Assembly: GCA_964019135.1 (NCBI GenBank)
Contig: OZ025255.1
Span: forward strand, 6,200,001-6,264,000
Reading direction: 5' to 3'
Source: Arenicola marina
Taxonomy: Eukaryota; Annelida; Polychaeta; Arenicolidae
Length of the DNA: 64,000 bases
This document shows, in pieces, positions 1 through 64,000 of this stretch (position 1 is the first letter of the stretch; every line of letters begins with the position of its first letter). Under the pieces are notes generated by a model. The model worked only from the letters and a program-made list of their open reading frames with translations, made no database searches and had not been told where the DNA came from. A program made the translations under genes and the position numbers.

Positions 1-405
1 AAACTGATCAAGGCCATCGGTGCCAACAAGAGCGAACGAGCCATGACGCGCGTCACAGGGGCTGCGGACGCTATCAACGATATATGTGACAAAGTGGAGG
101 AAAGCCGGAACATCCGTGCCAAAACTTCCAGACATACGAAGCCAATCGATGACAAGACCAAGGATTAAATTTACACAGTATACAGGAGTTTGCGCCCGTT
201 CAGGTACACGCATGGAAGAAGTTGTCCTGGATACAATGACATTGATGCTTCACCAATCCTGCCGCGTGATGCTGAATCCATGAAGCGGAGAATTAATCAG
301 ATCATTACGAGACTAACTCAAGGACTGGCCGTCACAGCGGACGACGATGATGACACGGATAATGATGGCGAATCTGATGATGACGCTGACTTGCCGCATC
401 TGTGA
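1..405 (+). pseudogene. 3' end of an unrecognised gene, one in-frame stop
   Basis: Frame 1 is open from the window edge to a TAA at 166-168, continues open after it, and ends in a TGA at 403-405. The part before the stop is basic and hydrophilic. The part after it holds a helix-like stretch (NQIITRLTQGL) and an acidic tail of D, E and S (ADDDDDTDNDGESDDDAD). Composition on both sides of the TAA looks coding and continuous, so I read one gene end with a single nonsense codon rather than two genes. I see no splice pair that would remove the stop. The family is not recognised. The gene starts outside the window. Confidence 0.4.
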
Positions 406-911
406 GGATCCAACGTCACTATCATTTCTGTGTCCTACACGTGTATATGTATGTGTACATGTTCACTGTTATGACATTTTCGCGAATAAGGAAGTGAAAA
501 AACCAAAGCAAGAAAGATTTGGTTAAGGTTTGCCTTATTTCATATCGATATGTAGACGTGGTGAAGATTTTTGACACAGTCTGCTCAGATTTTATGATAT
601 TGTATTTGCTATACATTTGCTATACATAGTTATATGGGTATCAAATAAAATTAGTAAAATCGTGACATATTTCGTAGGGCTCATTTGATATGCTTCATGT
701 TGTGGACCTTATAGACCTATCTGGCTATGTCGCACACGACTGCACCACCAGTTATCAAGCCTCTAAAAATGCTTATATAAAGATCTCTCAAGACTTAAGT
801 GAAGGATATGTATATATTCATTTCTATCGATACTGTAAGCATCATATGACGACTATGGGCAGTCTTATAGTCATAGGCACCGGTGCAATGCCAAAGTAAT
901 GCCATTTTCAG

Positions 912-2813
912 TTATTGCAAGGTGGAATGACCCGCAATTACATCAGCTGGTACACTACATGGACAGGTATTCTTACAAAATGCACAACATTTGCAACCTA
1001 TCACGCCGGCATCCTTTACAAAGCCAAAGTTCGACAACATGCTGTTTCGATAACATGATGACCAGTTCTCACAATATAACTCAATATCTTCTTTCAATCC
1101 TGGCAAGTTCTTGGCAATGTCATTGTTACTGTAGTAAAGAGCAGCAGAACTTTTCTGCCCTCTTCTCCCGGACCATCCTATTTCTTGCATATACTGAGAC
1201 AAATTCCTTGGAGTACGGGCATGTATTATCTGTGTAACATTCTCTGGATCAAAGCCCAGACCAGCAATAGAAGTAGTAAGAACAAGTCTTATGCGTGGGT
1301 TAGGCTTCTTCAATTCCTTGACAGTGGTTGACATGACATAAGGGTCTTGTCCAGAACAAAGAGCACTGTAACATGCTGAATCTATGTCTGGATGGTTAAA
1401 TAAAGTATTCAAGTACATGAGAGCTTCACTCATATAGTAGACAGGTAAAAACAAAAGTGTCACCGGATAATCTTGCCTCTTCTTATGAAGTGCATGACAT
1501 TGTTCTTGAAAAATATCCTCGTATGCCTTCAGAGCATCTGTTGTTGATGATTTCTTCACCTTGTCCAGATATATGTTGCACTTGTCAGGATTTACTTCAA
1601 TGACATGATGTGACTGTAACCCCAATATTTTGGGCAATCTGATTTTCTGATCTTTTGTTAGAGTTCCACTAAGGGCAACAAAAGGTACCGCTGGAATGAA
1701 TGCTTTCAATGTATCCAACTTCTTGAATGTACTCCTGAAATCTTCTCCCCTGCAATAAAAGATTCTATACACAAATATCTGTTGGTCTTCACATGTACCA
1801 GTAACAACATAAGAGTACTTCTCTAATACTTGGATACATGATAAAACAGCCACATATTTTGATAACTGGCATATCAACCTGTACAATGAATATACATTAT
1901 AATATTGAGAGTGGATGGATGGAGGGATGGGTGACAGGAATGAAGTCCTATGCCAGTAGCGAGGCACCTGCGACAGCTAGTTCCCTCAGACCCTTCACTT
2001 ACAGACACCATTTTATATCGAAGAGCAGGTTCTAGTGTTAAATATTTTCCAAATAATAATTGTATTTATGGCCATAATCTAAATGTATTGTTTGTAGTCC
2101 ATACAAAATATTACCAGCATATATAATTATGAAGAAAATTGCACTGCTTCAATAAGAACTCCAATATTTTTTCTCTCATCTATAACTTACACTTGGTAAA
2201 AAACAAAGTTGCTCCTACCAGATTGCCCGATTTGTTTTTTGTGGGGGGTAATAACCTAACTCCGCAAAATCAAACGGTCTTCAATTGAAATATTCAATTA
2301 CCTATCACTTACCCTATGCTTTATGAGGTGACATTCATCAATGATGACAGCGACAACATGTGAAGTAAATTCTTTGTCATCCAATAGTTGTCTGCCTGCT
2401 TCAGTATTTAAGATTGCTTCTGGATGGCGTAAAACAACTGAGAATTTTCCTTTACAGACATCTTCAAGCGAAGCAGTGGTCACCAGGTGTGTTTCTTCGT
2501 GTACTCCACCTTTAATATCCAACCTACATGCACTAATGCCATGTTTTTTCAAAGCGTCGATCTGATCTTCGTGGATCAAATTTAAGGGACTTTCCACCAA
2601 TACCACAGCTTTATCTACTTCTTGTCCCAATAATTCTGGTAACATATGAAAAAGAAGACATTTTCCGTATCCCACTGGAAGATTCACGACCAAGTCGCCT
2701 CTTTGGCGGACCAAATATTCAAGAGCCTCCAGCTGTTTTTCTTTTAAGACAATTTTGTCATCGTAATTTCTTACGACCTGTAATATATGAGATTGAACAG
2801 TCGACATGATCAA
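912..2813 (-). CDS. RecQ-like DEAH helicase, two exons, probably decaying
   Basis: A superfamily-2 DNA helicase of the RecQ-like type expanded in many invertebrates. Exon 1 (2813-2313, 167 aa) has a Q-motif-like KEKQLEAL, a Walker A variant PVGYGKC (residues 46-52) and motif II DECH (159-162), then a GTAAGT donor. Exon 2 (1749-912) follows a TTGCAG acceptor and carries motif III (VALSGTLT), motif V (LVLTTSIAGLGFD), motif VI (QEIGWSGRRGQ) and a C-terminal cysteine cluster (CKCCAFCKNTCPC). Two oddities: the literal GT-AG join is one base out of frame, in a run of Gs at the junction, and the first Arg of the usual GRAGRD motif is Trp. No zinc-binding RQC or HRDC domain follows, so the protein is short (~445 aa). 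The family is clear; whether the gene works is doubtful. Confidence 0.7.
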
Positions 2814-3003
2814 CGAACATGTATTCTGTCATGCAGGACCATGCAACGGAAGTAAACAAACCGCTTTTCTTGCGGCGGAATATATGTGGCTGCCGAACTA
2901 CGCACGTATTACGTATGCAAACGAAAGAGTACCGTATGATTAACCCACCATAATATTCTTACAAAGCGCCTGATGATGTGGATTTTCTCATCAAAGCTAG
3001 GTT

Positions 3004-3440
3004 CCCTGCTAAAAATGTCCTATAGAGTTTCTAAAGAACTCTACAGAAACTCTATAGAGCATGCAATGTTCTATAGCATTTCTATAGATGTCTTTATAGT
3101 GTCTCTATAGGACACAAATATTCTATAGACTTTCTATAGAGCATGCAGTGTTCTATAGCGTTTCTATAGATGTCTTTATAGTGGGTCTATAGGACACAAA
3201 TATTCTATAGCCTTTCTATAGAGTATGCAGTGTTCTATAGTGATTCTAGAGATGTCTTTATAGTGTCTCTATAGGACACAAATATTCTATAGACTTTCTA
3301 TAGAGCATGCAGTGTTCTATAGATGTCTTTATAGTGTTTCTATAGGACAAATATTCTGTAGAATTGCTATGAAACACTGTTCTATATCATTTTTAAGATA
3401 CGTACATGGCGTCTCTATAGAACATATTCAATAGAATCTG
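3004..3440. repeat. CTATAG-rich minisatellite, ~82-bp unit
   Basis: About five diverged units, each containing several CTATAG/TCTATAGA palindromes. The array starts at CCCTGCTAAAAATGT (3004), which is the reverse complement of the end of the second CTATAG array at 16,407-16,421. The two look like members of one repeat family in opposite orientation. Confidence 0.75.
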
Positions 3441-4927
3441 GTCGATATCGATTCAGACACACTGGTGAATGAAATCCTAAGTAGAGAGACTTCGTACTTT
3501 GGGCAGATGAACAAATTTAAAATGGAAGATATGTCCCCAGTGGGCACACCGCCGTCGTAAACTCGTCGCTAAACGTCGCTAAACATCGAGACCCCGTCAG
3601 ATGTTCGTCCATAATCCGTTATCATTAGATCGACGCACCTTGGGTGGGTGCCTAATCATACATTTTTAGTGATTGGATTCAAATAGATGGCGCAGCTATG
3701 ACAGTTCACTGATTATTAAAGACCTCTTGTCTTTGTCTGATAGGTGTCTATCACCCTATCACGGTATCGCGCGACTTCCTGATAACGTAAAATGCGAACA
3801 CACAATAATTAAATATATATTCCTTCAGTTCCATACACTACATATATTGTAACACCAAGTTTCAATTACCACCTTTGTGGCAACGTAGCTTTTTTATATG
3901 GGTGTTACAGCAGGTCTAAAAGTATAACACCAGTAGGCCTATTCCCACGCATGTCCTGACACAATTAAGTGATTCAGTACCCCATGCACCCTCGCATCAC
4001 TCCATCCCAGTATAATTCCTTCTAAAACGGACAGCAACGTTGCAACACCAGTGAGATTTGTAGTGTGACACAGGCGCTCAGATCAGTTAACACGAAAACT
4101 ACCTGTGCAGCGTGCCAAAGCGCGCGAAGTACGCGAACCAGAGCATCACCGTGATTGTGCTGCCACCTTGCGGAGATATTGGTTGCAGATCGTACTGCGC
4201 ATGCGCCAAGTTTAAAAATATTGCGGAAAGGCAAACCGAATCCAAAGTTACATGTACATATGAGCTACAAATTCACGAATATTTGCTTACATATATAGCT
4301 GAAAAGTATTCATTTATAAATATCTCATTGTGTAGCACCTGAAGAAACCCAGGTTTGAACGTGACATCATAAATTAAGGCCAGAAGAAGATTTTATAAAT
4401 TGTGTTTTGTTTTTTACAAGACTTGCCACTTTTTCGCATACACTACAGGCTACACCTACTACGCCTAGCCTACTGGCTCCCGGCTGGCTGTAGCCTACGC
4501 TATAGGCTACAGTAAGTATAGTACTGGCGTTTAATGATGCCGACCATGGGACTTCTATTATGAACCAAGCACCTGTATGCAGTCGAGAAGTGGAAGTGAC
4601 ACAACTCATTTCTCTTAATTTGCAGGTAGGTAAAGCAACTAATTTTTTAAGTCAAGCTTGGGCCGGGGTAGTTGTGATCCCCAGCGTTGAAATTATTCAT
4701 ATGCTGAAGATCGCAGCTATGGCCGGGGCTAAAGTCATATTTATACCGTAATTTCTGCTGTATAAGTCATAGCTTTTTTTCCTCGCTGCCAAGGAGTACG
4801 ACTTATACACCAGTATATGACAGTGTGTCTGCTGGAGCATTAGCATGAAGAAATATTGTTTATATTATAAAAAAAACAGATAAAATGGCAGCACAATCGT
4901 ACGTTTTCATATCTTCATAGTCTTATA
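3441..4927. other. No gene seen
   Basis: AT-rich DNA with only short shadow ORFs. I see no domain, splice pattern or repeat array that I can support. Confidence 0.5.
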
Positions 4928-5177
4928 TCACTCAAAATACATTATAGTTTTAGTGAAAACCTATACACGATGGCTAGATACAAGTTATGACTATAATATG
5001 ACTATTGTTGAGTGATTACAGCAAATATGGGCAGAAACTTCACTCTACAGCATTTCACTCAAAATACATTAGTTTTAGTGAAAATCTATACACGATGGCT
5101 AGATACAAGTTATGACTATAATATGACTGTTGAGTGATTATAGCAAATATGGGCAGAAAATTTACTCTACAGCATTT
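4928..5177. repeat. Tandem duplication, 127-bp period
   Basis: Two copies start at 4928 and 5055 with TCACTCAAAATACATTA. Both continue through the same text (ACACGATGGCTAGATACAAG), differing by small indels. It lies just outside the gypsy insertion. Confidence 0.8.
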
Positions 5178-5483
5178 ATGAATCCGATTTTGTCATAATT
5201 TGGTAATGAGAGTTAAAGGAAACAAATATATATCAATTTTCTGTCCACCAAACAGCATTCAGTTATAGAAGAATGTTAACCTGTCAGAGAATTGCTATAC
5301 CGGGTGATGATATCACATGGACAAGTGTAGCTTTCCTGTGTACTACATCATCAAAATGTGCACCTTTCAGTCGTTTTTTACCTATAGCATATGCTGTAAT
5401 TAACTTTTATTTTGAGATGGACAAGGTCAGCAGATATTGTTCAGATTTTGTGAATACTTCACATTTTAGTGCATCATAACAAG

Positions 5484-6144
5484 TGTGACAGTTGGCGGCC
5501 GGCTGTGAAAGCAGGCCACCGTCACGAGGAAATGAGAACAACTGAGGTGGCGGTCAAGAGGTTTATTTACCTGTATGGTGAATAAATACAGATAGAACAT
5601 AAAACAAATGAATGATCAGCCGTTGACGGTCTGTCCACGGCTACGAATAGAGAGGAAGTGAAGTTTATTACACGCTGCTTACATGAGAACTGTATCGTCA
5701 CTGATGTGCATAAGACTAATACTATTATATAAACAATAAGATACCGTTTAAACTAGTTCTCATAATTATGTAATAATGAACGAGAGTATGAGTTGAAAGT
5801 GAAATGAAAATGAGAGGCACATACCTGTATGGTGAATAAATACAGATAGAACATAAAACAAATGAATGATCAGCCGTTGACGGTCTGTCCACGGCTACGA
5901 ATAGAGAGGAAGTGAAGTAAGTTAGGCTTTCAAACCAGCGTCACATGCCACTTCTCTCTGATGACCAATGAGGGATGAATATGGTGTGACTGACCAATGA
6001 GATGTGGTTATAGCGGGTAGTCATGACTACATGATAACAATTATGGAGTCACCTAGTGAGAGAATGAAACTATGGAAAGCCAATGAACTAATGTTATATT
6101 GTTATAATGCTATGGAAGACCACTCAAATAATAATCCTGCTACA
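5484..6144 (-). repeat. 3' LTR of the gypsy element
   Basis: 661 bp, starting TGTAGCAGG and ending CTGTCACA when read on the minus strand. It contains a 95-bp direct repeat (5569-5663 and 5823-5917), separated by about 160 bp. AATAAA signals in element orientation lie near 5662-5668 and 5561-5570. Just inside the element, next to this LTR, a short G-rich stretch ending GGGGGCAT is the likely polypurine tract. Confidence 0.95.
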
Positions 6145-6409
6145 ATGCCCCCGGGGTTAAAATCATGTCGTCCCTTGATATGACTAGTGATATCTTGTTG
6201 AAAAAGAATAAAAAGAACATTAGTAGCTTCTGTTACAAAATTCCACCTAAACTACTTGCGGAATGCTTCAGCATCTGTAGTATAAATAATCAATACTGCG
6301 TGTTGTCATGTAGTAGCTCACGGCGTAACTACATGAGTACATTATACATATATCATCAGCATCGACAGATTGATTTAATACACTTATACATTCACATTCA
6401 TAAGACCAT

Positions 6410-9400
6410 TCATACAAATATTTCTTGCTCTTGCTCGTCGCTCTCTACGACCATTGCGTGAGACTGAGCAAAATCGTTAGACGTGAACCAGTCTGGGCGG
6501 CGAGTTGTGCGCCCTGAGCGACGCGGCACCGCCTCGAAATCTATACCAATATCTGGAGGACCAGGCTCTCTACCATCTGCGTGAGCCTCAGTCGCAGCTT
6601 CAGCCTCAGGTTCAGCCGGCTGATGGCTTTCACTCGAAGACATTAGTCCTTCCTGTCCACTATATACACTATTTACATCATGAGCTATAGCTATATCTGT
6701 CGTCCCTGCAGTCTCCTCCACAGCGGTAACTCCAACTTCTAGAGTATCCACTGGCGGGTTCACTGGCAATTGTACACCTCCGACAACCTCAGTGGGTTGG
6801 TCAAGTGATTGTAAGGGCAACTGTGACTGGCTTTGTCTAGTCACTCTAGTTGGTGCCTTATACGACAAACTGAACTCAACCTCAGAGTCTGACGTATCAC
6901 TGAGGTCAACGTCCTTGTTACTTGGTCGTTTGCTAGGCGCGACTGACACCTTTGCGACACTGCCAGACGCAGTGTCAAGTGAACCGATAGGTAATAGCAT
7001 ATTTCTATGCAAAGTCCTAATTTTCCCGCCTTCCTTCCGTACCTTGTATACAGGGATTGCGTCATTGGGCTGTTTTAGCACAATATAGGCCTCATCGGAC
7101 CAGCGATTAGCCAGTTTATGGGGTCCTTCCATCCCAGTCACCTTCACCAGCACCCGATCCCCCGCAGATAACGTTACATTGGTAAGTAATCGACGGGCAT
7201 CATAATTACTTTTCTGTCGGTCTTGTTGCGTATCTATCCGACACGCTGCGACCTTGTACGCGTAATCTAATCGCGCTTTTAACTTGTTGACGTAATCGGT
7301 ATGATACTGGTGGTGAATAGCTTCTTCTTCGCGAACGCCTATAGCAATGTCGACGGGTAGCCGAGGCTGCCTGCCAAACATTAAGAAGAAGGGGGAAAAG
7401 CCAGTGGTATCATTCTTGGTACAGTTATAAGCATATACTAGAGGCGATACGAAGTCCTTCCAATTGTACTTTTGCGTTGGCGATAGAGTACCTAGCATGC
7501 CGAGTAATGTGGCGTTAAATCTCTCAACCTGGCCATTACCCATGGCGTGATAGGGAGTGGTTCTGGACTTCCTGAGGTTACACAATTTGCACATTTCAGC
7601 AATGACACGGGACTCAAAATTCCGTCCTTGGTCGCTATGCAGTTTCTCGGGTAGGCCATATGTAGTCACAAACGTCTTAAAAAGAGCATTCGCAGTAGTG
7701 CGAGCCGTCTGGTCTTTAGTCGGGATTGCCATCGCGAAACGCGTAAAATGGTCTGTAATTACCAGTACGTCTTTGACTTTGCCTTTAGACTCCTCTAGTG
7801 ATAAGAAATCCATGCATAGCAGTTCTAGCGGTCGTGTTGTCTTAATGGTGATTAATGGCACCGTTTGCGTCTTGGATTTACGCTTTATGCATGTCATGCA
7901 TCTTTTAATATGATCGTCAGCGTCTCGTGACATGCCAGTCCAGTAATACCGTTGTTGTAAGAGATCAATGATCTTGTCTCGGCCCAAATGACCTATATCA
8001 TCATGTACCCCTCGCAGGGCAGTCCTACGAAAATGATTTGGTAAAATCAGTTGGAAAATCTCCTCCTCGTGGTGAAGACGTTTCCGATATAGCACTCCGT
8101 TTCGGAAGACCAGAGAATCAGAATGGCGTAAGAGAGCTCTTACATTGGGATCAACACTTCCAGTCGTATCTCCTCTCAGAGATTTGATGACAGCTGAAAT
8201 AGCTGGATCCGTCGATTGCCATTTTATCCAATCATTTGCTGTCAATGTCGGTAAAGGGGTAGTTGTTAACTGTTCCACAGCTGATGGGGTCGTTAATAAC
8301 GTTTCTACACTAGGAACACACTGAGAATGACAGATTGCAGACGTCACCTCAGCTGTTATCGTAGACGGCATCCTTGAGAGGGCGTCTGCATCTACGTTAG
8401 ACTTCCCACTTCGATATTTTATTTCAAAGTCAAAGTTAGCGAGGGCAGACAACCATCTATGGCCCGTGGCATCAAGGCGAGCGGTCGTTAGTACATAAGT
8501 CAAGGGGTTATTGTCCGTCATAACGACAAATTTTGATCCGTACAAATAGTCCTTGAACTTATCGGTGACTGCCCACTTTAATGCCAAGAATTCTAGCTTA
8601 TGAGCCGCATAATTCTTCTCTGATGGAGACAGACCTCTACTCGCATATGCTATGACACGGTCAATTCCATCTTGCTCTTGATAAAGTACAGCCCCGAGAC
8701 CTTGCATACTGGCATCGGTGTGCACCTTGAAAGGTAGGTCAAAATTGGCATAGCTGAGAATTGGAGCCGACGTAAGGACCTGTTTCAGTTCCTGAAAAGA
8801 GCGTTGCTGCGCTACATCCCAACAGAACAAAGTCTTTGTTTTGCCCTTCGGGGGTCCTTTTAAGAGATCATACAAGGGTCTCGATATCTTGGCGTACCCC
8901 TTCACAAATCTACGGTAAAAACCGGTAAATCCCAAAAACCTTCTGAGATCTTTGACATCAGCCGGGGCGGGCCAGTCTTTGACCACACTTATTTTCTCGG
9001 GATCAGTGTGTATACCTCGCTCCGAGATAACATGTCCAAGGCATTTTACAGAGCTTTGCAGGAATGAACATTTAGATGGCTTGAGTTTAAGGCCATGTTC
9101 CTGCAATCGCTGGAAGATACGCTCTAGTCTCTGTAAATGCTCTTCGAGCGTAGATGAGTAGACTATAATATCGTCTAGGTACAACAAACATTCTGTGAGA
9201 TGCAAATCACCCATACATTTTTCCATTAGACGCTGGAAGGTAGCCGGGGCATTGGTTAGGCCGAACGGCATGCGGTTAAATTCCCAGAAGCCTAACGGAC
9301 CTGCGGTAAAGGCAGTCTTTTCTTTGTCACGTTCCCTCACTTTCACTTGCCAATATCCAGATTTGAGATCTAAGCAAGAGAAGTAACGGGCTCCTGAGAG

Positions 9401-10753
9401 TGCATCTAATGTCTCTTCAATTCTGGGGATTGAATGAGCGTCCTTCACTGTACGGGCATTTAGCTTCCGGTAGTCAATACAAAATCGTAGACTTTGATCT
9501 TTCTTTCTCACTAAGACTACAGGTGAAGCAAATGGACTGTTACTATGTCGGATCACGCCACAATCCAGCATATTACAAAGATGTTCCCGGACTTCCTGAT
9601 ACATATTGGGAGGAACTCTTCTGTATCTTTCCTTGAATGGGACATCATCGTGTAAAAGGATAGGGTGCTCGACGGCCTCAGTACATCCTAAGTCATTATC
9701 TGTGGTTGAAAACACATCTTTCCACTTCACTAACAACCGGGCTAAATGTTCCTGGGTATCCACCTTCGAGCTGAACAAAGACAGAAACTCCGAGTCTGGA
9801 TCAGAGTGTTCCGTTGAACCGGAAACTTCCTGCATTTGGGCTGATACAGAGGTGATCGGCTTTGGTACCATGGCAACGGGAGTTAGTTCACACAACGATG
9901 ACTTGGCAGGGATGATTACATCATGCCTCGTCATATTGTGTATCTTGATAGGTATACGCGTACACGTATTAGAATAAGATTCTGTGTGTTGTACTGAAGG
10001 AACAAGCATTAGACCTTTGGGTAAGGATTGCGATTTGCCTTCTTCAGTCAGAGTCAGTAGCTTCCCTACATCCCCTGCGCGTACTGAGCCATGAACGGTA
10101 ACTTGCATATTCCCAGGAATAAGAACCTGCTTGAGGCATTTAACTTCCCCGATCGTAGAATCTGGAGAGTCTAAACACTTCCGCGTTTGTAACACCCGAG
10201 CTGCTGCTTGCCAGGCATCAGCGCCTGGGGCATCACTGTGTAGTGGACCAAAGTTAAAATCAGGATCAAAGACACGACAAAGTACGTTTGTACCAACAAC
10301 AAGCGGAACCTGTCTGTTATATCGAGTCTGATCTACAACAAGTACAGGTGTTAGGATATCAACATGTTTGCCAAATACATCGAATCCCAATTCCAATTCT
10401 ACAACACCTCTAAAAGCAAGCTGGTGTCCTCCTGCACTCTCAACGTTTAGCAGGGTTGAGACCGGCAAAACATCAAGTTCAGGAAACTGTTCGTCTAGGA
10501 ACGAAGATCCAACTGTGGTAACCTGGGAGCCTGTATCTAAGAGGGACATACAATCCTTACTGTAGACTTTGATATGTACCTCATTGGCTCCACCGACTAA
10601 CTGGGCTCGAGATTCAACTTTCACTGTGGTGGGGCCAGCATTTGTACACCCTCGCTTTCGCCCCTTTGAGAGAGTGTCTGGGAGTTTAAAGAATAGCCTT
10701 CCTTGTGAAAGCGAGCTCTGCATCTGTATTGTGTGTGTCCAAACCGGGCACAA
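6410..10753 (-). CDS. pol: Pol polyprotein: protease-RT-RNase H-integrase
   Basis: A 1,447-aa open Pol. Aspartic protease: DTGSQ at 73-77. Reverse transcriptase: about 370-600, with the catalytic YLDD at 525-528 and the LDLKSGYWQV motif at 461-470. RNase H: D680 (HTDAS), E721, D747 (MTDN) and the DADALSR end. Integrase: HHCC zinc finger H917, H922, C952, C955, then the DDE triad D982, D1041 and E1077 (GNGQVERFN). A long acidic, proline-rich tail (about 1200-1447) has no chromodomain that I can see. The ATG shown lies inside the Gag overlap; the natural product is most likely a -1 frameshift fusion, so the first residues may not be used. All catalytic residues are present. Confidence 0.95.
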   Translation of the reverse strand: MCPVWTHTIQMQSSLSQGRLFFKLPDTLSKGRKRGCTNAGPTTVKVESRAQLVGGANEVHIKVYSKDCMSLLDTGSQVTTVGSSFLDEQFPELDVLPVSTLLNVESAGGHQLAFRGVVELELGFDVFGKHVDILTPVLVVDQTRYNRQVPLVVGTNVLCRVFDPDFNFGPLHSDAPGADAWQAAARVLQTRKCLDSPDSTIGEVKCLKQVLIPGNMQVTVHGSVRAGDVGKLLTLTEEGKSQSLPKGLMLVPSVQHTESYSNTCTRIPIKIHNMTRHDVIIPAKSSLCELTPVAMVPKPITSVSAQMQEVSGSTEHSDPDSEFLSLFSSKVDTQEHLARLLVKWKDVFSTTDNDLGCTEAVEHPILLHDDVPFKERYRRVPPNMYQEVREHLCNMLDCGVIRHSNSPFASPVVLVRKKDQSLRFCIDYRKLNARTVKDAHSIPRIEETLDALSGARYFSCLDLKSGYWQVKVRERDKEKTAFTAGPLGFWEFNRMPFGLTNAPATFQRLMEKCMGDLHLTECLLYLDDIIVYSSTLEEHLQRLERIFQRLQEHGLKLKPSKCSFLQSSVKCLGHVISERGIHTDPEKISVVKDWPAPADVKDLRRFLGFTGFYRRFVKGYAKISRPLYDLLKGPPKGKTKTLFCWDVAQQRSFQELKQVLTSAPILSYANFDLPFKVHTDASMQGLGAVLYQEQDGIDRVIAYASRGLSPSEKNYAAHKLEFLALKWAVTDKFKDYLYGSKFVVMTDNNPLTYVLTTARLDATGHRWLSALANFDFEIKYRSGKSNVDADALSRMPSTITAEVTSAICHSQCVPSVETLLTTPSAVEQLTTTPLPTLTANDWIKWQSTDPAISAVIKSLRGDTTGSVDPNVRALLRHSDSLVFRNGVLYRKRLHHEEEIFQLILPNHFRRTALRGVHDDIGHLGRDKIIDLLQQRYYWTGMSRDADDHIKRCMTCIKRKSKTQTVPLITIKTTRPLELLCMDFLSLEESKGKVKDVLVITDHFTRFAMAIPTKDQTARTTANALFKTFVTTYGLPEKLHSDQGRNFESRVIAEMCKLCNLRKSRTTPYHAMGNGQVERFNATLLGMLGTLSPTQKYNWKDFVSPLVYAYNCTKNDTTGFSPFFLMFGRQPRLPVDIAIGVREEEAIHHQYHTDYVNKLKARLDYAYKVAACRIDTQQDRQKSNYDARRLLTNVTLSAGDRVLVKVTGMEGPHKLANRWSDEAYIVLKQPNDAIPVYKVRKEGGKIRTLHRNMLLPIGSLDTASGSVAKVSVAPSKRPSNKDVDLSDTSDSEVEFSLSYKAPTRVTRQSQSQLPLQSLDQPTEVVGGVQLPVNPPVDTLEVGVTAVEETAGTTDIAIAHDVNSVYSGQEGLMSSSESHQPAEPEAEAATEAHADGREPGPPDIGIDFEAVPRRSGRTTRRPDWFTSNDFAQSHAMVVESDEQEQEIFV

Positions 10754-12081
10754 CGATCACAACGGACTGAGGGAGGCTTTCTCCAAGGAGAGACTCTACG
10801 CTGCTCAGTGTGTCTATTCTTATTCTCTTCTAGATTTGAGATACGTTTCCCCATATCATCAACTTTCTTCAAGAGAAGATCCATCTTTGTCAAAAGTTCA
10901 TCCTGAGTCACACTCTGCTGATAAACTTTAGCCCTAGGTTTACCTGAACATGAAAGTTCATGTTCCACCTGTCTGATTTGTTTGAACAACACATCATAAC
11001 GTGACTTGACGTCAAAGTGATGTCTAGTTGCCTCTTTCAATAGGTGATCGCTAAGACCCATCCAGAACTTAGTACGAAGCATTTGGTTACTAGCCTCAAC
11101 CGTCAGTTGGTCCCGATCTCTAATTTGAACTAAGAGCTCCTCTAATCGGCAACCCCAAGCTGACACAGTTTCAGCTTCACGTTGCTTTGACGAGTAGAAA
11201 TCTTCAAACAACTGTTCCGTGGTGAGCACAATACCAAACACAGAATCAAATTTCTGAAAAATTTCATTCTCAGTAGCGTTTTCGCCCAAGTAACGGAGAA
11301 CCCTTGCTGCTGTACCACGAAGGGAGCGACGAATAGCCTGGGGGATGACATGAGGAGGATGTTCTTCATTCAAAAGACATCTAACCTCGTACTTCCATTC
11401 AAAGTAAGACAATTCACCTTTCCCTCCATCTCCCGAAAACAGAGGTATTCTAATTTCCCTTGATGCTGACGGTATTTGGATCCCTGGGTTAGAGTGGTGT
11501 GGTGATACATGTACTTGTGCAGGGGGAGTAGCCGTGGACACATACGCGTTGTTTGCCAGTCGTGCTGTATCAGAATGTGTGAACACACGGCTACCGGTAT
11601 TATTCCTATCAGGAGTAACATTTCCGTCAGGTTCCTCAACCCGCGAAGTCTCTGCCACGGTGATCATTTTGTCAATCAGGTGTTGCAAAACATCCGAGGG
11701 GAGGGCCTTTAGCTGCTGTTCTAAGTCCACACACCTAGCTTGGACCCCCTCTGTCTCAGACTTTGGCACCAGAGCCTTCAGTGTAGACTCATGGTCTACC
11801 CCACAAGCAATGAGAGTTAATTGTCTATCTCTCAATGTTTTTCCAGATATTTCACTCACAGCTTGAGTCACAAGTTCTGTACTATAGAACAAGACAAAAG
11901 CTACCCGTAGGACACCAGGGTCTGGGGAGCCTTTAAATAGCACATGTTCTACATCCCCAATGTGGGAGAAAAGGCATTCTACCTCAGCAATGGCGACATC
12001 ATCTGGCAAACCAGTAATACACACTGACCTCTTGTAAAGAGACATGATCCCCACAAGATGGTAATCCACACAGGGATACAC
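10621..12081 (-). CDS. gag: Gag polyprotein with PNMA-like architecture
   Basis: A 486-aa Gag that forms the particle packaging the element RNA. The N-terminus (about 18-95) resembles an RRM-like fold (VCITGLP, then hydrophobic strands), as in PNMA-family domesticated Gags. Residues 210-375 form the helical capsid region (SYFEWKYEVRCLL, then a region rich in LE and R). A coiled coil is likely at 392-425. A canonical CCHC knuckle C-x2-C-x4-H-x4-C occupies 441-454. A second Met at codon 13 (12045) is an alternative start. The end overlaps Pol by 133 bp, and Pol lies in the -1 frame, so Gag-Pol is probably made by -1 frameshifting. Family assignment is secure; the PNMA comparison is by eye. Confidence 0.9.
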   Translation of the reverse strand: MYPCVDYHLVGIMSLYKRSVCITGLPDDVAIAEVECLFSHIGDVEHVLFKGSPDPGVLRVAFVLFYSTELVTQAVSEISGKTLRDRQLTLIACGVDHESTLKALVPKSETEGVQARCVDLEQQLKALPSDVLQHLIDKMITVAETSRVEEPDGNVTPDRNNTGSRVFTHSDTARLANNAYVSTATPPAQVHVSPHHSNPGIQIPSASREIRIPLFSGDGGKGELSYFEWKYEVRCLLNEEHPPHVIPQAIRRSLRGTAARVLRYLGENATENEIFQKFDSVFGIVLTTEQLFEDFYSSKQREAETVSAWGCRLEELLVQIRDRDQLTVEASNQMLRTKFWMGLSDHLLKEATRHHFDVKSRYDVLFKQIRQVEHELSCSGKPRAKVYQQSVTQDELLTKMDLLLKKVDDMGKRISNLEENKNRHTEQRRVSPWRKPPSVRCDRCARFGHTQYRCRARFHKEGYSLNSQTLSQRGESEGVQMLAPPQ

Positions 12082-13912
12082 AATTCAATTTCTGTTAAGT
12101 GCAAGTCTTGCTGATTGAAATGTGACCAACTATATCAATCACTGTGACACTGTTCAAAGAAATTCAAAGATTTCTTCAAACAAAAAATACAAATTAAATG
12201 TTCACACAATGCGGTACATATAACACATTCAATTGTAAGTTCAAACTCAGATGCACAACTGCCACATTATCACAAGACAAGATTGCATCAAGTTTCTGTA
12301 CCCATACGAGATAACATACAATTCATCATGCTGCTAGATTTGTATGAAGTATAGATTGGTACCTGAAATCAGAATTGATCAATAAATCAGGCGTAAATCA
12401 GATGAGAATCTGAAGAAAGAAATTAGAAAGTTCATTTCTAATGTTCCAATCTGAAATAAATTGCAGACAAATGGAAAGGAGATAATAATGAACTCAATCA
12501 CTTGGAAAAGTAATCAATGTACTATACGTTCATGAAATCCAGTGATATTTATGAAAATGTAGAGGTTGATACAAATGAATATATAACCAATTCCCACAAA
12601 ACAAGAATAGGAATTGATCAAAAATACGAAGCAAATGATAAGCGCAATTGAACAAGTCAGTTGCGACAAAGAAGAAATATTCTACATATGGGGTATAAGA
12701 TAAGATAATGATTGAAAATGATAACTGATCAGTCACATATGAATATATGATCTATGAAAGTTGAGGGTGAAAAATGAAAATGATAGAATATATGATAGGT
12801 GCTGTCGATTAAACTTATTAGTTTTAGGCTTAATATTAACTAGGATTTCTAAAATATTAATGTAAAGGATATAACTACTTAACTGCAACCACAAAACTTA
12901 CCAAATATTAAATTATTGCACCTAAATATTAATTAAATGTACCACTTGACACAAATATAAACCAACACTGATCTGGTTCAATACAACATCAATAGCAGTC
13001 AATAGCAGTGAATGTTAATAATAGTATGAATGCATAGGCCTATGGCGGTATGGCTGATCTAACCAAAACCTAAGTCTATTTAAAAAATATAATCACCAGT
13101 GATTGTGTCACCTGATGCTAAATAAAGAAAAATAGTGTAAATTGAGACACTACTTACACCCAATATTCTAACACATGTCTGCTTTGAAAAGCTGAAACTC
13201 AAACACTGCCACTGTTGCTGTTAGGGGGCCAACCCACCAGTCAGCTGTTAGACAAGGTCAAGGTCGCGATGTTAACAAATCTATGGGCGCCCATTCAACA
13301 CTTAATTACGGATTATAATATTTGCCTTATTATTTCACCACTTCTACAAGTGGAGCTTAAATATGACACCATGCAAGTACTGAAGCTGAGCGTGATAAAT
13401 TCCCTTAGAAATAGCCGGCATATAAAGGAATGTATCCAGCACAGATTCTGTACAGTTAATACTTTAAATAATGTGGCTCCTATATATAATAGATAAATCA
13501 AATGGCCATACAACGCTAGCGAAAGTAAATAGTGCACTTAATTATATACGTATACCAGAAGCGCTTAAAGTCTCACCATGATTTATGATGACGATCAGCG
13601 ACGAGCCGATGCGAGTCGACGACAGGCGACGAGAGTAGAACGATGCCGACGATCGATACAGGCGAGACGAAAGGTTACGAAGACCTTAGCGATGACAGCC
13701 GATGTGTGTTCCACGATCGGTGTGACCGACGTGAAAAGCCGAACGCGATCAACGTTGAGACGAAGTTGCCGTGGAGAGAGAGCTCACTTGTCCAGTGAGT
13801 GCTAGGGCAGGGTCCCCCGGTGATGCGATGTGACTCGTTGTCGGTGATGCATTGACTCCTCGATGCGGATGAAATTGACCATATGCCACTTGTCGATTCT
13901 CAGAATAGCTCA
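12082..13912 (-). other. Long 5' leader of the gypsy element
   Basis: About 1.8 kb between the PBS and Gag with no convincing ORF. It is AT-rich for most of its length, with a CGACG-rich patch at about 13,590-13,760. This is unusually long for a leader and may hold packaging or regulatory RNA structure, which I cannot test. Confidence 0.5.
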
Positions 13913-13929
13913 CCCTGTTCATGACGCCA
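13913..13929 (-). promoter_or_regulatory. Putative tRNA primer-binding site
   Basis: Two bases after the 5' LTR, the minus strand reads TGGCGTCATGAACAGGG. A PBS starting TGG pairs with a tRNA 3' CCA. The following CG would fit tRNAs ending in CGCCA, such as some tRNA-Ser, but the donor tRNA is a guess. Confidence 0.5.
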
Positions 13930-13931
13930 TT

Positions 13932-14592
13932 TGTGACAGTTGGCGGCCGGCTGTGAAAGCAGGCCACCGTCACGAGGAAATGAGAACAACTGAGGTGGCG
14001 GTCAAGAGGTTTATTTACCTGTATGGTGAATAAATACAGATAGAACATAAAACAAATGAATGATCAGCCGTTGACGGTCTGTCCACGGCTACGAATAGAG
14101 AGGAAGTGAAGTTTATTACACGCTGCTTACATGAGAACTGTATCGTCACTGATGTGCATAAGACTAATACTATTATATAAACAATAAGATACCGTTTAAA
14201 CTAGTTCTCATAATTATGTAATAATGAACGAGAGTATGAGTTGAAAGTGAAATGAAAATGAGAGGCACATACCTGTATGGTGAATAAATACAGATAGAAC
14301 ATAAAACAAATGAATGATCAGCCGTTGACGGTCTGTCCACGGCTACGAATAGAGAGGAAGTGAAGTAAGTTAGGCTTTCAAACCAGCGTCACATGCCACT
14401 TCTCTCTGATGACCAATGAGGGATGAATATGGTGTGACTGACCAATGAGATGTGGTTATAGCGGGTAGTCATGACTACATGATAACAATTATGGAGTCAC
14501 CTAGTGAGAGAATGAAACTATGGAAAGCCAATGAACTAATGTTATATTGTTATAATGCTATGGAAGACCACTCAAATAATAATCCTGCTACA
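13932..14592 (-). repeat. 5' LTR of the gypsy element
   Basis: 661 bp, matching the other LTR base for base as far as I can compare by eye, including the internal 95-bp duplication. It should carry the promoter for the element's RNA. Confidence 0.95.
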
Positions 14593-15499
14593 CAAGTATC
14601 ATGATTCGCCGCTGGCAAGGAAGAAACAAGAAGCTACAATAAGGAGACCATCAGAAGCTGCTGCGCATATTAGGGAACGATCCAGCAGAAGAAAATTGAG
14701 GGTGTATTTTATGTAATCATAATGTTATGACTAATTAATATGTGTGTAAGCTGTAAGTTGCTGAAGACTGTGAGAGTAATATAATTAAGTAAATTGCAGA
14801 ATCAATGCCACCAGAATTTGCAGTTGGGGACTATATATTTCATTCATTCGCACACGTTCCTGGTATTAACTCTGTATGTAAGATAAAGAATGTCTGAGCA
14901 ATTCCCATGGATTTGTATTTACTGTTTTTTATCTGGTTAATTACTAAAATTCATTGCAGTAAGCTGCATCGGTTAGATACTATTTGTGGGTATACATAAA
15001 GGTATATATGTCAGGAAACAATTGGATTTTCTTTCTGGGATGAATATGTACAGGTGCTTTGAATTGTAGTGCACTGAACATGCTGAATATTTTATGTTGG
15101 GTAGGTCAATATTCCTAGAATGTTGTACAGTTCATATTATTGCATTATGTTATTATTCACATTCTGTACCTTGTTTATATAATATATATTTGGAAATGTG
15201 GATAATCTATATTGGATTTCTTATTCTTGTCCTTTTTGCGATTCTTGTCTGCATAGTGGTATACCAACGCAACCGGTCTACTATGCGGATTACACTTTAC
15301 GCACATGAAGGACATATTTATGCAGTACCCGGTAATCCGTATTTTTCGAGATACTCCGGCATGACCGGTGACCAGTGACAGTGTCACACTCACAGGTGAC
15401 AGCTTAGCCTTGGGTTAGGAAGAGATACCTACACATTGACTGAGGACGTTACGAGAACCTACCTCACCTACAACAGTGGCTTCACACACAGGATTACCA
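14593..15499. other. Intergenic DNA downstream of the gypsy element
   Basis: Mostly AT-rich with no gene apart from one possible small membrane ORF, listed separately. Confidence 0.4.
15094..15378 (+). CDS. Possible small single-pass membrane protein
   Basis: 94 aa. The C-terminal half is protein-like: a ~22-residue hydrophobic helix (IGFLILVLFAILVCIVVY), then RNR and a polar tail rich in Y, G and S. The first ~30 residues are less convincing. No homolog is recognised and no promoter or splice site supports it. It could be an exon or chance. Confidence 0.2.
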   Translation: MLGRSIFLECCTVHIIALCYYSHSVPCLYNIYLEMWIIYIGFLILVLFAILVCIVVYQRNRSTMRITLYAHEGHIYAVPGNPYFSRYSGMTGDQ

Positions 15500-15719
15500 G
15501 ATTCTGAGGTTCCCAATGATATAGTAAAAGGTATACCAATCAGACCCTCGGCTTAGTGGCATGCTTTTTACCCTACCATTGATGTTTTGAGTGGTATACC
15601 TTTCAGTAGCCTATACCATTCAGTCTATTGACAGCCTCAGTGCCAGTGGTATGGCCATAGGCGTAGACCTAGCTTTCGGCATACCATTGGCGACCTCTGA
15701 GTCAGTGGTATGTCTTTAG

Positions 15720-16421
15720 ATTGCTATAGACTGGTTCTAGAGCCTGTTCATAGACTAGCTTCTATAAATGTGTACCTTAGCTTGTCTATAGCTGTCTACA
15801 GATGTGTCCTTTAGCTTGTCTATAGCTTTCTATTGACTTGTCTCATAGCATGTCTATAGATTTCTATGGCTGTGTCCCATAGCATATCTAGATTTCTATA
15901 GCGGTGTCCTATAGCATGCATGTCTATAGCATGTCTATAGACGATGTCCTATAGCATGTCTATAGATGGTGTCCTATAGCATGTCTATAGATGGTGTCCT
16001 ATAGCATGTCTATAGAGTTCTATGGATGCGTCCTATAGCATGTCTATAGAGTTCTATAGATGCGTCCTATAGCATGTCTATTGAGTTCTATAGATGGGTC
16101 CTATAGCATGTCTATAGAGTTCTATAGATGCGTTCTATAGCATGTCTATAGAGTTCTATAGATACGTCCTATAGCATGTCTATAGAGTTCTATAGATGCG
16201 TCCTATAGCATGTCTATAGAGTTCTATAGATGCGTCCTATAGCATGTCTATAGAGTTCTATAGATGAGTCCTATAGCATGTCTATAGAGTTCTATAGATG
16301 CGTCCTATAGGCAGCCCATAGAGTTTTGTCCTAAAGTGCTATAGAGCACTTCTTTAGAAATATTCTATAGAAACTCTATAGAATATTTCTTATAGAAACT
16401 CATAGAACATTTTTAGCAGGG
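15720..16421. repeat. Second CTATAG minisatellite, 34-bp unit
   Basis: About 14 or more units of 34 bp containing CTATAGCATGTCTATAGAG. The array is most regular at 15,950-16,310. The right end (16,407-16,421) is the reverse complement of the left end of the array at 3,004. Just to the left, 15,500-15,720 has repeated GGTATACC/TGGTAT palindromes that may belong to the same element. Confidence 0.75.
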
Positions 16422-17690
16422 TTATTGGGCATTATTGTTCATTTGGTAACCTTTATTATATTCATTTCTGCCTATTTGACCGTTTTTCAAGAATCTTGAA
16501 ATTTGCCCCCGGCCGACAGCAGCGGTAAAAGCGGAGCCTGCGTAGCGCCACCGTGCGGGGAGCTTGGAGTTGTTAAAGATGATTTTGTTTGACACGCTGC
16601 AGTTCATTGATGAAACTATTTACAGTAAGTTCGATGATACAGATTTGAATATTTTTCCAGCTTTCTTAAATAACACTTCTTTAACAACGGATATAAACAA
16701 ATGCACTTAGATGGTTTGTAGTATCTACGTAAGCTCTTACTGTCACAACTCTTGAGATTTAGAGTTTGCGTATGGTGTTCATTTTATTACTCCTTAAAAC
16801 ACCACAGTATACAGTACCTGTATTTAGTTTTCCGATCCGGTAGCCCCTGGATCGTTGCTCTACTCTTTCCTTCCTTCTCCCACGCGCGGTAGACCAACAA
16901 AGCGTACCTGTATAGGTGGTATTGGTAATGTGTGAATTGTTAATTGGTTTTGTCATACTTTGCGCAGGGCGGTAATGGTTGGTAATTGTTATTCAATTTA
17001 CGTTCGGAGACCAAAACACTCAAGATTGCAGTCTGACGTAGTTCTCCCTATAGGCCGCGCATGTACCTTAATTGGCACCCACGCTGGGAGAAAAATACCG
17101 GGGGCACCACCCTCCTATCCCTAACGATTATTATATTACAAGATTTTAATACTGTTTTTAACTTGATATATATGTAACCTGGATTTGTACGGTTGTCTTT
17201 GGCCAATATTTCCCCGCGCAACGAGCTGCGGACTCGTAGAACTAAAGCGTTGGCTGCTCAAAGAACCATTCATAACTGTAGTCTTATTTTGCAGCTGCAA
17301 CCAGACAAACCTGTAGTCTGCCCAGATTTCATGGACGATGAAACTGTAAGAAAAATTAAACGATGCGTTCGCCTTTAGGTGGGCAAACCGTTGAAACCGG
17401 TTTCGAAAATAATTTCGGTTTCCCGTCGGTTTCAGGTAAATTGAACACGACCCAGGGGCTCTTTGGATAGTTTCACGGTTTCGAGAAACCCGGGTTCGGT
17501 TCTTCTCCTGTCGAACAGTCGGTTCGGCACAACGGTTTTGGTTTCATGTAAATCGAACACGCCCAAAGAGTTTGTCCAAAGATAAAACTGTTTTACACTT
17601 GTTAAGTTTGTGCAAATATATTAAATTTCCCCTTTGCTTAATTTGGCCAGCTATGGGTTATATGAAATATATTACTTTCTTAACTTTCTT
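16422..17690. other. No gene supported
   Basis: A 61-aa ORF at 17,193-17,378 may be an exon (RTRRTKALAAQRTIHN is basic) but nothing confirms it. 17,390-17,580 has several AAACCGGTTTCG-like words. No recognised feature. Confidence 0.3.
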
Positions 17691-18753
17691 GCAGATGATG
17701 TCAGATATATAAATGACAGCCAAGGGCCTTCATATTCTCAAAGATGAATGGATAGCAAATATTATAAGAAGTAGAGAAGGTGTCGAGCTAAAGTATTGGC
17801 GTTAGCATCTTCCAGTGGCAGTGACGAAGAACGTGTATGCAATTTGCCTGCCACACAAGATCATACTGAGGACAATGACAGCTGTTCATACAAATCAAAT
17901 GCCTCATTTCATGCACTGCCAGATACATCTGTAGACACCGAAGATTATCTTCCTCTGGGGATATCAACATATCACAGGATGTGGTCAGTGGCTTGAGCTA
18001 TTTATCTTCCAGTGAAACTGATGTGGAAGAAATTGTTGAATATACAGACGTTGAACAAGGAATCCCTGACATAGAAGATCTTGCTGATTTAGCAGTGAAA
18101 CATCAATGAACCAGGGCAGTGTAAACGGTATTTTGGAAGCCTTGCGAAAGCATGGGCATAGACTTTCAAAGGATGCCAGGACTTTACTGAAAACTCCAAA
18201 GACAGCAAACGTCTTGACAAATGTGGTGGACGATATTTGTATTTAGGAATTGAAAGTGGCTTGCTCAGTATTATTGCAAGCCATAACAGAAAGTTGTATA
18301 CTTTGGATATCGTTTATCTTCAAGTGAATATGGATGGGCTGCCATTATTCAAGTCTAGCAATCAGCAGTTATGGCAAATTTTAATTCGATTTGGCAACTT
18401 TAAACCTGTTGTTGCAGCATTATACTATGGCACTGCAAAACCAAACCCCATCGAAGATTTTTTAGCTGAGTTTCTTCAGGAGCTGGGAAATTTGACAAAA
18501 GATGGAATATTGTTGTTCATGGAAGAGTAACACCTGTGATTTGGCAATGTTTTGTGTGTGATGCCCCGTCAAGGGCTACAATTCGTGCGAGAGATGCACA
18601 GCCAAAGGGGCCAGTTTTGAGGGCCGAATTGTTTTCTCTGGATCAGAAGTTGCCCCGGGAAGAACTGGTGCGCTTTTTAATAGTCGTGCATATCAGGCTC
18701 ACTAGCGAGTGAAATCTCCCCTGATAGACTGACATCAGATGTGTTTCTGGCTT
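17690..18753 (+). pseudogene. Dead transposase, N-terminal part
   Basis: Coding text in changing frames. An acidic, serine-rich leader (17,796-18,110) is followed by LSKDARTLLKTPKT and LGIESGLLSIIASH, then NVDGLPLFKSSNQQLWQIL and KPNPIEDFLAEFLQEL (18,237-18,530), then GYNSCERCTAKGASFEGR and SPLID (about 18,570-18,730). Order and motifs match a large invertebrate transposase family with a CxxC zinc element; an EnSpm/CMC-like family is my best guess, not proven. Stops and frameshifts make it non-functional. The gene is interrupted at 18,753 by a TIR element and resumes at 21,429. Confidence 0.7.
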
Positions 18754-21428
18754 CCCAGCCAGCATGGCAATCATCTGCCAACCGTGAAACAACGTTGTCG
18801 GCAATGTTGGCTCAATGTCGGCAAAGAACATTGGGCCAACGAGTGGGTGCTCATTGGGAAATGATTGTTTCAACGTTGTCTGCCAACAATGGCCCAACCA
18901 TAGGCCAACAGTGGGCCAATGTGCGCCGCCGACGTTCTACCGATATTAATCCACTATTGAACCACTGCAAATGTTGTTCACTAATTTATTGACAAAAACC
19001 TTAAAAAGTGCAATACATGAATTCTTAATAGGTATACATGACGAGTAATGTCTGAAAAAAATCGCTCGTGACCGCTCACACAGGTGCATGGCCGCTCATG
19101 GAGGTGGTCGCTCGTAGATGCGGTCGCGTCCACTCATTCCTGATTCTTGCGTTTGTCAGCTGTCACGCTCTCGTCGCTCGCCATCCCGCTTCCCAGCAAA
19201 TCGCAGCCACTTCTTCACCACCTCTGAATTTGTGGCGCAACTGGCAGTCGGGTTGCTGCGAGTACCCCCTGAATTAAATCAAAGTAGACTCGATGGCAAA
19301 GCTGTTTAAAATATCATGCTGGTCCGATAATGTGCATGAATAGCATTTACCTATACTGGTATACTTAACACATGTTTTTTGTTAGCTTAATATTTCTGGA
19401 ACCCTGTTAAAGGCAACACAGTGGTAGCCACATACAAACTAATGATACTGTTCATAATTTGCAGTTGGCAGGATTTTTTGACAGATCTGTCATTTCACGT
19501 TGAATAGGTAACGCAAATGAGTTAAGTAGACAGTGGGAAACGTGGAAATCCTTATCTTATCAGAAGAATACAGCCACACTTACCATACACCACCTGGCGT
19601 AAGTTTAGGCGAGGGAATGGCACTTTCCCACTCTTCCATTGCCAATGTATTTGCTTTGCCACACTGTTTGACAGCACTTAGTTTATCAAACGCTGCACTG
19701 TCTTTTCGAAAGTGGATACGCCCATCAAGGTGATGCTGCTGACCTAATTGGACATATGCAAAATAAAGAGTCAAACTGAAGATAAAATAGACATAAATTA
19801 AATTACACAAAGCAATACAAAAACATGGACAAACCTATGTGAACTGAAAATGCTGGTCTCTTATTCGTGCATACTTGACTAAAATTGGGCCAGTGGAAGC
19901 TTTTGGGGCAATGAAATGATGATGAATGAAATATGCCCCATATGGGGACCGTCCACTAAACCATGGATGCCTTGATCTTTAGTCCAGTACACTGACCAAT
20001 AGACTAAGGGGGTTCTCTGAGACTTATATATAGCTGTGTTTTGTGTGGCCAGGCTTTAACAGCAAAAAACATTAATCGTTAAATATTACAGCATACCGTT
20101 TTCCACACGGTCTCGTCATTAGCGAGGACCTCGTCCAATGTGTGTAGGGCGTCTACGGTCAGGATGGGGAAGGGCATTCCATCTGGCGGAGGGGTTGGCG
20201 TGCAAGTCATGTTGAGATGCTGGCAAATTTTGCCAAGCATCACACCATTGTGCTCCTGCTGCTGTTGCACGCGCTCCAAAGCGTGCAGGAGGGCAATATC
20301 ATACTCTGTCACTGTCAATGAAATTTAAACAGACTGTAAAACAAAATGTGAACAGCATATTGTTATAGGTAACACCATAACCACTTGGCCTAACTAAATA
20401 AAATGATCTCTTAGTTCCACGAGAAAATAATTCATATCAACATAGAAGTTCAGAATGCATCGGCAGATATATGGTTCTGACCACCCACTCAGATATGTGT
20501 TCTCTATATTTGTCTACACCCTTCTTCTTTTGGACCAATAGGAATAATCCATTTATATTTTCCATAATTATGTGCCTTGTTTAATAAGAGGCGGATACAT
20601 GATATAAATTGGCCATTTCCCAATTTAGAGTTATTTAATATTAAAATTCTCAGTTCACGATTGATGAAAATACTCGATCACTGCTGTCGGCTAATATCCC
20701 ATTCCCAGTTCACAAAGAATTATTTTCCTCATTCCCAGTTCACAGTGAAATGAAAACCCCATTCCCGAGGAACGGAAATACCCCTTGCCCCATCCCTTAT
20801 GAAACCTCCCTAATAAGTTTAATGACATCAAAACCTTCAGCCAGGGGCAGTAGCTAGTCAAACACTGTGGTAAGATTAAAGTAAATCGTTTGAAGTGCTA
20901 TTCAAGCCTTCACCTGCCCATGGCTAAAGGTTTTGCACTGGTTTGACAGTGTTTGATCAGTTGATTTTAAGAAAAGAGCTCCAAAAGGGCTAGGCACTCG
21001 TGTGAGCGATAATACAGGAAAGGTCAGAAACTGCATACTCAGCGACCGTTTTCTTCCGCTGTACCATTATATTACAGTTCTAATTAAGTCAGTGCATAAA
21101 TGACATAACCCGATACTATAAAACAGACCGACAAGACAATAATAATGCGCCAAATGAATCAAAATCTCAAAATTCACGATAACTTACAGTCACTTGGAAA
21201 ATTGCCGCATGGAAGTGTCGCTTCAAAAACTCGCTAGATGGCGCTGTGTTTTGCGCTAACGGCAGTACGCTGGTACGTAGGCGCAATGTTGGGCCAACAT
21301 TCCATTGCAAACGGTTGGGTGCAGAGCGCAGATGACGGTCGGTATTACGTTGCGCCTATGTATACTAGCAAACGGTTGCGTTGCCTACCTAAAAACAACG
21401 TTGGGCAGATAATGCCATGCTGGCTGGG
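18754..21428. mobile_element. Nested 2,675-bp TIR element
   Basis: The left end reads CCCAGCCAGCATGGCA and the right end is its exact reverse complement; imperfect matching continues about 17 bp further in. TT at 18,752-18,753 and at 21,429-21,430 is a probable 2-bp target duplication. When the element and one TT are removed, the flanking transposase frame continues (WL then VLGYMHLVCLG), which confirms the boundaries. Both ends carry many CCAACGTTGG/TTGGGCCAAC words. It carries no transposase that I can see, only a dead DUF4806 gene on the minus strand. Confidence 0.85.
19584..20311 (-). pseudogene. Dead DUF4806 gene inside the nested element
   Basis: Two exons on the minus strand. Exon A (20311-20097) follows a TTGACAG acceptor, encodes a helical, Q-rich stretch (LLHALERVQQQQEHNG) and the start of the DUF4806 domain (MPFPILTVDALHTLDEVL), and ends at a GTATGC donor in phase 0. 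Exon B (19743-19584) follows an ATTAG acceptor, continues the domain in phase 0 (SSITLMGVSTFEKTVQRLIN, then VAKQIHWQWKSGK) and ends at GTAAGT. A TAA at 19,680-19,678 breaks exon B. Upstream and downstream exons are not identified. DUF4806 is a domain of unknown function common in invertebrate gene families that accompany transposons. Confidence 0.65.
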
Positions 21429-21900
21429 TTGTCCTTGGCTACATGCACTTAGTGTGCCTAGGGATAGTGAAAAGGATTTTGTCATTTCTGAAAAGAGGAC
21501 CTAGACTGTAAACTGTCACAGCAACAGTGGCATACTATATCTGAGCATTTAGTGACATTTCATGGACTCTTGCCCGCTGAATTCGCAAGGCAGCCAAGGT
21601 CTCTTGAATACATGACACGTTGGAAGGCAACGGAACATAGACAGTTCCTCCCGTACACTGGTCCACTTGTATTGAAAGGCCATGTTTCAGACAAACTGTA
21701 CAAACCCTTTCTGACCCTATCAGTTGCTGTTTCAATACTGCTGGAGAGGAATGCCTATATAGGCTATGCACGCGATCTCTTGAGTTACTTTGTAAGGAAT
21801 GTGATAACATATATGGCAAAACTTTCACTGTGTATAATGTGCATAACCTTCTCCATGTAACTGATGATGTAGTAAAGTTTCAATGCTCCCTAAATGACAT
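21429..21900 (+). pseudogene. Dead transposase, C-terminal part
   Basis: Continuation of the gene broken at 18,753. After VLGYMHLVCLGIVKRILS come HLVTFHGLLPAEFARQPRSL, RWKATEHRQFLPYTGPLVLK and YARDLLSYFVRN, then YNVHNLLHVTDDV. These match the C-terminal half of the same family. At least one stop and a frameshift are present, and the last ~90 bp have been triplicated (21,822-22,094). Confidence 0.7.
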
Positions 21901-22094
21901 ATTGTAGCGACCCTTTCACTGTGTATAATGTGCATAACCTTCTCCATGTAACTGATGATGTAGTAAAGTTTCAATGCTCCCTAAATGACAGACTGTAGCG
22001 ACCCTTTCACTGTGTATCATGTGCATAACCTTCTCCATGTAACTGATGATGTAGTAAAGTATCAATGCTCCCTAAATGACATATTGTAACGACC
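21822..22094 (+). repeat. 91-bp tandem triplication of transposase 3' end
   Basis: Copies start at 21,822, 21,913 and 22,004 with CTTTCACTGTGTAT. They are near identical and encode the YNVHNLLHVTDDV segment, but 91 is not a multiple of three, so the copies cannot be read as one protein. Confidence 0.9.
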
Positions 22095-23370
22095 CTGGGC
22101 CTATTGGGACTATCTAGGCCCGAGGATGACACGGAATTGCCAGTGGTTAGTTGGATAAACAGGCAAATTAAACTGTGTAGGGAGTTATTAGCTATTCTTC
22201 GGTTTTAGATTATGCGAAAGATTACCGAAATATCTCAGGCTGTTGTAATCAACGGCATAGAGATATTGTAACCGGATGGAAGCAAATATGCGCGTTCTCG
22301 TTGTGTCTTACTTCTTATTGAGTCCAGATCTGGATAATGTACGGCTTAAGCATAATACAGGGCAAGCGCCGACGGTGATATAATACGCAACGAAGTGTTC
22401 TATTTAATACCACAGCTAACCAGCGTAATTTTATTGGCACAATTGCATGGCCATATCCATAAATGTATATACAGGTCGGAACTTGAAATCCCCAGGTAGC
22501 AACCTTATAAATGACTATGGTACAAGGGCGACTCGCTAGGGGACGACTGACCCTATGAAACGCTGGACGACAAGACCTAAATGTAGGCCGTTATGATGCT
22601 TAAACGTGGGCGTGTCAGCCTAGCGTTTATAAACATGACCCATAGAAGTACTAATTATAGATCTACCGCTGAGAAGGGGGACAACCGAAGGGACGACTCA
22701 GGGGGACGACTCGGAGGGGCGATTCAAGGGGACGACTGGGATAGAGCGAGGTAACGCTCGCAGTCCTCCCGCTTAATAGGCCTAGAGCCCGACCGAGTCA
22801 AGGGAGAGAATAACTTTCGCAACTGCTTATCCCATAGTTACTGGTTGGAAATAAGCTATTAAGTATAATAAGGGAACTGCCTAACATAAATACCGGTGTA
22901 TACAAGTCAATGAATTTGACACATACGGTCAGGACTCCGTACAAGACTCCGTAGGCAGAGTGTCTATCTCTTTTGACAGCTCTCTATTTATACTAAACTA
23001 TATTACCTAGCAACAACACGCGTCACTAACATCACTCCGTAAAACTAGCGAATCAGCACATGACTACCCTTCAAATCTACTGGCTCTCTGGCTATCTTTG
23101 AGTGGACAAAGTTAGCCAGACCGGGGGAATGCAGACAAAGCCTGTGTTTGCTTTACCACTAAACAGCAAAAGGTTTGTCAAGTTAATTTCTAATGTTTAA
23201 GCTTTTAAGCATTTGCATTTATAAAAAGTTGTAAACAATCTTTTATTGTTACCTGTCAGATGCCAGAGATGGGTCTTGAATTCAAGACGAAAATATTTCC
23301 TGAATAAGTCTAGTGTCCAACTTTATAATTCCTGTGTCCTATGTCAGGATCATTTTGGGGACATAGCGTT
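22095..23370. other. No gene seen; GGGGACGACT-rich DNA
   Basis: The text starts TGTAACGACCC and contains several GGGGACGACT words at 22,530-22,740. It could be a solo LTR or other retroelement fragment, but I could not find a matching 3' end or target duplication. Confidence 0.25.
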
Positions 23371-23372
23371 CA

Positions 23373-24484
23373 TGTATGTATGTATGTAATTTATTTCCTC
23401 CACTCGCTGGAGAGTTCAAGCAACGTATGTTACAAACAAATACATAAATATCAGTGTAGTAACGGTAACGATAATAATAATAAAACAATGATAAAGATAA
23501 CACACAATTAAAGTATTTACAATATCATTTGACTATACTAGATTAATAATAGGGCAGACGCGGCTCCAAGGACAAAGCCTGCCATGCCGTGCCACTTATT
23601 GTGGTGAACAAGACTAAATCATCGGTGTATTCGTTGGGATGAGGTCTATGGCCCAAAATGAGAGCGGTTACAAGGTTTTCACTAGAGTTAAAAATATAGG
23701 AGGAAAACTGGACGCTACATTGGTTGATTATTTCGGTCCAGAACATCTCTCTAGCCGCCTGGTATTTGTCACACGAGTGGAGAAAGTGATTTAAGGGGAC
23801 AGATATTCGTTTTTTGCAATATTCACAAGCTGAATCTGTTTCTTTATAGAGGACGCAGTTAAGTCGTGCCAGCGCACGCAGTTGCCTTTTCTCATTAAAC
23901 CGCGTGCTTTCCATTTGCCAGTAAATATGTATATGCAGGTTACAGCCATATACTCCATTAAAATAATTATATTTTTCCTGAACAATTTGTTGCGAGAGCT
24001 GAGTCTCTTTGTGACGCTTAACAGATGCTCTAACTGTGTTTTTCCACTTTCGCTTAGAAGGGAAACTGTTATCTGACACATACTTTGAAATGTGCTCAAA
24101 CAAGTCGTACTTCGATAACACATTAGTTAAATCTTTAACAATACCTGTACACTGGCCATTTGCGTTTTGAAAGAGTCGCTCAACAAAGACGACCTTAGCC
24201 AGCTTGCTAACATGTAGCCGGCATAGGCGTCCCAGGAACTGTAACTTTTTGACGTCGATTGTAAATTCTAAACTGAGATCATTTACCATGCATCGAGTGA
24301 TAGTTGCACTACAATTTCTAGGAAAATTCTGGATAAATCGCAGGCAAAATGAATGAGCCCGCTCCAACTGAGCTAACTCGCCCCTGCTTAAATTCCACCA
24401 CAGCATTTTTGATATTCCGAATCCTCCCAAAAGCATAACACCAAAGCGAAGAGTGCCCCAGAGATGTACTGTGACAACACACAT
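23373..24484 (-). mobile_element. LINE fragment, C-terminus of ORF2 and 3' tail
   Basis: A 313-aa open frame (24484-23543) covering only the part after the reverse-transcriptase palm: LERAHSFCLRFIQNFPRN, VKKLQFLGRLCRL, and a C-terminal zinc finger C220-x2-C223, H233, C238 (zf-RVT type). Toward the 3' end the minus strand has AATAAA and an (ACAT)n tail at about 23,373-23,395, as in CR1/L2-like LINEs. The RT itself is missing, so the copy is 5'-truncated and inactive. Confidence 0.75.
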
Positions 24485-25143
24485 AGCAGTTAAGTCTTAC
24501 ATGCATGACTTCCTGCTTAAGAAATTATAATTAGTTATTACTTACGCATAACTTAAGATGTTTTAATATATGTTAAGGTATTTTCATGAACACTATTATG
24601 TATTAAAGCTGTTTTCTATATGTTGTTGATTTCTATAAGTTGTATTGCAGTGTAAAGTCTGAAAGTAACTAACAGTTTATTATTTGAAATAACATTATGT
24701 TCTTTGCATCATGTATCTTATTAAATGTTGTTTATTTGGCACTTTGCTGCACTCATTATCAGATATACTGAGAAAATTGTAGTTTTGTGTTGTAGTTAAA
24801 TGTTGTATTTGTTTCATGTTTTAGTCAAGAGAATCTCCATCAGATGACATACTTTATGCGTGACTCTTCACTTCCCTTTATCTTATTGTAGCCACCTGAA
24901 CTTTGGAACCCATGATAACTTTACCATCGTTGATTGAATCATAGATTGTATACATGTGTATGTATATTTTACTATATTACTGTACTATGATTTTTTTTTA
25001 TTAACACAATAAGGCAATACTTTAAAAAATAATGATGTATATCATCTGTAGCAAGTAATTACCATCAGATATACTGATATATATATATATGGTAAGTTTC
25101 GACTCATTTGTTTAACCACATGACACATTCTTAACATGAAATT
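24485..25143. other. AT-rich, no gene seen
   Basis: Long A/T runs and a (TA)n tract at about 25,076-25,090. Possibly intron sequence upstream of the transposase exon that follows. Confidence 0.4.
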
Positions 25144-25159
25144 ATGTCTTCTTTTCCAG

Positions 25160-25520
25160 GCCAGTCAGGTGGAACTGTCCATACTCAGTCATCTGAAACT
25201 TGTCTATCTTCACTCAAACAGTCAAAAGGAGCAACTGCACCTCTCACCCCAAAGAAGAAAAAAATAAAGTCTTCAGTGAATAGGCTCAGAGTCCGGGTTT
25301 CAAGACTACAAAAGAAAACGTTGTTACATTCAAGCCCAAGGACCTGTCGTTTGCTTGAGAAGATATTCCGCCTCCCTTCAGTGAAGGCACTGAGAACAAG
25401 TATGGCAAAAGTCCAGATATATCCGGGATTTAGTAAGGCAAGGCTTGTCAGATCAATCTAAAATATGTGCATTAATTTTTGATGAGATGGCTCTCAAAGC
25501 AAATGTTTCATATATATGAA
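25160..25520 (+). pseudogene. P/THAP9-like transposase exon remnant
   Basis: The exon follows a strong TCTTCTTTTCCAG acceptor. A basic leader (PLTPKKKKIKSSVNRLRVRV) leads to LPSVKALRTSMAKVQIYPGF. After a frameshift near 25,425 the text reads SKICALIFDEMALKANVSY, with the FDEM motif at 25,478-25,489. That motif holds the first catalytic Asp of P-element/THAP9 transposases. The frame closes at 25,520. With a frameshift and only one exon visible, it is a remnant. Confidence 0.6.
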
Positions 25521-25888
25521 TTATATAATATAATTCTTCAAAATTTAAATAACTCGGCAGTCAATACTAAAACCCTGAAAATTAATACATGTGATATTGA
25601 AGATAAAACAATTGCAAAAATGATAAAAGGTCAAGTAAATATGAATAAAACCATAAATTCAGTCAATGTGGAAATTGGTTAAAAGGCCACATTATGTACC
25701 TCCTAATCTCGTAATATTTTGTTTAATATATGCATTGGTCAGTATGCCAACAATAGGTGATACTTATCATATACGTATGTAACGTTTTCCCTTATTGTTA
25801 CACGCGCCAGATTCTCAATTATTATCGTGTGTCGATATGTATATCTATGGTAATTTCCATATGAAAACGTCCATTTCTGCCTGTATAG

Positions 25889-26487
25889 ATTCTTTCGACG
25901 ATTCTGACGAGGACTTAGAAGACGGTAAATATACCTGTGCATTCCAAATTTATGCGGCCAAATCGTATTCCTTTTGCCAGTTTTATGTAACACAAATTCA
26001 GTTTAATTCTGGATAGTTGGCAAGTGCTTTTCATTCATTTGCTCCCCTCTACAGAGGTGGTACCTGCATGACTGCAAAATGGGGTATTTTCCCATTGTTC
26101 TTGCAGTTGTTTTTGTATAAGTCCTAGCTTGACACATGGTACTATAACAATTGAGTTATATATGATGCTAAATTGTGATTAGTAGGGCACGCGTTGCGCA
26201 TGCTTACGGAAGGATCACAATAAGACATAGATATGCACGAAATATTGTGTAGACGAAATCAACTATATTAAATGAGGGTACGGTGGTTGGGATGTTTGTA
26301 TTTTATGTGTCGAATACGCCCCATTCTTTAAATCAACTTCGCACATTAAATACAGACACAAGTCTTCACGACGTGTTTAATGTGTTCTTGTCTAAAGTTT
26401 GTCCTTTATTACATAAGCCTACTTGGAATTACAGGCTGCAGTGCATCACCCGAAGCTCCTACCAAATATTCTGCATCCGCAATCGAG
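25889..26487 (+). other. Two possible upstream exons, unresolved
   Basis: 25,889-25,924 (after CTGTATAG, before GGTAAAT) encodes an acidic SFDDSDEDLED. 26,435-26,487 (after AATTACAG, before GTAAGC) joins it in frame and encodes SASPEAPTKYSASAIE. The join to the main DUF4806 gene at 27,347 is out of phase by my count, so these may be alternative 5' exons, another gene, or chance. Confidence 0.3.
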
Positions 26488-26914
26488 GTAAGCAATTATA
26501 CCATATGGTCATAACATAATTAGGTACAGGCCGGTTTGCTTCATCAGATTTTCTCGTTGCTCGGTTTCTCGTAATGCAATGATACAATGGTCCCTGCGTT
26601 ATACGATTTCTTATCTGTCAGCCCGAAAAGACCGTATAACGGGGGTAGTCGCATAATAGAGGGATACCCCGAGCACTCAAATGGCACAAAAGATCCGTAC
26701 TCTAATCCGGCGTGCTACAGACACGACAATAACAGTATAAGCGGCGGGGAGCGATAAGAATTTCTCCAAGTTGGAACGGTGTATAATACGTTTAACCCCG
26801 ATTCGTTCTTGTGATGCTCACGAAGTGTTCGGTGATATCCTAAGAGGTTGAAGTAAAACACTTGAGATATATTTAATATATAATATATTTAATATTTTCA
26901 AATTATTTGTAAGC

Positions 26915-27030
26915 ACAATCTATGTTTTGATGTCGACAGAGGCCACATGAGTCAGCCACCGAATTCTGCCGGATCCGAAACTGACAGTGACTCACCCGGG
27001 TCACCTTGCGGTCACATCACACTGCAATGT
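26915..27030 (+). pseudogene. Probable decayed duplicate of the first DUF4806-gene exon
   Basis: TGTCGACAG followed by text encoding GSETDSDSPGSP resembles the acceptor-like TGTCGATAG and PSETDSDSSGSP at 27,352-27,440. The donor is poor, so it may be an abandoned exon copy. Confidence 0.3.
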
Positions 27031-27346
27031 TGCGGTGCCATCTGCCATGGAATAGTATGGCTGCAAAAACCAATTCTACTGCCTCTTGGAACAATTTGGC
27101 CCTGTCATCTATTTACGATTTGGGGTTTGTGTGTTGTAAAACATAACTGGCCAGTGTTTATAATTGAAATCTGCATGAACATCGGCCCGCACTCTTTCCC
27201 GGTACCGTATGCGAGCATGGCGGCTATGCACAAATCCAAATCTCAATGGCTATTAAAGTCCGTTAATATGTGTAGCGCCAAATAGTTTAGTGCTTGGCAT
27301 CTGACACTCATTGTTCCATATTAAAATAATTGTGTTCAAACCATGT

Positions 27347-30300
27347 ATGTTGGATGTCGATAGAGTGCAGCGGACTTTGTCACCGATACCATCAGAGACT
27401 GATAGCGACTCTTCCGGGTCACCTTCCGGGTCACCTTCATTATTAACGTACGGAAGCGGTTCGACGTCAACTGCGAGGGAAAGGTATGGTCGCAAATGTT
27501 CCCTACATGCAACATAGCATTCACATATGTGTTCAACTTGTTTGATATTTATATTTACTGAGCGCCCTCGTTAAACCCATTCGCCCCGCAGTATTAAGCT
27601 ACGTAACTAGTAGCAGCAGTTTTGCAATGATGCAGATTTAATACTGAATAATATGTTATTAACTCATTTGCAAGATCTGCATGAACATCGGGGCTAGTTA
27701 TGTTCCCTTTAAATCAATCAAACTGTGCTACATATAATTATAAGTGTCTTATTTGTTTCCAAGATGTTATGCTAATTTCCTTTCTCGAAGGTCGCGAGAC
27801 AAAGACGCCGGACGCGAGACCTCGTCCCGTGAGTACACGTCATCCGGGAACAAGCGCCGCAACTCGGGGCCACCTACAACGCCGACTACCACGCCGACTA
27901 CCACGAAAAGGTACGTACGTATGTGCACCTATACGACGTATGATTGTCGAAATATACACCACCGCGCGGGGATTGTAATTATTCCTCTGCACTGACTGGA
28001 ATTAAGGCTGGCAAAAAACTGTATTTTACTTAATCTTTTGGTTGTCCTACTTGCGTGCATATGACTACTATTCTCTCTGAATGGAAGGTCGCGGGAAGTA
28101 AACCCGTCGGCCTCTACAACGTCAAAAAAGTGTCCTGTGGATTTCTTCAGGACAAAAGATTCACCCCTTGATGCAAAGGCACGTACTGATTTAAAAAGGT
28201 AGCCACATGTGACCGGTCCGGTCAACGCTAAATATAATCACCGGAAAGTGTCAGTTATCTAAATCTTTTCTTCGCGCATTGAAGTAGTGCGCAAGCGCAG
28301 TCTCCTTTTTCGCGGGAATATTTGTTGTGAGACCGAGGTTGTTAAAGAGAGCTAGGTTGTCAAAGGGACGGCCACAACAAATATTTGATCTCTGATTACT
28401 TCCAATTTACAGACGTTGTGCTTTGGTTTGATTGTGTGTCCCCACAGGTAAGAAAGTAGTTGATTAACTGTATTAGTATGCGTGTAATTTTATTTGTTAT
28501 GAAAGTGTCGAAGTATTTAATCAAGTTGTGAAAGAGTCGAAGTATTTACTCAGTTGTGAAAGTGTCGCCATCTTAATTTGATAGATCTTTATTCTATTAA
28601 ATATTATTACTGCAATAGTCTCACACTGAATGTATGAATTCGATTACTGTATTATATTATTATTTTACCACAGGTGTATTTGTGACTTTAACCCCAGCCT
28701 AGCGGCTGTGATAATAAAGCGGATTGAAACTTTGAAACGTCTTTGAAATGCTGAACAATTTGGCAACACAATCCTATACTCCTTTCTTAGCGTGGCTAGG
28801 CGTATTGATCCTCTATTGCCGACCCGGAATGTTTGACTGTTTTGCCAATTCAGGGTTAAATAGGGTAACAGACGCGTTTGTGGCTATTTACATGCCGTCT
28901 AAAGCTCTTGTGCTGTTGGGCTAATTTCCTTTGCCGAAGGGGATCAGCCGGTGGCCTTCTAGGCAGCGCGTTCGGCTAGTGTTGAGTGCTCTGCTGAGCC
29001 AAGCTAACCGACCGGGCCTGGTTAGGATCCCACCTGTTCAAATGTCTGTGCAGGAAAAAGATCCCATATCTCTCATGGGAAAGAAAAGTTGCTCCTGGGT
29101 ACACGGTTCTTCTCTACCGTAACCCTTCCCATTGTTGCTGTATGAGATATGAGATTCTTCAGGCCACGTTCGCCGAAAAGGTATGTACACAGATATGCGC
29201 TATTCCTAGATCTTCCAGCTAAAGCTATCAACTTCAGTTATTAGATTGTTGTTTGCAGTTATGGTAAATTTACTTATGTGTGTCGTAATAATGAAAATTA
29301 CGGTATTCATTTATTAATAAATGTAAAGAATACGAATGAAAATTATTACGGTATGCATTTATTAATAAATGTATAGAATACGTTTTTCAAAGTGTCTTAA
29401 AGTCTGTCACTTTTCATTGTGCATGGATGGGCTGTTAAACACATGACAGTATACATAACAATGACCGCTCGTTTTCTTAACCGGACCTTGCTGGTCAGAA
29501 ATTATGGTGACGAGCCGGAGGGTTCGCAAGCTGACGATACTCCAGCCGTGGAGAAGATGTATGTAAATGCGGGGTTGTCCTGCTGCTATTACTTGTCACT
29601 TGTTTGTTTGCAACAGTACCGTACGTGAAGACTTTGTCTGCATATTGGCGATGAAAGCGATACTTATCGTATTCCTTGTCGACACATGCTATGTTGCTAT
29701 GTAGCAAGTAGCCCCAATTTGCAGGTGTAATCTCCATTGAAAAACTTATAATGCTGAATGTGGTAATACCTCCATGTCGGCAGATTGCCGTTTGTTTCTA
29801 TTCGGACAGCCCTAAAGCATTAGAGAATGTCACACGGAACCGTATTGATCACAAGATCAGGACTAATTTTGATTTCGATAACCTTGTGTTAGAACATTGA
29901 CATAACGAAATGTCGTTTTTTATTTTTGTTGTCTAGCGCTGTCAACAGGGACAAATTCCCAATGACAGATGCAAGTAAGGCACTTTCCGTCTGGTGAACC
30001 TACCTTAAGAGTTATGGCCGTTATGTGGGTTCTTTGTTGTCGTGTTTTTCATTGTATTAACTGACAGAAAATGTCAATGAAAGCGGGTGCTTAATTACTG
30101 GCATTGTGAATTCAAGTTCAAGTCCATAAAGAATCAACGTGAATAATAAGGAACCTCCTACGTGATGAACATATACGACCTCTGTTAAGCACTTGCAATG
30201 CTTGTTAGCATTTCTACTCTCCCATTACACATTTAGGATATACATTCTCGAGTTCGGTATCCTATCTTACAGAATTCCAGAGGAGGATATTCCACCTTCT

Positions 30301-31148
30301 AGTGGAATTAAAGGAGGACGTCAGACAACTCAAGGAGAGGGGAATGCCGGCGGACGAGGAACTGCCCCCCAAAATGACAAATGTGGTTCAGTTTGATTCG
30401 TTCGAGGAGCTGCTTATGGAGGAGGAGTCCTACAATAAAGCGGTACGTATTTCCAGTAGATTACGGTCTACAGGTGAGGGGGTGACCTGACAGACCCTCC
30501 CCTCTTACCTCATGACATCGGACTTGGGTCTATGTAAAGTAATACATGAGACAATTGCGCGTTAAAAAGATCACGCCTAATGTTTGTCCGATTTTTGTCA
30601 CGAGAGTCGGAAGTATTATTGCTACTACAATTTGTAACATCGTGTATCATAAAGCGTGACTAAACCAAATGTTTGCAGGCAGGCATCTGTGATACAATGA
30701 GATAAATGTTTAATGGCATCCACATACAATTAATTATGTGATGAATTAATTGTGCCTTTCAGATTGTCATGTGTCAACGCGTCGGGAGGCTGACAGTCAA
30801 GGACATGGTCGGAAATGTCATGAAAAGGTATAGATCTCGCTTTACTTGTCGTTAAAAAGCGTTATTGTTCCGCATAATGTGCTGCAAATAATATTACCAC
30901 CAAAGTGAATTTGGTGTTACAGACGAAATGCATTAAATTGGTGTGTTATTATTCAATATAGTTACTAATGCTTGGTAGCAACAAACATCATTTATGTTTA
31001 GTAGCAACAAACATCTGCATCTACTTAATTGCTTTTCTTGAACAGAGTGATGTCAAACGCCCTCATGGCGCAGTTTAACATGAAGGGGCAGCGCGGCAAG
31101 CACTCCTTCATAAATGCGCACCTCTGCCGTGTGCCGGAAGGTATTTAG
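27347..31148 (+). CDS. Nine-exon DUF4806 gene, intact
   Basis: Rebuilt from splice sites and phase. Exons: 27347-27483, 27791-27910, 28088-28198, 29163-29180 (18-nt microexon), 29499-29558, 29937-29974, 30273-30442, 30763-30827 and 31046-31148. All introns are GT-AG, every phase matches, and the sum is 822 nt: 273 aa plus TAG. The N-terminus is Ser/Asp-rich (PSETDSDSSGSPSGSP), then Arg/Ser-rich (RERSRDKDAGRE), then a T-P run, then a likely coiled coil (FHLLVELKEDVRQLKERG). The C-terminus is a full DUF4806 domain (QFDSFEELL, GRLTVKDMVGNVMK, FNMKGQRGKHSFINAHLCRV). AATAAA at 31,516 may be its poly(A) signal. The function of DUF4806 is unknown. The start could lie further upstream; the ATG at 27,347 is the simplest choice. 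Confidence 0.75.
28497..28565. repeat. Short minisatellite in an intron
   Basis: Three partial copies of a ~30-bp unit containing GTGAAAGTGTCGAAGTATTTA, within the third intron of the DUF4806 gene. Confidence 0.6.
28930..29130 (+). mobile_element. Possible tRNA-derived SINE
   Basis: A GC-rich island in AT-rich intron sequence. GTGGCCTTCTAGGCAGCGCG resembles a pol III A box, and GGTTAGGATCCC 85 bp later resembles a degenerate B box. There is no clear tail or target duplication. The boundaries are guesses. Confidence 0.25.
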
Positions 31149-31580
31149 TTTTTCTTTCTTTTACTAAATATGTATGACTCTTAAGGCACGGGTAATTGCG
31201 GCATTTGGCTTTCGGGCAGGTTGTTGTGCTTCATATTCTGGGTTGATTCATACCTCGTGTTAGGATTACGTATGACAAGTATACAACTTAACATGTATAC
31301 TTTTAGGATGTAACGATCCATGGATACTAATAGTAAGTAAGAAATCCGCGGACTAGCCGGGGGCTACCATAAGTATGCCCCTCACCGCGACGGAGGAGCA
31401 GAATAATTTACCAAAATAATTGAAAATATTTGTTTTCTTCGGCTCTTCAGTTAGTTTACTTTTTTCACATTTTATTTGGTTTTCTTCTTTTAATTGCTTT
31501 TGTCAGATTTTAAAGAATAAATGCTACCTAGCTATTTGATACTGTCCCGTTGTTTCGAATAATTCCGTGTTTAGAACGGC

Positions 31581-32108
31581 GAATAATCACGTGTGTAAGA
31601 CCTGGAATAATCACTTCTATGTGACGTCGAATAATAATGTATTTATGACGTCGAATAAGAATGCATGCTTACGACGTCAAATACTCTCGTATATATGACG
31701 TCAAATACTCACGTATATATGACGTCGAATAATCACGTGTTAAAGACGTTAGACAATCACGTATTTATGACGTAGAATAATCACCTCTTTTCAACGTCGA
31801 TTTATCACGCATTGCGGACGTCGAATAATCACGTGTTAAAGGCGTTGAACAATCACGTGTTAAAGACGTTGAACAATCATGTGTTAAAGACGTTGAACAA
31901 TCACGTATTTATGACGTCAAATAATCACCTCTTTACGACATCAAATGTTCCCGTATCTCGGACGTCGAATACTCACGTATGTGACGTGGAATAATCACGT
32001 GTTAAAGACGTTGAACAATCACGTATTGATGACGTCGAATAATCACCTCTTTGAGACGTCAATTTATCACGTATTTCAGACGTCGATTAATGACGTTGTA
32101 GAGACGTG
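31581..32108. repeat. 24-bp satellite rich in ACGT palindromes
   Basis: About 22 units of 24 bp, with core GAATAATCACGTGTTAAAG and a junction GACGTC or GACGTT. Units with CACGTGTTAAAG, CACGTATTTATG and CACCTCTTT recur in order, suggesting a higher-order repeat of four to five units. Because 24 is divisible by three it creates a false ORF (31,812-31,994). It lies about 430 bp past the stop of the DUF4806 gene. Confidence 0.85.
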
Positions 32109-32329
32109 GCAAAAATGACGTTATTTCAATTGGCGCATTCAACCAGATAAGGACGTCATTTCGACGTCCGGAAAACACGTGAGGCTGACGTCTTCTTAAC
32201 CAGTTTTCCCCGCTGGGTTAACTTATAAAGTATCTACAATTTCTGAAATTAAGTTGTTTTGGCTAAAAGTATTTCACTGGAATGTCACAGACATATCGGT
32301 TTAAAGGTTTAGGTTTGAAATGCATGCAC

Positions 32330-32870
32330 AATCTCCTAACCATATAAATCCCTACTATCTATTGCTATTGCATGATAAATCAGATACCTGAACATGTACC
32401 ACCTAGCTGTTTCAATGAAAGCCAAGTCAGACAACTAAGCAGGCACCACCCCACTCTCCCCATCCCCAGCTATTAATAACAGACCTATAACAACACTATC
32501 ATAAACTGGCTCAACAAGATCCCCTCAACCTGCAACCTGCTGTCCAGAACTGGGACCTTTGTCTAGACTAGATGTGAAGCTGTAAAGCTGATAACAACCA
32601 CCCCCACCCCCGCTCCACCTCCGCTACGCATCCCGCCGCCCCACCCTCCCCACCACCCCTATCCTCCGTCCACACCACCCACAAACATCCGCGCGGCCCT
32701 CGAGATCACGGCGCGCGGCTCTTATGCCTGACATCCCTATGGACACTGCATGTGCAAGACTTTTAGACCAGCACGCCATCCCCGACCCATCCAAATCCGA
32801 AATAAATACCAGAAGCCTTTGAAAGGTGGAAACTTTGTAACAAGAATGTTACATAACTAGCATATTGATG
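32330..32870. repeat. Dispersed repeat, copy 1
   Basis: Shares long stretches with 62,480-62,850, including ATGATAAATCA, AACTGGGACCTTTGTCTAGA and a following C-rich tract. Family unknown; the AAATAAATACCAGAAGCC end may be a 3' end with a poly(A) signal. Confidence 0.6.
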
Positions 32871-33188
32871 TATTACTTTCACGTATTCGACCGCAGTTCA
32901 TCACTACATTTAGAAATATTATTGTCCAGGCCAGATCCAGGTTAGTGGTCAGAACCGATATGGAAATAATTGCTCAATGACAATATCAACCGTTTAGATG
33001 GTTTCACATTTATTATATAAATATATGTTGTTTCAATAAGGTTTCAGCTTGAAGTCTGTTTGTTAAGAAAATTAAACCCCATGCGTACATTTTGTTTTAA
33101 TGAAATAATCATTTCTAGAAGGCGTTTTTCTGGAAATGGTTATGTCATCATCTGTCTAATCCATCAGAAAATTAGTCCTGAAGAAACT

Positions 33189-33867
33189 TTTTTTTTCTTT
33201 TTTTTTTTTCATTTTTTCCGCAGCAGGTATCGAGTATAAATAGTTCAAGGCACAGGCATACAAATATACAATAAACTATAAAAATGCTCATTCAAATATT
33301 GGTCTCAGTGGGCCCCACTTTCTATCAAATTTACACAAACTGGATCCCCCCTTACTGTACCCAATACATCGCTCTGTGAAATAATTGGGCTTTATAACCC
33401 TAAGACATGCTTGGAGGTTTGGTGTCTTCCCTTTCCATTTACATATGTAAATGTGTCTTTTTACAATAAGTATTAAGTGATTAAGTAAACTACTACACCG
33501 TGTGTCGGAAAGCCCGAAAATTATACTAATTATAGACAGTAAAGGTGTTGTATTCACTTGTATATATGGTTCTAACCAATTAGCAAAAGCTATCCATACA
33601 CCCTTAACACACGGACAGTCCCAGAAGATATGGGTGATGGATTCTGGGGCCTTGTTACAAAATGTACAAACATCCGTGTCTTTCACCTTACAATTTTTCA
33701 AATAGACATTAGTCGCGATCACCCTATGCAATATCTCAAACTGGAAACTTCTAAGCTTTTCATTTACCGTGGCGTCATACGACAATTCATAGTGACGTTG
33801 CCATTGATCAGGTGACCACGTGCATTCCAGCTCACTTTCCCATTTCCCTTCATTAACATTATTCCTG
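33189..33867 (-). mobile_element. 5'-truncated LINE with zf-RVT end and poly(A)
   Basis: The minus-strand frame 33785-33288 (165 aa) is open back to about 33,867. It is the C-terminal end of a LINE ORF2: FQFEILHRVIATNVYL, then a zinc finger C40-x2-C43, H52, C57 (CTFCNKAPESITHIFWDC). The T-run at 33,189-33,210 on the plus strand is its poly(A) tail. No RT or endonuclease remains. Confidence 0.75.
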
Positions 33868-33868
33868 T

Positions 33869-34057
33869 TCAGGCTTTGATCGTTGCCAGGGCCGTTTTCA
33901 GCTCACCAGTCAGGTCATCATAGGCCTTCCTGTGGAATACCACACCGGCTGCCTTGCCGTCTTCCGTGTGCGAGACAGTGCCAGCGCCGGCTCTCTCCAA
34001 TTCGGCCAGCCAGAGCCGGGCCGCGGCCACGCAGTACCGGGGGATTCCGTTTGTGCC
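33869..34057 (-). pseudogene. GC-rich coding remnant of unknown origin
   Basis: A minus-strand open stretch ending in TGA at 33,871-33,869, encoding protein-like text: RYCVAAARLWLAELERAGAG, VVFHRKAYDDLTGEL and TALATIKA. Codon use is GC-rich, unlike its neighbours. It is cut on one side by the satellite array and on the other by the LINE. No family recognised. Confidence 0.35.
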
Positions 34058-35010
34058 GGTGTAACATGACCAGCTGTCCCCCCATGACAGCGTGCCCCTC
34101 CCGCAGTTCGGGTATACGCGCGGAGGAGGTCACTAGTTATGGGAGGGACACATTGTCATGGGCTGAATATACCTTGAACGGACATGGGGGTGGGAGTGGG
34201 GGTGGGCATGTTGTCATGGGTTGAATATAGCTATGACCAGATGTCCCTTTAGTCTAGCATGAGATCACCGATTTACGTGGGTTAAGGGACATAGGAAGGG
34301 GGGGGGGACATGCTGTCACGGGTTAAAATACAGCCATGACCAGGTGTCCCCTTAGTTTAGCATTGGATCACTGATCCAGGTGGGTTAAGGGATAGAGAGA
34401 GGGGGGGGACATGTTGTCATGGGTTAATTATAGCTATGACCAGATGTCCCCTTAGCTTAGTACGGGCTTACCGATATATGTGGGTTAAGGGACATGGGGA
34501 GGGGGGGGACATCCTGTCAAGGGTTGATATACAGCCATGACCAAATGTCCCCTTAGCTTAGCATTGGACCACACATCCAGGTGGGTTAAGGGACCCCAGC
34601 AGGGGGGGAAGTGTTGTCATGGGTTGAATATAGCGATGACCACATGTCCCCTTATTCTAGCACGAAATTACCCATCTAAGTGGGTTAAGGGATATGGGCA
34701 GGGGGGGGGGGACATGCCGTCACGGTGTAACATGACCGGGAGTCCCCCCATGACAGCGTGTCCCCCTGCAATTTTAATGTATGCGCGCATATTAGGGCAT
34801 TAGTTATGGGGGGACACATTGTCATTGGCTGAATATATCTTAAGATACATGGGGAGGCGGGGGGGGGGGGGACATACTGTCACGGGTTAAGATACAGCCA
34901 TGACCAGGTGTCCCCTTGGAATAGCATTGGTTCGTTGATCCAAGTGGGTTCAGGGACATATGGGAAGGGTGGCTGGCATGTTGTCATGGGCCTAATTTAA
35001 CTCTGACCAG
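34058..35010. repeat. ~100-bp satellite array, left block
   Basis: Repeated units with TGTCATGGGTTGAATATAG, CCATGACCAGGTGTCCCC, GGTGGGTTAAGGGA and a poly-G run. A longer variant with CCCCCCATGACAGCGTGTCC is interspersed. The same array resumes at 53,404, in exact phase, after the 18.4-kb insertion. Confidence 0.85.
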
Positions 35011-35514
35011 GGCCCGTAAGTTCGAAACCGCGAGGGCAAAAAATCTTGCCCCCGCGTGACGTTTTGCCTCTATTTGGCCTCGCCCCCAACTTTTCGCCCT
35101 AATCGGTAAGTTCGAAAAAATCTCCCTGAAATTAGCCCCGACTTTGCCTCTACTTTGCCCCAAATGAAGGACAGCTTCTGAGCCGGCCCTGATCGGGGGC
35201 TAAAAGCAGGGCAAGGTTTGCCCACATTGGCGAGTGTTCTTGCGGACAACTTAGACGATTTGATTTCATTTCCAAGTACTAATGAAGAGCTACGCAAGAG
35301 TTTGTATGAAATTACGGGTAATTATATCGCGGTATCTGCATAAATTATAAATTTGCACTAAAAAAAACGTGTTACCACTTTTTGTATATGACGGATAATA
35401 TATATATATAACCTAGGCCTACTCACGTAATGTGTCATTAGTGGATATCCATTGTTCATACACTGAAATTGTGTTACTTGTTCTTGATTATCTGCTAGTT
35501 GGGAGGCTGCAGAC

Positions 35515-36770
35515 ACGGTTGGGAGGCTGCAAAGTGAGTTAAATGTATTAGGCGATTTTTGTAAAACCTATGATTTAAAATCGAATTTGAGAAAGACTAA
35601 AGTCATTGTATTCCGTAGAGGCGGTATTCTAAGGCGAAATGAAAAGTGGTTCTTTGATGGTCAACCAGTCGAGGTCACAACTTATTATAAATATCTCGGC
35701 ATTGTGTTTTCTTCGTCCTTGAGTTGGTCTCCCGCGTTAAAGAACCTCTCCAGTCAAGCTGAGCGTGGACTGATGCTTGTAAAGAAAGTAATGAAACAGT
35801 GTGGAGATATTCCAATTAATATATGTTTTGACCTCTTTGATAAAATGATCCTGCCTATACTCCTGTACGCGTCAGAAATTTGGGGATGTGAATACAGAGA
35901 ACCCATAGAAAAATGCCACATCCGATTCTGTAAATATGTTCTGCAGCTGCCGCGGCAAACTCCCGACTGTGCTGCTCTTGGGGAGTGTGGGCGGAAGCCT
36001 CTGTATGTTTGGTACATCAGCAGGAGTGTGAGATTTTGGTTGAAATTGGTAACTGCTGAAAGACACGGTTACACCCAATCTGTTTATAAAACTTTGTTTA
36101 ATTTGTGTGAAGCCGGAAAGCAAACTTGGGCATCAAAAATTAAAACACTACTATTTAGATTTGGATTTGGCCATGTTTGGCTCTCACAGGGAGTAGCTGA
36201 TGTTGGCTTATTTTTGAATTTATTTAACAAACGGATGAATGATGTCTCCTGTCAGGAATGGCGAGCAGATATCAATAGCCTGTCTAAGCTTGATACTTAT
36301 TGTTGTTTTAAATCAGAGTTAAAATGTGAGCTATATCTAACTTGTGTTGTAAATCGGAAGCATAGGATCGCATTAAGTAAATTCCGATGTTCTTCTCATA
36401 AACTGGCAATCGAACGTTTAAGGGGAAAGGAACCAAGAGAACGAAGACTCTGTAAATACTGTTTAACTTTAGGTGTCAGTGAAATCGAAGATGAAAATCA
36501 TTTGTTAACTACGTGCCCTCTATATGCGAATAAAAGATCCCACTATCTCAGTTCTTGCAACCTGTCTAAATTTGAGGGTCAGCAACTTATTAAAAATAGA
36601 GATACTACGATTGTCAGAAATGTCGCGGCATTCGTTTATCAGGCGTTCAAGTTGCACTGGGATCTGTAATTGTAAGTCGGTTCTTATATCGTTCATTTAT
36701 TGTTGTACACATATCTGTACTCTTTGGCCCAAGGCCTAAAAGGTGCAATAAAAGATTCTTCTACATTCAT
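35515..36770 (+). mobile_element. 5'-truncated LINE, ORF2 C-terminus
   Basis: A 360-aa frame (35587-36669), open back to about 35,518, begins at the end of the RT palm (NLRKTKVIVFRRGG, YYKYLGIVFSSSLSW), continues through LPILLYASEIWGCE and ends in a zinc finger C289-x2-C292, H305, C310. AATAAA at about 36,747 is the poly(A) signal. The copy is long and has no internal stop, so it is fairly young, but it lacks endonuclease and catalytic RT motifs. The 3' end runs into the assembly gap. Confidence 0.8.
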
Positions 36771-36796
36771 AGTTGTCTAACGCTAAATGCTTGTTA

Positions 36797-36996
36797 NNNN
36801 NNNNNNNNNNNNNNNNNNNNNNNNNNNNNNNNNNNNNNNNNNNNNNNNNNNNNNNNNNNNNNNNNNNNNNNNNNNNNNNNNNNNNNNNNNNNNNNNNNNN
36901 NNNNNNNNNNNNNNNNNNNNNNNNNNNNNNNNNNNNNNNNNNNNNNNNNNNNNNNNNNNNNNNNNNNNNNNNNNNNNNNNNNNNNNNNNNNNNNNN
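36797..36996. other. Assembly gap, 200 N
   Basis: Exactly 200 N, so the size is a placeholder. It falls where the outer 370-bp tandem repeats of the left palindrome arm should continue, which suggests collapsed repeats. Confidence 0.98.
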
Positions 36997-37595
36997 TCAA
37001 TGTAATCAGGCCATGTGAGATCCTATAAGCTGTGTAATATGTTTGTTTGTTTGTAAAAACCATAGGATATGTTTCGAGTAAACCATATTAACGCAAATAC
37101 AATCATCCATTTTGCAATTTTTTTATTCCTATATCACTACATGAATACCATTACCCGCTACAACATCTATCGTGGTCAAAAAAAACTTAGTATCACAAAA
37201 ATATACACCTTCATATCATATTATTATATTATGAATAGGTAATAGATGAACAAGTCCTTTTGCTTTGATGAAACAGTAAATCATTTAATCGCTATAGATA
37301 TCGCCATGTAAACTGTATATTCTCGCGTTACAGTACGATTAATCGTCAATGACACGTGTATATAATCAATGTAATCAGGCCATGTGAGATCCTATAAGCT
37401 GTGTAATATGTTTGTTTGTTTGTAAAAACCTAAGGATATGTATCGAGTAAACCATATTAACGCAAATACAATCATCCATTTTGCAATTTTTTTATTCCTA
37501 TATCACTACATGAATACCATTACCCGCTACAACATCTATCGTGGTCAAAAACTTAGTATCACAAAAATATACACCTTCATATCATATTATTATAC
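36997..37595. repeat. 370-bp tandem units, left
   Basis: TCAATGTAATCAGGCCATG occurs at 36,997 and 37,367. The second unit is truncated toward the protease gene. More copies probably lie in the gap. Confidence 0.9.
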
Positions 37596-37603
37596 ATGAC
37601 AAT

Positions 37604-37941
37604 TTAGACAATGGGTAAAGAGGTCTTGCACGCGGTTTGCATAAAACGCGGGGACTGCCGGCGAGTGATACGCGGAAAGTGAACAGATTGGAAATTATGA
37701 ATATAGTTGTCATTGCACATGGTGTTTGGAGACCAATACTCTCGATATATTCGTGACATGGAGTAATTTCGACATTTGAAATATAAGTAAAATAGACAGT
37801 ATTCTCCGCATACATCTGTGCCAAGTGACTGCCACACCGCTCTCATGGGTTGTTGAATAAAATATTCCAAGTGTTTAAGGTTCACATAGGCACGAATTGG
37901 TTTTCCTAGTGAGTCAAACATCTCAATTTTCCCCGATGACA
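37604..37941 (-). CDS. Adenain-like cysteine protease, C-terminal exon (left copy)
   Basis: A 112-aa frame related to adenovirus/Polinton-type cysteine proteases. FDSLGKP supplies the acidic triad residue (D10). Q38 and C45 have the exact Q-x6-C spacing of the oxyanion Gln and nucleophile Cys (WQSLGTDVCGEYC), followed by the family's hydrophobic FYLYF. The catalytic His segment should lie upstream and is absent. The frame opens at a TTTAG acceptor, not an ATG, so a 5' exon is needed; none was found nearby. Either the protease is spliced from a distant exon or this is a fragment. In viruses this enzyme matures the capsid. Confidence 0.6.
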
Positions 37942-38083
37942 CTAAACTTTAAATGTCACACGTACGTATACTAATCACAAATTATATATATATATATTCA
38001 TCTACACCAGTGTAACTTTCACCATAATTCAGGATTAGTCATCTATAAATACATCAAATGTAACTTAGTGGATACATAAACAT

Positions 38084-38803
38084 TTAGGATAGATGTATCT
38101 TATCCAAACCTTTCGGGTAACATTCAACACAGTCAAAGTACCCCTCCTGATTTTGGTGAGATGACATACAATCAACCAACTCGGTGAGTTCCGGAACACA
38201 CTTATCATGGATCGTGTTGAGATGGAACTTAAGTAAATTCCACTGCTTTAAATTGAGAGTAATTCCTTTTCGGGTCGGCACGGGCGTATCTTGTGTATCC
38301 GGCAACCAGTATTTTCGAATATCTAGAAACTGGCCACGGGGCAGGACCTCGGCCATCACCAAACCTCCGAGATGATATTTCCGTGGATTGGTGGTCTGTT
38401 GCAATTCTCGATCTATGGTGTTTGTCAATGTCTGCAACATCTTCCAGCGAGTTGTGATGAGATTGACACCCACTTTTGTAGGGTAATCACGGCCGTTTTC
38501 TTGACATACCCACTTTCTAATATCAAAGCGTAAAACGTCTTTGAAATACTGAACAGTTAAATAGACATTCTCTCCGATGCACTGTTGACAGCGTATATCG
38601 TGAGTTTGCTCGGAAGTACACTGCGTATTCTCCCATTTTCTTTTCTTGGCCAGCGGGATGAGTGGTAGCCGATTGGAGGGAGCGAAGCCCGCTGTTGTCT
38701 TGTGGGAAGTCATGTCGTTGTGGTGAAAAGATGGAGACCGCCCGTACATTATATTCACAAAGTCCCTCTCCACCTCCTCGTCATCCACCCACTTGGGACG
38801 TGT
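38084..38803 (-). CDS. Tandem PC4/p15-domain protein (left copy)
   Basis: About 239 aa, with two consecutive domains of the PC4/SUB1 (p15) transcription-coactivator fold, which binds single-stranded DNA. In residues numbered from the first in-frame GTG, domain 1 is near 78-125 (FDIRKWV...KVGVNLITTRWKML) and domain 2 near 140-195 (LDIRKYW...TRKGITLNLKQWNLLK); domain 2 is the closer match. The N-terminus has SPLAKKRK-like basic text (PLIPLAKKRK), a likely nuclear signal. Two CxxC pairs (CQQC, CVEC) flank the domains. There is no in-frame ATG: the exon seems to start at a GTTCAG acceptor, so a 5' exon is missing. The family is clear, its role here is not. Confidence 0.75.
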   Translation of the reverse strand, partial: TRPKWVDDEEVERDFVNIMYGRSPSFHHNDMTSHKTTAGFAPSNRLPLIPLAKKRKWENTQCTSEQTHDIRCQQCIGENVYLTVQYFKDVLRFDIRKWVCQENGRDYPTKVGVNLITTRWKMLQTLTNTIDRELQQTTNPRKYHLGGLVMAEVLPRGQFLDIRKYWLPDTQDTPVPTRKGITLNLKQWNLLKFHLNTIHDKCVPELTELVDCMSSHQNQEGYFDCVECYPKGLDKIHLS

Positions 38804-38916
38804 CTGAACATGCTTTGGCGAGGTGTAAAAATAGCATCACGACTGACGTCATACATCGGCGTGGCTTTGTCATCTGTTTAAAGATAGACAGAGGGGCGTG
38901 GCCAACAGGCTTTGTA

Positions 38917-39022
38917 CGCACGGGTAATCGCTGTAAATGAGCGATCAATCACTTTTTTAATCCCAACAACTCAAGCCCGCGTTGTAATAAGACTGAATCG
39001 CTTCACTACGTTTTTATAATAA
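38917..39022 (-). promoter_or_regulatory. Conserved ~105-bp module, copy 1
   Basis: Contains TTATAAAAACGTAGTGAAGC, GCTTGAGTTGTTGGGATTAA and CTCATTTACAGCGATTA on the minus strand. It sits upstream of the PC4-domain gene. A diverged copy lies in the spacer and an identical one in the other arm. Confidence 0.6.
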
Positions 39023-41028
39023 TTGGTTCATGCACTACTGTGTGTGAATTGTGTGATTAATGTTAAAGGTCACAGAAAAGGGCCGTGGATGTTTTAAAAC
39101 TCATCAAAATGCTACCTTTGTGAAAGAGCGGTGACTTTAAGGACTTGTCTGCGAGCGACAGATGTTTCGTGGTCTTTGTCTTGATGTGTAGAGTTGCAGC
39201 GACAATTATTTATTTTCGGTCGGTTATTTTTTTAAATGCGCGTTTGAATTCACCGGTGGGATGGCAGTTAATCGAGCCCGCGGGCGCGCGGGCGCGCTGC
39301 ACGGTGGGGGCAGGGCTTCGACCGAGACAAATATCGATTTTTTTTTTTCCAAGCCCCTCCAAGCACCCGCTGGCCGTCACGACCTACTGATTTTCAAAAG
39401 TTCGGGCGAGCCAGCGAGCCAGAGTCAGCGGAGCGTAATGTGGTTTTTGGCGGGGTATTGGCCGACGGTCTGTGTACGCACAAGTTTGGGAGTGTCGCTG
39501 TGATATATTGTGAAATATCGGAAGGAATAATCACCTTTTAGTTTCGGTTGTAACATTATTCAACTGTCGCCGATGTAATAAGGATGCATCTATAAACGTT
39601 CCAACAAACAAGTCGTGGAGACAAGCGCCCGGTTGGCGTCCTTTTGTCGCGAGGGAGAAGAGTTATGACAGTTGTTTGATGAGTCAGTCTATTATTTCGA
39701 TAGTAATAAGCGGGCTTTATGCTCTTCACCTCAGGTATTATTTATCTGCAAGCCATTAGGACGTCGGCCGGAAAGGTCAATGGGTTAACCTCTTTAACAA
39801 CCACCCGTGGGTATTTCATTATACCTTCCCCTCCTAGATAACTAGGCGTGGCAGCTGGTTACTATGTGGTGGCAGTAAAATTCACTGTTGTATATGATAC
39901 GAGGCGTCATTGTGTACTGATGGAAACATAAGAAGCTTGTGTTATAGGTCCACCCTTCCCCCTGCCCCCCTTTCTCTCCCCCATCTATTCACTGACGATT
40001 CTGAACACGTGACTCCCATGCTACACCTGCCCTCTTCGTCAACGATGCAGTTTTAAAATCATAATGGAGTGAATGGTGACGTCATTAACATTTAGTCATC
40101 TGTTTGTTCAGGACCTATATAAAACGGGAGAGATGAGTTAATTGGTTGTTTCTTTATGTTGGCAACCCCTTGACCTCTGTAGCCGACGTTCTGTTTGCTT
40201 GCATATGCATCCAAAAGAAGGTAGGGAGGGTGAAGGATATAACATCAATCGCCTATGTCATTGCTATACACGTTCTTGGGGAGTGTCTGTGGGTTTTTTA
40301 TTGCATTGGAGTTACCAATGTTACGAGCACCCCACATCCGACGGCACGTTTAAACGAGTTTGGGGAAAGAGCGACTGGCTCCCTCCACCTCCATACACCA
40401 TACACTCACAATATTCCTATTAGGTTATTTTGCTGTTACTCCGTCAAGTGAAAACTATTATGGTGCATGACCGCTTTTCTAGTTCATTAAAAGAAGCAGT
40501 TGCATTTGCTTGTGACATCTGCAACCAACGTGGCATTCATATAACTCATACACCGTTAAAGGAATTATTCTGTAAGTTTGAACATTGTTACTCGTTAAGT
40601 CAGTGTAAAGTAACATATATGTTAAAAATGTATTGTATTGAACTTTATTTGTTTTTATTGCACTTTTAAAAGCAGCTAAAGTAAAAACACATACTAACAT
40701 AAATTTTACCAACAATAACCGTATCCATCCATGTCAAGGAACGTAGTCAACAATTAACTTTAGCGTAATTTAAATAACTCACAAATTTCATATGTCACCA
40801 CGTCACAACTCATTCGTAGGTTTCAACAAGACTTAAAACCATTTGCAAAAGTGATTATAAAAGTGAATGCATCAACTTTAAAAATGATATTTGTCGTATT
40901 GTATGTATGAAGTATTCGTTTTCCGTCACGTGTGTATATATTGTTTAAAATATCAAGTGTTACAGTAACACAATAAGTTATGCATGTATCATATATTTGT
41001 GAAACATCTATTTACCTTATTGCAATAC

Positions 41029-41165
41029 GTCTCGGTTTACACATACACTTACAACTATGCAACTAGTCTTGCAGAATGTCATGTTTCATAAAGTTAACAA
41101 GTTATTGAATCAACAGATTGACGCGTGTTACGCGTGCGTGTATCGCGAATGTGAACTGAATTAAA
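41029..41165. repeat. Intra-arm repeat, copy 1 (also at 48,200-48,336)
   Basis: Shares TTGAATCAACAGATTGACGC and GTGTTACGC with the copy at 42,290-42,440 in the same orientation, and both are mirrored in the right arm. It is AT-rich otherwise and the role is unknown. Confidence 0.6.
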
Positions 41166-42289
41166 AGTCGTCATCACGTTAACGAATTAGGAAGTGAGTA
41201 TAAACACTGCCATGTAATTTTTAGTGAGTAGCATTTGCGGTAAAAGAACTTCGCTATTGAAATAGCGTTAGCAACAGGCAAGTACTAATTCCACACAATC
41301 ATGACAAGTTCTTAAATTTTATTTAGTGAACATTGCAATTCCAAAAACAACGATATTTGTGGTGACAACATATCTGCAATGAAGTAAGAGAGAAGTAATT
41401 AGACATAAAAAATAGCGAAGCCAACGTGATGTATGTGCGAATTTAATGAATTGAATTCACCGGTATAATCAGATACATTCTAAACTACGGTACGTAGAGA
41501 AGTATTGAATAGACTCATGACTGCCAAGAGTTTATCAAATGAATAACATTTGGAACATAACACAATATATGGATAATATAAACCTAATACTTTTGATTAC
41601 AATAAAACTCACGCGAGTATTCTGAGAGAACATGTTGTAAACGGAATAAATCATCAGTTTGTAACCATACAAAGAGATGAATGAAACATATCATTTACTT
41701 TATCTCGTAACATACATTCTAAATTTAGAAAGAGGATCGTATTAAGTAGTTGTCATAGCAAACACTAACATAAACATAACGAATGAGTTATCTGTCTTTT
41801 TTGGTATATCTTGGTGCAATGTATGACGTATCTAACTCGTGTTTTCTCTCTGCGTAGAAGGTATGTCAAAACTGGGAGTATGTATCCTCTTTTTTTTTTT
41901 TATACATCAAGAAGTTAAACAGATAGAATAGAATTCTCATGAGTTGTGATGTCAAGGACAATGAATCAGTATTCAGTTTGGTTTTATTACACATATCCCA
42001 AAACAGTTTTCTTACTCTTACTCAACCAGATTATGTAGGAATGTATGGTAATGTAATTTTTAGAACCCTTAACTTCCTACATGAATTGATACTTCTAGTA
42101 TCTAATTAATCTTACCTTAAGCTATCCTGAAAGAAATTTCAGGGTCCACTCGTCTCCTGCGAGAATGTAACAATATGTTTAGTTGATTTATAACATTTAG
42201 GTTTTATCTACATGAAACGAATGCTTATTTTTTATTTTTAAACTACTGAGTTTAACTCATTTTACTTACCACTCTCTTTCCTCTGGCGC

Positions 42290-42440
42290 ACAGTAAACCG
42301 TTATACACTTACACCTATGACTAGTTACAAATGGAAGTATTAATAAAGTTAACAAGTTGTTGAATCAACAGATTGACGCGTGTTACGCATGTGTATATCG
42401 CGAACATGAAACGTTTGATCCGCAAGTGCCATCACGTATG
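42290..42440. repeat. Intra-arm repeat, copy 2 (also at 46,910-47,060)
   Basis: Diverged partner of 41,029-41,165. A 64-aa frame (42,349-42,543 minus; 46,807-47,001 plus) overlaps it and differs by one residue between arms, but I cannot show that it is coding. Confidence 0.55.
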
Positions 42441-43754
42441 ATATGTTAACTGGTTTGGTGGACACATGTGAAACCAAAAGGTAGAATTCTGTAAGTTGCA
42501 TGCCGTCATCGAGTTTGTTACATTCGTGTAATTTGAAAGACAACGAAGAAGAAAGATTTCACTTTTTGTATTCAACATAACATCAAGTTTATACTTAATG
42601 TAACATGTGTGAAATAAATATCATGTCACATCTATGTACTCAATAGTCAACCGCAAAAGTAAAAAGCTGTAAGTATTGTGTGTGTATTCACTGTAACATA
42701 TGTCTGTGGATAGTAATCATTTGCATACGATTTTACTTATTGTAGATGACACAACGATGAATAACGTGTTCATGCTAGATATATAAAAACATACACCTCC
42801 GTTGAACGAACGGTGTACGAGAAAATTAAATGACTTGTAAATAATATAGATGTGATCCGTACTACACATGTGTCACAATTGACATGATCGTTTGATAGAA
42901 CAAATATCGGTCTTGTCTTTTTCAAGTAAAGTAAATCGGGTTTGCAGACTGTTAAGAAAGTAACCGAGTGCGTAATACAATATATATATTTAATGAAGTA
43001 ATATTTTTGGGAAAAGAGTCGTTATATAGTTTCGGTGTATGTTAACATACTTGAACACAAGAAAACGGTAACAAAAGTTAATGAATGATTGAATGCGAAT
43101 ATTTTCTTTGATATGTTTTGGATGAATTAGTTAACATTAATGCTACTGACTAACAACAACAACCACGGGAACCACCATAACCATAATCTCGCCAACTGTT
43201 TGAGTCAAAGGACAAAGTGTGCATGTGAAAACTTGTTTTATAAATGTAATGGTAATACCAAAGATTTCTATACATCTCCAATGCGACATGAGTCACGATT
43301 AATGTTTTGAAGCAGTGTTTTTATATTAAATCGAGTTCACGTAAGCACAGTCAGCAGTTTTGATTATATGGTTATCAATGTGTTTACATTTGTATATGTA
43401 TATCGCATCAGTCAGTCGGTAAACAACGTGGACTGTAAAAAATCACACCAGAAAAGGGTGGATGACAAACTTTCAGGAAAACGATATGTTTGTAAGTTAA
43501 CTTCTGAAGCGTGGTGAGCTGTATCGGACAATGCGGCAGCCCTCGACAGAGCACTGAATGTGATAAACCTGCGAAGAACTTACACCCTCGCAAGATTTCT
43601 GTTGGTTGACTGCTGCATTCGAGCAGAGTATGCGTAAATAAATATAGGTGTTACGATATTACTGCGTTACGTTAAGGAAGGGGGGGGGGTGAAGAAATAC
43701 GATGGATTTCAGATTAAATACCGTTTATTAACATCAAGAATATATAGTTTAAAC

Positions 43755-43793
<39 letters not shown>

Positions 43794-43801
43794 TAAAATG
43801 A

Positions 43802-44885
43802 TTATATATATATGGATCCAGCGGAGTATCCAATTGAATAAGATCTAGGCGCCGCAGTTCCGGGTGCACCTGGGCGATTTCTTATAAAGATCCGTTGTGG
43901 TTCGTCCTCTTCATCCGACGAAATAGTGATTACTTCTTGTCGGCGCAGGACTCGCCCGATCGGTATCTCCAGTTGTGTGTTTTCGCCTCGCCGCAATAAA
44001 GTTGGAGATGGCGTCGGCGAGGGCATCCTACTTTCAATAGGGAGGCGGCGACCTCCCTCGTAGGCAAGACGGATGGCTGCCGGGAACTGGTCTGGAGCTG
44101 GCGTCGGCGAGGGTATGCTACTTTCGATGGGGAGGCGGCGACCTCCCTCGTAGGCCAGACGGATGGCTGCCGGGAACTGGTCTGGAGCTGGCGTCGGCGT
44201 GGGTATGCTACTTTCGATGGGGAGGCGGCGACCTCCCTCGTAGGCCAGACGGATGGCTGCCGTGAACTGCTCTGGCCGCAGGATGAGGAAGGGCGGCTGG
44301 ATTTGTGCAATTTGCTGTGGTTGTCCAGTTGACAAACCGATTCCGGGGAATTGTTCGAGTGGACACGGCTGGTGATATTGACCGTCTTGGTCATCCATGC
44401 CTGTGTATGCACCGTTACTGTAGCTAAACATACCGGACCCGGTGAACCAATTGTTGATTGGTGGCACTTCTTGACAGCGAACACGAACTATTTACGTTGT
44501 GCTATTTAACCAATATGACGTGAAGTGCCGCACAGAGCTAAAAATCGCACTGACCACAGGTACGATAGTAGTGGTTCTGTTCCCACCACTGTTTTTTACC
44601 CTGGGTCAACGCCTTTTCTCGCTCTAGAACTGAACACTTACAATGCCAGAGCGCCCATTGAGAGGCACTACTATATGTTTTTTTCGAGCACCGAAATAGA
44701 TGACCAGACTGTCTGGCCGGTGTGTTTCTGACAATAGCGTTACACCATCGACAATAAAAATACGGCTCACCTGGATCGATGACGTTTGTTTTCAAACCGT
44801 CGCACTTGATACAGAACCAGCTGGATGGCAGCTCTTCCGGTGGTGGGGGTAGATATTGTCGAACAGCGGTGGTACTGTCTGTCAT
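43802..44885 (-). CDS. Zinc-binding / proline-repeat protein with SIM-like motif
   Basis: Exon 1 starts at a true ATG (44,885). It encodes LPPPPEELPSSWFC, a CIKC...CRWC pair and further Cys/His (HLFRC, HCKC), a treble-clef-like zinc region. Read through, it stops at 44,538. A GGGTAAAA donor (exon end 44,600) and an AAATAG acceptor (exon start 44,487) give a 112-bp intron with matching phase, joining exon 2 for about 323 aa. Exon 2 has no ATG of its own. It carries three 30-residue repeats around QFPAAIRLAYEGGRRLPIES and then VITISSDEED, which resembles a SUMO-interaction motif. No homolog recognised. The nucleus is the likely site. The splice model is inference. Confidence 0.55.
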
Positions 44886-45438
44886 ATCTTCTTATTTTCG
44901 TTCTTCGTGCGTTTCGTGTAACTAGCGGTATCACCAGACAAATTGTCAAGTTGTCCTGACTCCAAAATCCGGGGGCCCTTATGTACACCCACAACCACCT
45001 ACGCCCCCCTGGAAGAGCACACCCAGTAATGGCTTTGTCTCACCTCCCCCGGTCTTGTGCAGGGCGTTCTGCCGGGAGAGGGTGAGAGGGGACGACAGAC
45101 GGGCACTTTTTTATGTTGAAGAGGTTAACCAATCCACCTCCCTGTCCGACTTAATAATAACAATGTTGAACGACCGTTTTTGACTTTACCAACCTTCTGC
45201 ATTGTTCAGGGCAATCTAGCGGGAGAGGTTGTTTATGTTAAAGAGGTTAACCAATGCACTTTCTGGTCAATAAAATCTTATGCCAAATGTTCATTTGCAA
45301 TGCAGACAACTGTATTACTCTATTTCATAGTTCACCGCACGTTGATCCATAACTTAAAGATAATTGCAGCCATCTGGTCATCATCTCTACAGCTGCTCGA
45401 GCTTGTATTGCACTGTATTGCATGAATCCGCGAACAAG

Positions 45439-45548
45439 TTATTATAAAACGCAGTGAAGCGACTCAGTCGCGTTATAACACGAGCTTGAGGGTTGTCGGG
45501 GTTAATAGAGTAATTGGTCGCAGGCTCATTTACAGTGATTATCTCCAC
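45439..45548 (+). promoter_or_regulatory. Conserved ~105-bp module, spacer copy
   Basis: TTATTATAAAACGCAGTGAA, GCTTGAGGGTTGTCGGGGTT and CTCATTTACAGTGATTA align with the arm copies at roughly 75-80% by eye, though the spacer is otherwise unrelated to the arms. Conservation between diverged copies suggests function (promoter, origin or packaging signal). Confidence 0.6.
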
Positions 45549-48500
45549 CTACGGGGCAGATGACAGAAGGGGGTGGGGGGGGGGGGCGTGAAGATATAGT
45601 GAGTATGTGGGAAGGGGAGGGGGTGAGAGGGCAGGTGGTTCACGATGGACGTGATAGGGGGCGTGGAGTAGGCGTGAGATGCGGTGACCTTGGCGTCACC
45701 GAAGCCTAACGGGGGGCCGCCTACATCCCAACTAAAATTTACGGTTGCCGCCCGTCCACGACCGTCCACTGACACTTTTCAGGCGTTTCGATAGAGGGTG
45801 TTAGCCGCCGGGGAATGAATTTACAGTTTAACCGAGAAATCACCCAGGTTCAACAGACACACTAAATAAATATCACTAAACATGATTTCAGAATTTGTGT
45901 AGATCCATACGGTGCGATCCGCCCAACGATACTTTTCGCACTCATCAGATTATAATTTACAATACCTTTTATATGTTGAATCACTATAGTTTGTTAAATA
46001 TACTTTACATCACCTGTTTAGCAAGGTTCTACATATAGATTACTACAACACCATCAATAGTGAGTTATTGGATTGTTCATTTGATGTTTAACTTCACAGA
46101 AATCAACAAACATTATACATAAATGTTAATATTTTACTACAACTAGATCTATCATCATTACATAAAACAGACCTAGTACGTAATGTGAGCGATAACTGAA
46201 AACACATCACATTGTATGTTTGTCTTTAAACTAAACAGTCACGTAGCTGTTGACGCATTCAATCATTCATTAACTTTTGTTACCGTTTTCTTGTGTTCAA
46301 GTATGTTAACATACAGCGAAACTATATAACTCTTTTCCCAAAAATATTACTTCATTAAATATATATATTGTATTACGCACTCGGTTACTTTCTTAACAGT
46401 CTGCAAACCCGATTTACTTCACTTGAAAAAGACAAGACCGATATTTGTTCTATCAAACGATCATGTCAATTGTGACACATGTGTAGTACGGATCACATCT
46501 ATATTATTTACAAGTCATTTAATTTTCTCGTACACCGTTCGTTCAACGGAGGTGTATGTTTTTATATATCTAGCATGAACACGTTATTCATCGTTGTGCC
46601 ATCTACAATAAGTAAAATCGTATGCAAATGATTACTATCCACAGACATATGTTACAGTGAATACACACACACAATACTTACAGCTTTTTACTTTTGCGGT
46701 TGACTATTGAGTACATAGATGTGACATGATATTTATTTCACACATGTTACATTAAGTATAAACTTGATGTTATGTTGAATACAAAAAGTGACATCTTTCT
46801 TCTTCGTTGTCTTTCAAATTACACGAATGTAACAAACTCGATGACGGCATGCAACTTACAGAATTCTACCTTTTGGTTTCACATGTGTCCACCAAACCAG
46901 TTAACATATCATACGTGATGGCACTTGCGGATCAAACGTTTCATGTTCGCGATATACACATGCGTAACACGCGTCAATCTGTTGATTCAATAACTTGTTA
47001 ACTTTATTAATACTTCCATTTGTAACTAGTCATAGGTGTAAGTGTATAACGGTTTACTGTGCGCCAGAGGAAAGATGGTGGTAAGTAAAATGAGTTAAAC
47101 TCAGTACAAATGTTAATAGTTTAAAAATAAAAAAAATAAGCATTCGCTTCATGTAGATAAAACCTAAATGTTATAAATCAACTAAACAGATTGTTACATT
47201 CTCGCAGGAGACGAGTGGACCCTGAAATTTCTTTCAGGATAGCTTAAGGTAAGATTAATTAGATACTAGAAGTATCAATTCATGTAGGAAGTTAAGGGTT
47301 CTAAAAATTACATTAGCATACATTCCTACATAATCTGGTTGAGTAAGAGTAAGAAAACTGTTTTGGGATATGTGTAATAAAACCAAACTGAATACTGATT
47401 CATTGTCCTTGACATCACAACTCATGAGAATTCTATTCTATCTGTTTAACTTCTTGATGTATAAAAAAAAAAAAAAAGGATACATACTCCCAGTTTTGAC
47501 ATACCTTCTACGCAGAGAGAAAACACGAGTTAGATACGTTATACATTGCACCAAGATATACCAAAAAAGACAGATAACTCATTCGTTATGTTTATGTTAG
47601 TGTTTGCTATGACAACTACTTAATACGATCCTCTTTCTAAGTTTAGAATGTATGTTACGAGATAAAGTAAATGATATGTTTCATTCATCTCTTTGTATGG
47701 TTACAAACTGATGATTTATTCCGTTTACAACATGTTCTCTCAGAATACTCGCGTGAGTTTTATTGTAATCAAAAGTATTAGGTTTATATTATCCATATAT
47801 TGTGTTATGTTCCAAATGTTATTCATTTGATAAACTCTTGGCAGTCATGAGTCTATTCAATACTTCTCTACGCACCGTAGTTTAGAATGTATCTGATTAT
47901 ACCGGTGAATTCAATTCATTAAATTCGCACATACATCACGTTGGCTTCGCTATTTTTTATGTCTAATTACTTCTCTCTTACTTCATTGCAGATATGTTGT
48001 CACCACAAATATCGTTGTTTTTGGAATTGCAATGTTCACTAAATAAAATTTAAGAACTTGTCATGATTGTGTGGAATTAGTACTTGCCTGTTGCTAACGC
48101 TATTTCAATAGCGAAGTTCTTTTACCGCAAATGCTACTCACTAAAAATTACATGGCAGTGTTTATACTCACTTCCTAATTCGTTAACGTGATGACGACTT
48201 TTAATTCAGTTCACATTCGCGATACACGCACGCGTAACACGCGTCAATCTGTTGATTCAATAACTTGTTAACTTTATGAAACATGACATTCTGCAAGACT
48301 AGTTGCATAGTTGTAAGTGTATGTGTAAACCGAGACGTATTGCAATAAGGTAAATAGATGTTTCACAAATATATGATACATGCATAACTTATTGTGTTAC
48401 TGTAACACTTGATATTTTAAACAATATATAAACACGTGACGGAAAACGAATACTTCATACATACAATACGACAAATATCATTTTTAAAGTTGATGCATTC

Positions 48501-50342
48501 ACTTTTATAATCACTTTTGCAAATGGTTTTAAGTCTTGTTGAAACCTACGAATGAGTTGTGACGTGGTGACATATGAAATTTGTGAGTTATTTAAATTAC
48601 GCTAAAGTTAATTGTTGACTACGTTCCTTGACATGGATGGATACGGTTATTGTTGGTAAAATTTATGTTAGTATGTGTTTTTACTTTAGCTGCTTTTAAA
48701 AGTGCAATAAAAACAAATAAAGTTCAATACAATACATTTTTAACATATATGTTACTTTACACTGACTTAACGAGTAACAATGTTCAAACTTACAGAATAA
48801 TTCCTTTAACGGTGTATGAGTTATATGAATGCCACGTTGGTTGCAGATGTCACAAGCAAATGCAACTGCTTCTTTTAATGAACTAGAAAAGCGGTCATGC
48901 ACCATAATAGTTTTCACTTGACGGAGTAACAGCAAAATAACCTAATAGGAATATTGTGAGTGTATGGTGTATGGAGGTGGAGGGAGCCAGTCGCTCTTTC
49001 CCCAAACTCGTTTAAACGTGCCGTCGGATGTGGGGTGCTCGTAACATTGGTAACTCCAATGCAATAAAAAACCCACAGACACTCCCCAAGAACGTGTATA
49101 GCAATGACATAGGCGATTGATGTTATATCCTTCACCCTCCCTACCTTCTTTTGGATGCATATGCAAGCAAACAGAACGTCGGCTACAGAGGTCAAGGGGT
49201 TGCCAACATAAAGAAACAACCAATTAACTCATCTCTTCCGTTTTATATAGGTCCTGAACAAACAGATGACTAAATGTTAATGACGTCACCATTCACTCCA
49301 TTATGATTTTAAAACTGCATCGTTGACGAAGAGGGCAGGTGTAGCATGGGAGTCACGTGTTCAGAATCGTCAGTGAATAGATGGGGGAGAGAAAGGGGGG
49401 CAGGGGGAAGGGTGGACCTATAACACAAGCTTCTTATGTTTCCATCAGTACACAATGACGCCTCGTATCATATACAACAGTGAATTTTACTGCCACCACA
49501 TAGTAACCAGCTGCCACGCCTAGTTATCTAGGAGGGGAAGGTATAATGAAATACCCACGGGTGGTTGTTAAAGAGGTTAACCCATTGACCTTTCCGGCCG
49601 ACGTCCTAATGGCTTGCAGATAAATAATACCTGAGGTGAAGAGCATAAAGCCCGCTTATTACTATCGAAATAATAGACTGACTCATCAAACAACTGTCAT
49701 AACTCTTCTCCCTCGCGACAAAAGGACGCCAACCGGGCGCTTGTCTCCACGACTTGTTTGTTGGAACGTTTATAGATGCATCCTTATTACATCGGCGACA
49801 GTTGAATAATGTTACAACCGAAACTAAAAGGTGATTATTCCTTCCGATATTTCACAATATATCACAGCGACACTCCCAAACTTGTGCGTACACAGACCGT
49901 CGGCCAATACCCCGCCAAAAACCACATTACGCTCCGCTGACTCTGGCTCGCTGGCTCGCCCGAACTTTTGAAAATCAGTAGGTCGTGACGGCCAGCGGGT
50001 GCTTGGAGGGGCTTGGAAAAAAAAAATCGATATTTGTCTCGGTCGAAGCCCTGCCCCCACCGTGCAGCGCGCCCGCGCGCCCGCGGGCTCGATTAACTGC
50101 CATCCCACCGGTGAATTCAAACGCGCATTTAAAAAAATAACCGACCGAAAATAAATAATTGTCGCTGCAACTCTACACATCAAGACAAAGACCACGAAAC
50201 ATCTGTCGCTCGCAGACAAGTCCTTAAAGTCACCGCTCTTTCACAAAGGTAGCATTTTGATGAGTTTTAAAACATCCACGGCCCTTTTCTGTGACCTTTA
50301 ACATTAATCACACAATTCACACACAGTAGTGCATGAACCAAT

Positions 50343-50448
50343 TATTATAAAAACGTAGTGAAGCGATTCAGTCTTATTACAACGCGGGCTTGAGTTGTTG
50401 GGATTAAAAAAGTGATTGATCGCTCATTTACAGCGATTACCCGTGCGT
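50343..50448 (+). promoter_or_regulatory. Conserved ~105-bp module, copy 3
   Basis: Mirror of the left-arm copy, upstream of the right PC4-domain gene. Confidence 0.6.
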
Positions 50449-50560
50449 ACAAAGCCTGTTGGCCACGCCCCTCTGTCTATCTTTAAACAGATGACAAAGC
50501 CACGCCGATGTATGACGTCAGTCGTGATGCTATTTTTACACCTCGCCAAAGCATGTTCAG

Positions 50561-51280
50561 ACACGTCCCAAGTGGGTGGATGACGAGGAGGTGGAGAGGG
50601 ACTTTGTGAATATAATGTACGGGCGGTCTCCATCTTTTCACCACAACGACATGACTTCCCACAAGACAACAGCGGGCTTCGCTCCCTCCAATCGGCTACC
50701 ACTCATCCCGCTGGCCAAGAAAAGAAAATGGGAGAATACGCAGTGTACTTCCGAGCAAACTCACGATATACGCTGTCAACAGTGCATCGGAGAGAATGTC
50801 TATTTAACTGTTCAGTATTTCAAAGACGTTTTACGCTTTGATATTAGAAAGTGGGTATGTCAAGAAAACGGCCGTGATTACCCTACAAAAGTGGGTGTCA
50901 ATCTCATCACAACCCGCTGGAAGATGTTGCAGACATTGACAAACACCATAGATCGAGAATTGCAACAGACCACCAATCCACGGAAATATCATCTCGGAGG
51001 TTTGGTGATGGCCGAGGTCCTGCCCCGTGGCCAGTTTCTAGATATTCGAAAATACTGGTTGCCGGATACACAAGATACGCCCGTGCCGACCCGAAAAGGA
51101 ATTACTCTCAACTTAAAGCAGTGGAATTTACTTAAGTTCCATCTCAACACGATCCATGATAAGTGTGTTCCGGAACTCACCGAGTTGGTTGATTGTATGT
51201 CATCTCACCAAAATCAGGAGGGGTACTTTGACTGTGTTGAATGTTACCCGAAAGGTTTGGATAAGATACATCTATCCTAA
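50561..51280 (+). CDS. Tandem PC4/p15-domain protein (right copy)
   Basis: Mirror copy, apparently identical in protein sequence to 38,084-38,803. The frame is open from 50,528, and CATGTTCAG at 50,552-50,560 is the likely acceptor, giving an exon that begins TRPKWVDDEE. A ~105-bp conserved module lies about 110 bp upstream (50,343-50,448). Confidence 0.75.
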   Translation, partial: TRPKWVDDEEVERDFVNIMYGRSPSFHHNDMTSHKTTAGFAPSNRLPLIPLAKKRKWENTQCTSEQTHDIRCQQCIGENVYLTVQYFKDVLRFDIRKWVCQENGRDYPTKVGVNLITTRWKMLQTLTNTIDRELQQTTNPRKYHLGGLVMAEVLPRGQFLDIRKYWLPDTQDTPVPTRKGITLNLKQWNLLKFHLNTIHDKCVPELTELVDCMSSHQNQEGYFDCVECYPKGLDKIHLS

Positions 51281-51422
51281 ATGTTTATGTATCCACTAAG
51301 TTACATTTGATGTATTTATAGATGACTAATCCTGAATTATGGTGAAAGTTACACTGGTGTAGATGAATATATATATATATAATTTGTGATTAGTATACGT
51401 ACGTGTGACATTTAAAGTTTAG

Positions 51423-51760
51423 TGTCATCGGGGAAAATTGAGATGTTTGACTCACTAGGAAAACCAATTCGTGCCTATGTGAACCTTAAACACTTGGAAT
51501 ATTTTATTCAACAACCCATGAGAGCGGTGTGGCAGTCACTTGGCACAGATGTATGCGGAGAATACTGTCTATTTTACTTATATTTCAAATGTCGAAATTA
51601 CTCCATGTCACGAATATATCGAGAGTATCGGTCTCCAAACACCATGTGCAATGACAACTATATTCATAATTTCCAATCTGTTCACTTTCCGCGTATCACT
51701 CGCCGGCAGTCCCCGCGTTTTATGCAAACCGCGTGCAAGACCTCTTTACCCATTGTCTAA
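51423..51760 (+). CDS. Adenain-like cysteine protease, C-terminal exon (right copy)
   Basis: Mirror copy of the frame at 37,604-37,941, differing by one residue (R for W after IYREY). The same D, Q and C active-site residues are present and the His segment is again missing. It lies 142 bp downstream of the PC4-domain gene on the same strand. Two matching intact copies argue against simple decay. Confidence 0.6.
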
Positions 51761-51767
51761 ATTGTCA

Positions 51768-52506
51768 TGTATAATAATATGATATGAAGGTGTATATTTT
51801 TGTGATACTAAGTTTTTGACCACGATAGATGTTGTAGCGGGTAATGGTATTCATGTAGTGATATAGGAATAAAAAAATTGCAAAATGGATGATTGTATTT
51901 GCGTTAATATGGTTTACTCGATACATATCCTTAGGTTTTTACAAACAAACAAACATATTACACAGCTTATAGGATCTCACATGGCCTGATTACATTGATT
52001 ATATACACGTGTCATTGACGATTAATCGTACTGTAACGCGAGAATATACAGTTTACATGGCGATATCTATAGCGATTAAATGATTTACTGTTTCATCAAA
52101 GCAAAAGGACTTGTTCATCTATTACCTATTCATAATATAATAATATGATATGAAGGTGTATATTTTTGCGATACTAAGTTTTTTTTGACCACGATAGATG
52201 TTGTAGCGGGTAATGGTATTCATGTAGTGATATAGGAATAAAAAAATTGCAAAATGGATGATTGTATTTGCGTTAATATGGTTTACTCGAAACATATCCT
52301 ATGGTTTTTACAAACAAACAAACATATTACACAGCTTATAGGATCTCACATGGCCTGATTACATTGATTATATACACGTGTCATTGACGATTAATCGTAC
52401 TGTAACGCGAGAATATACAGTTTACATGGCGATATGTATAGCGATTAAATGATTTACTGTTTCATCAAAGCAAAATGACTTGTTCATCTATTACCTATTC
52501 ATAATA
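51768..52506. repeat. 370-bp tandem units, right
   Basis: Two units (about 51,768-52,133 and 52,134-52,506), mirror of the left set. They end at CTATTCATAATA, where the sequence changes to a different repeat. Confidence 0.9.
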
Positions 52507-52870
52507 GTACTTGATCGCAGATTGAAGACTTCAAACAATGATTAATGACATAGTTAACACCTTCATTGCCTCCTCCGCCACCCATGTCTTCTTCATTCAC
52601 TCGTACTTATAGCACGAGAACATAGACAAACAATGATTAATAACCTTGTTGAATATACCTATTTACATACTAATTTATACTATTTATACCCCGTACTATA
52701 ACGCGGAAACAAAGACTTCAAGCAATTATGAATAACCTTGTTGACAGCTTAATTAGCTATTTACATCGTAATTTATGCTAATTATACCCCGTGCTATAGC
52801 ACGGAAACAAAGACTTTTGACAAAAATTAATGACCTCATTAACTCGTGACCGGCATTTTCAAATCGATAT
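52507..52870. repeat. ~105-bp tandem repeat outside right arm
   Basis: About two and a half copies of a unit with CCGTGCTATAGCACGG (a perfect palindrome), AAACAAAGACTTCAAGCAA and TAACCTTGTTGA. It lies between the palindrome arm and the right end of the 18.4-kb insertion. Confidence 0.65.
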
Positions 52871-53403
52871 TTCAAAATTTTCGGTCGCGCTATAGCACGA
52901 CCACGGGGGGGGGGGGGGGGGGTAGGGGGGGGGGTGTGTGTGCTTGATGTCTCTGGACTCACTCTCCCTACTACTGTAAACACTGTCACGGCAAATTTGC
53001 GCGCAAGCACATAACTTACCTGCTAATCAAGCTTGTAATGTAAGTCCATGCCATGCCTCTTGGCGTTTGCCCTTCGTTATAGAGCAGCCTTAAAAGGGCC
53101 CGATATACATGGGTTTATTGTCATTGACGCATTTAGCAACATTCTGCCTTCACTCGTCGGGCAACATCCTTGTTTACTGTCTGCACTTCCGCTCATGTGT
53201 TGCAGGAAATAGTCATCTCGGTAAAATCTCGCGGTAGAAACTCGCCCCCGGGAAATGGTTTTCGGGGACAAAAGCGAAATGCGTTCGAACTTACGGATCG
53301 GGGCCTTTTTTCGGAAAACGCCCCGCCTTGGCCTTGCCCTGAGGCAAGGCACAATTCCCCGCCCCCGTTTTGCCCGCAATTTGCCCTATCGAACTTACGG
53401 GCC

Positions 53404-54260
53404 CAGGTTTCCCTTAATTTAGCATTGGATTACTGATCCAGGTGGGTTAAGGGACCTAGAGAGGGGGGGGGGGGACATGCTGTCATGGGTTAATAATAGC
53501 TATGAAGAGATGCCCCCTTAGCTTGGCACGGAATTACCGATTTATGTGAGTTAAGGGACATAGGGAGGGGGGGGGACATCTTGTCACGGGCTAATATACA
53601 GCTATGACTAAATGTTCCCTTAGTTTAGCATTGGACCACACAACCAGGTGGGTTAAGGGACCCCAGCAGGGGGAGAACGTGTTGTCATGGATTGAATATA
53701 GCTATGACCACATGTCCCCTTATTCTAGCACGAAATTACCTATCTAAGTGAGTTAAGGGATATGGAGAGGGGGGGGGGCATGCTGTCACGGTGTAACATG
53801 ACCAGCTGTCCCCCCATGACAGCGTGTCCCCTCTGCAGTTCTAATGTATACGCGCAAAGGAGGACACTAGTTATGTGGGGACACATTGTCATGGGTTGAA
53901 TATATCTTCAGATACATGGCAAAGGATGGGGGGACATGCTGTCACGGGGTAAATGCAGCCATGACCAGGTGTCTCCTTAGTTTAGCATTGGATCACTGAT
54001 CCAGGTGGGTTAAGAGACATGGGGAGGGGGGGGGGGGGCATCCTGTCACGGGTTAATATAAAGCCATGACCAGGTGTCCCCTTAATTTAGCACTGGATCA
54101 CTGATCCAGGTGGCTCAAGGGACATGGGCAGGGGGGGGGGGGACATGCTGTCACGGTGTAACGTGACCAGCCGTCCCCCCGTGACAGCGTGTCCCCCCTG
54201 CAGTTCTAATGTATACGCGCAAAGGAGGACACTAGTTATGGGGGGACATGTTGCCATAGG
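53404..54260. repeat. ~100-bp satellite array, right block
   Basis: Same units as 34,058-35,010, resuming in phase after the insertion (CAGGTTTCCCTTAATTTAGC). Confidence 0.85.
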
Positions 54261-54549
54261 GGACATTGTGGTAAAACGAGAACTCAATAAGTTGTCAAAC
54301 TATAAAACCATGAATTTTGGTATCGATGTTAGTATTTAAAATCAAGCTTTCGCGATTAATAAATACAACTAAGTGTACCGTTGGAGAGTAAACTTTGACT
54401 AGATGGTAGTCGAAGAGCGGCGAATAATAGCTGTATAACCCTGACCGCTATTAGACCCTGGCAGCCAACCTACCGGCTGTGCCTTACCCGAAACATAGTA
54501 ATGAGGGCAGACATGTGGGGATTACATTGTACAAGTGATCGAATAGGAT

Positions 54550-57500
54550 TACGATTACTCGGGAATATCATTACAACCAATACGATTACTCGGGAATATC
54601 ATTACAAACAATACGATTACTCGGGAATATCATTACAACCAATACGATTACTCGGGAATATCATTACAACCAATACGATTACTCGGGAATATCATTACAA
54701 ACAATACGATTACTCGGGAATATCATTACAACCAATACGATTACTCGGGAATATCATTACAACCAATACGATTACTCGGGAATATCATTACAAACAATAC
54801 GATTACTCGGGAATATCATTACAACCAATACGATTACTCGGGAATATCATTACAAACAATACGATTACTCGGGAATATCATTACAACCAATACGATTACT
54901 CGGGAATATCATTACAAACAATACGATTACTCGGGAATATCATTACAAACAATACGATTACTCTGGAATATCATTACAACCAATATGATTACTCGGGAAT
55001 ATCATTACAACCAATACCATTACTCGAGAATATCATTACAACCAATACGATTGCTCGGGAATATCATTACAACCAATACGATTACTCGGGAATATCATTA
55101 CAACCAATACGATTACTCGGGAATATCATTACAACCAATACGATTACTCGGGAATATCATTACAACCAATACGATTACTCGGGAATATCATTACAACCAA
55201 TACGATTACTCGGGAATATCATTACAAACAATACGATTACTCGGGAATATCATTACAACCAATACGATTACTCGGGAATATCATTACAAACAATACGATT
55301 ACTCGGGAATATCATTACAACCAATACGATTACTCGGGAATATCATTACAAACAATACGATTACTCGGGAATATCATTACAACCAATACGATTACTCGGG
55401 AATATCATTACAACCAATACGATTACTCGGGAATATCATTACAAACAATACGATTACTCGGGAATATCATTACAACCAATACGATTACTCGGGAATATCA
55501 TTACAAACAATACGATCACTCGGGAATATCATTACAAACAATACGATTACTCGGGAATATCATTACAACCAATACGATTACTCGGGAATATCATTACAAA
55601 CAATACAATTACTCGGGAATATCATTACAACCAATACGATTACTCGGGAATATCATTACAAACAATACGATTACTCGGGAATATCATTACAAACAATACG
55701 ATTACTCGGGAACATCATTACAAACAATACGATTACTCGGGAATATCATTACAAACAATACGATTACTCGGGAATATCATTACAACCAATACGATTACTC
55801 GGGAATATCATTACAACCAATACGATTACTCGAGAATATCATTACAACCAATACGATTACTCGGGAATATCATTACAACCAATACGATTACTCGGGAATA
55901 TCATTACAACCAATACGATTACTCGGGAATATCATTACAAACAATACGATTACTCGGGAATATCATTACAAACAATACGATTACTCGGGAATATCATTAC
56001 AACCAATACGATTACTCGGGAATATCATTACAACCAATACGATTACTCGGGAATATCATTACAACCAATACGATTACTCGGGAATATCATTACAAACAAT
56101 ACGATCACTCGGGAATATCATTACAACCAATACGATTACTCGGGAATATCATTACAACCAATACGATTACTCGGGAATATCATTACAACCAATACGATTA
56201 CTCGGGAATATCATTACAACCAATACGATTACTCGGGAATATCATTACAAACAATACGATTACTCGGGAATATCATTACAAACAATACGATTACTCGGGA
56301 ATATCATTACAAACAATACGATTACTCGGGAATATCATTACAACCAATACGATTACTCGGGAATATCATTACAACCAATACGATTACTCGGGAATATCAT
56401 TACAAACAATACGATTACTCGGGAATATCATTACAACCAATACGATTACTCGGGAATATCATTACAAACAATACGATTACTCGGGAATATCATTACAACC
56501 AATACGATTACTCGGGAATATCATTACAAACAATACGATTACTCGGGAATATCATTACAAACAATACGATTACTCTGGAATATCATTACAACCAATATGA
56601 TTACTCGGGAATATCATTACAACCAATACGATTACTCGGGAATATCATTACAAACAATACAATTACTCGGGAATATCATTACAACCAATACGATTACTCG
56701 GGAATATCATTACAAACAATACGATTACTCGGGAATATCATTACAAACAATACGATTACTCGGGAATATCATTACAACCAATACGATTACTCGGGAATAT
56801 CATTACACACAATACGATTACTCGGGAATATCATTACAAACAATACGATTACTCTGGAATATCATTACAACCAATATGATTACTCGGGAATATCATTACA
56901 ACCAATACGATTACTCGGGAATATCATTACAAACAATACAATTACTCGGGAATATCATTACAACCAATACGATTACTCGGGAATATCATTACAAACAATA
57001 CGATTACTCGGGAATATCATTACAAACAATACGATTACTCGGGAATATCATTACAAACAATACGATTACTCGGGAATATCATTACAAACAATACGATTAC
57101 TCGGGAATATCATTACAACCAATACGATTACTCGGGAATATCATTACAACCAATACGATTACTCGAGAATATCATTACAACCAATACGATTACTCGGGAA
57201 TATCATTACAACCAATACGATTACTCGGGAATATCATTACAACCAATACGATTACTCGGGAATATCATTACAAACAATACGATTACTCGGGAATATCATT
57301 ACAACCAATACGATTACTCGGGAATATCATTACAACCAATACGATTACTCGGGAATATCATTACAACCAATACGATTACTCGGGAATATCATTACAACCA
57401 ATACGATTACTCGGGAATATCATTACAAACAATACGATCACTCGGGAATATCATTACAACCAATACGATTACTCGGGAATATCATTACAACCAATACGAT

Positions 57501-59742
57501 TACTCGGGAATATCATTACAACCAATACGATTACTCGGGAATATCATTACAAACAATACGATTACTCGGGAATATCATTACAAACAATACGATTACTCGG
57601 GAATATCATTACAAACAATACGATTACTCGGGAATATCATTACAAACAATACGATTACTCGGGAATATCATTACAACCAATACGATTACTCGGGAATATC
57701 ATTACAACCAATACGATTACTCGGGAATATCAATACAACCAATACGATTACTCGAGAATATCATTACAACCAATACGATTACTCGGGAATATCATTACAA
57801 CCAATACGATTACTCGGGAATATCATTACAACCAATACGATTACTCGAGAATATCATTACAAACAATACGATTACTCGGGAATATCATTGCAACCAATAC
57901 GATTACTCGAGAATATCATTACAAACAATACGATTACTCGGGAATATCATTACAACCAATACGATTACTCGGGAATATCATTACAGCCAATACAATTACT
58001 CGGGAATATCATTACAAACAATACGATTACTCGAGAATATCATTACAACCAATACGATTACTCGGGAATATCATTACAACCAATACGATTACTCGGGAAT
58101 ATCATTACAAACAATACGATTACTCGGGAATATCATTACAACCAATACGATTACTCGGGAATATCATTGCAACCAATACGATTACTCGGGAATATCATTA
58201 CAGCCAATACGATTACTCGGGAATATCATTACAACCAATACGATTACTCGGGAATATCATTACAACCAATACGATTACTCGAGAATATCATTACAACCAA
58301 TACGATTACTCGGGAATATCATTACAGCCAATACGATTACTCGGGAATATCATTACAGCCAATACAATTACTCGGGAATATCATTACAAACAATACGATT
58401 ACTCGAGAATATCATTACAACCAATACGATTACTCGAGAATATCATTACAACCAATACGATTACTCGGCAATATCATTACAACCAATACGATTACTCGGA
58501 AATATCATTACAAACAATACGATTACTCGGGAATATCATTACAACCAATACGATTACTCGGGAATATCATTACAACCAATACGATTACTCGGGAATATCA
58601 TTACAACCAATACGATAACTCGGGAATATCATTACAAACAATACGATTACTCGGGAATATCATTACAACCAATACGATTACTCGGGAATATCATTACAGC
58701 CAATACGATTACTCGGGAATATCATTACAGCCAATACAATTACTCGGGAATATCATTACAAACAATACGATTACTCGAGAATATCATTACAACCAATACG
58801 ATTACTCGGGAATATCATTACAACCAATACGATAACTCGGGAATATCATTACAAACAATACGATTACTCGGGAATATCATTACAACCAATACGATTACTC
58901 GGGAATATCATTACAACCAATACGATTACTCGAGAATATCATTACAACCAATACGATTACTCGGGAATATCATTACAACCAATACGATTACTCGAGAATA
59001 TCATTACAACCAATACGATTACTCGGGAATATCATTACAACCAATACGATTACTCGGGAATATCATTACAGCCAATACGATTACTCGGGAATATCATTAC
59101 AACCAATACGATTACTCGGGAATATCATTACAACCAATACGATTACTCGAGAATATCATTACAACCAATACGATTACTCGGGAATATCATTACAACCAAT
59201 ACGATTACTCGGGAATATCATTGCAACCAATACGATTACTCGGGAATATCATTACAGCCAATACGATTACTCGGGAATATCATTACAAACAATACGATTA
59301 CTCGAGAATATCATTACAACCAATACGATTACCCGAGAATATCATTACAACCAATACGATAACTCGGGAATATCATTACAACCAATACGATTACTCGGGA
59401 ATATCATTACAACCAATACGATTACTCGGGAATATCATTACAACCAATACGATTACTCGGGAATATCATTACAACCAATACGATTACTCGGGAATATCAT
59501 TACAACCAATACGATTACTCGAGAATATCATTACAACCAATACGATTACTCGGGAATATCATTACAACCAATACGATTACTCGAGAATATCATTACAACC
59601 AATACGATTACTCGGGAATATCATTACAACCAATACGACTACTCGGGAATATCATTACAACCAATACGATAACTCGGGAATATCATTACAACCAATACGA
59701 TTACTCGGGAATATCATTACAACCAATGCGATTACTCGGGGA
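54550..59742. repeat. 31-bp minisatellite, about 167 copies
   Basis: The core of the unit is GATTACTCGGGAATATCATT, followed by ACAACCAATAC or a variant. Copies keep perfect 31-bp register: the marker variant CTCTGGAATATC occurs at 54,961, 56,573 and 56,852, which are 52 and 9 units apart. Main variants are ACAACC, ACAAAC and ACAGCC, plus GGG/GAG in the middle. GAG and AGCC variants concentrate in the 3' third (after about 57,700). The unit has no stop in any forward frame, giving ORFs of up to 1,644 aa that I do not regard as genes. Confidence 0.98.
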
Positions 59743-60200
59743 TTACTCTATAACACCTCTTCCCATCTATCTACATATACATGTACAACAATGACACCAG
59801 CATGGACCACCCTCCCTCGTCCACAACTCCCACCAATCGCCCCCACACACGCACTGGCAACATACAGGTGCCTCCAGGATATTTGGACTGTTCCTAGCTG
59901 TGCAAGGCAAACGAGATAGTGCTGGGGTTGGGCGGCACACTACCGGCTTAATTGGTTATGTCTGGTTATATCTGGGGTGGGGCAGGGAGGACCGAAAGGG
60001 TGGGTGGGCGGTGGGGGGGGGGGGGGCAGTGGAGTATAGAACGTGTGACGCTCAATTGTAGACTAAAGCAGCCCGATTGATAATTTGCCAATTAGTCACT
60101 GAAAGTAATCAAGATTGCGTTGTTGACATTAGCAATGTTATCGATTACGAATATGACAACATGAGTTTCAATGCCTACGTAATCGATTACGATAATAAAT
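59743..60200. other. No gene seen
   Basis: Unique sequence after the 31-bp array with a G-rich run near 60,015. No supported ORF. Confidence 0.4.
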
Positions 60201-60209
60201 CGATTACGG

Positions 60210-60445
60210 TTACTGATTATGATAACCCGATACTGATGATAATAACCCGATACTGATTATAATAACCCGATACTGATTATGATAACCCGATACTGATTAT
60301 AATAACCCGATACTGATTATGATAACCCGATACTGATTATAATAACCCGATACTGATTATGATAACCCGATACTGATTATGATAACCCGATACTGATTAT
60401 GATAACCCCATACTGATTATGATAACCCGATAATGATTATTACCC
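60210..60445. repeat. 20-bp minisatellite
   Basis: About 11 copies of GATAACCCGATACTGATTAT with A or G alternating at the first base, which implies a 40-bp higher-order unit in part of the array. Confidence 0.9.
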
Positions 60446-60930
60446 TATGTCAGAATATTGCCACATTAACCGACAGGCAGTACCCTGTAGATGGTAGTCT
60501 AAAAGGGGCCATCTCCCCACCTCTGAGACGGGGGTGTAGGGGAGGGGGGGGGGGGACAGGTGGTAGCCGGTGGGGATAGGGGATAGGCGGCGGTGCGTAG
60601 CGGCTATGGTTTTCGCGGCTATGGGCGAGGTGTGAATTGCGTCTGCTGGGGATTATACCTCTGCATATATCGAAACAGAGTGAGGCTTCGTCTCACTGAC
60701 TTTTGATGTCAAGAGCTACACCGGGATATACTTGATTAGGCATGACTTGATTTTTTCAGTTTGTTTTCAGATACTCTAAAGATACTCTAAAGACGAACTA
60801 CAGCCAAGTATTTACGGCTCATTTGTGAGCATCATAACAGGTCCTAGATAATGGTCTTTGTGGACACATCGAGTCGAAAATTGCAATTACAGGGTGGTAG
60901 AGCAAGGGAAATTTTGTCTTGATATTGACT
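60446..60930. other. No gene seen
   Basis: G-rich patch at 60,530-60,600, otherwise unremarkable. Confidence 0.4.
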
Positions 60931-60939
60931 TGACAGAAC

Positions 60940-60944
<5 letters not shown>

Positions 60945-60976
<32 letters not shown>

Positions 60977-61631
60977 GTCAATGCAATATTTAGTTTCTCA
61001 AGCCAGTTACATATATTTTTAATTTTTGTTACCCTGGTTACCCTGTATATGTTAATTTTTTGTGTTAATTCAGCCAGAAATAATTTATTGATATCGGAGT
61101 GAACACATCTAGTTTCTCTTTGGTTAAGTATCAGGTAGATTTTGTATATTATATAGCTGCATACAGTTATTCCAAAGTTATCTATATAGCTGTTGCAACC
61201 AGTTACGATGTCGGCTGGTGTAACAGTTCTACCCATTACGAATGAAACAGCTTTCCAAATGTTATTGATATAATCACACCAGAATAACATGTGAGGTATG
61301 GTATGAGAATCGCGACAGTAAGGACAATAGTCATTTTCTCTTAGTTTCATTTTCTTCAGATTGTAGTTACAAGTTAAAATATTGTGCAAAATCTTATAGT
61401 TAAATTCTGACAATTTAGAGTCTGTGATGTCAATCACTTTTCGACTAAAAGCTGCCAATGTATCTTCCTCAGCAGGTAGCAGACACCAATTGCCTAACGC
61501 CTTCAGAGGTTTTTTAACCTCGTACTTACAGCTTACTAACGCTTTATATATGTCTTTAGATTTGATATTATTGTTTAAACATGTAATAGAGCCTGTAGTT
61601 ACACAAGGTAAAATAGTCATGACATCGCGCA
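60945..61631 (-). mobile_element. 5'-truncated LINE with poly(A) and 14-bp TSD
   Basis: TGACAGAACTATAT flanks both sides (60,931-60,944 and 61,632-61,645), a clear target duplication. The T-run to 60,974 is the poly(A) tail on the minus strand. The coding text (stop at 60,973) is an ORF2 C-terminus: FNYKILHNILTCNYNLKK, then a zinc finger C103-x2-C106, H114, C119 (CPYCRDSHTIPHMLFWC), counting from the ATG at 61,632, which lies in the duplicated host bases. The copy is only 687 bp and dead on arrival. Confidence 0.85.
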
Positions 61632-61645
61632 TGACAGAACTATAT

Positions 61646-62479
61646 GGTATGGGGCTGCATACCTTACAAATAGTAAGAATTTACTTGTGGTATCATTGTC
61701 GATTGTCTTGATTGAAGATTGATATCAAGATAACACGGATACCAGGTGATCAAATCAAACCTTTTCTCCCCCTGATTTGACTACCAGTATTGAAAATGAT
61801 TCATCTGAATCTCCTTGGAACTGCATGCAAATAGTTGTGTAAACAATCGCTAGATATATATCACCCAAACAAGATGTGACATAAATATTTAGCATGTGCT
61901 ATCATTAGGTATAACACACTAAGGTAAACTGTTAACAGCTTAGAACAGCAAGTGTTCCCAATAGAAATCGTTAAATTGTTCAAGAGGAATTGATTTATGG
62001 TATTGCATCAAACAATACATTTACTGTGAAATACATTTTACATACATACATTTTATGCATGTGGTATGCCAACTATAGCCATCATTTACCCTACCATCAA
62101 AATTTACAAAGCAACCACCGTTAAACCTTTTAAAATTATAATGTATATGAGACTAATATGCAAAATGTTATTTATGTACGAAATACTAACTTTTTTTATT
62201 CTCTCTATGGAAACATGAAGAATTGATTCAAGTATCAGATATAATAATGATAACATTTACTAGTTGATACAAGTTTATTAAAAATTAAAGGTATTAAAGG
62301 GGGGGTTTCCTGTTAAATCATGTTAAATTTGCAATATTTTATTGTTTGATGAATACACCACTGTTTGATGAACTAAACTTTATTCTCTAGGGTTTGTTAT
62401 CTTCTTTAAAACTGCATCATAAATCGCTGTTGTGCGTAGTAATTAAGTTATTTATAAAGTGCCTATAAGTTCTGCAAAA
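61646..62479. other. AT-rich, no gene seen
   Basis: No domain, array or splice pattern that I can support. Confidence 0.45.
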
Positions 62480-62850
62480 TCTTCTAACCATGTGAATCTC
62501 TTTTATCCATTGCTATGTCATGATAAATCATATACCTGAACAGGCAATATCCATTTCAATGTATATATATAGACAGGTCAGCCAAGACAGATACCCGAGC
62601 AGGCACAACCCGACTCTCCTCATTCCACAGGTATTAATTACATACCTATAACGACACTATTATATATATAGATCTAGCCTAACAAGATCCCATGAACCTG
62701 CTGTCTGGAACTGGGACCTTTGTCTAGATATGATGTTGAGCTGTGAAGCCGATACAAACCAGCCCCCCCCCCCCACCCCCGCCTCCCTGCGCGAGGTGCC
62801 CCGCCGCCCCACCACACCCATCCCTCGTCACCCTAACCTCCCCAAACACG
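62480..62850. repeat. Dispersed repeat, copy 2
   Basis: Diverged copy of 32,330-32,870, same orientation, sharing AACTGGGACCTTTGTCTAGA and the following C-rich tract. Confidence 0.6.
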
Positions 62851-62929
62851 AACCCCAACTAAACCCTGGAATTTGCATAGAGGCAGACCTGCACCCTGGA
62901 ACGCTAATGAATTGAAAGATTGTACTCAC

Positions 62930-63242
62930 TGAGTTGCCTTGCCCATGTGGTGATCAGCTGTCGCATTGCCGGTCCCAGGACGTCTTGCCACGGGAGTTGG
63001 ATCCAATATGCGTTGTTGAGCCTCCGCCTTCTGTCATCCTTGTCTTCTTTGGTTGGGGGTGCCAACGAGCGGCGAGGCATGGCAACCGGCATAGGTATCC
63101 GAGGGAAATGCCAGAAGAACGCGACAATCGCCGGTTGCGGTGGCAAGCGTAATGTGATTGACAAAGTAACGTGTTCGAAGCGCGCGTAGACTAAGGAAGT
63201 GACGAAGTAGCGACGACTCTGGATTCCGTGAATAGTGGACAT
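62930..63242 (-). CDS. Possible first exon of an unknown gene
   Basis: A minus-strand frame with several Met codons. The most protein-like part starts at MPRRSLAPPTKEDKDDRRRR, continues NNAYWIQLPWQDVLGPAMR and ends at a good donor (CTCA then GTGAGT at 62,929-62,924). The next exon would be to the left and was not found. No family recognised; the charged start followed by aromatic residues is suggestive only. Confidence 0.3.
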
Positions 63243-64000
63243 TGGCCATATCGGCGAACCTTAAAAGGGGACCGGCCGCTATGAAATGGGCGATTGCTTG
63301 GACAAGAACAAGACACGGTTAGCCATTGGCTGACCCGTCGGCCAGGTCATTGGTCAGTCACGCGCCGTTCCGCGTCACACGCACGATCAGCGTTGTGGCC
63401 AGGTCATTGGGCCAGGTCTGGGAATGGTTACGGATGAAAAGCGCCACGTACGTGAGGGTGTAGGGCTGGGATCAGTCATCCCTGTTATCCCGAAAGATAG
63501 AGGGCCCCCAACCCCAGGGGTGCCCTCCCCCGAACCCCCCCGACCCCCCCCCCCCCCGCCACCCCATTGGCCAACGTTGCCATGGCAGTCAGTGAAGGTG
63601 TGGACGTGGCAGCGTTTCTGCATTTGGTTCCAGCACCTCTACCTCGTCGGAATAACGGGCGTGGGATGGCAGATAGTGACGCTGCACCCCACTCTGTGCT
63701 CGTTCCTCACATCACCTCTGCCCCAAGTCACCGCCCACCACACGGTTGACCCCAACACTCCTGGGGGCACGAACGGTTTTAGAGGGTTTTTAATATTTAA
63801 CAGTTAATTTTCAAAGCAGAATTGTAAAAAATTAGACATTCCGTTGTCGAATGATTACAATGGAAGAGTTTAGCGAGTAAATATGTCAAAATAACACGCG
63901 GTCAAAGTTCAAAACGCTTTACGCCTTTGACCTCGACCGCACTCGAAAATATAGTTCGAAAGTGAAATGGCTTCAAATTATTCAAACTCAAATGCATTCG
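63243..64000. other. GC-rich flank, no gene supported
   Basis: Contains a C-run at 63,530-63,560 and GGCCAGGTCATTGG words repeated at 63,340-63,420. ORFs here read through low-complexity proline and do not look real. Confidence 0.35.

Follow-up and report, generated by a model that had tools for sequence, protein, structure and literature searches.

Non-autonomous DNA transposons are deletion derivatives moved in trans, in which the termini of an autonomous partner are kept and its enzymes are absent. Defective viral genomes, described for adenovirus and other viruses, have one end doubled in inverted orientation and the interior lost, and need a helper. We know of no direct demonstration of how Polintons (Mavericks, or polintoviruses) replicate. 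Their target duplication length is given as 6 bp in PMC10045372. Here, we analyzed a 64,000-nucleotide stretch of the Arenicola marina genome (the window) and describe a large palindromic element that very probably belongs to a non-autonomous Polinton/Maverick family, being built of two inverted Polinton right ends around a short unique center.

Layout and gene content of the palindrome

Self-BLAST of the window revealed one long inverted pair, 36997–43097 versus 52367–46254, with 99.33% identity over 6,118 columns (20 mismatches and 6 gap openings), a match too long to have arisen by chance. Arm A (36997–43097, minus strand) is separated from arm B (46254–52975, plus strand) by a spacer of 3,156 bp (43098–46253) that is single-copy within the window and present in other copies of the element with deletions and replacements. 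A 200-N scaffold gap (36797–36996) directly abuts the start of arm A, so the outer end of this arm, ~0.6 kb, is missing. Arm B is whole and reaches the element terminus, which comparison with other copies places at 52975 and not at 52506, giving arms of ~6.7 kb in an element of ~16.6 kb. The preliminary description of near-identical inverted arms around a 3.2-kb spacer thus holds in identity and layout, with its arm length of ~6.2 kb corrected upward.

The right end carries a type I terminus (52955–52975, plus strand), GGACTCACTCTCCCTACTACT, reading inward as 5'-AGTAGTAGGGAG..., and the same end is found in the copies C11, C20, C6a, and C6b. It is followed by a candidate 6-bp target-site duplication, GTAAAC (52976–52981), proposed from other copies, whose left partner is hidden by the gap. 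Three subterminal palindromes, CGTRCTATARCRCG, at 52692, 52790, and 52886 (52692–52899, plus strand) are possible protein-binding sites, with one-mismatch sites at 52027 and 52396; the window contains 23 matches to this motif versus 1.6 expected, although 12 of the 23 belong to a tandem array near 16 kb that is unrelated. A 369-bp unit is repeated twice in tandem (51770–52506, plus strand) and occurs once in the fetched elements; of 28 match rows from beyond the window, 22 begin at the single unit (query 228).

Both arms carry the same two genes in mirror image, as first described. The PC4 gene (38084–38749, minus strand, in arm A; 50615–51280, plus strand, in arm B) is one open frame of 221 amino acids, with an inferred start and two PC4 stretches, and its protein matches Pfam PF02229 (4.6e-16). 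The adjacent adenain-like ORF (37604–37948, minus strand; 51416–51760, plus strand) spans 114 codons and is 35% identical to P0002. A search for its HW-containing N-terminal half found none, so the ORF is a C-terminal fragment rather than a whole protease gene: the adenain-like character first proposed stands, and of the full adenain protease by which a Polinton/Maverick is recognized, the window element holds the C-terminal part only. Neither the PC4 protein nor P0002 found a relative in IMG/VR.

The spacer encodes a 229-residue ORF (43802–44491, minus strand) with three 30-residue repeats and an acidic SDEED stretch, and a cysteine-rich 117-residue ORF (44538–44891, minus strand) that is zinc-ribbon-like by eye; neither has a Pfam match or an assigned family. 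A relic (43459–43565, plus strand) resembles a small gene of the Polinton on C14 described below (79% over 24 residues at 43494–43565). That small gene looks PC4-like by eye and obtained no family from Pfam or PHROGs. Another part of the spacer (45270–46178) has a counterpart in C6b that directly adjoins an integrase fragment. The four window-element ORFs scanned against Pfam gave no match to protein-primed PolB, packaging ATPase, or capsid, and tblastn with the C6b integrase fragment found no rve integrase in the element. The absence of PolB, integrase, ATPase, and capsid ORFs, already noted in the preliminary description, means that the element needs a helper. A giant virus (Nucleocytoviricota) was rejected as its source: the four ORFs scanned gave no giant-virus marker, PC4 being the only Pfam family matched, so the original label "giant virus-like" is abandoned.

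Related copies and a Polinton in the same genome

The genome-wide arm search that had been proposed earlier located arm copies at no fewer than 18 other places in the same genome (24 of 645 candidates scored). We fetched nine of these 18 loci, a set that does not include the pair at C2:24.17–24.19M. Eight of the nine contain two inverted arms in gap-free sequence; the ninth, C39, is a 23-kb contig with one arm, and none of the 20 stretches examined contains N. All six elements with both termini mapped have the same terminus type at both ends and are flanked by 6-bp target duplications, five in exact register (CACGTA, GCCCGT, CGTGAT, GACGTC, and CTTACC) and one, in C11, ATATAT after an extra ACT; three of the nine fetched copies have one terminus only, and the left end of the window element lies behind the gap. 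An integrase stretch of 222 bp, which matches C14 at 95.5% identity, survives in the center of C6b. The PC4 gene has a ~35-bp gap in the left arm of C6b and is absent from the right arm of C6a.

A Polinton at C14:19437250–19465446 has termini like those of the window element and the target duplication AACGAA. It encodes an rve integrase (4.4e-14), an adenain with the HW motif, and ATPase-like and PolB-like ORFs (PF03175, 3.9e-5, for PolB), the Pfam matches for PolB, adenain, and ATPase lying below curated cut-offs. Capsid-like ORFs were assigned by eye, and the large one found no convincing match in PDB or PHROGs. Its terminal repeats (1.16 kb, 98.7% identical) end inside adenain, and its right end bears the double-PC4 gene together with a piece of adenain truncated where the terminal repeat begins or ends, the same arrangement as in the arms of the window element. 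Positions ~49520–52975 of the window are the counterpart of this right end (95.7% over the longest stretch). Homology between the window arms and the C14 left end stops at 37941, the terminal-repeat boundary; the right-end match extends beyond it. It counts against descent from such a Polinton that C14 has nothing corresponding to the inner arm (46254–49520) or to most of the spacer, so the ancestor either differed from C14 or gained DNA.

The association with PolB is not confined to C14. At five places, PolB copies are found next to termini of the window type (C14, C10:11.67M, C6:29.84M, C260, and C9:0.90M; 95–99% identity over 516–608 bp, with 40 of 132 PolB candidates scored), and window-type and PolB-bearing elements share their terminal inverted repeats. 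An inverted PolB pair at C9:1.303–1.310M was considered as a second, independent palindrome and rejected: a 200-N gap separates its halves, and only the left side yielded a terminus.

Origin of the element and homogenization of its arms

The family shows a lost interior, retained termini, many insertions with target duplications, and a partner in the same genome, as a non-autonomous Polinton derivative should. The termini and the target duplications of the other copies support an integrated Polinton-like element with a repeat-unique-repeat layout, and the helper-type Polinton on C14 agrees with the helper dependence read from the window; a wholly undescribed kind of element, raised initially, gives way to a variant of Polinton. 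An ordinary Polinton with these genes in single copy had been named as evidence against that first reading. This came half true: the Polinton on C14 does have a single double-PC4 gene, but the palindrome is in addition an amplified family of its own, gap-free at eight other places.

An ancestral Polinton would have lost most of its middle and had its right end doubled, probably through snap-back copying of a single strand that had been displaced, leaving two inverted right ends (PC4 gene, 3' part of adenain, and terminal repeat) around a short center. Polinton integrase would insert such an element in trans, and Polinton PolB would copy it in trans from the shared termini. A strand could then fold into a panhandle (6.7-kb stem, 3.2-kb loop), its arms being equalized at each round of replication. 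Tentatively, and with more doubt than conviction, we suggest that the elements are Polinton satellites, akin to copy-back defective viral genomes turned germline transposons: they would replicate through this panhandle, arm templating arm, so that insertions start with identical arms, and the two copies of the single-stranded-DNA-binding PC4 protein may act on the intermediate or on Polinton transcription.

Divergence between the arms bears on when they became alike. In seven of eight elements it is 0.30–0.81%, below the mean of 1.49% between arms of different elements, so the arms have been homogenized (arms or ORFs covering less than 90–93% of the query segment, including PC4 of the C6b left and C6a right arms, were left out of the counts). 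The same pattern is predicted if the mobile palindrome is real and its arms are kept alike after insertion by chromosomal gene conversion, as in other chromosomal palindromes, with no part for replication. Conversion is possible for any inverted pair separated by 3 kb, and we regard this account as a plausible minority view. It sits poorly with the sister copies C20 and C6a, which retain ~3 kb of unlike outer inverted arms, unconverted. These copies also count against equalization during replication, as one arm is shortened and not homogenized with the other (C20 left versus right, 1.26%; C20 left versus C6a left, 0.38%), and so does a tree built from a single outer segment of 0.7 kb, in which partner arms are not all grouped.

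The remaining accounts concern the palindrome itself. In having very long inverted repeats and, close to their ends, tandem subrepeats, the element resembles foldback elements, but a foldback-type transposon of another superfamily (e.g., Galileo-like, P superfamily) with captured Polinton pieces is highly improbable given the C14-type PolB that adjoins the same termini at the five places listed above and the 6-bp duplication, the Polinton length in PMC10045372. Even less probable is a domesticated host locus with PC4 as the selected product, as also suggested at first. The PC4 frame is free of stop codons in 16 of 17 copies compared, and a 98% identical protein occurs in another public assembly; against this, the 17 copies differ by 37 replacement and 9 silent changes (ratio 1.10), with replacements not depleted, and two arms outside that count (C6b left and C6a right) are damaged. 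Between the window and C14, the ratio is 0.73, from few changes. Least probable of all is that the chromosome was locally duplicated in inverted orientation or was misassembled at the gap, where arm A begins; the inverted PolB pair at C9:1.306M in the same assembly likewise has its 200-N gap between halves. Yet no N interrupts the sequence from arm A through the spacer to arm B, a folded read would not produce the 20 sites that differ between arms, and the inverted layout recurs without N at eight other loci, six with target duplications, which refutes this account as a general explanation.

Implications and comparison with known systems

If the arms of these Polinton dependents are homogenized by copying, they would provide a natural record, and a test, of how Polintons copy their ends. 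Insertions could be dated by the divergence between their two arms, as is done with paired LTRs, and a comparison of conversion in the outer and inner arm could map where copying acts. The double-PC4 gene on C14 identifies the two-domain PC4 gene as Polinton cargo. PMC9223095 reports an expansion of PC4 families in bivalves and describes, in the bay scallop, two PC4 genes that each consist of a single exon and encode 212 residues with two PC4 domains. Polinton cargo could account for part of this expansion, a lead drawn only from likeness of description.

The titles and abstract openings listed in our search, which lay outside subscription journals and Repbase, described no palindromic Polinton. 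Searches joining PC4, adenain, and Polinton, or a PC4-like protein, transposon, virus, and inverted repeat, found no paper.

Foldback transposons such as Galileo share very long inverted repeats and subrepeats near the ends, but belong to another transposase superfamily, whereas the partner of the palindrome is a Polinton. Like defective viral genomes, the palindromic elements combine an inverted doubling of one end with a lost interior and need of a helper; unlike them, they are integrated, with target duplications, at many places of one genome. They resemble non-autonomous DNA transposons in keeping the termini and missing the enzymes of a partner, but the window element is ~16 kb long, palindromic, and ORF-bearing, and it has a partner with a polymerase of its own. 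With Polinton/Maverick, the elements share termini, 6-bp target duplications, adenain sequence, and, in one copy, an integrase remnant; the window element differs in its lack of PolB, integrase, ATPase, and capsid ORFs, in its two copies of the right end, and in arms of ~6.7 kb in place of the 1.16-kb terminal repeats of the C14 Polinton.

Palindromic layout, copies and termini

Self-comparison of the window revealed a 6.1-kb inverted repeat of 99.33% identity, in which arm A (36997–43097, minus strand) and the matching part of arm B (46254–52367 of 46254–52975, plus strand) flank a unique center of 3,156 bp (43098–46253), bearing out the near-identical inverted arms and unique center of the preliminary description. 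The palindrome itself is contiguous, since all 200 N of the window sit in one gap at the start of arm A, where the outer end of this arm is missing. In the genome (867 Mb, 762 contigs), arm A has at least 30 matches, and the further arm copies that the preliminary description proposed to search for occur at no fewer than 18 places besides the window (both counts from the best 24 of 645 candidates scored). Nine of the 18 were fetched for a layout check. The arms are inverted in eight; C39, a copy on a 23-kb contig, showed one arm. N is absent from all 20 fetched stretches. The palindrome is a repeated, mobile unit; by terminus coordinates, its elements measure 14.0 to 18.1 kb. The window spacer is nearly whole in copies C11, C3, and C7, lacks ~270 bp in C19, is kept with a 451-bp inverted duplicate in C2, and is reduced to about one third in C6b. 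C20 and C6a have in common a shortened second arm and a different center.

Alignment of the outer flanks distinguished two terminus types, each with one sharp end: type I (...GGACTCACTCTCCCTACTACT), to which the window right end at 52975 belongs, and type II (...TCAGCTCTCACTACT). Both termini were located in six elements, and the type is the same at both ends in all of them; C19, C2, and C39, with one terminus each, fall outside the duplication test. Five of the six elements have exact 6-bp target duplications (CACGTA, GCCCGT, CGTGAT, GACGTC, and CTTACC), and in C11 the duplication ATATAT is present after one additional ACT triplet.

A Polinton partner and descent of the arms

A 663-bp terminus query from the window, 608 bp of which belong to the element, gave at least 42 genomic matches (best 40 of 397 candidates scored). 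The matches listed include at least 11 inverted terminus pairs, 8.7 to 28 kb apart, of which three are fetched palindromes. The 28.2-kb pair on C14 (C14:19437250–19465446), flanked on both sides by AACGAA, delimits a Polinton. It begins on the left with an adenain gene that has the HW region (Peptidase_C5, 0.0048, below cut-off). Next come a basic ORF placed between two ORFs that look capsid-like by eye, then an integrase whose rve match (4.4e-14) exceeds the cut-off, and ATPase-like pieces whose matches (4.6e-5 and 0.04) do not reach theirs. Farther right are LINE sequence, two open PolB-like stretches (PF03175, 3.9e-5, below cut-off), the second with a DTDS motif seen by eye, a zinc-finger ORF, the gene with double PC4 (2.3e-12), and finally an adenain fragment. 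Relatives of the capsid-like ORFs were sought in Pfam, PHROGs, and PDB, and none were found. A search with P0002, an adenain relative of the arm ORF (35% identity), found 57 further relatives; for one of them a PF00770 match had been precomputed.

The C14 PolB DNA query yielded 132 candidates genome-wide, with long matches at 96–98% (best 40 scored); PolB adjoins window-type termini at five or more places among the matches listed (C14, C10:11.67M, C6:29.84M, C260, and C9:0.90M). Many scored PolB copies carry ~213 bp extra relative to C14 at a constant point (query 3020); the additional stretch is either an intron or DNA that C14 lost in a small deletion. Two copies of a 990-bp LINE stretch, 100% identical, lie within the C14 Polinton (fetched stretch L031:7162–8151 and 9011–10000), and the tail of the PolB-like frame is likewise present twice (L031:8473–9011 and L032:322–862), by recent duplication or as an assembly repeat. 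At G000:C9:1303897–1309855, inverted PolB pieces with right ends outward enclose a 200-N gap; this arrangement is either another palindrome or an error in scaffolding.

The C14 terminal repeats (1.16 kb, 98.7% identical) end within the adenain gene; the left end holds the HW-bearing gene and the right end its 3′ part only. Against the C14 left end, the match of the window arms stops at 37941/51423, the boundary of the terminal repeat, whereas against the right end it runs past that boundary and continues across the PC4 gene as far as about 49520. By these alignments, both window arms are right ends of the Polinton type, which explains their odd adenain fragment. A 222-bp integrase stretch in the C6b center, 95.5% identical to C14 (rve 1.3e-4, below cut-off), is a further trace of this descent. 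A relic at 43459–43565 resembles a small C14 gene, PC4-like by eye. No counterpart of the inner arm (46254–49520) was found in the C14 Polinton.

Arm homogeneity and possible copying routes

Arm divergence, computed over up to six segments, is 0.30–0.81% within seven of eight elements and 1.26% in C20; arms of different elements diverge by 1.49% on average (range 0.38–2.40; 145 pairs with >1,500 sites). For each of the 14 arms in those seven elements, the closest arm in the same table is its own partner. With the C20 and C6a partners left out, the within/between ratio spans 0.41–0.71 across five inner segments, and the values for five outer segments are 0.10, 0.21, 0.57, 0.14, and 0.27; the sixth outer segment comprises one pair only, and the window count at 52145–52500 is inflated by a tandem unit. 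Outer segments diverge more between elements (1.1–2.3%) than inner ones (0.9–1.4%), yet the two outer ends of each element agree. Evidence against homogeneity comes from the sister copies C20 and C6a, in which one arm is shortened: their left arms are alike (0.38% divergence in the table; 99.1% identity by alignment), as are their right arms (98.98% identity), while the C20 arms differ from each other by 1.26%. In a tree built from a single outer segment of 0.7 kb, resolution is weak (2/15 inner branches well supported) and not all partners are paired.

We propose that integrase and PolB act in trans on window-type elements and that the right end was doubled through snap-back copying. In a panhandle whose stem measures 6.7 kb, one arm could then correct the other; the main rival to this correction step is conversion within the chromosome, which would also make the arms alike. 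The window element has the termini expected of a Polinton and lacks the expected coding content, and is therefore a non-autonomous derivative rather than an autonomous Polinton.

Surroundings, coding regions and known systems

A short way to the right of the element lies a 31-bp tandem array (54550–59740; ~167 copies, 96% match), and the long ORFs in it merely reflect its repetition. The palindrome is flanked by two similar, equally oriented repeats with a period of ~100 bp (34192–34709 and 53409–54198), probably a dispersed host repeat. The minus strand of the window also carries an LTR retrotransposon (6410–12081), with a pol ORF (RVT, RNase H, integrase) and a gag ORF (RRM, PNMA-like domain, CCHC finger), and helicase fragments (912–2813) with DEAD and Helicase_C matches and a weak RecQ_Zn_bind match.

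PC4 is stop-free in 16 of 17 copies compared, a count that excludes the C6b left arm (~35-bp gap in PC4) and the C6a right arm (PC4 lacking). Because a length-variable tract around codon 23 contains an insertion in nine of the 17, the alignment suggests a downstream start at ATG 50615, giving 221 aa. A 1,223-base contig of other public origin carries a 224-aa protein 98% identical to the PC4 protein. No purifying selection on PC4 was seen among the 17 copies, since 37 of their distinct changes are replacements and 9 are silent, a ratio of 1.10. Between the window and C14, whose frame ends differently, the ratio is 0.73 over 143 codons with only 13 changes. For the adenain fragment, 17 copies give a ratio of 0.61; one of them has an insertion of 2 bases.

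Among the titles and abstract openings listed by searches of the open-licence literature, none dealt with palindromic Polinton derivatives. In PMC9223095, the bay scallop is described as having two single-exon PC4 genes of 212 aa with two PC4 domains each. Their architecture is like that of the Polinton PC4 gene described here, and by this analogy the bay scallop genes may be Polinton cargo.
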